DNA from: Fibrobacteria bacterium AD312
GTDB lineage: Bacteria > Fibrobacterota > Fibrobacteria > Fibrobacterales > Fibrobacteraceae
Direction of reading: 5' to 3'
DNA: 64,000 nt
Assembly (NCBI GenBank): GCA_001462345.1
Contig: LIUM01000026.1
Coordinates: 1-64,000, forward strand
Below the pieces are notes generated by a model. It did no database searches and had not been told where the DNA came from. It saw only the letters and a program-made list of their open reading frames with translations. Below, piece after piece: positions 1 to 64,000 of the stretch. A program made the translations under genes and the position numbers. Position 1 is the stretch's first letter, and each line of letters starts with the position of its first letter.

Positions 1-1
1 T

Positions 2-3000
2 TTGCCAACAGGTTCTATTGGCTGGAAAAATACTACTGTATCTTATGATCCCATTTGGTTTAGTATGAATACAGATCAAGATTGGATTTATAATCGTTAT
101 CAAGCAGGTAATATTTTTGAAGTCCTCGCTTATGCCGATGTCGCCAAAGATCTAACCAATCTGAGCTTGCCTACAATGGGGAGTCCTGATTGGAAAGCAG
201 ATGCAATGTACCAATTAGGAATTAGTCAATTAAACTACATGCTTGGGGTAAACCCATGGGATGTTTCTTTTATTTTAGGTGTTGGAGATAAAAATGATGC
301 TCATCCGCATCACCGTGCCGCTAACCCAGAAGGGAAAAACTTTCCAGGAGCTGGATACAAATACCGCCCTCCTACGGGAGCTTTATTTGGAGGAGTAAAG
401 CCAGGGGCAACAAACTCTTGGGTTCCATCAAACAAAAGCTGGGAAGACTACCATCTTTCTGAAACCTGTATTGATGCGACAGCAACCTTAATTAGTTCTT
501 GTATGCTTGCCGCACAAGAAATTGACTATAGCAGAGCACCAAAAATCAATGTGGAAATTCTACACGTGAGTATGGATTCAGCCATTGTCAAATTAAAGTA
601 TGATGTACGTAGCACAGGGGCTCTTTTTTATGGCACTAGTGAAAATGATTTAAATACAACTGCTTCTCCAGACAACAATGTAGCCGCTATCGAACACGAA
701 ATTGTTTTAAGGGACTTAAAAAATGGAACGACATACTACTTCTATGCAGGTGCATTTAACGCATTGAATGAAAATAATATGACGGCAAAATACTTAGTGG
801 ATAGTACTCAAACGCCATTTTCTTTTACGACTTTGAATACTGTAGAAAGTGCCATAATTGAAAATGTCACTGTATGTAATTTGAGTGCCGATAGTGCCGA
901 AATCATGTGGTACACTCCTAATGGAGAATATGAATCTAAAATCTATTGGGATACCATTCCTCACTCTGAAGCAAGTGAATTTGCTTGGAATTCAGGAACA
1001 AGAAATGCGGATATCTCTGGAATCCCCACCAAATTCCATTATGTAAAAATTGGCGGACTAAAAGAAAAGACCACGTATTATTACATGGTAGAAAGTAATG
1101 GAGAGTTCCAATCGGTAGATGATAAAGGTAATCTTCTCAAATTCACGACTCCTGTAGCTTGGTATGATTTTTCTGTAAGAACTTATCAATATGAATTTGG
1201 TGGATTAGATTTTCTGGATTTGAATATATACAACAATGAATCCTATGCATTTGATAGTTTAACTTTACGTTTATACGTAACCGCTAGACCAGAACAAATT
1301 GAAAAATGCGCTTTCCTTGTCGACCTAGATATATGCCAAGCCTATGATGAAGGTGGATTTAATAAACCATGTGAAACCGATAGAGAAATTAGAGATTTAT
1401 TACGAAATGCAAAAGCAGTAAAACTAGAAGACACTTATAATGCCGCCACAGGAACCTATTCATGGTATTTCCCTGTTCCATTAGGTTCTACAACGATCAA
1501 AGCGTCCTCTCGACTTCGTATGGATTTAGGCTTCTCTCAGGGCCTTTCTAATGATGGCTACTTGACATGTGAAACACTACGTCAGCCTTCTAATAAGAGA
1601 ATGACAAAAGCCACAGGAGACTGGTCATGGTCCCCTCATCTTAAAGAAGTGGATGGTGCCTTTTACGATGGTATGCCATTTGAAGACAAAGACTATGGAG
1701 ATATAGATGACAATATTCCTGTCAACCCATACATTGTGGTTTACAGAAAAGATGAATTTATTTGGGGTTATAGTCCTTCTTACCAAGAAATGACAACCAA
1801 ACGCGCTAACTATGAAATCAGTCTCACCCTTGAACCTCCATTTAACGTATCCAACGGTTCTCATGTTGAACTAGATCAAAATAGCAGTACTGTTTATTTC
1901 AAGGGTACTGCAAAAGTCACGGAAGGTGGTTTTATTACTCGTATTTGGGCCAATGGAACTGAAGTCAAAGACCTTGCCTCTGCTGCAAAATATAATGTGC
2001 TTACTGATATGTATGATCTCAATATCCCTGTAAAAATGACGATTGGCTCTAATAAAGTCGATGTTACTGTATTTGCTGGCCCAGATCCTACTTGCCAAAG
2101 TTGTACAGAAAATGGCGGGTGTGATTTTGAAAACAGAAACTTCTTTGTTCAGTTTACTAAAGGGAATGCTTCTGCCAGTAATTTACGCATTACAGACGCT
2201 GCAGGAAACGCTATTTCAAGCCCAACAGAGCCAAATAGCACGTCTTTTTACATCTATGTGAATGATAAAGATAAAGCGAATTACACTGGTGTAGTGAATG
2301 TTCTTGTCATTAATGGTAGGCAAAATGATACACTCCGCGTGAAACTAGATCCAGAAACAGCAGGTACTGGATCATTCCGCAGTGGTTCACTAATCTCTGC
2401 AGTATCTAAAACGAGAGCAGAACGAAATGCGAATACTGAAATATCCTTCTTTGGTGGCGATACCATTCAGGTGATTTATATTGACCCTGAAGATGAAGAA
2501 GATATTTCTAGACAAACATTCTTTGCCAAAGCCACTTACCCAACACCTCAAAAAGTGTTCGCCCAAGATTTAAATTGTGACGGAATTGCTGACAATATCA
2601 GCATTAATTTCAGTACAGCCTTTGATGGTTCTGTTTCATTCGATAGCCTATGGATTCATATCAAAGACAAAGAAACAGCGACTGGCGATAGCTTTATGGT
2701 TCCTGTAACCGAAGATATGGTTGGAAAAAACACCATTAATATTCCTTTAAGTAGTTCAAGCATTCCAGCAACCCCTGCTCCAGAAGGTTATATCTCTACC
2801 TTCTTACAGTATAATGGTGTTGTTTCAAAAGAAAGCGCTGAAATCACTGATGGAATTGCTCCTGTATTAGTGAGTGTAACCGTTCTTGAAAATCCAGAGC
2901 CAAGAAGTACAGAAGATACGATTAAAATAGCCTTCTCAGAGAAAGTCACTTTAGCCTCTCTTTCCGCTTGGCCATTATCTATTGTAGATGGGTCTGGTAA

Positions 3001-4609
3001 TCCAGTAGATCAATCTGCAATCACAGTCTCTGGCAAAGCCACCACAGAAGATGATGGCAAGAGCTATCTCTATGTAGTGACAGGAAACTTCTCTGGCAAT
3101 TTAATGAAGCCAGGATTTATTGCCTCTATTCCATCGAGTTTCAGTGTGTCAGATGCTAAATTAAATCGTCTTGATGGTAATAGTTGTCAAAAGCCTGTAA
3201 CTATTGCAGAAACACCTAAACCAGTACCTGTACAATTAGCTGAAATTAGAGACTTTACAGGGGATGGTTACCCTGATGAGATTTCCCTTCGTTTTGAAAG
3301 AAAACTTCGTGAAAAAGATATGCTAGATAGCTTTGTGGTAGACTGGGGTTCCCCTTCTGTAATCAAGAGTTTCCTCCCCTCTTCTTGGGTACACACTCAA
3401 GAAGTACTAGACCCATATTATTCTTATGTGGTCCGTATGGATACATCATTAACTGATGGTACAATAACCCCTGTAATTACTGACTCTATCTTAAGGCAAG
3501 ATACTTTATCCATTATCACGATTACAATTCCTAGCACCAAAGCCTATGAACTAGGAACAACCTCTGGCAACTACAATGGATATGGAAAAATTAAGCCTCG
3601 GCTTGGGCCTGAGGGCGGATTCTTTGATAAGACTTACTCTCTAGTAGATAAAGTTCCCCCTATCATTGTAAGTGCTAGAAAAACAACGTCTTCAGAATTA
3701 GAAGTTTTAGAAATTGAAATGTCTGAGATTTTGAAAGAAGAAGAAACTGGGGAATATTATATCGAACGTAGGCGCGGCACTGAAACCACCTACTTCTCTC
3801 CAATGAGTAACACCAACACTCAAAAGAGATATAACTTCATTTATAAAGATGATGATCCAGGAGCCGTTCGAATTGGCGACTACGTTCGTTTAATTCCAGT
3901 TAGTACTATTTCTAAATATAAAGATGTAGCTGGAAACTTCCCTGGTACTGAAAATCCATGGGTACAAGTAAAAGGATCCATTGTTGAAAAGACGTATTTC
4001 AAAGTGACTTTAGAAAAGAATGTCACTCAGCCTAGTGCTACTGAAATTCCTTATAACGGAGTGATGCCAACAGATAATGAACAATTTAGATTGACCGTTC
4101 TTAGCCAAAATCAAGAAATCCCATTAGCTAAAGGAAAAGGCAAATTAACATCTGCCTTTGGGGAAACTCCATACGATACGGCAACATATAAGCATGGAGG
4201 TCCAACGTTTGAAATTGAAGCGAATATTCCTTCTGCTTTGACAATGGTTTCTGGAAACAGAGCTTGGGACTTTGTAATTGAATTTGAAGTATTCCTCTAT
4301 GATAATTTAGGGCAATTCGTTAATTCAGCAAGCTATTCCTTTACATTGTCTAATATCGGTTATGATAAGGTTTCTATTGATGGAGTGCTTCCTTTGCGTT
4401 TAGAATGGCTCTCTCAAGACGCTATCGCTCCTGTCTCAAAATCGGGCAAGAAAATTGGCACAGGCCCTTATATTGCTCGGTTCAACTTAAAGTCAAGTGC
4501 AACTTATTTGGTTGATCCAGAAAGTGAAGAAGACACTTATAAAAAAGGGGATAAGCTCAAAGTCAAAGAGCAAAAAACATCCACCTTTGGATTTAAACGC
4601 TTAAAGTGA
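2..4609 (+). CDS. GH9 cellulase, multi-domain, secreted; 5' end outside window
   Basis: Endoglucanase of glycoside hydrolase family 9 acting on beta-1,4-glucan outside the cell. Only the last part of the catalytic domain is present: NYMLGVNPWDVSF, the substrate-binding HPHHR (H103, H104, R105 counted from base 2) and HLSETCID with the probable proton-donor E154. Two fibronectin III-like modules follow (about 183-280 and 285-385), then a beta-sandwich module resembling a carbohydrate-binding domain (about 390-600), further Ig-like modules with acidic DxNxDG-type loops (QDLNCDGIAD, RDFTGDGYPD), and a C-terminal GKKIGTGPYIARF segment with a basic tail ending FGFKRLK. No start is visible because the frame is open to the window edge. 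It ends 7 bases before a second protein of the same architecture, so both are probably co-transcribed. GH9 assignment is firm; the binding role of the middle modules is inferred. Confidence 0.9.
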   Translation: MPTGSIGWKNTTVSYDPIWFSMNTDQDWIYNRYQAGNIFEVLAYADVAKDLTNLSLPTMGSPDWKADAMYQLGISQLNYMLGVNPWDVSFILGVGDKNDAHPHHRAANPEGKNFPGAGYKYRPPTGALFGGVKPGATNSWVPSNKSWEDYHLSETCIDATATLISSCMLAAQEIDYSRAPKINVEILHVSMDSAIVKLKYDVRSTGALFYGTSENDLNTTASPDNNVAAIEHEIVLRDLKNGTTYYFYAGAFNALNENNMTAKYLVDSTQTPFSFTTLNTVESAIIENVTVCNLSADSAEIMWYTPNGEYESKIYWDTIPHSEASEFAWNSGTRNADISGIPTKFHYVKIGGLKEKTTYYYMVESNGEFQSVDDKGNLLKFTTPVAWYDFSVRTYQYEFGGLDFLDLNIYNNESYAFDSLTLRLYVTARPEQIEKCAFLVDLDICQAYDEGGFNKPCETDREIRDLLRNAKAVKLEDTYNAATGTYSWYFPVPLGSTTIKASSRLRMDLGFSQGLSNDGYLTCETLRQPSNKRMTKATGDWSWSPHLKEVDGAFYDGMPFEDKDYGDIDDNIPVNPYIVVYRKDEFIWGYSPSYQEMTTKRANYEISLTLEPPFNVSNGSHVELDQNSSTVYFKGTAKVTEGGFITRIWANGTEVKDLASAAKYNVLTDMYDLNIPVKMTIGSNKVDVTVFAGPDPTCQSCTENGGCDFENRNFFVQFTKGNASASNLRITDAAGNAISSPTEPNSTSFYIYVNDKDKANYTGVVNVLVINGRQNDTLRVKLDPETAGTGSFRSGSLISAVSKTRAERNANTEISFFGGDTIQVIYIDPEDEEDISRQTFFAKATYPTPQKVFAQDLNCDGIADNISINFSTAFDGSVSFDSLWIHIKDKETATGDSFMVPVTEDMVGKNTINIPLSSSSIPATPAPEGYISTFLQYNGVVSKESAEITDGIAPVLVSVTVLENPEPRSTEDTIKIAFSEKVTLASLSAWPLSIVDGSGNPVDQSAITVSGKATTEDDGKSYLYVVTGNFSGNLMKPGFIASIPSSFSVSDAKLNRLDGNSCQKPVTIAETPKPVPVQLAEIRDFTGDGYPDEISLRFERKLREKDMLDSFVVDWGSPSVIKSFLPSSWVHTQEVLDPYYSYVVRMDTSLTDGTITPVITDSILRQDTLSIITITIPSTKAYELGTTSGNYNGYGKIKPRLGPEGGFFDKTYSLVDKVPPIIVSARKTTSSELEVLEIEMSEILKEEETGEYYIERRRGTETTYFSPMSNTNTQKRYNFIYKDDDPGAVRIGDYVRLIPVSTISKYKDVAGNFPGTENPWVQVKGSIVEKTYFKVTLEKNVTQPSATEIPYNGVMPTDNEQFRLTVLSQNQEIPLAKGKGKLTSAFGETPYDTATYKHGGPTFEIEANIPSALTMVSGNRAWDFVIEFEVFLYDNLGQFVNSASYSFTLSNIGYDKVSIDGVLPLRLEWLSQDAIAPVSKSGKKIGTGPYIARFNLKSSATYLVDPESEEDTYKKGDKLKVKEQKTSTFGFKRLK

Positions 4610-4616
4610 TTAAAAA

Positions 4617-7600
4617 ATGAAAAAAATATTTTTGCTTTTAATTTGCTTATTTTTATTACCTGAATCCATTTTTGCGATTCCATCAATAGATAATACATGT
4701 ACCTCTTGTGACAGGCGCTATTTGGATTCCATGAACGTATATAATCGCCGTCCTATTCGAGTGAATCAAGTTGGATATAAAGCAGATGCAACTCATAATA
4801 AGCATGCGTTTGCTGCTGATTATGCTGCGGGGACTAAATTTAAAGTAATTAATGCAAATACTGGTGCAGAAGCCTATAGTGGATCTCTTGAATTAATAAC
4901 ACCCAATGCTCCTAAACCTGGCATGTATGTGAATGGAGCCTTTAACTCTATTAGTCAGGTGTATCACTTTGGTTCCAATTCAGACTCCGTCGCTACATCA
5001 ACTGAAGCTTTATACCGAGCTGACTTTTCAAGTTTAACTACACCTGGAAAATACTTCGTCGTTATTGGAACAGATACTTCTGCTTCATTTCTAATCGATG
5101 CAAACATTTATAATGCCATTTTTGAAACGGGGTTGAAATTTTTCGGAATTCAACGTTGCGGTAATACGAAATCTCAATTACACGCTCCATGCCACTTGAA
5201 AGATGGTTCAGCCGTTGGGCATGATTTAACTGGTGGTTGGCATGATTGTGGAGACCATTTTAAAGTATCAGAAACAGTTGCCTATGCCACTTACGTATTA
5301 TCTACCACTTATCTTGTCTACGAAGATAAAGCAGAAGATCGATACGGCAATTCTTATGATGATACTGTATTTACAGACGGTATTCCTGATGTGCTATACG
5401 AAGCAAAAATTGGAGCTGATTATATCTTCAAGCTATACAAAGCCTCAAAAGCAGATGGACTCATAGCACAAGCAGACATGTATCACTCTGTTGGAGTCGC
5501 CGATGGAGACCATGCCTATTGGGATGTGCCAGAAAAACAAGACGCTCAAGATTTTTCTAAAGGAGGCCCTGATCGCCCTGTAGCAAAACAAATTGGTGCC
5601 AATGTAGCTGGAATGTTTACTGCTGCTCTTGCTAATGTCGGTTATGCTTGGCAGATTTTTGATGCGGATTATGCCGATTCTTTAATTGCCGCTGCCAAAG
5701 ATATTTATCAAAACGTCATGAAACCCGCTTTTGTTAGTCAGCGATTTACTACTGATAACAACAATTATTATAACAATTACTACACTGGGCAAGGCCGCCT
5801 TGATGACGATGCTGCCGCCGCCGCTCTTTCTTTATGGTATGCGACTAAAGATACCACCTATGCCTACGACTTATATAAAAACAAAGACTATGGAGATGGT
5901 ACATTTAATTACGCCAATAATTTATACCAATTTAAAGGTGGATTTATGGCGAGCCACGCCTCTCTACTCTTTACACAAGGGGGTTGGGCAACGGATTACC
6001 AGAATATCCATGCCCACGTATTATTCTTTTTATCCAAATTGATTCTTCCAACAGCAGCAAAAGCACAAGAGTATAATATCAGCTCTGCAGAGCGAGATGA
6101 TCTACTCATGCGAAACATACACACCTTTTATAGAATGCTAGACGATGCCACCTCTGGGGATTCTGTTGTTCAAACCAATAAATACGGGCAAATCACATCC
6201 GAAAAACCATACGGACTTGTTTGGACTTCTTTTGACTGGGGAGTGAATCGTTATAATTTAGGTGTTGCCAATGCCTTCTTTATGCTCTATGAAATCACTG
6301 GGGAAAAAATCCTACTCAATGTTTCTTTAGATAACATCTACTATAGCATGGGCGCAAACCCATGGGACATTTCCTTCTTAATGGGGGCAGGCGAAAAAAA
6401 TCTAAATCACCCTCATAATCGTACGGCTAATCCCGATGGTTATAATGCGGGAGGAATGCCTTATGAGTATAGATGTCCAAAGGGTGCTTTGATGGGAGGA
6501 CGAGCCCCTCATTTAACGCTATTAGATGATTGGGAAAAATACACCGCCACAGAAACCTGTATTGACTTTTCTTCGCAACTTTTAATGCCTGCACAAAGCC
6601 TTGCAGAACCATTACCTATCGATGCTGAAGGGCCTATATTTAAGAATATCATGGGAACCCCCATTTCTGATACGTCCGCGATTATTAGCTGGGATGCAAA
6701 TGAAGTAGCCTTAGTTACTGTATTTTATAGCACGAGTAACGATGGAGCAAATGTTAAAAGTGTGCAACAAAATAAAGGTTCAAAAGGAGGAAGTCTTGTT
6801 ATTAATGGACTTTCTATTGGAACGACTTATTACTTCTACTTAGAAGGCATGGATATCAAACGAAACATCTCAAAAGATGACAATCATGGTAGTTGGTATT
6901 CATTTACTATGACAAGCACAAATACGGTCATTAGTGATATTACCATTTGTCAAGTAGATAATCGTAGTGCAAAAATTTATTGGTGGTCTAGCGATAGGTC
7001 TAATTCCACTGTTTTATATGGCACCTCTGAAACAGCATTAACAGAAACTTATAATGGAAGTAGTGGTGCTGTTTTATTCCATGAAGCCGAATTAACGAAT
7101 CTAACAGCAGGAACAACTTATTACTTTAAGGTTTCTTCTGGAACCTCAGTATCTGAAGTAAAATCCTTTACTACAGAAGCACAAGCCTCCTATGCCGATT
7201 TTAGTGTTTATATGAAACCGACTTCGAACCAAGAGCCTTGTTCTGCTTGGGAAGATTGTTACAAATTCTTTGTTACTATAACAAATAATGATACAATTGA
7301 CTATGAAGACATAGAGATGCGAATTTACTTTAGCAATCCTAATTTAAGCGTTCAGGGGGGCAACCAAAAGCACTGTTGGGATGCAAAAACAAATGAGCAA
7401 CCAGGGTGCAACATCACTTTTGGAACAGCGACTCTTGATGGAACAGGAAATGGTTGGTATTTACCTGTGTATATAAAAAGCCCATTAAAAGTATCTGGAC
7501 AAGTAATTTTTGATTTTAGCTTTAAAGATGACAATTGGAATAAAACCATTTCTTACAAAGATTTAGCAAACTCTTGGTCTTTAATTCCTCATACTGCAAA

Positions 7601-10409
7601 TACTGATCCTGAATACTTTAAGGGAATTGATTTAACGAAAGGACCTATTTATACTGGAAGTGAAACCGCTTGGTTAGAAAAAGACATTAATGGAAATACA
7701 GAAGTAGCCTTTACCAAGAATCCGTACATTACGTTGCATTATCACGGAACCTATTTGTATGGTTATGCTCCAGATTACACTCCAGATGCAGGGCCACAGC
7801 AAAAACGAACCGTTTCATTGAACTTTACAAATCCATTTGTATCTCCAGCATATTCTCTTGAAACAATCAATGATACGACCACATTTATAGGAACAAGTTC
7901 AGTCAATCCTACTGGTTTCATTGATTACTTTGAAGCCAATAATCAAGAAATCACCAACTGGCTATACGATCCATCAGACCGATATGATTCTATTACTTTT
8001 GCTGAAAAAAGAAACTTGAATTATGGCAATAACTATATAGAATGGGTTTCTTGGCATAACCATAATGCAAATAGCAAGGGCAGCTACGATTGTGCCTGCG
8101 CCGTTGTTCGCTCCAATGTAGAAGTAGATAGTATCACTGTTCCTGTGGAACAACGCTACCTAGTATTTACAAAAGACACCATTACGGCTTATACAGGGAA
8201 AATGGTAGAAGTGAAAGTACAGCTCTATGACGAGAATCTAGCACTTTTAACTGCTGAAAATATGACCTTAACTCCTAGCACAGATAATGGGGTCGGCTTA
8301 TTCTATTTGAACCCTACTGCAACCATCCCAGTAAATGCGATCCCATTAGAAAATGGTGTAGCTACCTTCTATGTAAGAGCAGAGGAAGCCACTAATACAA
8401 TTCTTAGAGTCACGGCTCCAAGTACCATGACATCTACGGTTCAATATAAGTATGTCCCTGGAGAAGTGGTTCTAATTATTGAAGATCTTCCTCCTTGGCC
8501 AATTATTGATGTGGCTAAAATGATTGATTCTGATTGTGATAATAAAGGAGATATCATTGAGATTACATTATCCAATGAATATCAACCTGGTCAATCCTTC
8601 AATAAGTTGATTTATACATATAATAAAGATACCTTAGAATCGACTACAGCTACTGCCAATGGAAAAGTACTACGCGTTTCTATTCCACAAACGGATAGTT
8701 CCATTAAAACAAACCCAAGCGGGGCTCTCACATTGATTAGCAATATTGATGCTGCCATAAAAGAACATTCGGACTTTTATACAGATGGTATTAGCCCTAC
8801 CCTACTATCCGTTTCTGTCTTAGAAAGGCTATCAACAGCTACTAGCGATCAAGTATTCTTACAATTCAGTGAACCAATTACTGCTCCAGGAACAGATTGG
8901 CCTATCCAATTATTCTCCTCTACAGGCACTGCACTCACGAGCGTTCCAAAAGTGAACTCGTCTAAAATTTATAATGATTCTCTAAACATTTGGGTTTTTG
9001 ATATCGCCATTCCTTCGGATGGTGTTTCTCTTGTGCAAGAAGGAATGCAAGGACAACTTCTTGCAAGTGCCACTATTGAAGATAAAGCAGGAAACGGTGT
9101 TTCTTCTTGCGCTCAACCAAAACTTCCAATTACGCTCAAGATCATTCCAGTCCCATTAACATACGCAACCATTTCTGATGCAGATCAAGATGGCCTTGCA
9201 GAACACGTGCGTGTAGTCTTTGAACGAGGTGTAGATTCCAAGCACCAACCAGACGAAATTTCTGTTGTTTTTGGAACAAGTCCAGCAGAAACTCTTTGGA
9301 CCAGTAGCTATACCTTTATCTCTGATTCTATTGCAACCCTAAACCTGCCTCAACCATTTGCTCTAGGGAACACCAATGGAACTTATAATGGATCCAATCA
9401 AGGGCGTACTCTTATTGGAGCGGGAGAAGTCATTCAACATAAAGGTAATGGGGCTAACTATGAAAGCAATTCTACTTTAGCAGAAGACCTCGCTGGCCCT
9501 GTATTCCGTTCAGCTACAGTGAAAGAAAACGTACTGTATAATTTATCTGTAATTTCAAGCGAACCGTTGATGGTTAAAGATTCTTCTCTTGAATTATTAC
9601 AACGAGAACGTTCAGGCCCAATAGGTTTGATTCCACAAGAAGTCGCTTCTTGGTCTTTATCACAAAACACTTCTTTATTGAACTTAGTTTATAGCGGTGA
9701 TATAAACGTCCAAATAAAAGAAGGAGATCGTATCCGTTTTTCACCTCTTAATACGAGTTTATTCTCTGATAAAAGTGGTAACCTCCCTGCCCAAAATAAT
9801 CCATGGGTTCCTGTGATGGGTGACGGTAATCCTAAAATTAAATTCGATATTCAATTGAAAGAAAATATTTCTATCGTTAAAAAAGAAGTAACTCCTTCTA
9901 GCGACCCTTCTCCTTCAAAAATTTGCATTCTTAATCCAATGACACAAAAACTCGACTGCATTAAGAATGGCGTTGTCGTCGAATCAATAGATACCACAAT
10001 TTCGCCTTTACAAGGAGTGGTATGGGATATCAAGTTAGATGTTCCTAGAGGAACATCTTATAACGAAGCTCCTGCATGGGATACTCTTCGCCTTGAGTAT
10101 GATATTCCTATCTATTCTAATTTAGGACATTTTGTACAACGCTTCCATGAAAAGCTTTCTATTCCATCTAGTATTTATCTTTCGAGCACAAACACCATTT
10201 CTCTATTTGTAGAATGGGCTCCTAGAAACAATTATGGATTAGCTTCTGCAGATGGGCGAGCAGTAGGCACGGGCGCGTATATTACAAAAGTAGACTTAAA
10301 AACAAGATTTATACCAAATCCGAACCAAGAAGTAGAACTAAAGACTCGTTTTTCAGGTAAATCTTCGTTCAATAAAACTTTACGTTTTGGAATACGTAGA
10401 GAAAAGTAA
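4617..10409 (+). CDS. GH9 cellulase, complete multi-domain secreted protein (1930 aa)
   Basis: Secreted family 9 endoglucanase. A signal peptide (MKKIFLLLICLFLLPESIFA) is followed by an N-terminal Ig-like CelD_N domain (about 43-150, starting RRPIRVNQVGY) and the GH9 (alpha/alpha)6 domain (about 160-660). Catalytic features are GGWHDCGDH with D210 and D213, HPHNR with H600 and R602, and TATETCID with proton donor E646. Two fibronectin III-like modules (about 665-865), a CBM-like beta-sandwich (about 870-1070), Ig-like modules with SDADQDGLAE-type acidic loops, and a C-terminal GRAVGTGAYI segment with a basic tail ending FGIRREK complete it. The layout matches the protein just upstream, suggesting an old tandem duplication. 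The ATG at 4617 is chosen because it starts the signal peptide; no clear Shine-Dalgarno precedes it, and the 7-base gap suggests translation coupled to the upstream gene. The middle of the active-site HxR is N here and H in the neighbour. Confidence 0.93.
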   Translation: MKKIFLLLICLFLLPESIFAIPSIDNTCTSCDRRYLDSMNVYNRRPIRVNQVGYKADATHNKHAFAADYAAGTKFKVINANTGAEAYSGSLELITPNAPKPGMYVNGAFNSISQVYHFGSNSDSVATSTEALYRADFSSLTTPGKYFVVIGTDTSASFLIDANIYNAIFETGLKFFGIQRCGNTKSQLHAPCHLKDGSAVGHDLTGGWHDCGDHFKVSETVAYATYVLSTTYLVYEDKAEDRYGNSYDDTVFTDGIPDVLYEAKIGADYIFKLYKASKADGLIAQADMYHSVGVADGDHAYWDVPEKQDAQDFSKGGPDRPVAKQIGANVAGMFTAALANVGYAWQIFDADYADSLIAAAKDIYQNVMKPAFVSQRFTTDNNNYYNNYYTGQGRLDDDAAAAALSLWYATKDTTYAYDLYKNKDYGDGTFNYANNLYQFKGGFMASHASLLFTQGGWATDYQNIHAHVLFFLSKLILPTAAKAQEYNISSAERDDLLMRNIHTFYRMLDDATSGDSVVQTNKYGQITSEKPYGLVWTSFDWGVNRYNLGVANAFFMLYEITGEKILLNVSLDNIYYSMGANPWDISFLMGAGEKNLNHPHNRTANPDGYNAGGMPYEYRCPKGALMGGRAPHLTLLDDWEKYTATETCIDFSSQLLMPAQSLAEPLPIDAEGPIFKNIMGTPISDTSAIISWDANEVALVTVFYSTSNDGANVKSVQQNKGSKGGSLVINGLSIGTTYYFYLEGMDIKRNISKDDNHGSWYSFTMTSTNTVISDITICQVDNRSAKIYWWSSDRSNSTVLYGTSETALTETYNGSSGAVLFHEAELTNLTAGTTYYFKVSSGTSVSEVKSFTTEAQASYADFSVYMKPTSNQEPCSAWEDCYKFFVTITNNDTIDYEDIEMRIYFSNPNLSVQGGNQKHCWDAKTNEQPGCNITFGTATLDGTGNGWYLPVYIKSPLKVSGQVIFDFSFKDDNWNKTISYKDLANSWSLIPHTANTDPEYFKGIDLTKGPIYTGSETAWLEKDINGNTEVAFTKNPYITLHYHGTYLYGYAPDYTPDAGPQQKRTVSLNFTNPFVSPAYSLETINDTTTFIGTSSVNPTGFIDYFEANNQEITNWLYDPSDRYDSITFAEKRNLNYGNNYIEWVSWHNHNANSKGSYDCACAVVRSNVEVDSITVPVEQRYLVFTKDTITAYTGKMVEVKVQLYDENLALLTAENMTLTPSTDNGVGLFYLNPTATIPVNAIPLENGVATFYVRAEEATNTILRVTAPSTMTSTVQYKYVPGEVVLIIEDLPPWPIIDVAKMIDSDCDNKGDIIEITLSNEYQPGQSFNKLIYTYNKDTLESTTATANGKVLRVSIPQTDSSIKTNPSGALTLISNIDAAIKEHSDFYTDGISPTLLSVSVLERLSTATSDQVFLQFSEPITAPGTDWPIQLFSSTGTALTSVPKVNSSKIYNDSLNIWVFDIAIPSDGVSLVQEGMQGQLLASATIEDKAGNGVSSCAQPKLPITLKIIPVPLTYATISDADQDGLAEHVRVVFERGVDSKHQPDEISVVFGTSPAETLWTSSYTFISDSIATLNLPQPFALGNTNGTYNGSNQGRTLIGAGEVIQHKGNGANYESNSTLAEDLAGPVFRSATVKENVLYNLSVISSEPLMVKDSSLELLQRERSGPIGLIPQEVASWSLSQNTSLLNLVYSGDINVQIKEGDRIRFSPLNTSLFSDKSGNLPAQNNPWVPVMGDGNPKIKFDIQLKENISIVKKEVTPSSDPSPSKICILNPMTQKLDCIKNGVVVESIDTTISPLQGVVWDIKLDVPRGTSYNEAPAWDTLRLEYDIPIYSNLGHFVQRFHEKLSIPSSIYLSSTNTISLFVEWAPRNNYGLASADGRAVGTGAYITKVDLKTRFIPNPNQEVELKTRFSGKSSFNKTLRFGIRREK

Positions 10410-10434
10410 TAAAAATGAAAATTTAGTTCTCTCG

Positions 10435-10460
10435 ATACATTCCTTTTTTTATACATTCCT
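10435..10460. repeat. Direct repeat ATACATTCCT x2 before sensor kinase
   Basis: Two exact copies of ATACATTCCT lie at 10435-10444 and 10451-10460, 16 bases apart start to start, separated by a T-run, immediately before the kinase start codon. They could be a regulator site or mere low-complexity sequence; function is not known. Confidence 0.4.
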
Positions 10461-10465
10461 CATGT

Positions 10466-13060
10466 ATGGAAGCAGTGTTATTTAGAAAAGAACTTTTTCT
10501 TATCTATGCATATGTAATAGAGCTCATAGTTCTTGGAATTATGCTCTATCACTTACGCATTACTAAGAAACAAATCTATGCTTCTACAGAAATTCAGCAT
10601 TTAACCATTCTCTCTGTGGGCTGGGTTGCCTCTTCTTTACTGAGTCAATTGTTTTTTACTCCTACAAATCAAGTATTCTTCTTTTATTTACAAGCATTTT
10701 TTTGGATACAAGTAGGCTATTATGTTATGCGTGTGGCAACGAGCCTATCAAAAAAAGCGCCTACTAGATTCTGGAAAATTTGGAAAAACATTGGTATTCT
10801 AACACTACTCGTCACTTTTTTACTCCACTACAATAAGCCATCGCTTATGTTTTCTCTTTTGGGCCCTTCACCCATCATGACGAGTTCAAAGATTCTTCTG
10901 TTTTTATTTTTAGTCATCCCAGCAATTCATACCTTTTATTTTTTAATTACTCAAAACAGCCGAAATGATGACCAAGCGAACAAGCTCCTTTTTGATCGCA
11001 CTATATCTTCCTATTCTGGTGTTCTTTTCTTTGGCCTCTTACTTGATTGCGTAATTCCAAGCATTCACGATATTAAAATGGCCAACTTTCTTTCTTTCAC
11101 GTCCATATTCATTGGCGTTTTGATTATTCTCTTCTCACTCAATTTTAAGGCTCTCTTCTTTTGGACAAAAAATCTAAAATATGTTTTTCATCATTTAATT
11201 TATAACCTTAATGATGGTATTATTTTTATTAATCAAAAAGGGAAAATCATTTTAGCAAATGAAAGTGCTCATGACATTTTAAATATCCCAAGAAACCAAC
11301 TTATTTTTAAATCGATACAAACTGTTCTCCCCAATGTGGACCCCTTTTCTGAAGTCCATAATTACCCCGTTTTTGTGGAGAATAAAAAACAGAATTTGTT
11401 TTTCACAATATCCATTATAAAAAATGATTTTCCAGAAGATGAATTTGATTACTTACTCATTCTTACAAATACTAGAGAACAAACTCTACAGAAAAAGCAA
11501 CTAGATGATTTACAACGGGTATTTAACGAAGAAAAGCTCGAACAACAGCTTATTCTAAATGATATTAAAAAGATTATTCAAGAGAAAGAAACGTACCTTC
11601 GCACCTTAATAAACCATCTTCCCTTCCGTTTATGGTCCAAAAATAATCTTGGTGTTTACACTATTCAAAACCAAATAGATGTAGACTATACGGGCAATAA
11701 AATTGGACAAAGTTTTGAACAAAAATCATCCGAAGAAATACGGGCTGAAAATGGAGAAATGATTGATTTTGAAACTTCTGAAACGAATGAAAAAGGAGTA
11801 GTTCATTATTTCCATAACTTGTTTATCCCTTTATTTAGCTCCCAAGGTCAAAACGGTATTATTGGAATTGCTGAAGATATTACTGAAAAGAAGCAATTGC
11901 AACTCGAACGCGATCAACTAAGAGAACGTCTATTTGTATCAAGTAAAATTGAAGACTTAGGTAATCTCGCTGGCGGTGTGGCTCATGACTTTAACAATAT
12001 TCTCGGCGCTCAAATCGGTTTTTGTGAATTAGCTCTTGAAACGATGCCTGAAGATTTGCCTGCAAGACTTTATATTGACGAAGTGTTAAAAGCCTCTATG
12101 AGAGGAAAAAAGACGGTTCAAAAACTGCTAGGAACTCTGGACAATACCAAACAGCAAGAACCAGCCACTGAATTTATAGCAAGCTTAATTATTGAAGAAG
12201 TCACTCGTCTCTTAAATGTTTCTTTACCAGCAAATATCGAAATAGAAACGAAAATCGAAGATGATAGAGCAAAAATTGTTGGGTATGCAGAAGCTTTTCA
12301 TCGAATTATATTTAATTTGACAACCAACGCTATATCTGCAATGAAAAATAAAGGTGGAACGCTTCTATTAGAGATGAAAAAAGTAGAACTAGAACACGAA
12401 GTTCCATTAAACTACACCTCACCAATTCCTGCTGGTTCTTATCTAACTATCAAAGTCAAAGATACTGGGGAAGGAATTCCTTCTAACATTCTTCAACGCA
12501 TTTTTAATCCTTTTTTCACTACAAAAGCCCCAAAAGAAGGCTTAGGATTAGGTTTATCAACTACTTTATTGCTACTTAAAGAAGCAAATGCTTATATTAC
12601 TGTAGAGACAATTATTGGAAAAGGTTCTACCTTTACCGTTTATTGGCCTTATACCACATCTTATAAAAAAGAGGAGCCCATGTCTAAAATTCTGATTATC
12701 GATGATGATGCAGCAATCAATCTCATGTTAAAAACGACCCTTTCCCTAGGAGGGTTTGAAGTAGATACAGCTAATAATGGTCTCGAAGCCAAAAAATTAT
12801 ATGCAACAAAAAACTATGATGTCATCATCACAGATATCATTATGCCTGAACAAGATGGTTTTGAAGTCATTTTGGAACTTCGTCGTCTAGGCCTCTCCAA
12901 ACGTATTATTGCTATTAGCGGTGGTGGTCGAACCAGCGCCAATGATTATTTAACTACAGCTCAACACTTTGATGTTGCTGCCGTGTTTCCAAAACCAATT
13001 GATCGAAAAGCACTATTAGAAAAAGTCCACGAGATTATAAATACTGCAGAAAAAAATTAA
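10466..13060 (+). CDS. Hybrid sensor histidine kinase (7TM, PAS, HisKA, HATPase, REC)
   Basis: Membrane-bound hybrid histidine kinase. The first about 235 residues form roughly seven hydrophobic helices, like the 7TM sensor regions of other kinases; a PAS-like domain (about 245-350), a coiled linker and a second PAS-like region (about 375-475) follow. The dimerisation/phosphoacceptor segment GGVAHDFNNILG places the phospho-histidine at H507. The ATPase has an N box (NLTTNAISAM), G1 (DTGEGIP), F box (FNPFFTTK) and G2 (GLGLGLST). A receiver domain (about 739-864) carries the acidic pocket IIDDD and phospho-aspartate D790 in IITDIIMP. The gene ends 9 bases before an NtrC-family regulator, its likely partner. 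Inside the gene, ATG 12680 has GAGGAG three bases upstream and is exactly where the receiver domain begins, so a free receiver protein may also be made. Confidence 0.93.
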   Translation: MEAVLFRKELFLIYAYVIELIVLGIMLYHLRITKKQIYASTEIQHLTILSVGWVASSLLSQLFFTPTNQVFFFYLQAFFWIQVGYYVMRVATSLSKKAPTRFWKIWKNIGILTLLVTFLLHYNKPSLMFSLLGPSPIMTSSKILLFLFLVIPAIHTFYFLITQNSRNDDQANKLLFDRTISSYSGVLFFGLLLDCVIPSIHDIKMANFLSFTSIFIGVLIILFSLNFKALFFWTKNLKYVFHHLIYNLNDGIIFINQKGKIILANESAHDILNIPRNQLIFKSIQTVLPNVDPFSEVHNYPVFVENKKQNLFFTISIIKNDFPEDEFDYLLILTNTREQTLQKKQLDDLQRVFNEEKLEQQLILNDIKKIIQEKETYLRTLINHLPFRLWSKNNLGVYTIQNQIDVDYTGNKIGQSFEQKSSEEIRAENGEMIDFETSETNEKGVVHYFHNLFIPLFSSQGQNGIIGIAEDITEKKQLQLERDQLRERLFVSSKIEDLGNLAGGVAHDFNNILGAQIGFCELALETMPEDLPARLYIDEVLKASMRGKKTVQKLLGTLDNTKQQEPATEFIASLIIEEVTRLLNVSLPANIEIETKIEDDRAKIVGYAEAFHRIIFNLTTNAISAMKNKGGTLLLEMKKVELEHEVPLNYTSPIPAGSYLTIKVKDTGEGIPSNILQRIFNPFFTTKAPKEGLGLGLSTTLLLLKEANAYITVETIIGKGSTFTVYWPYTTSYKKEEPMSKILIIDDDAAINLMLKTTLSLGGFEVDTANNGLEAKKLYATKNYDVIITDIIMPEQDGFEVILELRRLGLSKRIIAISGGGRTSANDYLTTAQHFDVAAVFPKPIDRKALLEKVHEIINTAEKN

Positions 13061-13069
13061 CTTTTCAAC

Positions 13070-14464
13070 ATGAATATTCTCTTAGCCGATTTAGACAAGC
13101 TTTTTGTTCAGGAGATTCTGGATACTTGGTCTTTGCAAGAGGCTGAACTCATTTCCGTTTCTAAAGCAGAAGATTTGATTCCTATTATCGAATCCAATTC
13201 CATCAATTTTGCTTTTATTGGTGTTGATTTGCTTTTGCATAACAACATGGATATGGTCAGTTTTCTTAAAGAAAAGCAACCTGGCATAGACATTATTGTA
13301 TTATGTGATTCCAAAAGTGTTCCCGCTGCCGAAAGTGCTATTTCTAGAGGGGCTCATAGCTACTTGCTAAAGCCTATCACTCGCGAAGTCTTAGAAACAA
13401 CAGCACGAAAACTCCAAACGCAATGGCGCCATAAATCAACAAGTCGGTTGATGGAGGATCATGTATTAGATAGCCTCCTCGGTGACACCCCTGAAATGCG
13501 TAAAATTCTAAAAACGCTTTATAAAATCGCCCCAACGACGAGTACCGTTCTTATTACAGGCGAATCAGGGTCTGGAAAAGAATTTTTAGCCAATATCATT
13601 CACCGACTTAGCAAAAGAGCAGATGATCCTTTTGTAGCCGTAAACTGCGGTGCCATCCCCGAAAATATTGTAGAAAGTGAATTATTCGGCAGTAAAAAAG
13701 GAGCTTATACAGGTTCTATTGCAGACAAAAAAGGCCTTTTTGAAACGGCTGCTGGTGGGACTCTCTTTTTAGATGAAATCGGCGAATTATCTCCAGCGAC
13801 ACAAGTGAAATTACTCCGCTTTTTACAAAATCATGAAATCCGAAGAGTGGGCGAAACTGAAAATCGCTATTTAGATGTCCGTATTATTGCGGCCACAAAT
13901 CAGGATCTTCAAAAAGCGATGGAAAAAAATGAGTTTAGAGAAGATCTTTATTATCGATTGAATACATTCCACATCCATTTACCTCCTCTTCGTGAAAGGC
14001 AAATTGTGATCCCTAGACTCATCAAATATTTTTCATTAAAGTATAAAGATGAGCATGGAAAATCGATTCAAAGTATTGACCCTGCAGCTCAAATGGCCTT
14101 ATCCATTTACAACTACCCAGGCAATATTCGTGAATTAGAAAACATTGTAGAACATGCCATTGTTTTATCAGAAAACGGAATAATTCGTTTAGAAGATCTT
14201 CCTGAGTCTGTTCGTCATTTTAGTATGGGCCCTCAGACGTTTCTTCCGCGTTCTAAAGAGACCACAGAAGAATCTCTTACCAATAGTTATTCCGATGATA
14301 CCATTATTCCATTAAATGAAATGGAACGCCAACACATTATTCGGGCACTCAATTTATTAAATGGGAATAAAACAGATGTCGCTACAAAATTAGGGATTAG
14401 CCGAGCGACGCTATGGCGAAAATTAAAAGAACATAAAATTGAATTAAATGACAAAGAACCATAA
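13070..14464 (+). CDS. NtrC-family sigma-54-dependent response regulator
   Basis: Two-component activator of sigma-54 promoters. Domains: receiver (1-115), AAA+ ATPase (about 130-370) and a Fis-type helix-turn-helix at the C-terminus (GNKTDVATKLGISRATLW). The ATPase has Walker A GESGSGKE, Walker B TLFLDEIGEL, and the sigma-54 contact loop in the form GAYTGS rather than GAFTGA. In the receiver, D53 (IGVDLLL) is the probable phosphorylation site and LLKPI supplies the conserved lysine, but the acidic pair at the N-terminus reads LADLDK, so one of the usual two acidic residues is a leucine. It is co-transcribed with the preceding hybrid kinase. Its position behind the cellulases suggests, but does not prove, control of fibre-degradation genes. 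I saw no confident sigma-54 promoter in the adjoining gaps. Confidence 0.93.
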   Translation: MNILLADLDKLFVQEILDTWSLQEAELISVSKAEDLIPIIESNSINFAFIGVDLLLHNNMDMVSFLKEKQPGIDIIVLCDSKSVPAAESAISRGAHSYLLKPITREVLETTARKLQTQWRHKSTSRLMEDHVLDSLLGDTPEMRKILKTLYKIAPTTSTVLITGESGSGKEFLANIIHRLSKRADDPFVAVNCGAIPENIVESELFGSKKGAYTGSIADKKGLFETAAGGTLFLDEIGELSPATQVKLLRFLQNHEIRRVGETENRYLDVRIIAATNQDLQKAMEKNEFREDLYYRLNTFHIHLPPLRERQIVIPRLIKYFSLKYKDEHGKSIQSIDPAAQMALSIYNYPGNIRELENIVEHAIVLSENGIIRLEDLPESVRHFSMGPQTFLPRSKETTEESLTNSYSDDTIIPLNEMERQHIIRALNLLNGNKTDVATKLGISRATLWRKLKEHKIELNDKEP

Positions 14465-14514
14465 ACGTTCTGACTCATTCATCCATTTTTAAGATTTCTG
14501 GTTTATATCCAATT

Positions 14515-15471
14515 TTATTTACACTGTATTAAAGCTGCCGATAGGCAGCTTTCTTTCATTAGACCATGGCCTGGAAAATCAGGCCCTTGGGAACGAGCCC
14601 AAAGGAGGTTTGCGTTACCCGCTTCTCTTTGAACCGTCGCTAAAGAAGCTTCGGCTAAAGTTTCTGGAGTAAAACCACTGTAGTTGGAACTCACCATAAA
14701 GAAGCCTTTAGGATTTAATAATTTTGCCCCTAAAGAAACACACTCTTGCAAATGATCTCGAACATTAAAAACATCTTTTTTATAACGAGCAAAACTAGGT
14801 GGGTCTAAAATAATGCCATCAAAACGAAGTCCTTTTTTATTGGCGTACTCCAAATACTCAAAAGAACTCCCTTTAAAAAACTCACCTGGTAAACAGGTTA
14901 AGCCATTCAATTGATAATTCGCTCTACCCTTCTCTAAAATCTTAGAACTAATATCTACATTAACGACCTTCATAGCCCCACCAAGACGGGCATGAACAGC
15001 AAAGCTGCAAGTGTAGCTAAAAAGGTTAAGAAGCGTCTTAGAAGCGCTACGAGAGCCAATTTCAATACGTATATCACGCATATCAAGAAATAACCCTGGA
15101 TTAATAGTATCCATTAAGTCTACAACAAAACGAGCTTTGCCCTCTTGTACTTCGGTGGCAGAAGACAACGACTCCCCTATTTCTGTTACAATTAAAGGAG
15201 TTTCTAATTTTTTCCCATCAGGATCTAAACGATATTTAGAAACTAAATAAGAGGGGTTCCATATTTCAACTATCGAACGGATCAACTCCTCTTTATGAGC
15301 TAAAAGCTCTGCGGTAAAAAACTGTAGTTGAAAATGAGAACCAAATTGATCTAGAGTGAGTCCAGGAAAATCATCGGCGATGCCGTTGACTAAACGTAAT
15401 GCATTTGTGTTTTTGAGAAGAGAATCTCTTTTTGTCTTTGCTGCTTTAAAAAGGGATAAAAAACGACTCAT
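14515..15471 (-). CDS. Class I rRNA methyltransferase, RlmI-like (23S m5C type)
   Basis: SAM-dependent methyltransferase of the RlmI/RlmK family, expected to make 5-methylcytosine in 23S rRNA. Visible features are the SAM-binding segment LLNLFSYTCSFAVHA, motif IV with FDGIILDPPSFAR, and KGFFMVSSNYSGF, where related m5C enzymes usually have a cysteine before the serine/asparagine pair. At 318 residues it is shorter than the roughly 400 of E. coli RlmI, and the N-terminal PUA RNA-binding domain looks reduced or absent. Start ATG 15471 gives MSRFLSLFKAAK. It faces the two-component operon convergently; a strong inverted repeat sits inside its last codons. Family assignment is firm, the exact target base is inferred. 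Confidence 0.8.
   Translation of the reverse strand: MSRFLSLFKAAKTKRDSLLKNTNALRLVNGIADDFPGLTLDQFGSHFQLQFFTAELLAHKEELIRSIVEIWNPSYLVSKYRLDPDGKKLETPLIVTEIGESLSSATEVQEGKARFVVDLMDTINPGLFLDMRDIRIEIGSRSASKTLLNLFSYTCSFAVHARLGGAMKVVNVDISSKILEKGRANYQLNGLTCLPGEFFKGSSFEYLEYANKKGLRFDGIILDPPSFARYKKDVFNVRDHLQECVSLGAKLLNPKGFFMVSSNYSGFTPETLAEASLATVQREAGNANLLWARSQGPDFPGHGLMKESCLSAALIQCK
14531..14552 (+). terminator. Perfect hairpin in the convergent 3' region (possible terminator)
   Basis: Arms AAAGCTGCC (14531-14539) and GGCAGCTTT (14544-14552) flank the loop GATA. On the + strand the hairpin is followed by a T-rich CTTTCATT, so it could end the kinase/NtrC transcript 67 bases after that stop codon. It lies inside the last codons of the opposing methyltransferase gene. 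The T-run is short, hence moderate confidence. Confidence 0.4.
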
Positions 15472-15492
15472 AAAAGCCTTAAATCAAAGGGA

Positions 15493-15948
15493 TTAAAGAA
15501 CTTTTTTGGGTTGTAAAGAAAGTACTTGTTCTACAAACTCACCGACTTCCTTGAACTCCCTATAAACAGAAGCAAAACGAACATAAGCGACAGGGTCCAC
15601 CTTGCGTAGTTCTTGCATGACTAAATTGCCCACTTGATCATAACTCACTTCTTGAGAATCCGAAGCAATCAGAGTATTTTCTACACTTGTCGCCATATCT
15701 TCGATGGTCTGCCGACTCACTGGTCTTTTTTTACAAGCCATGGTAATACCAGCAAGTAGCTTTTCTCGTTGGAAAGGCTCTCTACTGTTATCACGCTTGA
15801 TAACAGTTAAAGGAACAATCTCTATATACTCGTATGTCGTAAAACGACGTGCACAAGCCAAACATTCTCGACGGCGTCGAATGGAAGAGCCACTAACGCG
15901 ACTATCAACCACTTTATCTTCATCGTGCTTACAATAAGGGCAAATCAT
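15493..15948 (-). CDS. nrdR: Transcriptional repressor NrdR
   Basis: Zinc-ribbon/ATP-cone repressor of ribonucleotide reductase genes, 151 residues, the usual family length. The N-terminal zinc ribbon has MICPYC and ECLACARRF (C3, C6, and a second CxxC) around the basic RRRREC stretch; the ATP-cone follows (LTVIKRDNSREPFQREKL) and the conserved C-terminal YVRFASVYREF is present. NrdR senses ATP/dATP and binds NrdR boxes in front of nrd operons, none of which lie in this window. It is 21 bases upstream of the RlmI-like gene on the same strand and probably shares its transcript. Start ATG 15948 begins directly with the zinc-ribbon. Confidence 0.95.
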   Translation of the reverse strand: MICPYCKHDEDKVVDSRVSGSSIRRRRECLACARRFTTYEYIEIVPLTVIKRDNSREPFQREKLLAGITMACKKRPVSRQTIEDMATSVENTLIASDSQEVSYDQVGNLVMQELRKVDPVAYVRFASVYREFKEVGEFVEQVLSLQPKKVL

Positions 15949-16050
15949 AACTGCAATATATATATTTTTACTATTTTAGTACCGTGGACACCTCTAAATT
16001 GTCTATCGCAAACCAATTTTTAGAGTTGCCCTTGTATCATTGAGGTTTTT

Positions 16051-16512
16051 ATGATTGAATTCTTATCTAATTCCTGGCCAGTTATTCTAGCCATATTTAT
16101 TGTAGTTGTCATTCTTGCCATTATTCGGGCTGTTAGAAAGTTTATGCGCGAAGGTGGTGGTGCTTTTCGCCTAGAAACGATTAAAAAGAGTTCTGAGCCC
16201 AATAATGAAGTTCTAAAGGCTAAATCAGAGGCTCTACTTGCTGATGCCGATATGATTTGCACCGTACAAGGCTCTTTAGTTGTTCCTAACAAAGAAGATT
16301 TGGCCTTGTTTAAGCGTGCTGTCGGTCAAAAGTATAAAGTGATTATGTTTTTAATTCCCAAAACCGATAAAGTGGTGTATTTCTTCTGTAAAACAGAAGC
16401 AGGGATTAAACGTCGCATTGAAAATTTATTGACGAATGATCGTCGAAAAAATGGTAAATGGCCTTATGCGGACACGCTCACTGGAGAAAAGCTAAAGTAC
16501 CCTAAAAATTAA
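16051..16512 (+). CDS. Small membrane-anchored protein of unknown function
   Basis: I do not recognise the family. The 153-residue product starts with one transmembrane helix (about residues 6-27, WPVILAIFIVVVILAII) and then has a soluble alpha/beta-looking domain with SEALLADADMICTVQGSLVV, KYKVIMFLIPKTDKVVYFF and a basic C-terminal half ending KLKYPKN. A single N-terminal anchor with a cytosolic or periplasmic domain is the simplest reading. The ATG at 16051 is preceded by GAGG five bases upstream. The stop lies 5 bases before the HrpB helicase start, so the two are probably one transcription unit. Confidence 0.75.
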   Translation: MIEFLSNSWPVILAIFIVVVILAIIRAVRKFMREGGGAFRLETIKKSSEPNNEVLKAKSEALLADADMICTVQGSLVVPNKEDLALFKRAVGQKYKVIMFLIPKTDKVVYFFCKTEAGIKRRIENLLTNDRRKNGKWPYADTLTGEKLKYPKN

Positions 16513-16517
16513 TTTTT

Positions 16518-18938
16518 ATGGTCGCTTTTCAGCATCTTCCGTTATACCAATCTCTAGATCTGATTTCTTCAAAATTTGAGGAACATCAGAATCTAATTCT
16601 GACATCCCCTACAGGGAGCGGAAAATCTATTCTAATCCCTTATTTAGCGTCTAAGAAGTATAAAGGTCGAGTCGTTGTTCTAGAGCCTCGAAAAATAGCC
16701 GCGCAAAGCTTAGCAGAATACCTTTCCTCTTTGTTAAAAGAACCATGCGGTGAAACAGTAGGTTATCAATTCCATTTAGAAAATTGTAAGTCTTCAAAAA
16801 CGCGTATTCTATTTCAAACCTATGGTAGCTTTTTACAAGAACTCCTTCATGGAGAGCCTCTTGCTGACTTCATCATTTTTGATGAATTTCATGAACGGCG
16901 TGCAGAGATGGATTTGTTAATGGCTTTCTTTAGAAAAATTCAAGAACTAAAAAAAGAAAACGCGCCTCGATTAATTGTCCTCTCTGCAAAAATCGCTGTA
17001 TCAGAAATAGAATCGATTCTTCATACTTCTTGTTTAGAGCTCCATACCTCTTCTTTTCCTGTTCAAATTCTCTATCAAAAAAATTCTCTTTCTTCTGAAG
17101 AAAACATTGTCCAAGCGTTAAGAACACTTCAAAGAAATGAGCTGTGGCAAACTACGCTTGTCTTTTTACCAGGAAAATATGAAATTGCAAAAGCAAGGCA
17201 AGCGATTGAAGAATCATTTGGATATCAATCGATTGAAATTTTAGAACTCTTTAGCGGGCAAAATAAAGAAGAACTTAAACAACTTTTTACGCCCAGTGAC
17301 TCCCCTCGAATTATTCTCTCGACAAATGTAGCAGAGACTTCTCTTACCATTCCTAATATCTCTGCCGTCATTGATTCTGGCCTAGAACGGTTTTCAGAAT
17401 TTGATGAAAGTGAAGGGGTCTCTACACTCCGCCTTTCTAGAATATCGCTTCAAAATGCTTTACAACGTACAGGACGAGCTGGAAGAACTCAAGCTGGCGT
17501 TTGTATCCGATTATGGCAAGCGACAGAAGAGTCCTCTTTTTCCCCTGAAATTGTGCCTGAAGTTCAAAAAATGGCACTCCACGAAATCTTATTACAACAA
17601 GCCTTTTTGGCACATCGTTTAGGGCTTTCCTCAACGGAGATGGGTTGGATATCCGCGCCTAAAACCTCCCTTTATCAACAAGCAAAGCAAACTTTAGAAT
17701 CGCTTTCCTTTTTTAAGGATGCTCAAATTACGGAGTTAGGGCAGAAAGCACTTTCTGTGCCGTTATTATCGGTTTCTCTTTCGGCATTCGTTTTAAATGC
17801 TAAGACTTTATCCGATTTTACCCTTAGAGTCATCGCTTGGATTGACTCTTCTACAGAATTTTTACAACGCCAAAAGAAGGCTTTCAATCTAGAAGAACTC
17901 GCGACAGATTCTTCGATGCCAAAAGAAGTTCAATTCTCTTACCAGCGACTAAAAGAGTATTCTCAAAAGGAAAAGAAATACTCTTCTGTTTCGAAAAAAG
18001 AAGAAACAGCATTATTTCTATTCCATTTTTTTAAGGAACAACTGGCAATTCAAAGTGGCAATGCCTACAAAACACAAAACGAACGTCTCCTCCAAATCAA
18101 TGAGGCCATTCAAAAAAACATAGGGGCCTTAATTCCCTTTGCTTTATGGAGAACAGAGAACAAACAGAAATCAGAACTCCGTGCCGCACTATACTACCCT
18201 ATTGCTTCTGATTTATTAAAATCCAATCAAAATCAAGTGGAATATGAATTGCTATGGCGAACAAAACAAAGTCGTTTTATTTGTATAGAGATTCAAAAAA
18301 AAGATTCCATTGAAATTTCAAGAAAAGAAATTTTACCTCAAGAAACGTCAGCTGAAGTACAAAACGAATTAAAAGAAAAGGTGACTAAGACCTGGTTAGA
18401 AAAACTAGAAAGAGAGAATCTACAACACCTTTATGAAAACGATGAGACAAAGACCTGGCTATGCAAAATGAAATTAGCCGCGGAATATTTTCCAGAATAT
18501 TCTTTGCCCTTATGGAATGAAGAAGATTTTCTCTTAGTCCAAGAAGAATTAGTCTCAGGTGTATTTTTAGAACGCGATATTACCCCTGAAAAGTATTTGA
18601 AAATATTAAAAGACTATTTTGGCCATGAAATGATTCCTTGGCTTTCTAAAACGCTTCCAGACCATTTTGTATTTGAAAATGGAAAGCGAGCCAAATACAT
18701 TTATCAGAATGATTTAGTGGAAATATCGGCACGAATTGGTGATTTTATGGGAATGCAAGGAAAGCATTTTATTGGCGATGGTAAAATCCCCGTTCGCTAC
18801 GACATTCTCGCGCCCAATTACAGAACCGTTCAGAAGACATGGGATCTTTCCCAATTCTGGGAAAAAACATACCCCGAAATACGAAAAGAACTCCGAGGCC
18901 GCTATCCCAAACACCCTTGGCCAGAAACAATTCGTTAA
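16518..18938 (+). CDS. hrpB: ATP-dependent RNA helicase HrpB
   Basis: DEAH-type superfamily 2 helicase. Walker A TSPTGSGKS sits near residue 30, motif II is FDEFHER, motif III SAKIAV (SAT in classical members), motif V LSTNVAETSLTI and motif VI QRTGRAGR. The 806-residue length matches E. coli HrpB (809), and the C-terminal region with KHPWPE is characteristic of the HrpB branch rather than HrpA. Its cellular substrate is poorly defined in general. It is 5 bases behind a small membrane-protein gene. Motif II is DEFH instead of DEVH/DEAH and motif III is SAK, minor departures. After it comes a long gene-free region. Confidence 0.93.
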   Translation: MVAFQHLPLYQSLDLISSKFEEHQNLILTSPTGSGKSILIPYLASKKYKGRVVVLEPRKIAAQSLAEYLSSLLKEPCGETVGYQFHLENCKSSKTRILFQTYGSFLQELLHGEPLADFIIFDEFHERRAEMDLLMAFFRKIQELKKENAPRLIVLSAKIAVSEIESILHTSCLELHTSSFPVQILYQKNSLSSEENIVQALRTLQRNELWQTTLVFLPGKYEIAKARQAIEESFGYQSIEILELFSGQNKEELKQLFTPSDSPRIILSTNVAETSLTIPNISAVIDSGLERFSEFDESEGVSTLRLSRISLQNALQRTGRAGRTQAGVCIRLWQATEESSFSPEIVPEVQKMALHEILLQQAFLAHRLGLSSTEMGWISAPKTSLYQQAKQTLESLSFFKDAQITELGQKALSVPLLSVSLSAFVLNAKTLSDFTLRVIAWIDSSTEFLQRQKKAFNLEELATDSSMPKEVQFSYQRLKEYSQKEKKYSSVSKKEETALFLFHFFKEQLAIQSGNAYKTQNERLLQINEAIQKNIGALIPFALWRTENKQKSELRAALYYPIASDLLKSNQNQVEYELLWRTKQSRFICIEIQKKDSIEISRKEILPQETSAEVQNELKEKVTKTWLEKLERENLQHLYENDETKTWLCKMKLAAEYFPEYSLPLWNEEDFLLVQEELVSGVFLERDITPEKYLKILKDYFGHEMIPWLSKTLPDHFVFENGKRAKYIYQNDLVEISARIGDFMGMQGKHFIGDGKIPVRYDILAPNYRTVQKTWDLSQFWEKTYPEIRKELRGRYPKHPWPETIR

Positions 18939-18990
18939 TAAAACCTTTCTCTAAATTTGAAGGATCCTATTTTCATGCCGAGACAATGGA

Positions 18991-19080
18991 TGATTATCTA
19001 AACAAGCCCTGTTTTTTTATGAAAAGACAATAAGATTCTCATCTAAGCCTAACTGAGTTTTTTTCATGAAGAACCAAGCG
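18991..19080 (+). repeat. Repeat block A, first two copies
   Basis: Two diverged copies of a unit with the pattern ATCTAA(G/A)C, a short gap, a T-run, then ATGAA(A/G) (18991-19029 and 19035-19080). The second ends in GAAGAACCAAGCG. A third copy at 19371-19414 repeats CTCATCTAAACAAACCGAG and ATGAAGAACCAAGCG. No reading frame is maintained, so this is probably non-coding repeated sequence. Confidence 0.6.
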
Positions 19081-19321
19081 TTTTTTGATCCCATAAAGGG
19101 ATCACTCCCGCAAGGGGATCATTCTCGCTAAATGCTGAAGCATAAGCGTTCATGTTTCTCACATAAGGAGAGCTCTGCATGGTTCCGACTAAAGCACTAA
19201 AAGTGCTAAGTCTCACGTAAAGCTCCTAAGTGTTCATGTTATTATCAATCAAATAGCGAAGACTTAAATAAAAAAACAATACTATTCAATTAACAACTGC
19301 TATTAAAATAGCAGACGGAAA
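19035..19321 (+). repeat. Intergenic duplicated module, copy 1 (blocks A-B-C with insert)
   Basis: Block A (19035-19080), block B (19251-19293, AAATAGCGAAG followed by an AT-rich stretch ending TTCAATTAA) and block C (19308-19321, ATAGCAGACGGAAA) occur in this order, and again at 19371-19503. Between A and B copy 1 holds about 170 bases packed with inverted repeats, where copy 2 has only about 18. A perfect hairpin CTGCTATT/AATAGCAG spans 19297-19314, just before block C. It could be a repeated RNA-coding unit or a small non-autonomous element; no terminal repeats or target duplication were recognised. Confidence 0.6.
19086..19212. repeat. Cluster of hairpins in the insert of copy 1
   Basis: Three strong inverted repeats sit within 127 bases: TGATCCC-ATAAA-GGGATCA at 19086-19104; CGCT-aa-ATGCT-ga-AGCAT-a-AGCG at 19126-19148; and GACT-aa-AGCACT-aaa-AGTGCT-a-AGTC at 19187-19212. 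Near-copies of AAGCGTTCATGTT (about 19144) and AAGTGTTCATGTT (about 19229) flank the last two. The density of stems suggests a structured RNA or an extruding DNA element, but the strand and any promoter are unresolved. Confidence 0.55.
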
Positions 19322-19370
19322 TGGCTGTTGCCGACGAGTTCCTCTTAAAATGTAATTGCATGAAAAAAGA

Positions 19371-19503
19371 AAAGCTCATCTAAACAAACCGAGTTTTATT
19401 ATGAAGAACCAAGCGTCATTTGCTTGGAAAGCAAATAGCGAAGGTTTGAATAAAAAAATAATACTTTTCAATTAAATCATAATAGTTGCATAGCAGACGG
19501 AAA
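19371..19503 (+). repeat. Intergenic duplicated module, copy 2 (blocks A-B-C, no insert)
   Basis: Block A 19371-19414, block B 19433-19475 and block C 19490-19503, in the same order and orientation as copy 1 but lacking the hairpin-rich insert. Block B differs from copy 1 at only a handful of positions (for instance GAAGGTTTGAAT against GAAGACTTAAAT). Block C ends in GACGGAAA, the reverse complement of the TTTCCGTC core of the hairpin array further right. Confidence 0.6.
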
Positions 19504-19555
19504 GGAGTATTGCTTTAGAACGATTTTGATTGTAAATCAACTTAGTGAAAAAGCA

Positions 19556-19740
19556 ATATCTTTTCCGTCAACAATGGTGTTATTCATAAAAAACGACATA
19601 AAGTCAACGGAGCGAGAAAGCAAAACCATTTCCGTCAATAATGGTTATATAGAATCATATCGTAATGAAAAAACCATTTCCGTCAACAATAGTATTATTG
19701 AGTTTTAATGAAAAAACCATTGCCGTAAACAATGGTTATT
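19556..19740 (-). repeat. Array of four terminator-like hairpins with a TTTCCGTC-type core
   Basis: Four related units carry CCGTCA or CCGTAA at 19565, 19632, 19680 and 19723, so spacings are 67, 48 and 43 bases. The second and fourth are clean hairpins with AACCATT/AATGGTT arms; the first and third have decayed arms. Units 2-4 are preceded by an A-run on the + strand, so on the - strand each hairpin is followed by T residues, as in a Rho-independent terminator. They lie directly downstream of the - strand lipoprotein gene. A 60-codon open frame here (19526-19708) is a by-product of the repeats. Confidence 0.6.
19711..19737 (-). terminator. Rho-independent terminator of the lipoprotein gene
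   Basis: Read on the - strand, arms AACCATTG and CAATGGTT (19730-19737 and 19715-19722 on +) form an 8-bp stem with a 7-base loop, followed by six T. It lies 31 bases beyond the lipoprotein stop codon and is the best-preserved member of the four-hairpin array. Confidence 0.7.
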
Positions 19741-19767
19741 TAAGATTAATCGTAATGAAAAAACAGA

Positions 19768-20925
19768 TTACTCGTCTAATTCAGCCACATCCCAATCGGT
19801 AGGAATAAGAGGTTTCGTTTTATCTGAGTGGTCAAAAGAGAAACTCATCTCTTCTAAATCAACCACTTTTCCTATCGTTGCCGCAGAACAAGTTTTTGGA
19901 TCTAGGCAAGTATTGACCGTTAATGCCAAATAGCTTCCAAATTGATCCCATGTACCTGTTTTAGCTTCTTTGGCCACCGTTTGACGATCTGCTTTTAAGC
20001 TAAATGAACCAGATTCATTTAAGATAAAAGTCCAATTAAGAGAATCTAGAGCCACCCAAGCTTTAGCAATATCTTTCTTGTTCCAAATGGTTGTTTCAAT
20101 TGATTTTTTGGAGCAAGAAAGAGAATCTAAATTGAGTGTAGAGTTTTCCACCTTAAACTTATACAGAGAATTCGTGGCCCCAAAATAGTAGGTAGGCACT
20201 AAGAAAAGAACACTTCGATGAACATCATAGAGACCTGCAGACCAAGTAGAAGCAGAACCATCAGTATTTTTTCTTACAAAACGGCCGTCGGAGAAGAATT
20301 CAATACTCAAAGAAGAATTGTCTTCCTCCTCACACGTGATTTCTTGATTTTCAAGTACACTCGCTTTGCTGACATAGCCTGGAGTTGCAATCAATTGAAC
20401 TGCAGAGGCTTTGACATAATCCCCGCCATTCACAGAGTAATGAATGGTAGAATCTTTTTTCACAATAAATGATATATAAGCCGATTTTTTCACCATATCC
20501 TGAATGGCATCGCCTACAGGAGAGCTATCAAACGCAGGCACCGCAGCGTCTTTATTAATTTGAATAATACCATCTTTGAAATCGGATTGAACAACAATCC
20601 AACCATGAGCTTCAGCTTCAGTCGTTCCGCCTTTCACAAAAAACCATAAAGAGAATAACCCTTTTTCACCCACCGTCAAATAAGCATCGGCCCCTAAAAG
20701 AGTTCCTAGGTTCATATTTTTTGATAAATCGTCTAATGTGGCTCTTTTAGCGCCCTCAGGAATATCATTATCAATGGAACTTGAAGAAGAAACGGAGGAG
20801 GAGGAACCTGTATTAGAGCTAGAAGATAAATCTTCTCGATCAGGATCTGTCGGTTTTGAGTCCGAACAGCCAAGAAAAAACAAAGATGACACCAATCCTA
20901 AAAAAATTATTTTTTTATTAAACAT
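19768..20925 (-). CDS. Lipoprotein with serine-rich linker, unknown function
   Basis: Predicted lipoprotein: MFNKKIIFLGLVSSLFFLGC is a lipoprotein signal peptide with cysteine 20 as the lipidated residue. Residues about 34-50 are almost all serine, a linker style common in Fibrobacter exported proteins. The remaining about 330 residues look like beta-rich domains (YDVHRSVLFLVPTYYFG, WTFILNESGSFSLKADRQ, SYLALTVNTCLDPKTCSA), similar in feel to lipocalin-like modules, but I recognise no family. The ATG at 20925 has AGAGG five bases upstream. It appears to be transcribed alone, with a terminator array behind it. Confidence 0.8.
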   Translation of the reverse strand: MFNKKIIFLGLVSSLFFLGCSDSKPTDPDREDLSSSSNTGSSSSVSSSSSIDNDIPEGAKRATLDDLSKNMNLGTLLGADAYLTVGEKGLFSLWFFVKGGTTEAEAHGWIVVQSDFKDGIIQINKDAAVPAFDSSPVGDAIQDMVKKSAYISFIVKKDSTIHYSVNGGDYVKASAVQLIATPGYVSKASVLENQEITCEEEDNSSLSIEFFSDGRFVRKNTDGSASTWSAGLYDVHRSVLFLVPTYYFGATNSLYKFKVENSTLNLDSLSCSKKSIETTIWNKKDIAKAWVALDSLNWTFILNESGSFSLKADRQTVAKEAKTGTWDQFGSYLALTVNTCLDPKTCSAATIGKVVDLEEMSFSFDHSDKTKPLIPTDWDVAELDE

Positions 20926-21076
20926 AAAAACCTCTCAAATGAATCATTATAAATCTAATATTAAAGAAACTATAAATAGTTGAATTTTAAAAAAAACTGC
21001 ATTAGAGACAAAAAAAAGAAGTCTAAAACACTAAAAAAATGCATAAAACTTGCTTTTTTGTGAACTGGAGCAAAAT

Positions 21077-21955
21077 TCACTTTTTCAGATCAAAAACTGG
21101 CCTTGGTTTATAACCAAAATCGATTTTTGCCTCTTCAATCGAAGGAGCGGCATCATATTGAAATCCAGCAAGAGCTTGTTCGGGAGATACACCAGAAGCC
21201 CCAAAAAAGGACTTCAAAAACGAAAACCAACGACACAAAAACCAAGGGATTGAAATAATAGGCTTTTTCTTTCCATTTATTTTAAGGAGGTTTTCTGCCA
21301 TTTGACGAAGAGAAAGGACTTCTGCCCCTCCTAACGCATAAGTATGATTTATGGCAGAATCACTTAAAGAAGCAGAAACAATGCCTTTTACCAAGTCAGA
21401 CGTGCGTACAGGACGTTTTAAGCACATCCCGCCCCCTGGTAAAAAGACAATCGGCATTTTACGAACATAACGGACAAACATTTGGTATTCCACTCCCCCA
21501 TGATCTTCCACCACCAATGTGGGCCTTAAAATCACATAAGGGAGATTAGAGTTTTTCACACATTCTTCGGCCTTATACTTGCTGTCTGCATAAGGAGTAC
21601 GAATAGGATAAGTCACAGAAATACTCGAAATAAAAACAAGCTTTTTAACTTTCGCTTTTTGTGATAGCTCAATTACATGAGTGGTTCCAAGATAATTCAC
21701 TCGATGATAATCTTCTGGATTCTTAGAAATTAAAATGGCAGCCAAATGACAGACCAAATCCACATTTTCAAAAGCCGCTTCTATAGTTTCTTTACGAGAA
21801 ACATCCCCATAAAACACAGACACTTTTGAAGGCAACGCAGAAACCCCTGGATCATTAGCTAAAACAATCACTCTCACTTGATAACCTTGCAACAAAAACT
21901 CCGCGCAAAGAGAACGACCAACAACACCAGCGCCACCAGTAATTAACACTAACAT
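21077..21955 (-). CDS. NAD(P)-dependent extended SDR (epimerase/dehydratase family)
   Basis: Rossmann-fold protein of the extended short-chain dehydrogenase family. The nucleotide-binding motif TGGAGVVG is at residues 7-14 and the catalytic YxxxK appears as YADSK with the serine of FISSISV before it. The 292-residue length and the gap after SRMP-like regions fit atypical SDRs related to nucleoside-diphosphate-sugar epimerases or complex I NDUFA9-type proteins; the substrate cannot be told. Its ATG directly follows the TAA stop of the dnaA-like gene (TAAATG), so the two are translationally coupled. No obvious terminator follows. Confidence 0.85.
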   Translation of the reverse strand: MLVLITGGAGVVGRSLCAEFLLQGYQVRVIVLANDPGVSALPSKVSVFYGDVSRKETIEAAFENVDLVCHLAAILISKNPEDYHRVNYLGTTHVIELSQKAKVKKLVFISSISVTYPIRTPYADSKYKAEECVKNSNLPYVILRPTLVVEDHGGVEYQMFVRYVRKMPIVFLPGGGMCLKRPVRTSDLVKGIVSASLSDSAINHTYALGGAEVLSLRQMAENLLKINGKKKPIISIPWFLCRWFSFLKSFFGASGVSPEQALAGFQYDAAPSIEEAKIDFGYKPRPVFDLKK

Positions 21956-23350
21956 TTACGAAAGCCTTAAAACCGCTCTAATCTCATTTAGCTTTTCAGC
22001 TAGAGATGGTTTCTTATCCAATTCTTTCTTGATGGATTTTACACTCGCAATCACTGTCGCATAATCGCGATTGAACAGAGAGCCTATATTCTGAAGGGTT
22101 TCAGAAGTGTATTCTCGACACAAATACATCGCTATTTTACGAGGCAAAGAAAGAGATTGATTTTGCTTTTTTGAAGACAACAAAAGAGGATCTACTCCAA
22201 AAATAGAGGCCGTTGTTTCAATGATGTGCTGAGGAGTCAAAGATGTTTCAGAATACACTTGCACATTAAATAAAGATTGGACATAATCAAACGTCAATGT
22301 TTTTTTCATCAACTCTTGATGGGCTTTCATTTTTGCAACAAGGCCCTCTAACTCACGCACGTTAGAGACTGGAAGCGTTGCCACATATCGAAGAATAGAA
22401 TCTTCTTCTTCTCTTGGAAAAGAAAGGTCTGCTGTTTTATTCTTTAATATTTCTAGACGAGAGGTAAAATCAAGAGCATCAATGGAAACCGTTAACCCCT
22501 CTTCAAAGCGAGAAATTAATTTTTCAGAGAACTGCGTTAGTTCCACTGGTTTTCGATCACTACATAAAACCACTTGTTTATTATGCAATCTAAACGAATC
22601 TAATAAATGGAGTAACAATTCTTGTGTATGGTCTTTCTTTTCTAAGATTTGAACATCATCTAAAAGCAGTATATCGGCTTTTTCATATGTATCTGTATAG
22701 TACGCAATCGCTTTCTTCTTTTCTGCAAAAGAACCTTTATAGCGTGCGACAGCATCATTTAAGAATTGCTCTGCTGTGCGATAAACAATATGGTCTGCGG
22801 TTCGATTTAATAATAAATAACGAGCCATAGATTGCATCAAATGAGTTTTTCCTAAACCAGTGGAACCATAAAGATAAAGAGGATTCATACTCTTTTCCCC
22901 AGGATTTTGAACAATAGCCATACTTGTTTTTAAGGCGACTTCGTTACAATGACCCTGAATAAAGGAATCAAAAGAATAACGACCATAAAGTGAAGGGAGT
23001 TCTTTTTTAGCATGAGATACTTTTGGCTTTTTGGGGAGAGATACTGGTTGTAAATTTAATTGGGGTATTTCTTTCTTTTGGCTTTCATTTGCTATACAAA
23101 TTTGATACCCTGTTAACGTTGGATCAATATCACGAAGAGTGGTTTCAACTAAAGTCTTATAATGAGAGTCCATCCAAGTCTGTCTAAACTTATCTGGTGC
23201 GATTAATTTTACAAAGGATCCCTCGATACCTGCAAACTGAAATGCATCTAAAAAGGAAATATCTATGGTACCATTAGATTCTTTTTCAAGAATTTCTAAT
23301 AAGTTTTGCCAAACATTAACCTGATCTACTAAATAAAATAAATTTTCCAC
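21956..23350 (-). CDS. dnaA: Chromosomal replication initiator DnaA, divergent
   Basis: Replication initiator of the DnaA family. Domain I begins VWQNLLEILEKE; domain III has Walker A STGLGKTH, Walker B ILLLDDVQIL and the sensor/arginine-finger region EKLISRFEEGLTV; domain IV is a helix-turn-helix (PRKIAMYLCREYT). The DnaA-box recognition signature, normally FGGRDH(T/S)TV, reads FNRDYATV: one residue shorter and with Y for H. Of several possible non-ATG starts (GTG 23371, TTG 23368, GTG 23350) I choose GTG 23350, which has AGGA six bases upstream. It is co-transcribed with the SDR gene; dnaN, recF and gyrB are not adjacent. A specialised paralogue rather than the main DnaA is possible. Confidence 0.85.
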   Translation of the reverse strand: MENLFYLVDQVNVWQNLLEILEKESNGTIDISFLDAFQFAGIEGSFVKLIAPDKFRQTWMDSHYKTLVETTLRDIDPTLTGYQICIANESQKKEIPQLNLQPVSLPKKPKVSHAKKELPSLYGRYSFDSFIQGHCNEVALKTSMAIVQNPGEKSMNPLYLYGSTGLGKTHLMQSMARYLLLNRTADHIVYRTAEQFLNDAVARYKGSFAEKKKAIAYYTDTYEKADILLLDDVQILEKKDHTQELLLHLLDSFRLHNKQVVLCSDRKPVELTQFSEKLISRFEEGLTVSIDALDFTSRLEILKNKTADLSFPREEEDSILRYVATLPVSNVRELEGLVAKMKAHQELMKKTLTFDYVQSLFNVQVYSETSLTPQHIIETTASIFGVDPLLLSSKKQNQSLSLPRKIAMYLCREYTSETLQNIGSLFNRDYATVIASVKSIKKELDKKPSLAEKLNEIRAVLRLS

Positions 23351-23620
23351 TGCCAATCCTAAAAACAACACTATCGAGAAAGAAAAGTTCTATAGGAAGG
23401 AATGTAAAAAAACGATTTTGAAATAGAGTTCTTTTTCTTTTATTTCTGAAAAAAAAGGCGTTTTTAACTAAAAAACATCGTTTCTTATTTTTTTGTGGAT
23501 TAAGGACACCTCATTATCAAAATGCACACGAAGCATCCTCTATACGTGACAAACATCTAAACATCTTATTCACATAAAAATTTTTGCTAAGGTCTTGACA
23601 ACGAGATATAAAAAACAGGG
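23351..23620. other. AT-rich region upstream of dnaA with DnaA-box-like sites
   Basis: Gene-free and AT-rich. It holds an exact TTATNCACA match, TTATTCACA at 23566-23574, and a one-mismatch box in the other orientation, TGTGGATTA at 23494-23502. It presumably holds the dnaA promoter. Two boxes are compatible with autoregulation; they are too few to call an origin, and the block of - strand genes to the right does not fit replication starting here. Confidence 0.35.
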
Positions 23621-23647
23621 TAAAAAAAAACCTCTAAATCAGAGGTT
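23621..23647 (-). terminator. Rho-independent terminator of the 140-residue protein gene
   Basis: On the - strand, AACCTCT-GATTT-AGAGGTT is followed by a run of T (the A-run 23622-23630 on +). It begins 14 bases after the stop codon of the gene at 23661-24083. Confidence 0.8.
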
Positions 23648-23660
23648 AATTTGTATAGAA

Positions 23661-24083
23661 TTACTTGTGTTCCTTAAAATCTTGGAGCATTTTTTCTATC
23701 GCAGGAATAATTTCTTGACGAACGCGATCTAAGTATAAGCACTGCAACAAGATAGCCCTACTGCGATGTTTTTCTGCATAAATTTTAATCCAATGACTTA
23801 CAATTTCTTGACGATTCTGACACCCTTCTTTAATATTCTTACGAATAAAATCGCTTTGGGCATTCATATAGCGCCGCATATCAAAAGGCAACTTCCAGTC
23901 CTGGATAAATAGTTTTAAAAGCTCTATCGTTTCTATGGGTTCTGCAGAAGAAGCTCTTCTCTTTTCCATAAAATCATAAAGCTCTCCAATGTGACGTTTA
24001 AAAAAAGGAACCACATGATCTTTCAGATCGTAACAACAATCCTGTTCATCAATTTCCATTTCTCTATCATCGAAATCAACCAT
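23661..24083 (-). CDS. Small helical protein of unknown function
   Basis: Unrecognised 140-residue soluble protein, mostly predicted helix, with an acidic N-terminus (MVDFDDREMEIDEQDCCYD) and alternating charged and hydrophobic residues after it (DHVVPFFKRHIGELYDFMEK, FIQDWKLPFDMRRYM). No signal peptide, transmembrane helix or catalytic motif is visible. It is followed by a good terminator and preceded, 20 bases away, by the U32 gene on the same strand, so it is probably the last gene of that operon. Start ATG 24083. Confidence 0.7.
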   Translation of the reverse strand: MVDFDDREMEIDEQDCCYDLKDHVVPFFKRHIGELYDFMEKRRASSAEPIETIELLKLFIQDWKLPFDMRRYMNAQSDFIRKNIKEGCQNRQEIVSHWIKIYAEKHRSRAILLQCLYLDRVRQEIIPAIEKMLQDFKEHK

Positions 24084-24103
24084 ACCTAAAATTTATTTAG
24101 GAT

Positions 24104-25420
24104 TTACATAATTGTCTTGTTTTTAATAAGAAAAGCATATGAAAAATGATTAGAATTGACTTTTTCTTCTGTTGAAATCAACGCACTACCGTTTGTTCCA
24201 GGGTGTAACCTTTCTGTAAGATTTCCATCTGCATTTTGTATGAGAGAGACCCCGCATGGGAAGATGCCCTGAGGTGTTAACAACTCAAAAGAATCGGACG
24301 CCTCAAATGGATTTTTCACCTTAAAAAAGCATCGTCCTTCAGCTGCATTATATTCCACTATTTGAGCCGCCACACAACCATAATCAGAGGCTACATGAGT
24401 CGATTCATAATTTTGAGGTAATGGACCTTTTAAACCGAAACCAGGCATCCAACCGCGATTGTCAGTCAACAAAAGAGCGCGTCTAGATTCTTCTGGAATT
24501 GGTTTACCTAAAGCACAAGCATCTATCGCTAGACGATAGGCGTGTACGACTTGAGATAAATAATAAATGGAACGAGTACGACCCTCTATTTTATAAGAGG
24601 CAATCATATCATTTTCCATTAATGCAGGCATCGCTTCTAATGCACAAAGATCTCTGCTACTCATAAAATAAGTACCCCAAAGGTCTTCATCTAATTGGAT
24701 TGGAGAAATTTCTTCATTATCAGAGCGCTGCAGACTAAACGAGCCTTCATGCATTTGATAAGCATCATCTTGAACTTCTGGATTAGCAAATAGCTTGTAA
24801 GGCATTCGACAAGAATTATTACATGCTCCTTGATTAGCATCTCGATGAGACACCCAATTCGAAAGCATGCAGCGACCAGACATGGCCATACAAACGGCGC
24901 CATGAACAAAAACTTCTAACTCGATTTCTGGTACTCGTTTATGAATTTCTTGAACTTCTTCTAAGCGGAGTTCTCGACTTAGAATAATTCGTTTAATCCC
25001 TTGTTCTGCCCAGTATTTAGCGGTAAGCCAGTTGGTAGTATTCGCTTGCACAGACAAATGAAGTTCTTGGTGCGGCACCTCCTTGCGTAAAAAGCCAATA
25101 ATTCCAGGATCGGCGACAATCAACGCATCAGGTTTTAATTCAATGGCTGCTAATAACGCTTTTTGAAACGCGTCTACCTTTGTATTTCGTGCAATGACAT
25201 TACTTGTTAAATAGAATTTTTTCCCTGCTTTACGGCAAAGAGAAATCCCTTCCGCTAAATCATCTAAATTTTTAAATCCATTTTCTCTAGCTCGTAAAGA
25301 AAAAGCAGGTTGCCCAGCATAAACAGCATCAGCGCCATAAGCTAATGCATAAGAAAGACGAGTCAAGTCTCCTGCAGGAGCTAATAATTCTTTCTTTGTA
25401 TTTTGTATATCGTTTACCAT
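24104..25420 (-). CDS. U32 family protein, TrhP (YegQ)-like tRNA hydroxylation factor
   Basis: Member of the U32 'peptidase' family, in which several members are now known as Fe-S-dependent RNA or ubiquinone hydroxylation factors; TrhP acts on tRNA wobble uridine. The start ELLAPAGDLTRLSYALAYGA and the signature EVFVHGAVCMAMSGRC are diagnostic, with four conserved cysteines (AVC, GRC, GAC, NSC) expected to hold an iron-sulfur cluster. The 438-residue length and the C-terminal domain fit TrhP better than the short UbiU/UbiV forms. The start overlaps the end of the Wzi-like gene by 7 bases, so both are co-transcribed. The exact substrate is inferred. Confidence 0.8.
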   Translation of the reverse strand: MVNDIQNTKKELLAPAGDLTRLSYALAYGADAVYAGQPAFSLRARENGFKNLDDLAEGISLCRKAGKKFYLTSNVIARNTKVDAFQKALLAAIELKPDALIVADPGIIGFLRKEVPHQELHLSVQANTTNWLTAKYWAEQGIKRIILSRELRLEEVQEIHKRVPEIELEVFVHGAVCMAMSGRCMLSNWVSHRDANQGACNNSCRMPYKLFANPEVQDDAYQMHEGSFSLQRSDNEEISPIQLDEDLWGTYFMSSRDLCALEAMPALMENDMIASYKIEGRTRSIYYLSQVVHAYRLAIDACALGKPIPEESRRALLLTDNRGWMPGFGLKGPLPQNYESTHVASDYGCVAAQIVEYNAAEGRCFFKVKNPFEASDSFELLTPQGIFPCGVSLIQNADGNLTERLHPGTNGSALISTEEKVNSNHFSYAFLIKNKTIM

Positions 25421-26898
25421 TTAAATCCTAAACGGGTATAAATTTTTTCGTCGTGAAATAACGTGATCTGAAGTAAAAAAGCCACGTACTGACCATCATA
25501 ACTTAGTGATGGTGATAGCGAGTATTCCATTTTAGCACCATCAACAAACTTCTTTGGAAGATTCATGTGATTACTTGTTGGAGTAGTATCATTCACAGCA
25601 CTTCCATAATCATCTCCCTTCCATAACCATTTAGATTGAAGGCTTAAGTTCCAATTAGAATCAAAACGAGAGTAAATTGTCCAATCGATGGTTTGGCTAT
25701 TAGGCCCACTTTGATTGCCTAATGGATAGCCTAAATGAGCAAGTTGTGCTGTACTTGGATGAAAATGGCTATAAACATATGGCTCTACTCGAGCATACTC
25801 TACAATAGAACCTAATTCTAACAAACGATTCCAAATTCTAAAATCATGCCCTAATTGAAGACCTGCCATCCATGCCCACTTGGCTTCGATATTATCGTTT
25901 CGAATTAAACTAATTGGGCTTTCCATATCATCTAAAAAGAACTCGCTATAAACACGCCCCAGATTCAAAAAATGATATGCGACATCAAAGGAAAGAGAAC
26001 CATTATTTGAGTTTTCTGAATAATTACCCTTTTCCATAAACAAAGGGACAATAGGAACAAATAGCCAAGGCTTGTTATTATCGTACAAGACTTGTAGTTC
26101 ACTAATACCCAAAACCCAATTGCTTAAATTCAATTCATAGCGATGCCCATATAGATTGCGAGATTTTTTATTTTGCATGCTCATACTATTATTATGAATC
26201 AATAAATCACCATAAAAGCTAACAACCGAAAGAGGGCCAAGTTGCAATTCAAATGACATGCTATTAAATGGAACTGCAAACTGGTTTAAACTCAGGTTGT
26301 TATAATACCCTGGCCCCCAATGCATTACATCTCTTGCAAAATCAAGCCTAGCAAATCCCATGTTAATGGCAAAATGCCCTCTATATCTTGCATAACTAGT
26401 ATATTCAAATCCTGAATTATTTTCTTCTTTTTGATGTTCTAAAAATTCACGATCAAAAGATTTCGGTGTGCTATTATAATGTCGTTCATTGTAAATGCGT
26501 GCATCAAGCATAAACTCCACGGAATCTATGTACCCTCTTAGATATAAGCCTCCATCAATACTAGGGAAAATGGTGTCGGCAAGGGTTTCACTACTTTTAT
26601 ACTCTACTCCCCCAATCAAACTGGCAGCAAGCGACCCACGTTTATTATTAAAACGAAGTAAAGCTGATTTTTCTACTTCCGCTTCATTATTTCTCCATGA
26701 TGAATCTCTTCTAGGGAAATAATAATGGCGCTTAGTATCTGTTGTAGTTAAGCGATGGAATTCATAAAGTAGAGGACTAGTCTCTACTGTTTTTAAATTC
26801 ACCGAACGTTCTGCAGATATTACTGGAGATTGAGCCAAGCTATTAGAAAAAAATACGAATAGTAGGCCAAAAAATAATGGGCGTAAATACAAACTCAT
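25414..26898 (-). CDS. Outer-membrane beta-barrel protein, Wzi-like
   Basis: Exported beta-barrel protein. It has an N-terminal signal peptide (LFFGLLFVFFSNSLAQ), alternating aromatic beta-strands throughout, and a terminal TRLGFKW that fits the aromatic outer-membrane insertion signal. The segment DVMHWGPGYYNNLSLNQ resembles the conserved WGPG-xx-xSLxLS motif of Wzi-type capsule assembly proteins, and 494 residues is close to Wzi length. Wzi anchors capsular polysaccharide in the outer membrane; whether this protein does is not shown, as no capsule genes are adjacent. It precedes and overlaps the U32 gene. Confidence 0.7.
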   Translation of the reverse strand: MSLYLRPLFFGLLFVFFSNSLAQSPVISAERSVNLKTVETSPLLYEFHRLTTTDTKRHYYFPRRDSSWRNNEAEVEKSALLRFNNKRGSLAASLIGGVEYKSSETLADTIFPSIDGGLYLRGYIDSVEFMLDARIYNERHYNSTPKSFDREFLEHQKEENNSGFEYTSYARYRGHFAINMGFARLDFARDVMHWGPGYYNNLSLNQFAVPFNSMSFELQLGPLSVVSFYGDLLIHNNSMSMQNKKSRNLYGHRYELNLSNWVLGISELQVLYDNNKPWLFVPIVPLFMEKGNYSENSNNGSLSFDVAYHFLNLGRVYSEFFLDDMESPISLIRNDNIEAKWAWMAGLQLGHDFRIWNRLLELGSIVEYARVEPYVYSHFHPSTAQLAHLGYPLGNQSGPNSQTIDWTIYSRFDSNWNLSLQSKWLWKGDDYGSAVNDTTPTSNHMNLPKKFVDGAKMEYSLSPSLSYDGQYVAFLLQITLFHDEKIYTRLGFKW

Positions 26899-27211
26899 AA
26901 AATAAAAGATAATAATTACTCACACCCCTTAAAAAATAAACTCTTAGAGAAAGGCTAAAACAGCCTTCCTCTAGTGAATGAAAATGATTAAGCCACCGTT
27001 TTCGATTTCTTTTTTTTCGGATCTATTCGTTCCACTTTCATTATTTCAAAAAAAAATTGGTGCATTTTGTTCCAATTCATTTTTTAGAAAAAAGAAAAAT
27101 AATATTCTTAAAATAATTATGTGTAAAACTATTATCTGAAAAAAGTAAGATGGGTATCTTTATCCTTATTGATTGATAAAGCATGTGCCGAATCATGAAA
27201 AGGGATTACCA
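26899..27211. other. Divergent intergenic region with two inverted repeats
   Basis: Contains the divergent promoters of the Wzi-like gene (-) and the beta-helix lipoprotein gene (+). Two inverted repeats stand out: an 11-bp, one-mismatch hairpin with arms AGAGAAAGGCT/AGCCTTCCTCT at 26946-26972 and no T-run, and the spaced dyad AATTGG-N11-CCAATT at 27055-27077, which could be an operator. No open frame of note is seen. Confidence 0.45.
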
Positions 27212-29311
27212 ATGCAAGTAAGATTTTTTAAGACTCTTTCTTTACCATGTCTTCTTATGTTGATGTTATTACAAGCATGTAGTAAAACAACAGAAGTGGA
27301 AGACAAGGATATAAATACAAACCTATCTTCTGAAGCCGCTATAAATAATCCGTGTGATTTAACAGACCCTAATAGTGGTGCTATTTTTTGCAAAGACGAA
27401 ACGGGCACCTACATTTTTTTCATCACCATCAATGGCGATACTGTTTGGATGAATATTGAAGTGAGTTCCTCTTCTAGCGAAGTCTTCCTCTCTAGTTCTT
27501 CACTAGAAAAAATATGTACTACAGACAATCCTTCTTTTAATGCCGATGGCATTTCTTATTACTATAGTGAAGTCACTTTGTCTTATTACTACTATGATGA
27601 CTCCTGTACCCCTATTTTCTTAGCCCCATTAAGTTCAAGTAGTATTGTAGAAAGTTCTTCTTCAGCCATATCGTCTTCTGCGATATCTTCGTCTGTCATA
27701 TCTTCTTCTACATCTATTTCCAATGGTCTTGATCCTACAATCACCTATACAGAAAGCGAAGTGAACATTACCAATGACAATCAATGTATTGAAATCACTA
27801 ATGGTATTACTAAAATCTCCTGTGGAGGAAATTATTATTTCTCTGGAACACGTACAGAAGGCCAAATTCAAGTGGAATCTAATGATCTAAACAATGTCTA
27901 CCTTTATTTACAAGGTCTTTCTTTATCGAACAGTGGAGACGCTCCCATTTATGTTCGTAATGCAGAGAAGGTTTTAATTGTACTTGCCGACAACACCACC
28001 AATACATTTATTGACGGTTCTGATCGAACGGTATTTTATGATGGGGACACAACTAAAGCTTGTATTTATTCAAAAGACGATTTAACTATTAAAGGCAATG
28101 GAACGTTAAATGTGACTGGTAACTTTAATAACGGTATACACACTTCTAATGACCTTCGTTTTAAAGACGCTCCGACTATTATTGTGAATGCTAAAAATCA
28201 TGCCATTAAAGGAAAAGGCTCCGTTGAATTTGGAGATGAAACCCCATGGGCTGGCAATATTGAAATTACAAGCACAGAAGGTGATGGAATTAAAAGTGAT
28301 GAAGGGGAAGAAGAAACCTTTAACGCAGAAAAGGGATTCATTCACATCACTGGCGGTACATTTAAGATTACAACGGCTTATGACGCGATGGATGCCTACA
28401 ACTATATTTTAATCGATAATTCTCCCGTAATTACAATTAAAACAGGGCAAGGAGCCACAGGTTCTACAAATTCAACCTATAGCTATAAAGGATTAAAAAC
28501 AGATTCCCTTTTAACCATCAATGGAGGGACTATTGACATCAACTCTCAAGACGATTGCATTCATAGTAGCGGCATTATTAATATAAATGGAGGTACAATG
28601 ACTCTCGCTTCTGCAGATGATGCCATCCATTCCGATCAAATATTAAATATCAATGATGGAAACATTTCTGTGTCAAAATCTTATGAAGGTTTTGAAGCTT
28701 ATGTAATTAATCTTAATGGCGGAACAACCTCTATCGTTGCAAGTGATGATGGATGGAATGCTGCTGGAGGAGACGGTTCTGGTACAGCAACAGGTGGATC
28801 CACAGGCTTCCCTTCATGGGGTGGTGGCGGAGGAACGTCTTCTACCGGCACTCTCAATGTAAAAGGTGGATATCACTTTGTAAAAGCAGGTGGAGATGGT
28901 CTTGATTCAAATGGAGATTTTAATATTTCTGGAGGCACCACGATTGTTTTACAAACAGGTGGTGGCGGCAACGGTATTCTCGACATGGGAGATGGCGGAA
29001 ATTATAAAATGACTCATACTGGAGGCGTTGTATTAGGAGTAGGTACTGCTCAAATGTTTGTCACTCCAAATAGTGGCACTTATATCAGCAGCACTTCTTT
29101 AGGCGCTTCTCAAAACACTATGATCTCAATTGCAAATAGCAGCGGTCAAGTTCTTGCTGCATTTAAGACCCCATTAAGTGCGGCTGCTGGTATTTATATG
29201 GATAATAACATTAGCGGTCATAAGTTTTACATCGGCGGCACATTCAATGGCACTTTAGATTCAAATGGATTTGCCACCATTGGCACTATTTCTGGGGCCA
29301 CTCAAAAATAA
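27212..29311 (+). CDS. Cthe_2159-like beta-helix carbohydrate-binding lipoprotein
   Basis: Predicted surface lipoprotein of the Cthe_2159/DUF4353 family, whose founding member forms a right-handed beta-helix that binds cellulose and acidic pectic sugars. I start it at ATG 27212, because MQVRFFKTLSLPCLLMLMLLQAC is a lipoprotein signal ending in the lipidated cysteine; a TTG 13 codons upstream is less likely. Serine-rich linkers (about residues 85-105 and 145-175) lead to the family domain (about 180-700), with repeated rungs such as GDGIKSDEGE, GFIHITGGTFKI, DDCIHSSGIININGGTM, DDAIHSDQILNINDG and SYEGFEAYVINLNGG. It stands alone between divergent and convergent genes. Carbohydrate binding is inferred from the family. 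Confidence 0.85.
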   Translation: MQVRFFKTLSLPCLLMLMLLQACSKTTEVEDKDINTNLSSEAAINNPCDLTDPNSGAIFCKDETGTYIFFITINGDTVWMNIEVSSSSSEVFLSSSSLEKICTTDNPSFNADGISYYYSEVTLSYYYYDDSCTPIFLAPLSSSSIVESSSSAISSSAISSSVISSSTSISNGLDPTITYTESEVNITNDNQCIEITNGITKISCGGNYYFSGTRTEGQIQVESNDLNNVYLYLQGLSLSNSGDAPIYVRNAEKVLIVLADNTTNTFIDGSDRTVFYDGDTTKACIYSKDDLTIKGNGTLNVTGNFNNGIHTSNDLRFKDAPTIIVNAKNHAIKGKGSVEFGDETPWAGNIEITSTEGDGIKSDEGEEETFNAEKGFIHITGGTFKITTAYDAMDAYNYILIDNSPVITIKTGQGATGSTNSTYSYKGLKTDSLLTINGGTIDINSQDDCIHSSGIININGGTMTLASADDAIHSDQILNINDGNISVSKSYEGFEAYVINLNGGTTSIVASDDGWNAAGGDGSGTATGGSTGFPSWGGGGGTSSTGTLNVKGGYHFVKAGGDGLDSNGDFNISGGTTIVLQTGGGGNGILDMGDGGNYKMTHTGGVVLGVGTAQMFVTPNSGTYISSTSLGASQNTMISIANSSGQVLAAFKTPLSAAAGIYMDNNISGHKFYIGGTFNGTLDSNGFATIGTISGATQK

Positions 29312-29338
29312 TTGTTCCTTTGTACTCCACCAAACCAA

Positions 29339-29376
29339 AACAACAAAAGAACTCCGCGAGGGGTTCTTTTGTTGTT
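29339..29376. terminator. Strong 17-bp hairpin between convergent genes
   Basis: A 17-bp stem (29339-29355 with 29360-29376, one G-T wobble) closes on the loop GCGA. It lies 28 bases after the beta-helix lipoprotein stop and 10 bases before the end of the convergent citrate synthase gene, so it can end both transcripts. The outer stem is A/T rich, which supplies a U-tract in either direction. Confidence 0.8.
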
Positions 29377-29386
29377 TCTACTCATT

Positions 29387-30667
29387 TTAACGATCACTCA
29401 TAGGAATAAATTTTCGATGTGTTTCTCCAGTATAAATCTGCCTTGGACGATATATTTTTTGCTTTGGATTATCTACAATTTCTTTCCAATGTGCAATCCA
29501 GCCAGGCATACGTCCAATAGCAAACATGACCGTAAACATATTTAGAGGGATTCCAATGGATTGAAGAATAATCCCTGAATAAAAATCGACATTAGGATAC
29601 AATTTACGCTCAATAAAATAATCATCATGCAATGCATAGTCAGCAAGTTCTTGAGCGATTTGTAAAAGCTCATCATTTTTGCCAGCTTTATCCAATAATT
29701 TATGAGCTGCTTTTTGTAAAATTTGAGCTCGTGGATCATAATTCTTATAAACTCGATGCCCAAATCCCATTAATTTAACGCCATCTTCTTTTTTCTTGAC
29801 CTTTTCAATAAATTCTTTAACCGTATAATCAGCGTTTCGAATTTTATTAAACATCTCGACCACCGCTTGATTAGCGCCCCCATGCAAACGCCCCCACAAA
29901 GCACAAACACCTGCAGAACAGCTTGCATGTAAATTTGCTCCACTAGACGCCACCAATCGAACAGTACTTGTAGAACAATTCTGTTCATGATCTACATGAA
30001 GAATTAAAAACATTGTTAAGGCATGTAAAATATCAGGATCCACTTCATAAGAATTATTTGGAAGACTAAACATCATATGCAAAAAGTTTTCTGCATATCG
30101 TTTATTAGGATAAGGATAAACCATGGGTTGGCCGATACTCATCTTATAGGCTGCTGCCGCAATCGTTCTCACTTGTGAAATCAACTGAGCAGCACTTTTA
30201 TCAAAATGAGAAACGTCATCACGATCATCATATAAATCAGACTGATAACACCCCATAGCATTAATCATTGCTGAAAGCATAGCCATAGGATGGGCATTGT
30301 TTGGAAATCCTTCAAAATGATGACGAAACCCTTCATGTAAAATTTCTTGACTTGTCAGTAAATCAGAAAATAACTTGTATTCGTTTGAAGATGGCAGATG
30401 GCCATAAATAATCAAATAAGCCGTTTCAATAAAGCTGCTGTTTTCTGCAAGGTCTTCAATAGCATACCCACGATAGCGCAAAATACCTTTATCCCCATCG
30501 ATATATGTGATTGAAGATTTACAGCTACCTGTATTACCAAAAGAATCATCGAGAGTAATGTAACCCGTTTTTGATCTTAATTGAGAAATATCTATTGCTT
30601 TTTCATTTTCAGTCCCAACAACCAAAGGGCATTCAAAGGATTGATCGTCTATTTCGATACGTGGCAT
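29387..30667 (-). CDS. gltA: Citrate synthase
   Basis: Condenses acetyl-CoA and oxaloacetate to citrate; cytosolic. At 426 residues it matches the bacterial GltA type. Catalytic and substrate-binding segments are HVDHEQNCSTSTVRLV, GRLHGGANQAVVEMF, FGHRVYKNYDPRA and the C-terminal YPNVDFYSGI region. The ATG at 30667 is preceded by AGGAG eight bases upstream, a good Shine-Dalgarno. In a succinate-forming fermenter it most likely serves biosynthesis of glutamate precursors; that is an inference. Transcribed alone, with a palindrome in its leader. Confidence 0.96.
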   Translation of the reverse strand: MPRIEIDDQSFECPLVVGTENEKAIDISQLRSKTGYITLDDSFGNTGSCKSSITYIDGDKGILRYRGYAIEDLAENSSFIETAYLIIYGHLPSSNEYKLFSDLLTSQEILHEGFRHHFEGFPNNAHPMAMLSAMINAMGCYQSDLYDDRDDVSHFDKSAAQLISQVRTIAAAAYKMSIGQPMVYPYPNKRYAENFLHMMFSLPNNSYEVDPDILHALTMFLILHVDHEQNCSTSTVRLVASSGANLHASCSAGVCALWGRLHGGANQAVVEMFNKIRNADYTVKEFIEKVKKKEDGVKLMGFGHRVYKNYDPRAQILQKAAHKLLDKAGKNDELLQIAQELADYALHDDYFIERKLYPNVDFYSGIILQSIGIPLNMFTVMFAIGRMPGWIAHWKEIVDNPKQKIYRPRQIYTGETHRKFIPMSDR

Positions 30668-30687
30668 ATTATGTTCTCCTAATTCGA

Positions 30688-30701
30688 ATAGCTATAGCTA
30701 T
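30688..30701. promoter_or_regulatory. 14-bp perfect palindrome in the gltA leader
   Basis: ATAGCTATAGCTAT reads identically on both strands and lies 21 bases upstream of the gltA start codon, next to TTCGAA (30683-30688). It could be an operator for a dimeric regulator or could overlap the promoter; nothing identifies the regulator. Confidence 0.35.
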
Positions 30702-30713
30702 CTAATAATATGA

Positions 30714-30917
30714 ATGAATTATTATCTGAAAATTATTGAGGATAATAAATATTCATTTTCTATTTGGGGTACTTCAAAAGTTCTTTTTTATACAACTGAC
30801 ACCAATGCATCATCGGCTTTCGCTCGGTATTCAAATCAAAAGTCAATAAAAAGAAACACCCTTTATTTTAAAAATAATTACCCTGTCAAGGGGGGGCGTA
30901 AAAAGCCCTCTTTTTAA
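30714..30917 (+). CDS. Possible 67-residue protein, uncertain
   Basis: An open frame fills most of the 317-base gap between gltA and pilT. The product (YYLKIIEDNKYSFSIWGTSK, then YSNQKSIKRN) alternates polar and hydrophobic residues and loosely resembles DUF1508-type YegP domains, which end in SVKKN-like sequence, but the match is weak. There is no good Shine-Dalgarno, and a competing ATG at 30710 in another frame stops after nine codons. A terminator-like hairpin overlaps its 3' end. It may equally be a small RNA or chance. Confidence 0.25.
   Translation: MNYYLKIIEDNKYSFSIWGTSKVLFYTTDTNASSAFARYSNQKSIKRNTLYFKNNYPVKGGRKKPSF
30891..30915 (+). terminator. Possible + strand terminator before pilT
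   Basis: GGGC (30894-30897) and GCCC (30905-30908) form a short stem extendable by wobble pairs, followed by TCTTTTT. It would end a + strand transcript from the gltA-pilT gap, supporting either the small frame at 30714 or an RNA. Confidence 0.35.
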
Positions 30918-30944
30918 TAAAAAACATGAGAACAATGATTTTTA

Positions 30945-30970
30945 ATAAAAAAAAGCCCCTAAAAGGGCTT
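30945..30970 (-). terminator. Rho-independent terminator of pilT operon
   Basis: On the - strand AAGCCC (30970-30965) pairs with GGGCTT (30958-30953) around a 6-base loop and is followed by a run of T. It starts 14 bases after the pilT stop codon. Confidence 0.75.
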
Positions 30971-30984
30971 TATTATTGTAACAC

Positions 30985-32085
30985 TTACATCCAGCCACGA
31001 TCAGACGTACCAGAAATACCTCTAATTTTAAGATCGAAATCATCTGGATTAGTAGCCGCTTTCATTGCCGTATCCAAGGATATTTTGGATTCGGAGTAAA
31101 GAGTTAAAAGAGCCTGGTCAAAAGTTTGGCTTCGATATTGCATATGCCCTTCGGCAATCGCTTGCTCAATCATTTCTACTTTTGTTTTGTCGGCAATATA
31201 TTCCCGAATAGCTCCTGTATTCACAAGAATTTCTGCCGCAGGAACACGACTAGTTCCATCACGTGTAGGCAAAAGACGTAAAGAGATAATACCCACTAAA
31301 CATTCCGCCAAAAGCAAGCGGACTTCTTCATGTTGATGAGGAGGATACATCGAAAGAATACGATGTATCGTTTCCGTGGCATTTGTCGTATGAATCGTTG
31401 CAAAAACCATGTGCCCTGTATCGGCAGCTGTCAAAGCGATTTGCATCGTCTCTAAATCTCTAATTTCACCCACAAGTAAAACATCTGGGTCTTGTCTTAA
31501 AGCGGAACGAAGAGCGTTTTCATAAGAATTAGTATCAACGCCTATTTCACGCTGTGAAATAATTGATTTTTTATCACGATGAAGGTATTCGACAGGATCT
31601 TCCACTGTAATCACATTACACGTTTCTTCATTGTTAATATGATCAATCATCGCCGCAAGACAAGTTGATTTTCCAGAACCTGTTGTCCCTGTAACAAGAA
31701 TAAGGCCTCTCTTTTTTAAGGCTAATTCTTTAATGATCTCTGGTAATTGCAATTCTTCAAAAGTGGGTATTTTTGCTTTAATATGACGCACCACCATCGC
31801 AATAGTGCCTCTCTGGCGAAAAACGTTTACACGGAAACGCCCCATATCTCTAGCACCTACAGCAAAATCGCATTCCTTATCGCGTTCAAAACGTGCTTTT
31901 TGATCCCTATTCATGATATCATCTAAAAAAGAATCCATCATCACTGTATCAATTCTAACATCTGATAATTTTTGTAATTCACCATTAATACGATAAATAG
32001 GAGGAACACCAACACGAACATGTAAATCGGATGCCCCATGATTCACCATTTCACGCAATAAATGTTCTACACGAACGTCTGCCAT
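30985..32085 (-). CDS. pilT: Type IV pilus retraction ATPase PilT
   Basis: Hexameric secretion-type ATPase that depolymerises type IV pili at the inner membrane. Walker A GTTGSGKSTC, the Asp box ITVEDPVEYLH, Walker B LLVGEIRDLET and the His box TIHTTNA are all present, and the N-terminal domain GASDLHVRVGVPP is typical of PilT/PilU. The 366-residue length is normal with a short tail. ATG 32085 has AAGGA six bases upstream. It is 12 bases behind the acidic TPR protein gene, in the same operon. No pilin or pilus assembly genes occur in the window. Confidence 0.95.
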   Translation of the reverse strand: MADVRVEHLLREMVNHGASDLHVRVGVPPIYRINGELQKLSDVRIDTVMMDSFLDDIMNRDQKARFERDKECDFAVGARDMGRFRVNVFRQRGTIAMVVRHIKAKIPTFEELQLPEIIKELALKKRGLILVTGTTGSGKSTCLAAMIDHINNEETCNVITVEDPVEYLHRDKKSIISQREIGVDTNSYENALRSALRQDPDVLLVGEIRDLETMQIALTAADTGHMVFATIHTTNATETIHRILSMYPPHQHEEVRLLLAECLVGIISLRLLPTRDGTSRVPAAEILVNTGAIREYIADKTKVEMIEQAIAEGHMQYRSQTFDQALLTLYSESKISLDTAMKAATNPDDFDLKIRGISGTSDRGWM

Positions 32086-32097
32086 AGCATATCCTTT

Positions 32098-34107
32098 TTA
32101 AGCGTCGCCGAACTTTTCATTGACTTGACGCTGAATATCACTTAAACGTTTTTGAAGATCTAAATCTAAAGGATTTTTTTTAATAAGGTCTTGATAAATG
32201 TTCAAGGCTTTAGAATAAAGACCTTGTTCAAAATAAATTTCAGCGAGAGTTTTTGTATTTAAATTTTCATCTAGAAGAATTTCATCTTGATCTAAAGAAG
32301 CAGATGGATTTTTCATCAACGCGACAGCCATTTCATCATCGGAATCGCCTGACATTAAAAAATCAACACCATCACGTTCTTTAGATTTTTCTTTAGGGAG
32401 ATCGTCATCTTCATCTGAGGAGAACAGAGATGCAAAGGCACCTGATACTTCATCCTTGACTTCAATTGGGCGTATCGGAGAATCTAAATCACTTGAAGAT
32501 AAAACAGAACTTTCTTTTATTTTTTCAACCGAGTCAAAGGAATCTATGGAATCGTCATCCTTCCCAAAAAGAGCTGAAAATGAATGACCAACATCTTCTT
32601 CTATGGAACGGAGTATAGCCCCATCATTTTTTGGTTCTTCTGCATTTTGTATTGAAGGTAATTCAAGATCGTCATCTTCTCCAAATAGAGCGGAGAATGA
32701 ATTTTCAATATTATTCTTAACAATAGATTCATCGACAGGAACAGACTTATTTTCCTTAGGTAAATCTAAATCGTCTTCACCAAAAAGAGCCGATAAGCTA
32801 GAATCCACAGCAGAAACAAATTCTTCCGCTTCATTTTTGGGATCTACTTTTTTAGGTTCCATTAGGAGACTCTTATCAATTTCACTTACAAGATCACTCT
32901 TTTCAAATGTATTTTCTAAAGTTTTTTCTTCTAAGTCATTGGATGCAGACTTTTCAAACATGTTTTCGAAAGGTTTTTCTTCTAAGTCATTGAATGCTGA
33001 CTTTTCAAATGTGTTTTCTAAAGTTTTTTCTTCTAAGTCATTGGATGCAGACTTTTCAAACATGTTTTCGAAAGGTTTTTCTTCTAAGTCATTGAATGCT
33101 GACTTTTCAAATGTGTCTTTTGTTAAATCATCTGAAGCAGAAAATTCTTCTGGTAATTCATCTTGTCCAAAAATATCATCAAATGCACTTGAAAGACTTT
33201 GAGGCTTTTCTTCATCCACTTTTTTCGCAGGTTCAACAACTTCTTCTGAAACAGTAGCCACAGGCTCTGGTTCAGGAACATCTTCTTCATCATCAATACT
33301 TGTTGGAATCTCAAAAGAAGCAAATGGAGACACCGTTTTTTCAGAAGGCAACTCATCATCCATTCCAAACATACTTGAGAATGCAGACGAGACGTCATTT
33401 TCAGAGATGTCATCTCCCCCAAAAAATTCTGGAAGACTTTCATCAGCTCCAGATATCTTATCCATCACATTTACTAAAGAATTTTCTAAGCTTTCAAGAG
33501 AAGCATCTTCTGCGTTGTCTTCATCAGAAGGCAAAAGATTGCTAAGTAATGAAAAAGGATCTTCATTTGATAAATCAGGAGGAGTAGCTAGAGCCACATT
33601 AGCCGCTTCTTCAGAAGGAATTTCAAAAGAATCGTCTTGCAAATCGACTGATTTTGAAACATCATTAGAAACAGATTCTAATTCTTCAGCTTTTTCTTCA
33701 ACAGCAATGTCTTCTGGAGGGATGAAAGTATATTCTTCTTTCCAGAAAGAATCTAAAGGATCCATATCATGAACCATTCGATAGCAAAAATTTCTTTTGC
33801 CAATTTGGTTTATTTTATGGTAAGCGGCTCCTAAACGACGCCAAGCTGCAATACAAAAAGGATCTTTTTTTACAATGAATTCACAGGCTTCAATAACTTC
33901 ATCAAAGCGTTCTAAATCAAAATAAATAGCAGAACGAACTAATAGTCCAGGTAAATAATCGTGTAAATAGGATAGCCCTGTATTCACAGTATCTAAAGCA
34001 ACATCTGGTTTACCTGCTTTACGTTCTAAGTCAGCAAGCCAAGCAAAAGCCAAAGAACTTGACTTTTTTCCTATTGCTTTTTTTACGCTTTCTAATGTCG
34101 CTGCCAC
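32098..34107 (-). CDS. Acidic TPR protein with repeated short motifs, pilT-linked
   Basis: Not a family I can name. TPR-like helices at both ends (about 20-120 and 614-665, TLAEIYFEQGLYSKALNIY) bracket a roughly 450-residue acidic, probably disordered region. That region has six related motifs of the form hSxxFSxLFGxDDxLP (about 239-254, 305-319, 435-450, 467-484, 506-520, 554-571) and a 34-residue tandem repeat, two copies, at 333-400. The GTG at 34107 is preferred over GTG 34113 because GAGG lies five bases before it. It sits between a Trm112-like gene (9 bases) and pilT (12 bases). TPR ends plus repeated motifs suggest a multivalent scaffold, perhaps in pilus or polarity control; this is inference. 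Confidence 0.75.
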   Translation of the reverse strand: MAATLESVKKAIGKKSSSLAFAWLADLERKAGKPDVALDTVNTGLSYLHDYLPGLLVRSAIYFDLERFDEVIEACEFIVKKDPFCIAAWRRLGAAYHKINQIGKRNFCYRMVHDMDPLDSFWKEEYTFIPPEDIAVEEKAEELESVSNDVSKSVDLQDDSFEIPSEEAANVALATPPDLSNEDPFSLLSNLLPSDEDNAEDASLESLENSLVNVMDKISGADESLPEFFGGDDISENDVSSAFSSMFGMDDELPSEKTVSPFASFEIPTSIDDEEDVPEPEPVATVSEEVVEPAKKVDEEKPQSLSSAFDDIFGQDELPEEFSASDDLTKDTFEKSAFNDLEEKPFENMFEKSASNDLEEKTLENTFEKSAFNDLEEKPFENMFEKSASNDLEEKTLENTFEKSDLVSEIDKSLLMEPKKVDPKNEAEEFVSAVDSSLSALFGEDDLDLPKENKSVPVDESIVKNNIENSFSALFGEDDDLELPSIQNAEEPKNDGAILRSIEEDVGHSFSALFGKDDDSIDSFDSVEKIKESSVLSSSDLDSPIRPIEVKDEVSGAFASLFSSDEDDDLPKEKSKERDGVDFLMSGDSDDEMAVALMKNPSASLDQDEILLDENLNTKTLAEIYFEQGLYSKALNIYQDLIKKNPLDLDLQKRLSDIQRQVNEKFGDA
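32908..33111. repeat. Near-identical 102-bp tandem repeat within the TPR gene
   Basis: Two adjacent 102-base copies (32908-33009 and 33010-33111), nearly identical in DNA, encode the alternating units FEKSAFNDLEEKPFENM and FEKSASNDLEEKTLENT. Each 102-base unit is itself two diverged 51-base halves. Such similarity implies recent duplication or slippage, so copy number may vary between strains. Confidence 0.85.
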
Positions 34108-34115
34108 AAACACCT

Positions 34116-34367
34116 CTATCTTTTCAAAATAATTGCTTCATCTGCTAATAAAACAGGAATGTTTTCAACTACTGGATATGCACGAGAGCCATCCTTGGTA
34201 ACAAGTAGGCTATTCAATGGAGCTGTAATTACTTGTCCTGAAACATTTTTTAAAGTTTTTTCACTAATTTTTTGATTCAATTCTTTTAATAGAAGACCAT
34301 CGGCTTCTGTTAAAGGAAGTTTTGTTTCTGGACAACATAACATTTGAAGTAAATCGGAATCAATCAT
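34116..34367 (-). CDS. Trm112/UPF0434-like small protein
   Basis: Short protein related to the Trm112/YcaR family, whose members act as zinc-binding partners of methyltransferases or have unknown roles in bacteria. MIDSDLLQMLCCPETKLPL matches the family start LLEIlaCPxCkgpL, and DGSRAYPVVENIPVLLAD matches the conserved YPvrdGIPvLL end. The second cysteine of the usual CPxC is replaced (CPET), so zinc binding is doubtful. I take the ATG at 34367, seven codons inside the longest frame, because GAAAGGTG lies just upstream. It heads the TPR-pilT operon. Confidence 0.7.
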   Translation of the reverse strand: MIDSDLLQMLCCPETKLPLTEADGLLLKELNQKISEKTLKNVSGQVITAPLNSLLVTKDGSRAYPVVENIPVLLADEAIILKR

Positions 34368-34428
34368 AACACCTTTCTTTTCATACACTTATGATAAAAA
34401 TAACATCATTTTAAGAAAACGCACGATA

Positions 34429-35937
34429 TTAATCGAGGTATTTTAGATTTACGAGAGCAAAATCGCCTTTTTTCTCGCCATCTATCAATAAATACTGTTT
34501 TAAGGGCAAATCTTGAAGAATCAAATCATTAAAATACTCTCTATAACCAGAACGATTGGAGTAAATCAATAGTTCTCGACAACCTGTTCTCTGACAAATT
34601 GACTTAAGTTCATTGACATGCCCTAATAAATGCATTCTATTTTCATCTGTGGCTTGATCAGGAACTCCACTAATGCAACCTAAAATTTCCATCCCTGGGA
34701 TCAAGTCATATTGATTAAACCATCGATGGAGAGAATCTGACGAACCACCTACGATAATCGAGCGATGCCTTTGTTTTGAAAAGATGCGATAAAAATAAAG
34801 GCCCCAAAACCATATACGTCGCCAAAAAATAACGCCACCTAAAGCAAAAAAGACTGATGCGATAAACGCAGGAGGTTCATGCATATAAAAATAGGCAAAT
34901 AAAGAAACCGCAATCTGAATAGGGAACAAGTATTTCAGATAATGTGACCCATCTAATTGAGGCGAAGAATAATCTCCAAGACACATGAGAGGAAACCAAA
35001 TAGATAGAGCTAACAAAACAGCAAAATCAAGAGAAATAGGCCCAGCTACCGCAAAAACAATACCTATATCAAAAATCATTTTCCAAAATTGAGGAATTAA
35101 TCTTGAAAAAATACCTACGAGCGAAGCAAAGAAAATACCTATTGAAACTAAGAATAGAGGAATATGAAACTGTTTGTGTTTACGATTAAAAATAATCATC
35201 GCATTATAAAAATCTAAATACGATCTGAAACGTCTTGTTTTACTACTCTGCCCTCTAAAGTGAATAATATTGGTTTCAGGAAAATAAAAGTTTTTATAGC
35301 CCAGTTTTTTTGCACGAAAACAAAGATCTAGGTCTTCTCCATACATAAAGAAGGATTCATCAAATCCTCCTAAAGTTTTATATAATTCATCACTGATACA
35401 AAAAAAGGATCCACTAATCGCATCGACTTCTGTTTCTTGATCTGGATCTAAATAAGTCATGTTATACGATGCAAAAAAACGACTTTTGGGAAATAATGAA
35501 GCAAGGCCAATAGTCTTAAAAATAGCGGCTAAAGGTGAAGGGAATGCTCTTCGACAGGCCCACTGAAGAGAGCCATCTTCATTTAATATTCGGCACCCCA
35601 CAAGACCCGCTTTTGGCTTTTCTTGAATATACTTGAGCGTCTTTGAAAAGGCCGTTTTAGAGACAATCGTGTCAGGATTGATAAAAAATAAATACGGCTT
35701 GGTAGCGTGAGTCGCAGCCAAATTACAGCCACGTCCAAAGCCTAAGTTTTCCTTAGACTCAAGCCAAATGACTTCTGGAAACATTTCCTTAACTTCAGTC
35801 GTCAATGGATACGGAGATCCATTGTCTAACACAATAATTTCTGAATCAATATCAATTAAAGCCTCTCTTACGGAAGCTAAACACGCAGGAATAAAATCTC
35901 TTGAGTTATATGCAATAATAATAACAGAACAAGGCAT
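34429..35937 (-). CDS. GT2 glycosyltransferase fused to membrane and nucleotide-binding-like domain
   Basis: Three-part protein. Residues 1-265 are a family 2 glycosyltransferase (SVIIIAYNSRDFIPACLASV, NLGFGRGCNLAA, FINPDTIV as the DxD region, SGSFFCISDELYKTLGGFDE, FMYGEDLDLCFRAK), of the type that adds rhamnose or similar sugars. About 265-390 holds several transmembrane helices. The last 110 residues (RSIIVGGSSDSL, LGCISG, LLGHVNELKSICQRTGCREL) resemble the Rossmann-like CoA_binding_3 region found in front of WbaP/WcaJ sugar-phosphate transferases, but no phosphotransferase domain follows. The ATG overlaps the previous gene's stop as TAATG, so it is translationally coupled to the polyprenyl-phosphate sugar synthase. 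Acceptor and sugar are unknown. Confidence 0.8.
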   Translation of the reverse strand: MPCSVIIIAYNSRDFIPACLASVREALIDIDSEIIVLDNGSPYPLTTEVKEMFPEVIWLESKENLGFGRGCNLAATHATKPYLFFINPDTIVSKTAFSKTLKYIQEKPKAGLVGCRILNEDGSLQWACRRAFPSPLAAIFKTIGLASLFPKSRFFASYNMTYLDPDQETEVDAISGSFFCISDELYKTLGGFDESFFMYGEDLDLCFRAKKLGYKNFYFPETNIIHFRGQSSKTRRFRSYLDFYNAMIIFNRKHKQFHIPLFLVSIGIFFASLVGIFSRLIPQFWKMIFDIGIVFAVAGPISLDFAVLLALSIWFPLMCLGDYSSPQLDGSHYLKYLFPIQIAVSLFAYFYMHEPPAFIASVFFALGGVIFWRRIWFWGLYFYRIFSKQRHRSIIVGGSSDSLHRWFNQYDLIPGMEILGCISGVPDQATDENRMHLLGHVNELKSICQRTGCRELLIYSNRSGYREYFNDLILQDLPLKQYLLIDGEKKGDFALVNLKYLD

Positions 35938-36650
35938 TATGCCAAACCTAATCGAAGTTTTAATACTAAGAAAAATGCTTCTGAAATAATTCCACCACTC
36001 ATTTTTGAAGCACCTCGTGTTCTATCGGTGAACACGATTGGTATTTCAGAAACACGTAATCCTTTTTTCCAAATCTTAAACGTTGTTTCTATCTGAAAGC
36101 AATAGCCATCACTTTTCATATCAGATAGATTTAAAGCTTCAAGAGCTTCTCTTCGAAAACACTTAAACCCACCAGTAGCATCACTTACAGGCAATCGAGT
36201 CACTATACGCGTGTATAAATTAGCCCCATAACTTAAAATCAATCGTTTCATGTCCCAGTTAACAACGCTAATTTTTCGATCTAAATAACGACTACCTAAA
36301 ACCAAATCACTAGTCTCGGCCTTTTCTAAAAAGCGAACTAAATCTGTAGGAGCATGACTAAAATCTGCATCCATTTCAAAAATTCGTTCGAAACCCTGTT
36401 CTAAAGCCCACTTAAATCCCATAACATAAGCAGAACCTAATCCCAGTTTACCAGAACGACGTAATATATGAATACGAGGATTTTCATCCGACATTTTTTG
36501 AACGATATCACCAGTACCATCAGGTGAATTATCATCTACTACTAATACTTCTATACACTCGTGTTGAGATAAAATTACTGGCAAAATAAGAGAAATATTC
36601 TCTTTTTCATTGTATGTTGGAACAATGACTAGACTTTTAGGATATTTCAT
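35937..36650 (-). CDS. Polyprenol-phosphate mannose synthase-like GT2 (DPM1 type)
   Basis: Soluble GT2 enzyme expected to move mannose (or another hexose) from a nucleotide sugar to a polyprenyl phosphate on the cytoplasmic face. Motifs are VIVPTYNEKENIS, VLVVDDNSPDGTGDI, FEMDADFSHAPTDL with the metal-binding DAD, LVLGSRY and FTDRTRGASKMSG, matching DPM1 and its bacterial relatives. The best start is ATG 36650 (237 residues): GGAG lies seven bases upstream, and the longer frame to 36695 has none. That ATG overlaps the last 14 bases of the upstream glycosyltransferase gene. Donor identity is inferred from family. Confidence 0.85.
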   Translation of the reverse strand: MKYPKSLVIVPTYNEKENISLILPVILSQHECIEVLVVDDNSPDGTGDIVQKMSDENPRIHILRRSGKLGLGSAYVMGFKWALEQGFERIFEMDADFSHAPTDLVRFLEKAETSDLVLGSRYLDRKISVVNWDMKRLILSYGANLYTRIVTRLPVSDATGGFKCFRREALEALNLSDMKSDGYCFQIETTFKIWKKGLRVSEIPIVFTDRTRGASKMSGGIISEAFFLVLKLRLGLA

Positions 36651-37593
36651 ACGGTTTCTCCAAAGGGAGTGTAAGCTCAGGAAGTACTTCAGCAACTGGA
36701 TATGTCTGTTTTTTATTTTGGTTCATCATCTCTCCTAATAAGCCAAGAGAAATAAACTGAACGCCCATTACAAGAGAAAAACCACCCATGAGTAGTAACG
36801 GACGAACACGAAGAGCTCCTGTTTGAAGCCACTCGATTCCAAAATAGCCTGTAATACCAAGGCCACAAAATACAAAAAGTAAACCGATCAGACCAAAAAA
36901 GTGAAGGGGCTTTGCACCGAAACTTTTTAAGAATAATAATGTCAATAAGTCTAAAAAACCTGAAACCAAACGAGAAACACCGTATTTTGAAACACCATGG
37001 ACTCTGGCTCTATGAGTCACTGGCATTTCAGTAATTCGGAAACCCTGCCACTTCGCCATAACAGGAATAAATCGATGAAAATCACCATATAATGGGATGA
37101 AACGTACTACAGAACTTCGGTAAACTTTAATACCACAATTAAAATCATGGAGACGCTGACCACAAACAAATGATACAGTCAAATTAAACAGTTTAGATGG
37201 CCATGTTTTATGCCATGGATCATGACGACGTTTTTTCCAACCAGAAACCAAATCATAACCACTTTCCAAAATACGAATCATTTTAGGAATTTCTAAAGGG
37301 TCATCTTGTAAATCACCATCAAGAGTAGCGACATAATGCCCTTTCGCCTTTGAAAAGCCTAAGGAAAGTGCTGCCGCTTTTCCACAGTTAAATTGAAAAC
37401 GATACGCACGGATAAAAGAATATTTACTTATTAATGAGGTCAAGACTTCCCAAGAATCATCTCGACTTCCATCATCAATAATGATCACTTCATAAGAATA
37501 ATGAGTGGGCTCTATCGCTGATACGATTTCAGCAAACAAATCAGCAAGATTATCTGCTTCGTCTTTAATAGGTATAACAATACTTAAATCCAT
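36637..37593 (-). CDS. GtrB/ArnC-like polyprenyl-phosphate glycosyltransferase
   Basis: Membrane GT2 enzyme that makes polyprenyl-phosphate sugars. The catalytic part (1-230) has LSIVIPIKDEADNL, VIIIDDGSRDDSW, NCGKAAALSLGFSKA, TLDGDLQDDPLEIP and the acceptor-site region FNCGIKVYRS; two transmembrane helices follow at about 228-252 and 265-290, the topology of GtrB and ArnC. The ATG at 37593 lies 14 bases behind the DUF2723 gene. A second polyprenyl-phosphate sugar synthase follows, so the cluster probably supplies two different lipid-linked sugars to membrane transferases. Confidence 0.88.
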   Translation of the reverse strand: MDLSIVIPIKDEADNLADLFAEIVSAIEPTHYSYEVIIIDDGSRDDSWEVLTSLISKYSFIRAYRFQFNCGKAAALSLGFSKAKGHYVATLDGDLQDDPLEIPKMIRILESGYDLVSGWKKRRHDPWHKTWPSKLFNLTVSFVCGQRLHDFNCGIKVYRSSVVRFIPLYGDFHRFIPVMAKWQGFRITEMPVTHRARVHGVSKYGVSRLVSGFLDLLTLLFLKSFGAKPLHFFGLIGLLFVFCGLGITGYFGIEWLQTGALRVRPLLLMGGFSLVMGVQFISLGLLGEMMNQNKKQTYPVAEVLPELTLPLEKPYEIS

Positions 37594-37607
37594 GGTTATC
37601 TCATTTA

Positions 37608-40600
37608 TTATTCTTGATTCTTTGTTGTTGAAGAATCAGAAATAGACGTATCTTGAGCAGAGTCTTGTGATTCTATTTTCATAACAGGAGTCGCATCTGG
37701 AACACCTTGCATTGACTGAATGCTCATAGATAAACGTCCACGACCTTGATGTTCATATTCAGGAACATTTAGAAGTCCTTTTTCTAAGTATTCCTTTGCT
37801 TTTTGGTATTGACCTGCTGCTTCATAAACAAAAGCTGCAGCCCAATAAGAACGCCACTCATTAGGGAACTGATAAATTCCTTTTTCTAAATAATGAGAAG
37901 CTTGCTTGAGTTTTTCGTCAACCACCAACTTCTTCTCGACTGTATAAGGGCCCGACTTTCTAATCTCTACAATTTGCTCTCTTAAATTAAAGGCAATTTG
38001 CAAGTATAAAGAAGTATAGCTAGATAACAAACGTTCTGTTTCTGTATTAATATAGCATGAGCCATCTCCAAGACAGCGGAATTTATAAACACTATCGATT
38101 AACTTGCCAGAACGCTCCATATCAAAGTCGTTCTGACGAGAAGTAAGATCCCCTTTAATAAAGTTATAAATTAAACCTTCTTGAACCATGTACTTTTCAA
38201 GCCCCATAAAGTTGGATGAGCCAACAGTTGTGGAGAAATGAATTGGACGATCCATATTTTGAATAGCAAGGTCTATGACTAATTTATGTTGAGTTAACAT
38301 TAAGCCAGCTCCAGAACGTTCTTGCCATTCTTTAAAGGCCGTATAAACTTGAAGCATCACTTTAAATTGCATTATTTTCGCGGAATCTAAAGGGACATTT
38401 GATTGAGTAGAATCAGAAGATTCCATTTCTTGAATTCTCTTTTCAAGAATAGGGATCAAAGTATTCGCTTTTTTAATCCATGTAGCAGTCATGTGATTAG
38501 GGTTATTATCGGAAGCATCGCTGATAACCATGTCACGATCAATGCCTTCTTTATCATAACTTAATTTTAAAACTGGTTCATTTTCAAGCATCTGCTTGAT
38601 GTACCAATCTGTATTACCAAGACTTAAATTGACAACACGCACGTCTTTACGAATACCAGCCACTTCTTGAGCAAACCAAAGAGGGAACGTATCATTATCA
38701 CCATTTGTAAATAAAATGGCATTTGGCCTACAACTCTGTAACAAGTTATAAGCATAATCCCATGGAACCCAAAGACCTGAACGATCATGTTCCTTATAGT
38801 TTGAAACGGAAGGAACGATAAGGGCCACTAGCGTTAAAACAGCTGCTACAGGAATTGTAAGAGACATTTGATAAAGAGCAACGAGTAAAACTAAAATACC
38901 TGCACCAATACCAAAAATGAGAGACATGAAAATAAATGCTGGTGTATAGAAATAATCACGTTCGCGAACTTCTAAATGAACAGGCTCAGGGAATGGAGGA
39001 CGTTGCCCCACACGAGCATAAGCGTTTTCGATTTGTCTCCAGTTTTGCCATACAGATGAATTTTCATACTTACGTACATCAGCTTCTGCCGCCGCAATAG
39101 CAGATGGATCTGCGTTATTATAGCGAAGATTAGAAACCGTCTGTTTTGCACGTTCAATATTCTGACGCATATCAATCAAAGCATTTGCATTGGGCACAGA
39201 ACTGATAGCGATTCCGCTTCGGTTAAGATCCGTTACATTACGAGACATGGCTTTCATCCAATAGTCATAATCTCGTTTTTCCATTCTGGTGCCATCGGCA
39301 AAGTTGATATAAAATATCAAGCCTAAAGAGCAAAGAACATAGAGCACAGAAAGGTATGCACCCAATTTGTGATGTCTGCGATAAACAAAAACGCATACAG
39401 CAATAATTAAGCCATTAAAGAATAAAAACCAAAGAGCTTGAACAAAAGTATGATCTCCCATCACCGTCATTTGTGTAGGGAAATCGATACCCAAGCGAGT
39501 TTGTGGCTGATTTTCGGAAGCATCAAAAGAGTAAAGGCCCCTGGATGAATTTACACCACCTACTTTGAACGGTAAATATTGAGCAATTTGATAACCACCA
39601 AAGCCCATATTTGGGAAACTTAAGATTTGATGAGAAAGTTGAGCTCGGCGATAGAAAGCTCTACTAATCATGCTTTCAGAGCCATATTGTTTACGTTCAA
39701 TAAAATTATTAAAAGCAACCCAATTTTCATCTTTTAATAAATTACCAAGTTGTAAATTTCCCTGTTCATCACGGATATTAATTTCTGGATTATTCTCATC
39801 AATAATTGGGTTTAACTCTGAACGAATAGGGATATATAAATGCGTGCTATAACCAATCAAAGCCACAAATGTAAAAGCAAAAGCGAGTCGCACATAACGC
39901 ATCACTGGAACAGAAAAAGGTTTTGTTAAAGTTAAAATGAGTAATGCAAGTAAAGTCACTAATGAAATAGAAATAAATCCTGAGACATAATAAATCACAG
40001 AACAAAGAAGTACACCTGTAATCCAGATAGGCGTTTTTTGTTTAATCTTATTAAAATCAGCGATTAAAATTAAAACAAAAAGAGCTGGGATAGTAAGCAT
40101 TGTATATAAGTGAGCGCCTACCCCTAAGAATGCGATATAACAAATAAAAATTAAAATACGATCACCTTGTTCTTTTTCGCGACGATCATACCACACTAAA
40201 CCAAGATAAGAAACCAAAACAAGGATAAACATGGCAACACCGTATACTTCAGCTTCCACGGCATTAAACCAGAATGTATCAGAGAACGTGAGTAAAAAGC
40301 CAGAGACTAAACCAGCGGTGCCAAGAACAATATAACGAGTAGTTTTTGATAGTTTTGAGGCTAAAGAATCCTTAGCTAAAACCTTGGTAAGTAAGTCCCA
40401 AGCAAACAGCGAAATTAAATACACGGTGGCAGCAGAACTCACAACTGAAATGTAATTAACTCTTTTTGCTATTTCTTCTACAAAAGGAAGAATCACTATT
40501 ACAAATCGTGCAAAAAAGACAAAGAACGGAGTTCCAGGAGGATGAGGAATACCTAACGTATTTGCACACGCGATAAATTCACCACAATCCCAAAAGCTTA

Positions 40601-40694
40601 CCGTTGGCGCCATTGTCATTGCATAAACAATAAAAGCAACTAATGCAGTAAATCCAGCGACTAGATGTTTAATCCATTTTTCGTTTTTAAGCAC
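37608..40694 (-). CDS. DUF2723 membrane protein, probable GT-C glycosyltransferase
   Basis: Large polytopic membrane protein (1028 residues) of the DUF2723 family, to which human TMEM260, a protein O-mannosyltransferase, belongs. The start MAPTVSFWDCGEFIACA and LGIPHPPGTP is the family signature, with acidic D/E residues in the first loop as in GT-C enzymes. About a dozen transmembrane helices occupy the first two thirds; a soluble region with RPNAILFTNGDNDTFPLW follows, and the C-terminus (about 950-1000) contains a TPR-like pair (YLEKGIYQF, AKEYLEKGLLNV). GTG 40694 has AGAGGAG six bases upstream. Adjacent polyprenyl-phosphate sugar synthases make a lipid-linked donor plausible. Confidence 0.85.
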   Translation of the reverse strand: MLKNEKWIKHLVAGFTALVAFIVYAMTMAPTVSFWDCGEFIACANTLGIPHPPGTPFFVFFARFVIVILPFVEEIAKRVNYISVVSSAATVYLISLFAWDLLTKVLAKDSLASKLSKTTRYIVLGTAGLVSGFLLTFSDTFWFNAVEAEVYGVAMFILVLVSYLGLVWYDRREKEQGDRILIFICYIAFLGVGAHLYTMLTIPALFVLILIADFNKIKQKTPIWITGVLLCSVIYYVSGFISISLVTLLALLILTLTKPFSVPVMRYVRLAFAFTFVALIGYSTHLYIPIRSELNPIIDENNPEINIRDEQGNLQLGNLLKDENWVAFNNFIERKQYGSESMISRAFYRRAQLSHQILSFPNMGFGGYQIAQYLPFKVGGVNSSRGLYSFDASENQPQTRLGIDFPTQMTVMGDHTFVQALWFLFFNGLIIAVCVFVYRRHHKLGAYLSVLYVLCSLGLIFYINFADGTRMEKRDYDYWMKAMSRNVTDLNRSGIAISSVPNANALIDMRQNIERAKQTVSNLRYNNADPSAIAAAEADVRKYENSSVWQNWRQIENAYARVGQRPPFPEPVHLEVRERDYFYTPAFIFMSLIFGIGAGILVLLVALYQMSLTIPVAAVLTLVALIVPSVSNYKEHDRSGLWVPWDYAYNLLQSCRPNAILFTNGDNDTFPLWFAQEVAGIRKDVRVVNLSLGNTDWYIKQMLENEPVLKLSYDKEGIDRDMVISDASDNNPNHMTATWIKKANTLIPILEKRIQEMESSDSTQSNVPLDSAKIMQFKVMLQVYTAFKEWQERSGAGLMLTQHKLVIDLAIQNMDRPIHFSTTVGSSNFMGLEKYMVQEGLIYNFIKGDLTSRQNDFDMERSGKLIDSVYKFRCLGDGSCYINTETERLLSSYTSLYLQIAFNLREQIVEIRKSGPYTVEKKLVVDEKLKQASHYLEKGIYQFPNEWRSYWAAAFVYEAAGQYQKAKEYLEKGLLNVPEYEHQGRGRLSMSIQSMQGVPDATPVMKIESQDSAQDTSISDSSTTKNQE

Positions 40695-40697
40695 GTC

Positions 40698-41138
40698 TTA
40701 CTCCTCTCGAGATTTTTGATCAATAAACATTTGATGACTTTTAGCATACACATCTAAAAGTCCATTAATAAAGCGGGCAGAATCATCTGTGCTAAATTTA
40801 TTAGCAATTTGAACAGCTTCTTGAATGATCACCTTTACAGGGATCTCTTTTTTATAAAGCAGTTCGATGAAAGCTATTTCCAAAATAATTTTATCCAAAA
40901 TAGGCATACGGTCTATTTTCCAGCTATGAGATAAGCCTTCAATCACCTCAACCAATTCTTTTCGATGTTCAAGCACAAGATCTACTAGAGACATCCCATA
41001 CTTTTTCAAATCATCTTGTATTGGCTGACTTTGTAAAATCCCAGGTAAACATTCTCCTGGAGTACCAGAAGTCAATTCCATGGCATACAACAATTGCATA
41101 GCAAAAACACGCGAAGGCCTTTTACTTACTGTACTCAT
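40698..41138 (-). CDS. nusB: Transcription antitermination protein NusB
   Basis: All-helical 146-residue factor that binds boxA RNA with NusE (S10) in antitermination of rRNA transcription. Family landmarks are the start KRPSRVFAMQLLYAME, the central ILDKIILEIAFIELLY and the C-terminal SARFINGLLDVYAK. Its ATG overlaps the ribH stop (ATGA), the common ribH-nusB arrangement, and it ends 3 bases before the DUF2723 gene. Confidence 0.95.
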   Translation of the reverse strand: MSTVSKRPSRVFAMQLLYAMELTSGTPGECLPGILQSQPIQDDLKKYGMSLVDLVLEHRKELVEVIEGLSHSWKIDRMPILDKIILEIAFIELLYKKEIPVKVIIQEAVQIANKFSTDDSARFINGLLDVYAKSHQMFIDQKSREE

Positions 41139-41614
41139 TTTATTTTCTTATAAAGGTTAATCATTTCTACTAATGCTTCTGCTGTTTCAGCACCTTTATT
41201 GCCTGATTTTAAACCAGAACGGTTCATGGCCTGCTCCACATTCTCTGTTGTTAGTACCCCAAAAAGAACAGGGATATCACTATTAGCTGCAAGAGAAGCG
41301 ACACCACTAGCCACTGCATTAACAACCACATCAAAATGAGGTGTTTCTCCGCGAATCACTGCACCTAAAGTAAGAATGGCATCATACTTCTTTGATTGTA
41401 TTAATTGACGGCAAGTCCCTGGAATTTCAAAAGCGCCTGGAACACGAACGACTGTAATCGTTTTTGAAGAAACTCCAAGAGCCTTCAATTTATATAAAGC
41501 ACCGTTAAGTAAAGCTTCTGTAATCGTCTCATTAAAACGAGAAACGACTATTGCCACACGAGCCTCTTTACCACAAAGGCTCACTTCTATTTCTTCTACT
41601 TCTCTATTCATCAT
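41135..41614 (-). CDS. ribH: 6,7-dimethyl-8-ribityllumazine synthase
   Basis: Penultimate riboflavin enzyme, which condenses 5-amino-6-ribitylaminouracil with dihydroxybutanone phosphate; it forms large icosahedral or pentameric assemblies. Diagnostic stretches are [41 protein letters not shown] with the catalytic histidine, and [15 protein letters not shown]. At 159 residues it has normal length. Start and stop overlap the neighbouring ribBA and nusB genes by 4 bases each. Confidence 0.97.
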
Positions 41615-42828
41615 GACTTTACTTCCTTTTCGGAAAAGTTCAAAACATGTCCCATTTTATTCTTTTTTGTTTCTAAATAAAAACGATTATCATCGGTCGG
41701 GTTTATTTCTATAGGAACCCGTTCTACAATTTCTAAACCATAACCTTTAATACCAGTGACCTTAGTTGGATTATTCGTTAAAAGCCTTATTTGACGAACT
41801 CCAATATCTGCAAGTATCTGAGCACCAATTCCATATTCACGTATATCCGATTTGAAGCCTAATTGAAGATTAGCTTCTACAGTATCTAAACCTTGTTGTT
41901 GTAACTCATAGGCTTTTAGTTTATTACAAAGACCAATTCCACGACCTTCATGGCCTCGCATGTAAAGGAATACTCCCCCATGCTCAGCAATAAAACGCAT
42001 CGCAGCATCTAGTTGTTCGCCGCAATCACAACGTCTAGAACCAAAAATATCTCCAGTCAAACACTCACTATGCACACGTACGTAAACTGGTTTTGAATAA
42101 TCTAAATCACCACTTACCCATGCGACATGTTCAATTCCATCGGTAATACTACGATAGCCATAAACCTTGAACTCACCATATTTGGTAGGCACACTTGGAG
42201 TGGCCACTCGTTCTACTAATTTTTCTGTACGTAATCTATAAGCAATTAAATCCCGAATAGAGATTAATTTCAAATTATGTTTTTTGGCCATTTTTTCTAA
42301 ATCTGGTAAACGCGCCATAGAGCCGTCTTCATTCATGATCTCAATCAAAGCGGCGGCTGGTTGAAAACCTGCTAATTTGGCAAGGTCAACGGCGGCTTCT
42401 GTATGGCCTGCTCGACGAAGTACACCTTCATCTTGAGCGTAAAGAGGAGAAATGTGTCCAGGACGCCCAAACGTGGTTGGCACAGAAGAAGGATCAGCAA
42501 GAGCTTGAATAGTGGCTGCTCGATCAGCAGCAGAAACACCTGTAGTACAGCCTTCAATTTTATCCACCATGACTGTAAAAGGAGTGCCTAAAATAGAAGT
42601 ATTTTCTTGTGTTTGACGAGTTAAACCGAGAGCTTTACATCTGGAGATAGATAAAGGAGCACAAAGAACGCCACGTCCTTCTTTTAACATAAAATTAACC
42701 GCTTCGGGCGTCACTTTTTCAGCAGCAATAATAAAATCGCCTTCATTTTCTCGATCTTCATCATCAACTACAATTAAAAACTTTCCATTTCGGAAATCTT
42801 CAATTGCTTCTTCAATTGTATTAAGCAA
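41611..42828 (-). CDS. ribBA: Bifunctional RibBA (DHBP synthase / GTP cyclohydrolase II)
   Basis: Supplies both branches of riboflavin synthesis. Residues 1-200 are 3,4-dihydroxy-2-butanone 4-phosphate synthase ([41 protein letters not shown]). Residues about 205-405 are GTP cyclohydrolase II with the zinc site [18 protein letters not shown] and the GTP-binding [10 protein letters not shown]. The ATG overlaps the ribE end by 8 bases. All catalytic landmarks of both halves are intact. Confidence 0.97.
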
Positions 42829-43420
42829 GTTTCGCTTCCTTTAAATAATTTTCTACGTACTTTCCAATCATATCCACTTCGATATTAACAAGAGAGCCGA
42901 TTTTCCAATGAGCTAAATTTGTTTTCAATAATGTTTCAGGAATTATAGCGACAATAATTCCCTTCTCTGTTTTTTCTGCAACCGTTAAGCTTATTCCATT
43001 TAACGTAACAGAACCTCGTTGAATAATATAACAACGCAAATTATTTGGGATTTCAAGCTCTACTTCAATTCCAGTTTCTCGTTCGAAACGAGAAATGACT
43101 TTTACAGCATGATCCACATGTCCCATTACAAAATGCCCGCCCATTAAACTTTGAGGAGTACAAGGCAGTTCTAAATTCACTAAATCACCAACTTGAGCCT
43201 GACTAAAAGCAGAGTTTTTTACGGTCTGATGAATCAAACAAAAAGTGGCCTCATCTTCAGTACAATTTTCAATAGTCAAGCAAACGCCATTATTTGCAAC
43301 GCTATCTCCCACCTTACTATCTTTAAAAAATTGTGAAGCAAAAAGACGCATAGATAAAGCATCTCCACGCCATTCGAGAGAAAGTATCTTTCCGGTTGCT
43401 TGAATAATTCCTGTAAACAT
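42821..43420 (-). CDS. ribE: Riboflavin synthase, alpha subunit
   Basis: Last riboflavin enzyme, dismutating two lumazines to riboflavin. [12 protein letters not shown] is the typical start, and two lumazine-binding repeats are seen: [12 protein letters not shown] and [11 protein letters not shown] in the first, [10 protein letters not shown] in the second. Length 199 is typical. First gene of the ribE-ribBA-ribH-nusB operon. I looked for an FMN riboswitch in the 228 bases upstream and did not recognise one. Confidence 0.96.
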
Positions 43421-43591
43421 ACGAGGTAAAATTAGAAAAAAAAAGAATGTCAGAGTAAAGAATGGAAAGAATCTCGCCTAAATTAAGTTAGTTTCTTCGC
43501 TTTACCCTATTGTTACTTTTAGCAACCCTTTTCTTGACCCTTGAAGTGAAACGATTATAGGGGCTTTCTTTTTTAGAAAATTATTTTTAAA

Positions 43592-43628
43592 CAAAAAAAA
43601 TAGGGCCTTTTTTGAAAAAAGCCCTATT
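43592..43628 (-). terminator. Rho-independent terminator of ndk-sdhCAB
   Basis: On the - strand AATAGGGC plus a T-run pairs with an A-run plus GGCCCTATT, and the stem is followed by at least seven T. It lies 21 bases after the iron-sulfur subunit stop codon. Confidence 0.8.
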
Positions 43629-43648
43629 GATAATACTAGATAAAAGAA

Positions 43649-44431
43649 TTACATGTCTTCGCCGTAAACTTTTTCTGCATAAAGAGCTGTGGCACCTAGG
43701 TATTCGCGATTCATTTTTGCAATGAAATCTACGGTGATACTCTTAGGGCATGCTGCTTGACATTCGTAGAGATTAGAGCAGTTACCAAAGCCTTCTTTAT
43801 CCATTTGTGCCACCATGGCAAGTACACGCTTTTTAGCTTCTACTTTACCTTGAGGCAAATAGCTTAAGTGGCTTACTTTTGCAGCTACAAAAAGCATAGC
43901 GGAAGAGTTCTTACAAGCGGCAACGCAAGCACCGCAACCAACACAAGCGGCAGCATCAAAAGCACGATCGGCTTGGTCTTTTGGTACAGCAATGGTCGCT
44001 GCATCTGGAGCAGAGCCTGTATTCACGCTCACAAAACCACCAGCTTGGATAATGCGATCAAATGCAGAGCGATCTACAGCACAGTCCCGAATGACAGGAA
44101 ATGCTGAAGCACGCCAAGGTTCAATTACAATGGTATCGCCATCTTTAAATTTGCGCATATGTAACTGACATGTGGTGATCGCATGGTCAGGCCCATGAGG
44201 CATACCATTAATCACGAGAGAGCACATACCACAAATGCCTTCACGACAGTCATGATCGAAAGCAAAACCTTCTTTACCTTCTTTCATTTGTTGTTCATTG
44301 ACAGTGTCAAGCATTTCTAGGAAAGACATATCTGGAGAAATGCCACCTATTTTAACTGTTTCAAACTGTCCTTTCGATTTGGAATCTTTTTGACGCCAAA
44401 TTTTCAGAGTCAAATTCATATTACCACTCAT
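43649..44431 (-). CDS. sdhB: Succinate dehydrogenase/fumarate reductase iron-sulfur subunit
   Basis: Electron-transfer subunit with three iron-sulfur clusters. The 2Fe-2S site is CREGICGMC plus a later cysteine (TTCQLH); the other clusters use [11 protein letters not shown] and [12 protein letters not shown]. Length 260 fits the type B family found in Bacteroidota and Fibrobacterota. Its ATG shares a base with the flavoprotein stop. In Fibrobacter the complex is expected to reduce fumarate to succinate, the main fermentation product; direction cannot be read from sequence, so frdB is an equal name. Confidence 0.95.
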
Positions 44432-46344
44432 TATTTATAACTCCGGGTCACAAGGTGAACGTTTTCAAATGTTAAAGGTTCTTTAGATAATTCAGGTTTT
44501 TGATTATTGCCCTTATATTCCCAAGCACCAACATAGCAGAATTTTTCATCATCGCGTTTTGCTTCGCCTTCTTCTGTTTGGCTTTCCTCACGGAAATGGC
44601 CACCACAAGATTCTTCACGATGTAAAGCATCTTGAGCCATTAATTCACCAAATTCAAGGAAATCAGCTAAACGGCTAGCATGCTCAAGATTCTGGTTAAA
44701 GGATCCTTCACTGCCAAGAACATTTACATTCTTCCAGAATTCTTCACGTAACTCAGGAATTAAAGCCAAGGCTTTCTCTAAGCCAGCTTTATTACGTCCC
44801 ATACCTACGTTTTCCCACATGATGTGGCCAAGTTCACGATGAATATCAGAAACAGTACGCTTTCCTTTAATATTTAAAAGCTTATGAATACGTTCTGAAG
44901 ATTCTTTCTTTGAAACTTCAAATTCTTTTTCAGTAGAAGAAATTTTCTCAAGTTTTGTGCTTGCAAAATAACCACCAATGGTATAAGGAATCACAAAATA
45001 ACCATCAGCTAAACCCTGCATAAGAGCAGATGCTCCTAAACGGTTAGCACCATGATCAGAGAAGTTTGCTTCGCCAAGAACAAAGCATCCAGGAATAGTA
45101 CTCATTAAGTTATAATCAACCCATAGACCACCCATTGTATAGTGGACTGCAGGGAAAATACGCATAGGTACTTTATATGGATTCTCATCGGTAATCTTTT
45201 CGTACATTTGGAAGAGGTTACCATACTTTGCACTGACAGCAGAAACACCTAAACGCTTGATGGCATCAGAGAAGTCTAAGTAAACAGCTAATTTAGATTG
45301 ACCAACACCCATTCCGTTATCGCAAACGTTTTTAGCATTACGGCTAGCTACGTCACGAGGCACTAAATTACCAAAGCTTGGGTATTTTTCTTCTAGATAA
45401 TAAAATCTTTCTGATTCAGGAATTTGATCTGGAGAACGAGTGTCTCCAGCCTTTTTTGGAACCCAAACACGGCCATCATTTCGAAGAGATTCACTCATCA
45501 AAGTTAATTTAGACTGATGGTCTCCTGTGACAGGAATACAGGTTGGATGGATTTGAGTATAGCAAGGATTAGCAAATACAGCACCCTTTTTATATGCACT
45601 CCAAGCAGCAGAAACGTTAGAACCCTTTGCGTTAGTGGAGAGATAAAAGACGTTACCATAACCACCAGAGCATAGACATACGGCATCAGCTTCATGGCTT
45701 TCAAGTTCACCAGTAACGAGGTTGCGCACGATAATACCACGAGCCTTACCATCGATCACCACTAAGTCTTGCATATCGCGACGTGGGAACATTTTCACTG
45801 TTCCCTTAGCGACTTGGCGCATCATTGCTTGATAAGCACCAATTAAAAGTTGTTGACCAGTCTGGCCACGAGCATAAAATGTACGTGAAACTTGAGCACC
45901 ACCAAAAGAGCGGTTATCTAAAAGACCACCGTAATCTCTTCCAAAAGGAACACCTTGAGCCACACATTGGTCGATAATCAAATTTGAGCATTCAGCTAAA
46001 CGATGAACGTTGGCTTCACGAGCACGGAAGTCACCACCTTTTACTGTATCATAGAATAAACGATATACGGAGTCGCCATCGTTAGTATAATTTTTTGCCG
46101 CATTAATACCGCCTTGAGCAGCAATAGAGTGAGCACGACGAGGACTATCTTGAATACAGAAAGCCTTAACGTTATACCCTAATTCACCAAGTGAAGCTGC
46201 AGCAGAAGCACCAGCAAGACCTGTACCAACGACGATCACAGTAAACTTACGTTTGTTTGCTGGGTTTACAAGCTTCAATTCAAATTTATGACGAGTCCAT
46301 TTTTCACTAATCGGACCACCTGGGATTTTAGAATCGAGAATCAT
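44431..46344 (-). CDS. sdhA: Succinate dehydrogenase/fumarate reductase flavoprotein subunit
   Basis: Catalytic subunit with covalent [22 protein letters not shown] is the FAD-binding Rossmann motif; the covalent FAD histidine lies in [15 protein letters not shown]; the active-site region includes HPTCIP and MGGLWVDYN, and [17 protein letters not shown] is the conserved dinucleotide-binding end. Length 637 fits type B enzymes. Start and stop each share one base with the neighbouring subunit genes, indicating tight co-translation. Confidence 0.97.
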
Positions 46345-47201
46345 TAACGGCCTCCGTTCATTTCAAAAACATAGGAAACTTGAGTATTTTCAATTGAAGA
46401 AGGCAAAATGAATGCTCCATTTTTCGATTCTTCCATCTTCTTTTGTTCTTCAAGCGTTTTTTGTGTTTCTTTTGACTTTTCAATAAGAGCTTTTGTTTCT
46501 GGATTATTAGCTAATACAAAACTACCAACAGCAATGATTGCAAAACCAAGAGAAACAACAACACTATAAACAATACCTAACAATTCAACAAATGGAGTCC
46601 ATTTTTGATGAGCAATTCCCAAAGTTTGGAAAGCAGAAGAAATCGCATGGAACAAATGAAGTCCAATAATAAACATACTTACAACATAAAAAGCGGAGAA
46701 TTTAATGTCAGCAAAAGCCATAACAGTGGTAAGCCACATATCACGAATTATTTTACCATCAGCAACATCAGGATTCTGATAGAAATAGTAATCTCCAAAT
46801 TTCAATGCCATTAAATGAGTCACTAAAAAGAATACAACAAATAAGCCAGACCAAATCATTGTAAAAGTGGCAAAAGTCTTTTTACCCTTTCTTGCATTAA
46901 CATCATAATCCATGCCACCGCGAGCTTTTTTGTTCTGAAGCCTTAAAGTAACCGCTAAAAATACATGCAAAGCAAAGACAGCAATCATGACAGCTTCTAT
47001 TGTATAAATAAATGCTTTCTTGCCTGTAAGCAATTCACTGTATGCGTTATAGGAAGCCTGCGCGGCAGATGGGTCAAAGTTGATTAACTGAATGTTACCA
47101 ACCATGTGCCCTAGAATGAACATAGCAAGAATTGCTCCTGTGCATCCCATGATTTGTTTTTTGCCAATCGAGGACGTGATATATTTAATTATCCATTCCA
47201 T
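46344..47201 (-). CDS. sdhC: Succinate dehydrogenase/fumarate reductase cytochrome b subunit
   Basis: Single membrane anchor of a type B complex, with five predicted helices and the opening [20 protein letters not shown], including a likely haem-ligand histidine; others lie in [19 protein letters not shown] and [16 protein letters not shown]. This subunit carries two haems b and the quinone site in relatives. After the last helix (about 240) there is an extra polar tail of about 45 residues ([18 protein letters not shown]). It follows ndk by 27 bases and heads the sdhCAB core. Confidence 0.93.
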
Positions 47202-47228
47202 TGAATTATCTCCTTAAGAACCTTTCAA

Positions 47229-47687
47229 TTATTTAGCCATTACACAACAAGCTTTTTGACTTGTTGCTTCATAAGCGTAGATGTTTTCTTTTTTAAACCA
47301 AAAAGCAATTTCTCTAGCAGCACTTTCCACACCATCTGAACTATGAACGACATTTTCAGTCATGGAAGGAGCAAAATCGTGACGAATTGTGCCAGGCTCC
47401 GCCTTTGCTGGATTAGTAGCACCATTAATCGCCCTTACCTTAGCAACGGCATTTTCACCACCGAGCACAAGCATGATAGAAGGACCTTTAGTCATATATT
47501 CTTCCAGTTCGCCAAAAAAAGGCTTTTCTACGTGTTCTGCATAAAAGCCTCTAGCATCGGCAGAAGTCATCTGATGCATTTTTATAGCACAAACAGATAA
47601 TCTTGCACTTTCATAGCGTTCAATTAGTCGCCCAATTAAACCTGAGGCTACACCATTCGGTTTAATCATAGCAAAAGTCATTTCCAT
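47229..47687 (-). CDS. ndk: Nucleoside diphosphate kinase
   Basis: Transfers the gamma phosphate of ATP to other nucleoside diphosphates. Landmarks are TFAMIKPNGVASGLIG at the start, RAINGATNPAKAEPGTIRHDF, and NVVHSSDG with the phospho-histidine. I use ATG 47687 (152 residues) rather than the GTG four codons upstream because AAAGGTGG lies eight bases before it. The gene is 27 bases ahead of sdhC with no terminator between, so it probably leads the sdhCAB operon. Confidence 0.95.
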   Translation of the reverse strand: MEMTFAMIKPNGVASGLIGRLIERYESARLSVCAIKMHQMTSADARGFYAEHVEKPFFGELEEYMTKGPSIMLVLGGENAVAKVRAINGATNPAKAEPGTIRHDFAPSMTENVVHSSDGVESAAREIAFWFKKENIYAYEATSQKACCVMAK

Positions 47688-47723
47688 AAATAATACCACC
47701 TTTTGTGTTGTTGAAATATAACT

Positions 47724-47752
47724 AAAAAAAGGGAGCCTTGAAGAAGGATCCC
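47724..47752 (-). terminator. Rho-independent terminator of the parvulin-type lipoprotein gene
   Basis: On the - strand GGGATCCTT-CTTC-AAGGCTCCC (one mismatch) is followed by seven T. It begins 17 bases after the lipoprotein stop codon and separates that gene from ndk. Confidence 0.75.
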
Positions 47753-47768
47753 TAATAGAAAATTTTAA

Positions 47769-50204
47769 TTATTCTGCTTTTTTCTCTTCTTTTTGATTAG
47801 AAACTGAACCTATGGAATCAGTCGTTTCTGATTGCGAAATTTTTTCGACAAGTTCTTGAGCCAATTTTCCATTAGATTCGATATTCTTAATCAACCAGTC
47901 CACAGACTCTTTTAGCTCACTTTTTGGATATTTAGAAATGAACTCTTTAAAGAGAGGAAGAGCTAAAGAATCTCGCTTTAAGTTTTCAGATAATACAAAA
48001 GCGCGACTAAATAATGCTTTTTCTGCATCAGGGTCATTAGGCCATAGTTTATAAAAAACTCTATATTCGGATTCAGCGTCAGTATAGTTTTCTAACTCAT
48101 TGTCAATCGTTGCAATCTCAAACGTGGCTTTCTTAAATACAACTTCGTTGTCTGGATAGATAGAACGAACTAAATCATAATTAGCACGTGCTTCATTCAA
48201 TTTACGACGATTATAATCGTTCTCAGCTTGTAAAATCAATGAGTCAGAAGAAAGAATTGTTTTTAAAGGAGGCATTGTAGGATTAAATACAGTGACTTTA
48301 TATTTACTCCACATTTCTTTTTCTAAACGTTTCCATTGATTTTTTTCTTCGATAGAAGAGATGTTTCTAAAAATCATTCCACGAGCAGCATCAAAATTAG
48401 CAAAGGATTGATAAGCCTCTTCATTGAAATAGTATTCTCTCTTAAGAATGTTTTCAGGGGTTTTTAAATATGTTTTCAACAAAGGACGAATTTCTTCGAA
48501 TGGTGCATTAGGAAAAATAATCTGTCCTACTTCCTGATAAGCCGCTTTGAGCTTTTCTTCTGTAAACTCTTCTTTGACTTTTAAGGAATCTCTAAATAAT
48601 TGATTGATAATATCTCGTCGTGTTTGGCGGACAAAAGCCTTATACTCCCATGATTTATCTAGATCTAATGATTTTGCCTCCAAAGCGTAAACCGCCCACT
48701 GAGATAAGAAATTCATTAATTTGGAACGAGTAAATGCAGAACGCTGATTTACAGGGATTTCATTATGAAGAATTCTTAAATCTTTTTCTGTCACTACTGG
48801 TTTTCCATTGGATGTAAGTAAAACAGTGGAAGAGTCGAGTTCTAAACTGATATCACTTGCAAATACATTTAAGATATGTGAACGCACACGTTCGAATGAT
48901 TTTTGTTCAGAAGCAACTATTTTATCAAGGTAAAATACGTGGTATTTCCCTGTATTTGGAGCCTTAATTACAGAAGAAATAGTTCCTGCAGGCTTATCTT
49001 TGAATTCATTAAATAATTGAGGAATAAGGCCTATTCCATAAGGCAAAGTATGACTTTCTTTAATATGCCCCACTAAACCTTCTTTTTCCTTTGTAAATGG
49101 ATTTTGGTTAAATTCGATTGCTTTTTTCTTAAAATCGGCAAGAGAAAATACCTGACTTAAAACTTCTTTATTTAAGAGAGTGGAATCAGTATGTTCAATA
49201 TGATAAACGCTATAACCTGGTAACGTTTTGTATAAGTCAATGTGAGAATTGTAATATTCTTTTAAATGAGAATCATCTATCGGCGGCTCTACAATAGCAT
49301 ACTTTTCTTTAAGACGATTATAAGACTCCCGAATCATATCTTGCTTGTAAAGTTCTACAAACTGGCGATGGATTTCCTCTAAATGATCTTCAAGAACAGG
49401 TTCTACAGCTTCTTTTCTGGAGATAATTTGTATGGTATAAAATACGGTATCACCTAAAGAAAGAGGGACTACGAGCGTTTTTGGAGGGACGTTCACTGGT
49501 ATAGCGGAATCACCAAAAATGAAAGGCTTTATCTCCATACGATCTAATAATTCATGTTCCGTCTTTTCATATAAAGTGACTCGATTAGCTCCATTAATAG
49601 AATCTAATGGTGTTTTAGCAAGGATTGCTGATTCAATTTTTGCAAAATCTTTCCTTGCTCTTGATCTATAAAAATAGAGCTCTGCTTGAGCAGGTTGAGT
49701 GAACTCAGGTAATTTCATTTCAATAAAGCGTTTTAAAGAATCAGCATTCGTTTTCAAATAAAGCTTCTGCGCCACCTTTCCACGAATATCATTAAACGTT
49801 TCAAAAGAGTCTAAAGGAAAAGAATCCCGATTCGCTTCATAAAACTTTTTTACATCACTTTCTTTAAAACCAAGCATTTCCATCACATGAAACTGTTGGT
49901 ATATCATCGTCAAATAACGATCATTCATCCGTTTAACATCGGCATCTGCTATTGCAGAAATACCTGGATAGGAAGTCCGAGCAAAAGCAGCCATTCCTTC
50001 ATTAAAAACGACTTCATTAAAAATCTCGGCAAAACGAGCTGATTTTTTATCGACTTGAGCAAACTTTTGAGGTAATTCTACATCGGAGAGGTATATTTTT
50101 TCGCTCCCAATCCGAGCCACTAATTCTTCTTTTGTTCCTAAAGAATTACATCCAACAAGGCCTAAAAAAATTAAAGAAAGTAAAAGAATTATTTTCGAAT
50201 TCAT
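47769..50204 (-). CDS. Periplasmic parvulin-type prolyl isomerase lipoprotein with TPR end
   Basis: Predicted lipoprotein chaperone of the SurA/PrsA type. MNSKIILLLSLIFLGLVGC is the lipoprotein signal, with GARIG-SEKIYLSDVELPQKF typical of the SurA N-domain start. A parvulin-like domain is recognised around LPGYSVYHIEHTD to LPYGIGLIPQLFNEFKDKPAG and KYHVFYLDKIV. The C-terminal 150 residues look like TPR/YbgF-type repeats (ARANYDLVRSIYPDNE, YTDAESEYRVFYKLWPND). I choose ATG 50204 because GAGG lies six bases upstream. It is divergent from tamB-tamA, consistent with a role in outer-membrane protein folding. Catalytic activity of the parvulin domain is not certain. Confidence 0.8.
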   Translation of the reverse strand: MNSKIILLLSLIFLGLVGCNSLGTKEELVARIGSEKIYLSDVELPQKFAQVDKKSARFAEIFNEVVFNEGMAAFARTSYPGISAIADADVKRMNDRYLTMIYQQFHVMEMLGFKESDVKKFYEANRDSFPLDSFETFNDIRGKVAQKLYLKTNADSLKRFIEMKLPEFTQPAQAELYFYRSRARKDFAKIESAILAKTPLDSINGANRVTLYEKTEHELLDRMEIKPFIFGDSAIPVNVPPKTLVVPLSLGDTVFYTIQIISRKEAVEPVLEDHLEEIHRQFVELYKQDMIRESYNRLKEKYAIVEPPIDDSHLKEYYNSHIDLYKTLPGYSVYHIEHTDSTLLNKEVLSQVFSLADFKKKAIEFNQNPFTKEKEGLVGHIKESHTLPYGIGLIPQLFNEFKDKPAGTISSVIKAPNTGKYHVFYLDKIVASEQKSFERVRSHILNVFASDISLELDSSTVLLTSNGKPVVTEKDLRILHNEIPVNQRSAFTRSKLMNFLSQWAVYALEAKSLDLDKSWEYKAFVRQTRRDIINQLFRDSLKVKEEFTEEKLKAAYQEVGQIIFPNAPFEEIRPLLKTYLKTPENILKREYYFNEEAYQSFANFDAARGMIFRNISSIEEKNQWKRLEKEMWSKYKVTVFNPTMPPLKTILSSDSLILQAENDYNRRKLNEARANYDLVRSIYPDNEVVFKKATFEIATIDNELENYTDAESEYRVFYKLWPNDPDAEKALFSRAFVLSENLKRDSLALPLFKEFISKYPKSELKESVDWLIKNIESNGKLAQELVEKISQSETTDSIGSVSNQKEEKKAE

Positions 50205-50285
50205 TTGTATCCTCATAGAGAAGAATTATTAAACAGAAAAGAGTTGCCCAAAAAAATATAAAAAACAACTTTTAAGACAATTCGT

Positions 50286-53200
50286 TTGAAACAAAATATA
50301 CATATTCTAACTATATTATCGTTGTTGTTAAAAGAAACAGATCCACAACAGCAGTCTTCTATAAAGCATCATTGGGTAAGGAGACTAGTTGCGTTCGCAT
50401 TTTTTGCGATTTTTGTAGGCGGTGTCATCTTCACTGCTTGGTCTGTTTTTTATTGGTTAGATTATTTTTTAGAGAAAAAACAAACATACGGTTCCATTAC
50501 TGTAGAGCCCTTTCAATATTCAAGAGAACATCTTTTATCCCATCATTGGGACTCTATTCATGTTTCTAGTCCCGATTTTTTTATTTCAATCAAGAATCCT
50601 CATCTTCGACTTTTTGATATTCTATCTAGTAAGCGATCTCTTTCAATAAAAGCAGAACAGGTAAAATGCCATATTTCACCTAAGCCAAAAGATTCAACAT
50701 CCACCCCTTTTTCTCTGGATTCCATTCAAATTCCAGATATATCTATTCCTATACCCGTATTCATCTCATTAGATTCCACATTTATTGAAATAGACTCCTC
50801 TTTATCTTGGAAAACCCAAAGCATAAAGCTTAATAATGAATCCTCCAATAATGTTTCTCTATCCATTCAATATGTTGAAGGGAGTTTTATTGCATCCCCA
50901 TTATCTGTAGATGGGACTCTTTTACTAGATGGAACGGAGATAATCTCTGAGTTAAAAATCAATACCACAGAAGACCATACGAATCTAAAAGTGAATGCCC
51001 CCAAAAACGATCTTCGTTCCTATAAAATAGAATTAGAAGCATCTATTCAAGATCCCAAGAAGTGGTTACCAGAAAAAACTCTCCCTGAAGGGATACCGAC
51101 ATTTTCTAACCTTACCATTCAAGCAAGTCTAACGGAAAATCAAGACCATTCCGATTATACATATAATGGAACACTTAAAATCAACACCTCCGAATTCTGG
51201 CCATTAGAACCTTTGTCTAATGAAATTTCTTTTATTGGAAATTCGAAAGAAATTAAAACAACGGCCGTCCTAAGAAATGAAGATGGCGGAGAAATTAGTC
51301 TGAACGGTACCGTCGATTTCAATCTCGATTTTAATCTTAATGGCTCTGTAAAAAATATGAGTGCTGAATTTGGGCCACAGATTATGCCTCTGGATATTCA
51401 AATCCATTCTGCAATAAAAAAGGGCAATTCTATTGTTGCTGATTTAGAAACCAAACGAGGTTCAAAAATAAAAGGAGAACTTACTAATCTAGATTCTAAC
51501 CCTAGAATAGACTATGATGCTAAAATCACTCCAACAGAATCATGGGCATTAGATTGGACTGGCGGGCATTTAACTTTAGAAGAACTAACCCTTATATCAG
51601 GTCACTTTCAAAACGGCAAATTATTTGCTCATGCAAAAATAGCTCCCGTTCCTTATGCTTATTTAATGAAAGCGGATTCTGTAGATACAGATCTAGTACT
51701 AAACAAAAATGGCATTCTATTTTCTAACATTCGAGTGTTTACCCAAAAAGAAACATTCTTTGGCTCTGGCGAAGTAATTTGGGCTGACTCTTGCCCTCAC
51801 ACCGCTTGGGAAATTAATCAACCCAATGGCAGCTTTGCCAAAGCTTGGATTGACTTTAATGATAGCCTTAAAATTAATGCTGAAGTAAAAGATATTGAAG
51901 TTTCAACAATTCCTTTTGCAAAACCAAACCCTCTTAATCGTGTCAAAGGAACAGTCACTGGCAGTTGGGATCATAATTTTGAAAATAACGTTGGCAAAGC
52001 TAACATACATGCATCCACAAAGCTAGAACCATTTCTAATAGAAGGCGATTTTGCCGTTCAACAAAAACAAGATACCGTCATTATTCAAAAAGCCAAAATA
52101 AGCCATAATATAAACATCATTGAAGCAGAAGCCACCTTTGTAATCCCTCAAGAATCAGCTCCAAAAGGGATTTTACCTGTAGATATTTTACATGCGTGGG
52201 TTTCTTCTCATGAATTTGATATTCCACTGCTTTTACAGCCCTTACAAGACTCTACTTTTAAGAGTGCTTTTTTTAGTGGAGACCTAGCTTTTAATAAAGA
52301 AACTGGATTACAGGGCAACATCAATATCGATAGTATTCTTTTTAATCATATTTCAGAAGAGGTTCTAAAGATTCATCGAGTCAACTTATTTGCTGAAAAA
52401 AACAAAGCCGAACTAAACACTTATCTTAAAATTGGAAATGGTGGCTGGGATGGTAATACTCAAGTTATTTTAAGCGATCTTTTTAAAAGTAAACGTCATT
52501 TAAATATTTCTCATTCTACAAAAACTGGCGGCACCATATGGGCTGATGGGTTTATTGATTCTTCTTTAACATTCAATGGTTCTATTCGAGCCAAAGACTC
52601 TTGGTTTTTACCTGCAAAAGCAGGAGAAATTACTCAAACCGATTTAAATATTGATATTAAAGCCCCGTTAAAAAAAGGTCTTAGCGGCATTGAAGCTCAA
52701 TTTTATTCAGATAATTCCATGTATAAAATTCCATCGTTTGACATGACGATTCCTGTTTCATTCCATGGAAAAATGAAAGACAAAATCATTACCGTTGCCA
52801 ATGTAAAAACAAAAAATAATTTAGATGAAGAAATTAACGCTTCTGTTCAATTCAATCTTGACCATATGGAACTCGACGCTATTCGTTTTTACTCAGAAAA
52901 GTATTCCTTAATCTATGACAGCATTCATTCTATTGAAGTCAAAAATTTATTTGGTCAAATGGAAGACTTTTCCGATGAATTTATTATTTCTTCTGATTTA
53001 TTTGAAATCGCCTATAATTTGAATTCCCCTACTTTAGGAAAAGCCTCTGCAAATTTAAGAGGAAAATTAAATGTAAATATTCCACACTCTAAAAAAAACA
53101 GTATTGAAAATACAACTGTAAATGGATCTATCTACATCGATAAAGCGGTTTATGAAAAAGAAATAGATATAGATATTTCTCCAAAAAGTATAGATCGTTT

Positions 53201-54239
53201 GCTTACATTATTCAAAAACACTTTAATTAAATTTAGAAAATCCTCTGTAGAGAAGACTTCTGTTGCGACAGGCCGTCCGACCAACTTATCTATTCACATA
53301 AGTGACTCTCAAAAAGATTCTGTCGCTATTTTAACAAGTATTGCCAAATTTCCTTTCAGTGCTGATTTTTGGTTACTTGGAACAACGCAACACCCTATAC
53401 TTCGTGGCGATATAACAAGTTCAGGAGAAGGTTTTTTAGGGATAGAAAAACTATATGAATTCGATTTAGACTATTTTAGAATATCATGGCCAGATGTACC
53501 TTGGCAAAAAGGGATATTGGACGTTTCTAGTTCCCAAGAATTACCCTATTGTAATTCAAAAGAAAAAGAAGATGAAGAAACTTGTCCTATTAACTTAAAT
53601 GTGATGGGTAATATTACAGCGCCGCAAATTTTACCAAGCTCGTCCTGTGGTAATGAGTCTTCTGCTGCATCTATGTATTATAATATCTTTCTTGGCTGTA
53701 TTTCTGATGAGAATACCACAAACTTAACAGACTGGAATAAATTAGCAGGAAAAGCCATTGGAAAAGCTCTCTCTTCCACAGCAAATAAAACGCTTGGTGG
53801 TGATTTCATTGGCGACATTGATATGAAAATTCAATTATTTAACTCCGCAGGAGCATCAGAAAAAGACTCCAGCTATTTTAGAATTCCTATTTCTCTTGAT
53901 CGCTGGGTTAAAGATTTAAGTCTTATTTTTGGATACACACAAGATCAAAGCGAAAACCCTTCTTATGACCAATCTCTTGAACTTGGTGTAAACTATACAA
54001 TCCCTGTATTTAATAAAGATGATCAAAATCAACCCGAACATCTTGACCCCAGATTAACACTGAAAGGAAGTTTGATTTCAAAACAATATATTTCAAACAC
54101 AGGAACTGGTAACTCGGAAAGCCGCGTAGAAAAGAACATTGGTTTTAATTATTCTTATCGTTTTTGGTCTCCTTGTTTTCTTGGCTTTGGACAATGTAAA
54201 GAAAGACGAAATGCTTTTGACGAGGACAATGAAGAATGA
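50286..54239 (+). CDS. tamB: TamB-like translocation and assembly module protein
   Basis: Large inner-membrane-anchored periplasmic protein of the TamB/AsmA-like group, which bridges the envelope and is linked to outer-membrane protein insertion or lipid transport. One transmembrane helix (about 33-55, LVAFAFFAIFVGGVIF) precedes roughly 1200 residues of beta-strand repeats typical of a hydrophobic-groove beta-taco, and a C-terminal DUF490-like part (about 1000-1317). No ATG is available near the start; TTG 50286 is the only early candidate in frame, so the exact start is uncertain. Its end overlaps tamA by 4 bases (ATGA), the classical tamB-tamA pairing. Confidence 0.85.
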   Translation: MKQNIHILTILSLLLKETDPQQQSSIKHHWVRRLVAFAFFAIFVGGVIFTAWSVFYWLDYFLEKKQTYGSITVEPFQYSREHLLSHHWDSIHVSSPDFFISIKNPHLRLFDILSSKRSLSIKAEQVKCHISPKPKDSTSTPFSLDSIQIPDISIPIPVFISLDSTFIEIDSSLSWKTQSIKLNNESSNNVSLSIQYVEGSFIASPLSVDGTLLLDGTEIISELKINTTEDHTNLKVNAPKNDLRSYKIELEASIQDPKKWLPEKTLPEGIPTFSNLTIQASLTENQDHSDYTYNGTLKINTSEFWPLEPLSNEISFIGNSKEIKTTAVLRNEDGGEISLNGTVDFNLDFNLNGSVKNMSAEFGPQIMPLDIQIHSAIKKGNSIVADLETKRGSKIKGELTNLDSNPRIDYDAKITPTESWALDWTGGHLTLEELTLISGHFQNGKLFAHAKIAPVPYAYLMKADSVDTDLVLNKNGILFSNIRVFTQKETFFGSGEVIWADSCPHTAWEINQPNGSFAKAWIDFNDSLKINAEVKDIEVSTIPFAKPNPLNRVKGTVTGSWDHNFENNVGKANIHASTKLEPFLIEGDFAVQQKQDTVIIQKAKISHNINIIEAEATFVIPQESAPKGILPVDILHAWVSSHEFDIPLLLQPLQDSTFKSAFFSGDLAFNKETGLQGNINIDSILFNHISEEVLKIHRVNLFAEKNKAELNTYLKIGNGGWDGNTQVILSDLFKSKRHLNISHSTKTGGTIWADGFIDSSLTFNGSIRAKDSWFLPAKAGEITQTDLNIDIKAPLKKGLSGIEAQFYSDNSMYKIPSFDMTIPVSFHGKMKDKIITVANVKTKNNLDEEINASVQFNLDHMELDAIRFYSEKYSLIYDSIHSIEVKNLFGQMEDFSDEFIISSDLFEIAYNLNSPTLGKASANLRGKLNVNIPHSKKNSIENTTVNGSIYIDKAVYEKEIDIDISPKSIDRLLTLFKNTLIKFRKSSVEKTSVATGRPTNLSIHISDSQKDSVAILTSIAKFPFSADFWLLGTTQHPILRGDITSSGEGFLGIEKLYEFDLDYFRISWPDVPWQKGILDVSSSQELPYCNSKEKEDEETCPINLNVMGNITAPQILPSSSCGNESSAASMYYNIFLGCISDENTTNLTDWNKLAGKAIGKALSSTANKTLGGDFIGDIDMKIQLFNSAGASEKDSSYFRIPISLDRWVKDLSLIFGYTQDQSENPSYDQSLELGVNYTIPVFNKDDQNQPEHLDPRLTLKGSLISKQYISNTGTGNSESRVEKNIGFNYSYRFWSPCFLGFGQCKERRNAFDEDNEE

Positions 54240-56107
54240 AAAAATCTATTCTAATCTTCTTTTTATTAAGCGTCATTTCTCTTTATGCCTCAGATGAAGT
54301 TAAAAATCCTTGGTATGTTGATTTTTCAGGAAACAAGTTGTTTTCAACTTTCCAGTTGACAGACCAACTTGACGTGCCAACAGAATTCGGCCAAATGGAT
54401 ACAACAAAACAAGATTTTTTAATGAAACTTGCAAAAGAGGGGCTTACTAGCCTTTACTATGCAAAAGGTTTTTTCAGTTCCGATATTAAACTTGAAATTC
54501 AACGAGAGTACTATTCTTTAGATAGCGCTCAACGAGGTTACCTATTTTATATCACAGAAGGGCCTCAATATACACTCGATTCCATCTCTATTTCGATTAA
54601 AGAAGGTCATGCTAAACTCAAAATCAATGAAAATAAACTTGAGTCCAATAAGAAGAAATCCTATAATTCTCAATTCATTATTGACGATTTAGAATACATC
54701 AAAAGTATCTATCGAAAAGAAGGCTATTTACACACAACAATCGATTATCATGAATTAATAGATACCCTAAAGCATATCGTGATGTTAAAAGTTCAAGTAG
54801 ATCCTAAAACTCAAGTATTAATGGGAGATATAAAAAGCAGAGCATTTAAGCCCATCAATAAAGGAAATACAGAATCGCCACAAGAAGAAGGTCTTTCTGA
54901 TACGACTTGGTTAAATTCACTTTGGAGAATTCCTTCTGAAAACCTCATTGATGGTGAACAATTTAGTTCTTTCAAAAACAAGCTGTTTTCAACCCAATTA
55001 TTTACTCAAATCAAACTCGAAGATTCATTGCGAGCCGATGGATTTTCAGACGTTCACCTTCAAGTCATAGAAAGAGTTCCTGGAGAAGTAAAATATTCCA
55101 TTTTCTTTGAAGAATACTATGGCTTTGGAGGTAGTGCTAGCCTTCGTCATAAAAACTTTTTCGGCTCTTTTCATGAATTTTCTACAAATCTTTTTGTCGC
55201 ACAAAATAAACAAGAGGTCGCCCTAGGTTATGCAAATCCCCTTTTATTTGGAACAGCCTTAACATTTATTCCTACGGCCATTCGATTTGAAGATCGTCTT
55301 TCATTTAATCATGAAAAAATTACTCCGCCCGCTTACCCTGATAGCGTTGAAGAGCGAATGGAAATAATTAATCGTGGTGATATCACTTTTGGCCTATCAT
55401 CAAGAATTCGATTTCGTGGCACTCTCGACTCCCGTTTTGTTAACAAAAATAATGATCAAATTTTCAAATTTAAATATGAAAATGCACTTACTTTTGATTT
55501 TACAGATGACTTTTTTAATCCTAAAAAAGGAATGCGATTCATACCAACAATAGGCGCAGGAATAAACTTAGAAGGAGCCGAAATGATCGGTGATCCTTAT
55601 ACTTATGGTGAACTAACAACAAATCTTTACTTTCCTATTATCGGAACTCTATTAGGAGCGATTAGCGGTAGTGGAGGCATCTTTTTTAACAAAGCTCTTG
55701 AAGATGATGCTCGTATTTTTTATCAAGGAGGAGCGAGATCCGTCCGAAGTTATCGATTTAGAAGTATCTTTGCAAGTTACGAAACCGTAGAAGATGGCGA
55801 TACCTTAATCAATACTAGTTTAACTCCTCGATACTTACGCCTCAACCAAGAACTTCGTTTTAATATTCCAAGCGTTTCATGGAAAAATTGGCAAATAGTT
55901 CAATTTTTTGATTGGTCCAAAGTCATGGATAAAGACAGTGATTTATATAAGAGTAATTCTTCCGCGAGTTTTGGGCTTGGCATTCGCTACCACTGGCAGT
56001 TCTTAACTCTTCGCTTGGATTATGCATTCAAAAAAGAATTTGAAAAAATGTCTCCAGAAGGCTTCGAATTTGATCGTTTTACTTTTGACTTATCTCAAGC
56101 ATTCTAG
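54236..56107 (+). CDS. tamA: TamA/BamA-family outer-membrane protein (Omp85)
   Basis: Outer-membrane insertase-type barrel. A signal peptide (MKKSILIFFLLSVISLYA) is followed by POTRA-like domains to about residue 275 (GPQYTLDSISI, IDDLEYIKSIYRKEGY, GEQFSSFKNKLFSTQLF) and a 16-strand-type barrel (YYGFGGSASLRHKNFFGSFH, FFNPKKGMRF, GGARSVRSYRFR with the conserved VRGYR-like motif, GLGIRYHW). The last residue is phenylalanine (FDLSQAF), as in BAM substrates. Co-transcribed with the preceding tamB-like gene, which favours TamA over BamA. Only the VRSYR form departs from VRGY. Confidence 0.88.
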   Translation: MKKSILIFFLLSVISLYASDEVKNPWYVDFSGNKLFSTFQLTDQLDVPTEFGQMDTTKQDFLMKLAKEGLTSLYYAKGFFSSDIKLEIQREYYSLDSAQRGYLFYITEGPQYTLDSISISIKEGHAKLKINENKLESNKKKSYNSQFIIDDLEYIKSIYRKEGYLHTTIDYHELIDTLKHIVMLKVQVDPKTQVLMGDIKSRAFKPINKGNTESPQEEGLSDTTWLNSLWRIPSENLIDGEQFSSFKNKLFSTQLFTQIKLEDSLRADGFSDVHLQVIERVPGEVKYSIFFEEYYGFGGSASLRHKNFFGSFHEFSTNLFVAQNKQEVALGYANPLLFGTALTFIPTAIRFEDRLSFNHEKITPPAYPDSVEERMEIINRGDITFGLSSRIRFRGTLDSRFVNKNNDQIFKFKYENALTFDFTDDFFNPKKGMRFIPTIGAGINLEGAEMIGDPYTYGELTTNLYFPIIGTLLGAISGSGGIFFNKALEDDARIFYQGGARSVRSYRFRSIFASYETVEDGDTLINTSLTPRYLRLNQELRFNIPSVSWKNWQIVQFFDWSKVMDKDSDLYKSNSSASFGLGIRYHWQFLTLRLDYAFKKEFEKMSPEGFEFDRFTFDLSQAF

Positions 56108-56124
56108 TTTCAGAGACTAAGCTA

Positions 56125-56157
56125 AAAAGAGCCCTCGTAGTAAACGAGAGCTCTTTT
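56125..56157. terminator. Bidirectional terminator between tamA and ettA
   Basis: Arms AAAAGAGC(C)CTCGT (56125-56138) and ACGAG(A)GCTCTTTT (56144-56157) form a 13-bp stem with one mismatch. A-runs on one side and T-runs on the other suit termination in both directions between convergent genes. Confidence 0.85.
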
Positions 56158-56199
56158 ATAATCAAAAAAAATAATTGCTTGAATAGTCTTAAAACAACC

Positions 56200-57888
56200 T
56201 TAACGAGAAAGCGTTTTATAACGAATAGGCTTTGGATTTTCAGCGTCTTCACCTAAGCGTTTGCGGCGATCAGCCTCATATTCGCTCCAGTTTCCTTCAA
56301 ACCAAACGACTTTTGAATTACCTTCGAAAGCTAAAATATGAGTGGCAATTCGATCTAAGAACCAACGGTCATGCGAAATAATCACAGCACAACCAGCAAA
56401 ACGTAGAACCGCTTGTTCCAAAGCCTGAAGTGTTTCCACATCCAAGTCATTTGTCGGTTCATCCAAGAACAACAAGTTCCCTGGTTTTTGAAGGTTTTTT
56501 GCCATTAAAACACGATTGCGTTCACCACCAGATAAAATGGAGAGTTTTTTCTGTTGGTCTGCTCCCGTAAAGTTAAATAAGCCGCAATAAGCACGACCAT
56601 TCATTTTTCTTTCTCCAAGAACAATCTCATCTCGCGCATCAGTGATTGTTTCCCAAACCGTTTTAGAATCATCTAAACTATCACGTCCTTGTTCCATCGA
56701 AATGATTTCAACGGTTTCACCAATTTTTAATTCGCCAGCATCTGGTTTTTCAGTCCCAGTCACTAGTTTAAATAATGTCGTTTTACCAGCTCCATTGGGG
56801 CCAATCACGCCGACAATTCCAGATCTAGGAAGTGTAAACGATAAATCATCAAATAAAAGTTTATCACCAAATGCTTTACGGAGGCCATTGGCTTCAATTA
56901 CCTTATCGCCAAGACGCTTCCCATTTGGAATGGCAATTTGAGCCACCTTAATCTGTTCACGCTGATCTGCAGCAAGTAATTCCTCGTATGCTTTAAGACG
57001 CGCTTTACTTTTAGCCTGACGAGCTTTTGGACTTTGCTTAACCCATTCTTGTTCTCGAGCAAGTCGTTTTTGACGATCTGATTCGCCCTTTTCTTCATTT
57101 TTCATGCGGTCTAATTTTTGATCAATCCATTCCGCATAATTACCTTGCCATGGAATTCCACGACCACGATCAATTTCTAAAATCCAATTAGTGACATTAT
57201 CCAGAAAATAACGGTCATGAGTGACCAAAATAACAGAACCTTTGTAATCTTTTAAGTGACGTTCAAGCCAAGCAACGGATTCGGCGTCTAAATGGTTCGT
57301 AGGTTCATCTAAAAGCAGTAAATCGGGTTCTTCCAGAAGCAACCGACAAAGAGCCACCCGTCTTTTTTCTCCACCCGAAAGATGAGTGACTGGAGAATCT
57401 CCTGGAGGGCAACGAAGTGCATCCATTGCAATTTCAATATTTCTTTCAAGACTCCAAAGATCTTGAGCGTCAATGATATCTTGAAGTTTGCCTTGTTCTT
57501 CCATTAGACGATTCATTTCATCATCGGACAACTCTTCTGCAAAACGCATGGATATTTCATTGAAAGAATCTAAAATGGCTTGTTTTTTCTGTACAGCAAG
57601 CATCACATTTTCTTTAACCGTGAGATTTGGATCTAATTGAGGCTCTTGAGGTAGATACCCTGCTGTACGCCCTGGTTCAATCCAAGCTTCCCCCTGAAAT
57701 TCCTTATCAATCCCAGCCATAATACGTAATAGAGTGGATTTTCCAGAACCATTAGGCCCAATAATGCCAATTTTAGCCCCATAGAAAAAACTTAAAGAAA
57801 TATCTTTCAATACTTCCTTATGAGGAGGATACAGTTTAGTCATCCTGTGCATATAAAAAATAAACTTCTCTGCTGTTTTTTCTGCCAT
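56200..57888 (-). CDS. ettA: Energy-dependent translational throttle protein EttA
   Basis: ABC-F ATPase that binds the ribosomal E site and couples translation to the ATP/ADP ratio. Two ABC domains each have Walker A (GPNGSGKST, GPNGAGKTT), signature (LSGGEKRRVAL, LSGGERNRVLM) and Walker B with catalytic glutamate (LLLLDEPTNHLD, LLFLDEPTNDLD). The opening FIFYMHRMTKLYPPHKEVLK and 562 residues match E. coli EttA (555), and the long arm insertion in domain one plus the interdomain linker (KQSPKARQAKSKARL) are present. ATG 57888 starts MAEKTAEKF. Transcribed alone. Confidence 0.95.
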   Translation of the reverse strand: MAEKTAEKFIFYMHRMTKLYPPHKEVLKDISLSFFYGAKIGIIGPNGSGKSTLLRIMAGIDKEFQGEAWIEPGRTAGYLPQEPQLDPNLTVKENVMLAVQKKQAILDSFNEISMRFAEELSDDEMNRLMEEQGKLQDIIDAQDLWSLERNIEIAMDALRCPPGDSPVTHLSGGEKRRVALCRLLLEEPDLLLLDEPTNHLDAESVAWLERHLKDYKGSVILVTHDRYFLDNVTNWILEIDRGRGIPWQGNYAEWIDQKLDRMKNEEKGESDRQKRLAREQEWVKQSPKARQAKSKARLKAYEELLAADQREQIKVAQIAIPNGKRLGDKVIEANGLRKAFGDKLLFDDLSFTLPRSGIVGVIGPNGAGKTTLFKLVTGTEKPDAGELKIGETVEIISMEQGRDSLDDSKTVWETITDARDEIVLGERKMNGRAYCGLFNFTGADQQKKLSILSGGERNRVLMAKNLQKPGNLLFLDEPTNDLDVETLQALEQAVLRFAGCAVIISHDRWFLDRIATHILAFEGNSKVVWFEGNWSEYEADRRKRLGEDAENPKPIRYKTLSR

Positions 57889-58042
57889 GTCAAAATCCTG
57901 TAAAAAGAAAGAATTATTACAGGTAAAGATAACAAAGATTAGCTCTAAAGTTTTTAGAACCTAAAATATAGAGAGGAAAAACATTTTAATCGTGGCTCAT
58001 TTAGAATAAATCTTTTATATTAAAAGACTAAAGAGGCAAGCT

Positions 58043-59761
58043 ATGGAAAACCCAAAAAATTCAATTAATCATTTTTTAAAAGAAAAACACTCTTCTAACG
58101 AATTGAAAGATTCTTTATTTAAAGCCGCAGAAGCAGCTCTTATGGAAGGCTGGACATACATGGAGGCCGCTTTTCAACTGGGCAGTAAAGCTCAAGAAGA
58201 AGGTCTTTCCGAAGAAGAATCCGAATCCATTATTCGAAGAGCCTTTGCCTCTGACAAAAGAGCTAAAGAAAGAATGGCAGAACCTGCAGAAAACAATGTA
58301 GGTTCTGCACAACAAGCGCCTCAAACAACACATGCTTCTCCTAGATATAATTCTGGAATGGTGCCCCTAGATCAAGTCCTCGCGATGGGGTTAGATACTC
58401 AATCCATTGAATTACTTCAAAATCATCGTATTGATCCCGAAGCTCTTTCTATTCCATGGCCTTCCACCGACTGGCGAAAAGATTTAGCCAAATTAGTCGA
58501 AGTCGCCTTCGATCCAGAAGAGACTATAGACTTTAAAATGTCTAACACGCCCGAAGCAACATCAGAAAAAATAAGTAATATAGCGAATCAGTCTGATGCA
58601 ATAAAAAAGATCATGAAAAGTTTAGATGGTCCAGAAGGGGCTTTGATTAGTATCAATGCCACAAAAGGTGGGCCAAGTGCTACCAATGAAAGTTTCCGCT
58701 ATCGTTATGTCGTGGTGGATAATCCTAAAATGAGCCTTGCAAAACAACTCGCTTATTATAAAGCTCTCAATCTACCTTGTATTGCACTTGTGAATACAGG
58801 AGCAAACTCTGTACAAGCATGGGTTAAAATTAACGCGAATGACCTAGAAGAATACAACGAACGTGTTGATTTTTTATTTTCCACCCTAGAAGAACAAGGC
58901 TTTCCTGTCAATGCCTCCAATAAAAATGCGAATCAAATGGTGCGCATGCCTGGTGTTCTTAGAAATGGAAAACAACAGTACTTAATAGGCTTAGAACAAG
59001 GCGCCAAAAATTTCACTGAATGGAAAGAATGGGTGGAATACTGTCTTGACGGCAAGCCTCTTATTGAACTGGCAAGCGATAGCGAAAAGCCACCAAAGAA
59101 AGATGACCCCATTATCCAAAGTGCCCTACGCACAGGCGAATTTTTACTTTTAACTGCTCCACAAAAAGCAGGAAAATCATTTGCTTTGCTGGACTTAGCT
59201 CTATCTCTTTGTTATGGTGAAGAATGGCTAGGATCTAGCACAACATCAAACGATGTTTTATTTATTAATTTCGAATTTACAAAAGCCACTTTCTTAAATC
59301 GACTTCATTTAATTGCAAATAAAAGAAACATTCCTGCCACCACATCAAAACTGGGGTTCTTAAATCTCAGAGGAATGACTTTATCGCCTTTAGAAATAGC
59401 TCAATTAATCGCCAAGAGAATTGAAGGAGCGAAAAAACTGGAGAACCATGATTACAAAGTAGTGATTATTGATCCAATTGCCTCAGTCTTGCATAACCCG
59501 AAGGCCATGAGAACAACAGGACCATCACATCAAATACTAATGCAAATGGTAGATACAATCATCGCTTTAACAGGAAGTGCCGTTGTCACTGCAAGCAATA
59601 TTGATGAATTTCCATACTTAGAAACTCATGCCGATAGCGTTATTTCCCTTAATCCTATGGATGGTTGCCCTAACGTGTTCCAAATTCAAGGTACTTTTAG
59701 AGAGTTTCCTCCATTCCTTGCCAAAGAATGTTCTTGGATTTTTCCTAGATTTGTAGTCTAA
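58043..59761 (+). CDS. Primase-like / RecA-like ATPase fusion, replication-type
   Basis: Not a named family to me, but parts are readable. Residues about 15-75 hold two helical repeats with LSEEESESIIRRAF as in primase C-terminal domains. About 190-330 resembles an archaeo-eukaryotic-primase fold: YRYVVVDNPKMSLAKQLAYY, VNTGANSVQAWVKI and NQMVRMPGVLRNGKQQ match the SGGKS-W and RLPG-R-KQ patterns of that group. About 345-572 is a RecA-like ATPase of the RepA/AAA_25 type, with Walker A APQKAGKS (K378), Walker B VVIIDPIASVL, and a terminal ADSVISL-FREFPP element. This layout is typical of replication proteins of plasmids and integrated elements, but no integrase or repeat is nearby. ATG 58043 has AGAGG seven bases before it. 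One base separates it from the next gene. Confidence 0.75.
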   Translation: MENPKNSINHFLKEKHSSNELKDSLFKAAEAALMEGWTYMEAAFQLGSKAQEEGLSEEESESIIRRAFASDKRAKERMAEPAENNVGSAQQAPQTTHASPRYNSGMVPLDQVLAMGLDTQSIELLQNHRIDPEALSIPWPSTDWRKDLAKLVEVAFDPEETIDFKMSNTPEATSEKISNIANQSDAIKKIMKSLDGPEGALISINATKGGPSATNESFRYRYVVVDNPKMSLAKQLAYYKALNLPCIALVNTGANSVQAWVKINANDLEEYNERVDFLFSTLEEQGFPVNASNKNANQMVRMPGVLRNGKQQYLIGLEQGAKNFTEWKEWVEYCLDGKPLIELASDSEKPPKKDDPIIQSALRTGEFLLLTAPQKAGKSFALLDLALSLCYGEEWLGSSTTSNDVLFINFEFTKATFLNRLHLIANKRNIPATTSKLGFLNLRGMTLSPLEIAQLIAKRIEGAKKLENHDYKVVIIDPIASVLHNPKAMRTTGPSHQILMQMVDTIIALTGSAVVTASNIDEFPYLETHADSVISLNPMDGCPNVFQIQGTFREFPPFLAKECSWIFPRFVV

Positions 59762-59762
59762 A

Positions 59763-60977
59763 ATGAAAACACCTATAGAATCATCTACAAAAAAAGACCT
59801 CTTACTGGATTGGGTCAAGAAAGAAAAAATCCCTGGTAAAATTCAAGCTTGGTATTCTCTAGAATCTGAAAATATCCACTCTGATTTTCGTATAATTCAG
59901 ACGCAACAAGGCTCTCAACAAAAGCTCTTGATTGAGCCACCTGTTCCTAACATGCCTACGCCTGAAATGGTTCAGAAAATATACGACCAACTTCACAAAG
60001 AGCATTTACATATTTTAAAAAAAGCGCTGATTCAAATGTGGATTCGAGCTTCTGGTCAAGGTCAATTTGGCATTTTGATTCAAGCCAATTTAAGAAGTGC
60101 TATTACAACCAAAGCATATAAAAGTTTTGTCTCTTTTCTCGAACGATCATTTCCAGAAATCATCAGTTGCAATCATATTCAAACAAATCCATTTACTCTT
60201 TTTGATCCGTCCAAAAATGCAAGACCTATAAGAATAGATCTAAAAAATGATTTTGGAAATTCCTATTTACCTATTGGGAACACTCCCTTTTCATATCATA
60301 TTTTAGACTGGACGCCCAAATGTAAAACAGCTTGGATTAATCTTCCAGAAAGAATAAAAGATTTTATTCATCCAAATGCAGAAGACCGTTTTCTTGAATT
60401 TCATGCAAGTAGTGGCTTTCTTGGTGCAAGCCTATCTCCTTTCTTTAAAACCATAGATAGCGTTGACATGTTTGACTCCGCAAAACAAATGTCCATTAAA
60501 AATGCACATCATTTGCCAAAAGCAAATATGACAGTCCATCGTGAACGCCTTAGTGAAAAATGGATTCGTTCCTTTTTTAATCTTTCTGAAAACGAAGGAA
60601 AATGGACGATTCTATTTAATCCTCCTGCAGGAGAAGCTCTCCCAACGGGTGTCATAATGGCTACAGCCAAAGCTCGTCCAGAAAGAATTCTCTTTATTTC
60701 CTCTAATTTAATGGAAGCCGCAAAAGAAATAAAAAGATTTAGAAGAGAAGGCTATATGTTAAGAAAAGCCCTCCCAATGGATTTAGAACCAGGAAGCAAA
60801 TCATTTGAAGTCTTGTTTTTATTTGTACCTGATCGGGCTGGTATTTTAGGTGACAAAAAAAGTTTTACACCTAAAAAAGAGCAAAAAATCACTTCTAAGC
60901 CTAAAAAAGACATAAAAAATGAAGATTTTCCTCATTTTATCCAAAGGAAAAAAACTTCTTTCTCTAGAAAAGATTAA
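59763..60977 (+). CDS. Degenerate TrmA/RlmD-family methyltransferase (likely pseudoenzyme)
   Basis: The C-terminal half aligns well by eye with RlmD/TrmA uracil-C5 methyltransferases. PERILFISSNLMEAAKE corresponds to their RIVYVSCNPATLARD, but the catalytic cysteine is serine (S314). Motif IV DPPR is NPPA in LFNPPAGEAL, and the glycine-rich SAM motif (FCGxGxF in relatives) is FHASSGFLG. The base-equivalent glutamate of the HxE segment is kept (SFEVLFLF). N-terminal iron-sulfur cysteines and a TRAM domain are absent. It is 404 residues with a lysine-rich tail, and begins 1 base after the primase-like gene. Loss of the nucleophile argues against uracil-C5 methylation; it may have become an RNA/DNA-binding partner. 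Confidence 0.75.
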   Translation: MKTPIESSTKKDLLLDWVKKEKIPGKIQAWYSLESENIHSDFRIIQTQQGSQQKLLIEPPVPNMPTPEMVQKIYDQLHKEHLHILKKALIQMWIRASGQGQFGILIQANLRSAITTKAYKSFVSFLERSFPEIISCNHIQTNPFTLFDPSKNARPIRIDLKNDFGNSYLPIGNTPFSYHILDWTPKCKTAWINLPERIKDFIHPNAEDRFLEFHASSGFLGASLSPFFKTIDSVDMFDSAKQMSIKNAHHLPKANMTVHRERLSEKWIRSFFNLSENEGKWTILFNPPAGEALPTGVIMATAKARPERILFISSNLMEAAKEIKRFRREGYMLRKALPMDLEPGSKSFEVLFLFVPDRAGILGDKKSFTPKKEQKITSKPKKDIKNEDFPHFIQRKKTSFSRKD

Positions 60978-60984
60978 ATTACAA

Positions 60985-61013
60985 TGTAACCTCTTATTAT
61001 ATAACGAGTTACA
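60985..61013. promoter_or_regulatory. 29-bp dyad upstream of the LysM gene
   Basis: TGTAAC-ctc-TTAT-tat-ATAA-cga-GTTACA is symmetric about its centre (61 to 89 percent matched depending on counting the spacer pairs; outer 6 and inner 4 bases pair exactly). It lies 16 bases before the LysM start, 8 bases after the previous stop. It could be an operator or a leader hairpin. Confidence 0.35.
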
Positions 61014-61028
61014 AAAGGTAAGCTGAAA

Positions 61029-62192
61029 ATGAATCAAATGAAACTCTTAACCCTGATGCTTGGATTAACAGCGCTAGTCACGGGAGCCTATTTTGTAAAA
61101 AAAGGCGATACCTTATGGGATTTGAGCGGCACCTTCTTTAATGACCCATTTGCCTGGCCAGATTTATGGGAAAACAATCGGCATATCGAAGACCCTCATT
61201 GGATTTATCCAGGAGACTCTATCTATATCGGCGAGCATGACACTGCTTCCGTTAAAGAATCTAAACCCGTAAACAAAAATCTTTGTACCTCAACTATTCC
61301 TGATTCTACTTTACCAAAAACAGTGGTTCCTGTCGGTTGTGATGAAAGTGATTCGAGAGGAGATCAATTTGAAAACATGCTTGGTAATTTAAGAAGCAAG
61401 TCAAAGATTAGTAAAAAGAAAAAAGCCTCTGACGAATACTTCTATCAGCAACGCCCAGAATCAAAGATTTTTAACGGGTATTACCAAGTCTTATCTCCAG
61501 ATATTTATACTCTTGATGAACTCAAAAATGATTCCAGCTGGTTTTCTGTTCAATCTGGAGAAATCAATTCCCCTCTTCTCCATCTACCTGAAAAAGAAAT
61601 TGTTGTAGGCATTGGATTGAAAGTCAATTCTAATTTGAAAAAAGGCGACTTAGTAGAAATTTGGCAAGCAAAGACCATTGAATACTTAAATCCAGAAACA
61701 AAGCAAACGGTACAAAATGCATTGCTTCAAATTGCAGGCTACGCCAAAATCACAGCCATTGGAGATACTCTTTCTAGAGCTATTTTAGTCCAAAATTTTA
61801 AAGAAATCAATATTGCAAAAAGTAAAGCCAAGCTTAAAGAGCCCTATTCAGCGATTAACGTAAAAGGATATAATCCAGTCAATGAAGTGAAGATGGATGA
61901 TATGGGTTACGTTCTTTATTCTATTGACCCCGCATTAATCATCGGTGCTTATTCTTATATCGTTATTAATAAGGGAACTTCATCAGGTTATAATACAGGG
62001 AATGGCATTGCTATCTGGGAAGAAGATTTATCTGATCCAGGGCTTCCTCCACGTCTTCTTGGCAGAGGCATTATCACTAGGTCTAAACAAAATCAAGCAG
62101 CTGTATTAATTAGAGAGATTTACTCTAATAATCGGCGCATTAAATTAGGTCATCGCATCTCATTAACTCACGAAGCTATTTTGGTTCAGTGA
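61029..62192 (+). CDS. Exported LysM-domain protein
   Basis: Envelope protein with an N-terminal signal or anchor (MKLLTLMLGLTALVTGA) directly followed by one LysM peptidoglycan-binding domain: YFVKKGDTLWDLSGTFFNDP to PGDSIYIG (about 20-65). After a polar linker (about 70-140, including a KKKKAS basic patch) comes a beta-rich domain of unknown type (about 150-385) with GYYQVLSPD, KKGDLVEIWQAKT and SGYNTGNGIAIWEED. LysM proteins of this kind often anchor or organise the cell wall. Either ATG 61029 or the one three codons later is possible. It follows the pseudo-methyltransferase gene by 51 bases and precedes a sensor kinase by 37. Confidence 0.85.
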   Translation: MNQMKLLTLMLGLTALVTGAYFVKKGDTLWDLSGTFFNDPFAWPDLWENNRHIEDPHWIYPGDSIYIGEHDTASVKESKPVNKNLCTSTIPDSTLPKTVVPVGCDESDSRGDQFENMLGNLRSKSKISKKKKASDEYFYQQRPESKIFNGYYQVLSPDIYTLDELKNDSSWFSVQSGEINSPLLHLPEKEIVVGIGLKVNSNLKKGDLVEIWQAKTIEYLNPETKQTVQNALLQIAGYAKITAIGDTLSRAILVQNFKEINIAKSKAKLKEPYSAINVKGYNPVNEVKMDDMGYVLYSIDPALIIGAYSYIVINKGTSSGYNTGNGIAIWEEDLSDPGLPPRLLGRGIITRSKQNQAAVLIREIYSNNRRIKLGHRISLTHEAILVQ

Positions 62193-62229
62193 GAAAAATG
62201 ACTGGCGAAGAATAATTTTTAGTGGACGT

Positions 62230-64000
62230 ATGAGGTTTTCTAGAAGTAACCCGATTCTCGTCGCTTTCTTTTTTGGGGGAATCATTCTCCCTACTGCTAT
62301 TCTTTCTGTTCTTAGCTTTCGTAACATCCAAAATGAAACATTCTTAGCCAAAAAAAACTTTGAAGAAAGCTTAAAATCATTTAAAAAAGAAGTCGAGAAC
62401 GTTGTTCAAAAAGAACAACGTAAAATATTACAAGAAACCAAAGCGGCCTCTCAATTTCTTTACGAACAGCCTCAAAATTTATTAGAGTTTGGAAACGCTT
62501 CTTCTTTTAAAAATGTTAACGGGCTTAGCGCCATCTTTCTTTTTAATAAAGAAACCATTGTTTATCCCAACATAGCCTCTCATTTTTATTATGAAAGTTC
62601 CAAATGGCCTCAAACCAATTATTCTTCTATTGAGCAACAACTATTTTTTGAAGAAATCAATAAAACAAATGAAGAAAAAGTAAAACTCGCCCGTTCCATT
62701 CGTTTGATGCAAAGCCCTTTTCAAACAAAAACAGAACAGGTACAAAACCTACTTGGGCTTCTTCGAAATTTCTATCAAAACAAAAAATATGATGAAGCGC
62801 TCCACATCATCTCATTATTACAACAACGCCCTAATCTTCAAAGCTATTTGCATTATCAATTAAGAGAATCACTTCAACTATTACACTTTGAAATTCTAGT
62901 GGAACTAAAAAGACATGAAGAAGCTCAGAATCTATGCTTATTAGAATTAAATCGTTTTTTACAACAGCCCCATATTAATGATATTAGTGCCACTCGGTAT
63001 TTTTTTGAAACCACTTTCAATCAAATTCTCTCCTTTGAACAATTAACACAAGAGACAAGAGAAGCCTTTTGGAATCTACGAGAAAACTTTAATCGTCAAT
63101 TAACTCATACTGAAATTCTCTACGAACATCTTCCCTTTTTCAAAAAAATCCTTTCAGATCATTTATCACCCAAAGAAGGCATTCTCTATCGTTTCGATGG
63201 AAATGATTTCTTTTTCAGAATGTCATACCCTTGGCTTTCTGGAGATCAAATCGTGATAGGGAAAATAAATATTGAAGCCTATGAAGCACGTATTCGATCT
63301 CAAATTCAAACCGTGGCAAGAGAGTGGAAAAATATTCCCTATACAATCACAAACGTAAATAACTCTATTCTTGTGGGTTCGATTCCAGAAAATGGAATGA
63401 TTTTAGAACAACAGATTTTAGGGCAAGACTTAAGCTGGACTTTAACTTTATATCAAAAAGATCAAAAAGAATTTCGTAAAGAAACCCGTCATAAAATGTT
63501 TTTATTATACGGACTAGTCAGCTTTTCTTTAATTACCGTATTATTTGGCTCATTCTTCATGTTCCGTTTTTTGATTCAAGAACGAAAACTTCTATTCATG
63601 AAATCCAATTTCTTATCTAGTGTATCTCATGAGCTAAAAACACCTCTAACCTCCATTAAAATGTTTGCCGAAATGATGGCGAAGGGACGTGTTCAAAAAC
63701 CAGAAAAAATACAAGAATATTCCTTGCTCATTGGAAAAGAATCCTCTCGTTTAGAAAATCTAATCGGGGCGATTTTAAGCTATACCCGAATGGAACATAC
63801 ATCCACGGCATTCAAATGGGAACGGTTTGATTTTGGGATTTGTGCTGAAACGGTTTACAATGCTCTTGTCGATATTGCTTTACAAAAACCCCTAGAAATA
63901 TCCTCTAGAATAGAAAAGAACCTTTTTGTAATGGGAGATTACACCTCTCTTTATAGTTTAATTCAGAATCTAATTGAAAATGCGATTAAATACACCAATT
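62230..64000 (+). CDS. Sensor histidine kinase, 3' end outside window
   Basis: Membrane sensor kinase, open to the window edge after 590 codons. A first transmembrane helix (about 8-28, NPILVAFFFGGIILPTAIL) and a second (about 420-440, FLLYGLVSFSLITVLFGSFF) bracket a roughly 390-residue, mostly helical extracytoplasmic domain with TPR-like stretches (NKKYDEALHIISLL, RHEEAQNLCLLELN). The HisKA domain has FLSSVSHELKTPLTSIKMF with the phospho-histidine, and the N box NLIENAIKYTN is the last thing visible. The ATPase end and any receiver are off the edge. ATG 62230 is preceded by GTGGA. It is probably co-transcribed with the LysM gene. Confidence 0.9.
   Translation, partial: MRFSRSNPILVAFFFGGIILPTAILSVLSFRNIQNETFLAKKNFEESLKSFKKEVENVVQKEQRKILQETKAASQFLYEQPQNLLEFGNASSFKNVNGLSAIFLFNKETIVYPNIASHFYYESSKWPQTNYSSIEQQLFFEEINKTNEEKVKLARSIRLMQSPFQTKTEQVQNLLGLLRNFYQNKKYDEALHIISLLQQRPNLQSYLHYQLRESLQLLHFEILVELKRHEEAQNLCLLELNRFLQQPHINDISATRYFFETTFNQILSFEQLTQETREAFWNLRENFNRQLTHTEILYEHLPFFKKILSDHLSPKEGILYRFDGNDFFFRMSYPWLSGDQIVIGKINIEAYEARIRSQIQTVAREWKNIPYTITNVNNSILVGSIPENGMILEQQILGQDLSWTLTLYQKDQKEFRKETRHKMFLLYGLVSFSLITVLFGSFFMFRFLIQERKLLFMKSNFLSSVSHELKTPLTSIKMFAEMMAKGRVQKPEKIQEYSLLIGKESSRLENLIGAILSYTRMEHTSTAFKWERFDFGICAETVYNALVDIALQKPLEISSRIEKNLFVMGDYTSLYSLIQNLIENAIKYTN

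Follow-up and report, generated by a model that had tools for sequence, protein, structure and literature searches.

A TMEM260-type glycosyltransferase gene cluster in Fibrobacteria bacterium AD312 and its possible part in O-glycosylation of exported proteins

The general O-glycosylation system of the Bacteroidota builds on a published core, 2-O-Me-Rha-(1->3)-Man-O attached at D-S/T sites, whose genes are placed 'elsewhere' (PMC8698959). A 2025 review describes the core transferase and core flippase as 'undiscovered' and the core-glycan machinery as unidentified, and urges a look at homologues of eukaryotic O-mannosylation enzymes and at the sister phylum Fibrobacterota (PMC12871550). The question raised by the locus described here, a run of four glycosyltransferase genes in a 64,000-nucleotide stretch of the Fibrobacteria bacterium AD312 genome (the window), is whether it encodes such a pathway. 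In our judgement the cluster probably makes and uses polyprenyl-phosphate-linked mannose to start Bacteroidota-type O-glycosylation at D-[S/T]-hydrophobic sites in proteins bound for export. What was observed is the family identities and folds of the enzymes, their conservation and co-localisation, and the motif enrichment; from these we infer that the sugar is mannose and the acceptor a protein. The locus thereby supplies named candidate genes, drawn from conserved context, for the missing core steps.

Gene order and conservation

An ORF check of the window located all four genes side by side on the minus strand, bearing out the existence of the cluster. In order of transcription they encode a TMEM260-type (PF11028, GT117) GT-C membrane glycosyltransferase of 1028 amino acids (37608..40694), a GtrB/ArnC-like polyprenyl-phosphate sugar synthase of 318 amino acids (36637..37593), a DPM1-like polyprenyl-phosphate mannose synthase (35937..36650, in a frame open to a TTG at 36695) and a GT2 fusion protein of 502 amino acids (34429..35937). 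A first-pass annotation of this DNA had the genes overlapping or lying no more than 14 bases apart, and measurement agrees: 14 bases separate the TMEM260-like and GtrB-like genes, and one base is common to the DPM1-like and GT2-fusion genes. The listed DPM1 start at TTG 36695 is probably wrong, because the alignment with most relatives begins near residue 16 and an ATG is present at 36650; this likelier start would give the DPM1-like gene a 14-base overlap with the GtrB-like gene.

The GtrB-like, DPM1-like (>50% identity) and GT2-fusion genes are all found on the same strand in 13 of 40 sampled Fibrobacterota loci, several of the remaining loci lying on short contigs or being second copies. 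Identical gene order was found again in other genera, and because of this recurrence the cluster goes beyond chance; the compact gene set proposed at first pass is conserved as a unit. Upstream of the TMEM260-type gene lies nusB (40698..41138, minus strand; PF01029), which closes a ribE-ribBA-ribH-nusB run. It adjoins the TMEM260 gene on the same strand in 26 of the 40 loci and is a conserved neighbour outside the proposed pathway. In other loci a gene of ~245 amino acids stands between nusB and TMEM260; a reading of all such genes as methyltransferases was rejected, three of the four checked encoding a phosphoesterase (loci L100, L128 and L140; not L108).

The membrane transferase and its neighbouring synthases

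Three sources (profile match, solved homologue and AF2 model) identify the first gene product. It matches the PF11028 profile with 169.6 bits against a cut-off of 24.2, and profile comparison matches it to the human TMEM260 structure (9rql) at E=3e-29 in two stretches, so that the earlier assignment of this DUF2723 protein as a TMEM260 relative holds. The alignment spans the N-terminal membrane region and part of the soluble domain, and both the D, G and E of a D-x-G-E motif and the HPPG of the bacterial protein are aligned in human TMEM260. Across 28 sequences W35-D36-G38-E39 and H51-P52-P53-G54 (HPPG) are invariant. The conserved acidic loop motif sits after the first membrane helix, and D36 may, by analogy, have a catalytic role. 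The AF2 model (pLDDT 85.7, pTM 0.85) has a GT-C fold with Z scores of 20-22 to Pmt4, STT3 (OST) and ArnT, at 4-5 Å rmsd over 385-441 residues. Solved TMEM260 entries are absent from the best 50 fold matches listed, which is uninformative on membership.

In human cells TMEM260 is a proven protein O-mannosyltransferase (CAZy GT117) and its targets are IPT domains, not a short motif (PMC11292533). The human and bacterial proteins have in common PF11028, GT-C class and the D-x-G-E/HPPG region. They differ in that the human chain has 729 residues whereas the bacterial protein is longer, with a helical, TPR-like C-terminal region, and in that the bacterial gene clusters with a DPM1-like gene and has a short motif as its proposed target. 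The Pmt/POMT enzymes (GT39, PF02366) likewise have a GT-C fold (Z about 20 to Pmt4) and, by analogy, may share a lipid-phosphate-mannose donor with the AD312 protein, but PF02366 detects neither this protein nor any other in the genome, and a PMT-family protein glycosyltransferase was accordingly dropped as a candidate. We propose that the TMEM260-type protein moves lipid-linked mannose, or a mannose-containing disaccharide, onto periplasmic Ser/Thr.

The other three proteins all contain PF00535. For the DPM1-like protein the best solved relative is the Pyrococcus dolichol-phosphate-mannose synthase 5mlz (1.4e-28; next best 6.9e-8), the motifs DDxSPDGT, MDADxSH and DRxxGxSK are kept, and the genome holds no other close copy of the gene. 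The GtrB-like protein combines a GT2 domain with C-terminal membrane segments, has ArnC (9hwj, 4.3e-42) and GtrB (5eke, 8.1e-31) as its best solved relatives and is predicted to make the donor for a further sugar. The fusion protein consists of a weakly rhamnosyltransferase-like GT2 domain, membrane helices and a C-terminal domain with weak likeness to the N-terminal part of polyprenyl glycosylphosphotransferases (TIGR01556 3.6e-10 and TIGR03025 4.5e-7, both under cut-off). FFMYGEDLDLC is kept in most of its relatives, and its structure model is moderate (pLDDT 79). None of the three passes an NCBIfam equivalog cut-off, the best model for the DPM1-like protein being PpgS with 70.6 bits against a cut-off of 370. 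These family assignments fit the first-pass suggestion that donor synthesis is encoded alongside GT-C transfer.

GtrB/ArnC-like synthases serve LPS modification, and the enzymes of the cluster might alternatively be read as a glycolipid or polysaccharide system in which the GT-C enzyme decorates LPS, lipid or exopolysaccharide with polyprenyl-phosphate sugars made by the DPM1- and GtrB-like synthases, in the manner of ArnT or the mycobacterial GT-C enzymes. ArnT and the arabinosyltransferases AftB and EmbB do appear beside protein-modifying enzymes among the fold matches, and the glycosylphosphotransferase-like domain of the GT2 fusion, weak as it is, points the same way. We nevertheless consider this unlikely: by sequence the family is TMEM260 and not ArnT, the protein is the only PF11028 member in a genome whose exported proteins carry a strong D[ST]h signal (below), and the gene context matches the parts list of the known protein-linked core disaccharide.

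A D-[S/T]-hydrophobic motif in exported proteins

The exported proteins of AD312 carry the same D-S/T motif as those of the Bacteroidota system. Using a home-made rule for export, we counted D[ST][AVLIMT] in a 367-kb sample, whose 54 exported proteins gave 217 sites against 90.6 expected, a 2.40-fold excess (1.82-3.06); in 151 cytoplasmic proteins of the same genome the figure is 1.38-fold. With the window included, the exported proteins contain 264 sites, against a mean of 112 and a maximum of 141 in 1000 shuffles. D leads clearly at position -1 with 2.40, followed by A with 1.40, and at position +1 the order of preference is L, I, T. None of the related patterns E[ST]h, N[ST]h, h[ST]D and [ST]Dh shows an excess in exported proteins (0.71-0.92), and the same rule gives 1.11 for E. 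coli and 1.16 for Desulfogranum. D-[S/T] enrichment has also been reported for Fibrobacterota in the review cited above (PMC12871550).

The first-pass annotation had pointed to Ser/Thr-rich linkers as the target. Masking Ser/Thr-rich stretches slightly raised the motif excess (2.55 versus 2.37), and such linkers were thus set aside as the main sites in favour of D-[S/T]-hydrophobic. Within the window, its expectation that exported proteins are modified finds support in a secreted GH9 cellulase (4617..10406, plus strand; PF00759 4.8e-61) with 16 D[ST]h sites against 8.2 expected, but not in the Ser-rich lipoproteins it also named, the two most Ser-rich of which are unenriched (3 sites versus 2.5 expected, and 3 versus 4.0). 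Two further candidate substrates are a PPIase-domain lipoprotein (47772..50216, minus strand; PF13145 9.4e-12; 9 sites versus 1.8) and an Omp85/POTRA outer-membrane protein (54236..56104, plus strand; PF01103 8.3e-15; 8 versus 1.8). If the proposal is true, it adds a possible modification of Fibrobacter cellulases.

PF11028 genes are present in 166 of 167 Fibrobacterota and 197 of 198 Bacteroidota genomes. Yet a sample of 20 kb from each of 40 Bacteroidota genomes gave 216 motif sites against 193.9 expected (1.11; 0.92-1.37), and three taken singly gave 1.75, 0.81 and 1.12 with 9-14 exported proteins each. Gene and motif excess are therefore not simply coupled, and a rule that presence of TMEM260 entails motif excess finds no support in the Bacteroidota sample, the Latescibacterota and Gemmatimonadota samples being too small to judge. 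Genome G359, tried as a PF11028-negative Bacteroidota control, was weak in that role, being fragmented and yielding 10 exported proteins.

This uncoupling would suit a scheme in which the cluster O-mannosylates exported proteins defined by fold or domain, as the IPT targets of human TMEM260 are, whilst another enzyme serves D[ST]h. The genome does contain other candidates, namely a second, weak GT-C candidate (a PF13231-like protein on contig C5) and a single Wzy_C protein (contig C47). The PF13231 match is weak, however, and the same protein carries an NPCBM domain; the Wzy_C protein sits among glycosyltransferases in a polysaccharide-like cluster, as a polysaccharide polymerase would, and was dropped as a protein glycosyltransferase. 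Published D-S/T glycans, moreover, start with mannose and the genome has one close DPM1, and we regard the division of labour as decidedly unlikely. That the excess stems from the composition or structure of exported proteins, without glycosylation, is highly improbable: the mild cytoplasmic enrichment would fit, but the four control patterns, both control genomes, the masking result and the published Fibrobacterota enrichment all speak against it.

Core-glycan genes and a candidate pathway

Glycosylation at this motif would probably take more genes than the four of the cluster. DPM1-like genes are present in 160 of 167 Fibrobacterota and 61 of 61 Bacteroidota genomes. Ten contigs outside Fibrobacterota carry TMEM260, RmlD (rhamnose synthesis) and DPM1 in one run, preceded in five by a methyltransferase and a GT4; RmlD and DPM1 lie on the same strand ≤9 kb from TMEM260 in 17 of 119 tabulated loci (15 distinct contigs), and the RmlD of locus L131 scores above the TIGR01214 cut-off. 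In AD312, methyltransferase, GT4 and flippase-like genes, which in other phyla stand beside TMEM260/RmlD/DPM1, are grouped as a second cluster on contig C2, with rmlD on contig C44. Against the proposal, neither this trio nor RmlD adjoins the TMEM260 cluster in Fibrobacteraceae. The C2 methyltransferase is 42-45% identical to five methyltransferases, all from TMEM260 clusters, the GT4 is 33-40% identical to 24 GT4 matches in TMEM260 clusters (a few being the same contig twice) and the flippase-like protein is above the TIGR00374 cut-off. The trio seems to be part of the system, and the four-gene set is probably not self-sufficient.

A pathway can be sketched, each step of which is deduced from family membership and gene context. 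The DPM1-like enzyme would make mannosyl-phosphate-polyprenol in the cytoplasm, the GT4 would add rhamnose from dTDP-Rha (via RmlD) and the methyltransferase would then methylate the rhamnose. The flippase-like protein would turn the lipid-linked glycan over, and the TMEM260-type enzyme would move mannose or the whole disaccharide to periplasmic Ser/Thr, with the GtrB-like and GT2-fusion enzymes supplying or adding later sugars. Genes of AD312 and of the wider context would provide candidates for the mannose donor, for the synthesis of rhamnose and for the GT4, methylation and flippase-like steps of a core of the Bacteroidota kind. Fibrobacterota differ from the Bacteroidota system by phylum, and no Fibrobacterota glycan structure was found in the literature searched.

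More tentatively, as a possibility rather than an expectation, TMEM260-type GT-C proteins could be the missing D-S/T core transferase across Bacteroidota, Fibrobacterota and neighbouring phyla (KSB1, Calditrichota, Zixibacteria), placing a preassembled (methyl-)rhamnosyl-mannose from polyprenyl monophosphate onto protein, after a DPM1-like enzyme has loaded the carrier and a TIGR00374 flippase-like protein has turned it over, with animal TMEM260 as a relative of the bacterial enzyme that starts the glycan. If true, this would tie a human disease enzyme to a pathway of common gut and rumen bacteria. The literature searched (without bioRxiv; earlier work may exist) names no bacterial TMEM260 relative as core transferase; searches for DUF2723, and for TMEM260 together with Bacteroid, found nothing, and GT117 gave the human O-Man enzymes. 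The Bacteroidota system has its lfg outer-glycan locus beside metG. Against the proposed pathway, KSB1-type and Zixibacteria-type methyltransferases are no more than 29% alike across 116 amino acids.

Organisation of the cluster and its GT-C protein

The contig is part of a 2.83 Mb genome; among named records, those of Fibrobacter are its closest relatives. On its minus strand, nusB is followed in transcription order by genes encoding a TMEM260-type protein (1028 amino acids; 37608-40694), a GtrB/ArnC-like GT2, a DPM1-like GT2 and a GT2 fusion (34429-35937), with spacings of 3, 14, -14 and -1 bases, the third presuming the likelier DPM1 ATG start at 36650. The four-gene cluster (34429-40694) described in the first-pass annotation is confirmed in coordinates, order and families. 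That annotation also proposed lipid-linked donor synthesis coupled to GT-C transfer onto exported proteins, which is the best available reading and, on balance, one that we favour.

The TMEM260-type protein scores 169.6 bits against PF11028 (cut-off 24.2), and a profile built from 20 relatives matches the solved human TMEM260 (9rql) at E = 3e-29; D-x-G-E and HPPG align between the two, and a second aligned stretch spans part of the soluble domain. An AlphaFold2 model (pLDDT 85.7, pTM 0.85; 28 sequences in the alignment) has, among the matches listed, yeast STT3 (Z 21.8), ArnT (20.5) and Pmt4 (20.0) as GT-C matches, at 4-5 Å rmsd across 385-441 residues; arabinosyltransferases appear alongside ArnT in that list, and a predicted GT-C fold is by itself no proof of function. 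The best PDB relative of the DPM1-like protein is Pyrococcus dolichol-P-mannose synthase (1.4e-28; second best 6.9e-8), those of the GtrB-like protein ArnC and GtrB.

The C-terminal third of the GT2 fusion bears a weak resemblance, at residues 333-466, to the non-catalytic N-terminal region of polyprenyl glycosylphosphotransferases (TIGR03025); it lacks the catalytic domain and is perhaps a regulatory or nucleotide-binding module. Downstream of the cluster lie genes for a small Trm112-like protein (34116-34388) and a large, acidic protein that contains repeats and a single TPR region (32098-34113), an order kept across Fibrobacteraceae.

The window genome encodes one PF11028 protein and one close DPM1, and a genome search found no PF02366 protein. 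Its single Wzy_C protein sits among glycosyltransferases. The single weak PF13231 protein (contig C5, locus L258, 922-3438; at least 839 amino acids, GT-C-like) also carries an NPCBM carbohydrate-binding domain and is, by the families tried, the sole other GT-C candidate.

Gene context across phyla

PF11028 is present in 166 of 167 Fibrobacterota genomes and in 197 of 198 sampled from the phylum to which a Bacteroidales genome belongs (Bacteroidota); a DPM1-like gene (E<=1e-25) is found in 160/167 and 61/61, respectively. Outside the FCB group, Desulfogranum japonicum (L130; genome G168, contig C32) has two TMEM260-type genes ~14 kb apart, possibly through horizontal transfer; a DPM1-like gene (37% identity) lies ~2 kb from one of them.

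Across 40 Fibrobacterota loci, TMEM260 adjoins a same-strand nusB in 26 and, in 13, has GtrB, DPM1 (>50% identity) and the GT2 fusion close by, each in the same orientation; several of the remaining loci are second copies or stop at contig ends. A ribE-ribBA-ribH-nusB run lies upstream of TMEM260, adjoining or one gene off, in Zixibacteria, Gemmatimonadota and Latescibacterota too (for example L100, L105, L108, L128, L140, L146); the linkage is old, its functional reason not evident.

In older branches of Fibrobacteria (L047, L048, L049, L068), TMEM260 is followed by a GT4 and a membrane protein of the PF03706 family, and rmlD directly precedes DPM1. In ten contigs outside the phylum (L129, L131, L134, L137, L138, L142-L145, L148), which come from KSB1, Calditrichota and a small number of other groups and include one with an Actinomycetota label, TMEM260, a PF03706-like gene, rmlD and DPM1 form a single run, with a methyltransferase and GT4 upstream of TMEM260 in five. 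Both rmlD and DPM1 lie within 9 kb of TMEM260 at 17 of 119 tabulated loci, or 15 distinct contigs (L044 = L089, L048 = L092). Against TIGR01214 (cut-off 224.05 bits), rmlD of L131 scores above (241.3) and that of L047 below (209.2). In KSB1-type clusters (L131 13747-15250 and similar), genes for a DUF4837 protein and PurE separate the flippase-like gene from rmlD.

At one place in a sample of the window genome (20 stretches, L151-L170; 367,449 bases), a methyltransferase, a GT4 and a PF03706/TIGR00374 flippase-like gene stand in a row (L152, contig C2, 6865-9737, minus strand). Among all the loci analysed (E<=1e-20), this methyltransferase has no matches other than the five located ahead of GT4-TMEM260 in KSB1-type clusters (42-45% identity across 252-261 aligned positions); the GT4 has 24 matches in TMEM260 clusters (33-40% identity, some contigs counted twice) and a weaker one, likewise near TMEM260, in L050 (24.9%). 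Because the C2 methyltransferase and GT4 match those of TMEM260 clusters elsewhere, the gene set, found whole elsewhere, appears to be split in the window genome, where rmlD is on contig C44.

The D-S/T motif in exported proteins

Exported proteins were picked by a simple script rule (signal peptide or lipobox), and D[ST][AVLIMT] counts were compared with expectation from each protein's own composition. The 54 exported proteins of the window-genome sample hold 217 motifs against 90.6 expected, a ratio of 2.40 (bootstrap 1.82-3.06), rising to 2.97 in 21 lipoproteins, against 1.38 (1.18-1.58) in 151 cytoplasmic proteins, itself a mild excess. When all 20 residues were tried at -1, D was highest (2.40) and A next (1.40); at +1, L (3.78), I (2.79) and T (2.10) are preferred. 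Sample and window together hold 264 motifs (mean of 1000 shuffles 112, maximum 141), with at least one in 50 of 62 exported proteins; masking Ser/Thr-rich stretches gives 2.55, and other Fibrobacterota loci give 2.22 to 2.45. The sampled lipoproteins also have a scattered D[GN]h excess of 1.88 (interval 0.62-3.24).

Controls gave 1.11 (E. coli), 1.16 (Desulfogranum, TMEM260 present) and 0.75 (G359, a genome where no PF11028 was found; 10 exported proteins). Pooled loci around TMEM260 gave 2.34 in Zixibacteria (1.34 in a separate genome sample), 1.84 in KSB1/Calditrichota-like contigs, 1.65 in Marinimicrobia and 2.19 in four unplaced contigs; the values for Latescibacterota (1.51) and Gemmatimonadota (0.82) come from two proteins apiece, that for Desulfogranum (0.72) from three and that for Bacteroidales contig L125 (0.82) from five. 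Two Latescibacterota genomes gave 0.82 and 1.28.

No enrichment appeared in 20 kb samples from each of forty Bacteroidota genomes: 216 observed against 193.9 expected, or 1.11 (0.92-1.37; first half 1.23, second 0.96), and the reversed motif fared just as well (1.12). TMEM260 presence alone thus does not predict motif excess, which in the present counts is a feature of Fibrobacterota, and a simple gene-motif correlation is lost as support. The null count does not refute glycosylation in Bacteroidota, where it is proven; enrichment across that phylum is reported under another normalisation (PMC12871550).

Proposed relation to the Bacteroidota core glycan

In B. fragilis the core is described as alpha-2-O-Me-Rha-(1->3)-Man-O at D-S/T-hydrophobic sites, and its genes are placed away from lfg, the outer-glycan locus (PMC8698959). 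A 2025 review describes the core transferase and flippase as undiscovered, reports similar motif enrichment in Fibrobacterota and urges a search for O-mannosylation homologues (PMC12871550). Judged from sequence, the gene context of both clusters and of other genomes points to all the parts that a Me-Rha-Man disaccharide would need: a candidate mannose-lipid synthase, mannosyltransferase family, rhamnose synthesis, glycosyltransferase, methyltransferase and flippase-like protein. The assignment of enzymes to single steps of the pathway is one that we infer. A literature search, with preprints outside its reach, returned no paper tying TMEM260-type proteins to the D-S/T core transferase. That the TMEM260-type enzyme is this missing transferase is a bolder claim, which we advance tentatively.
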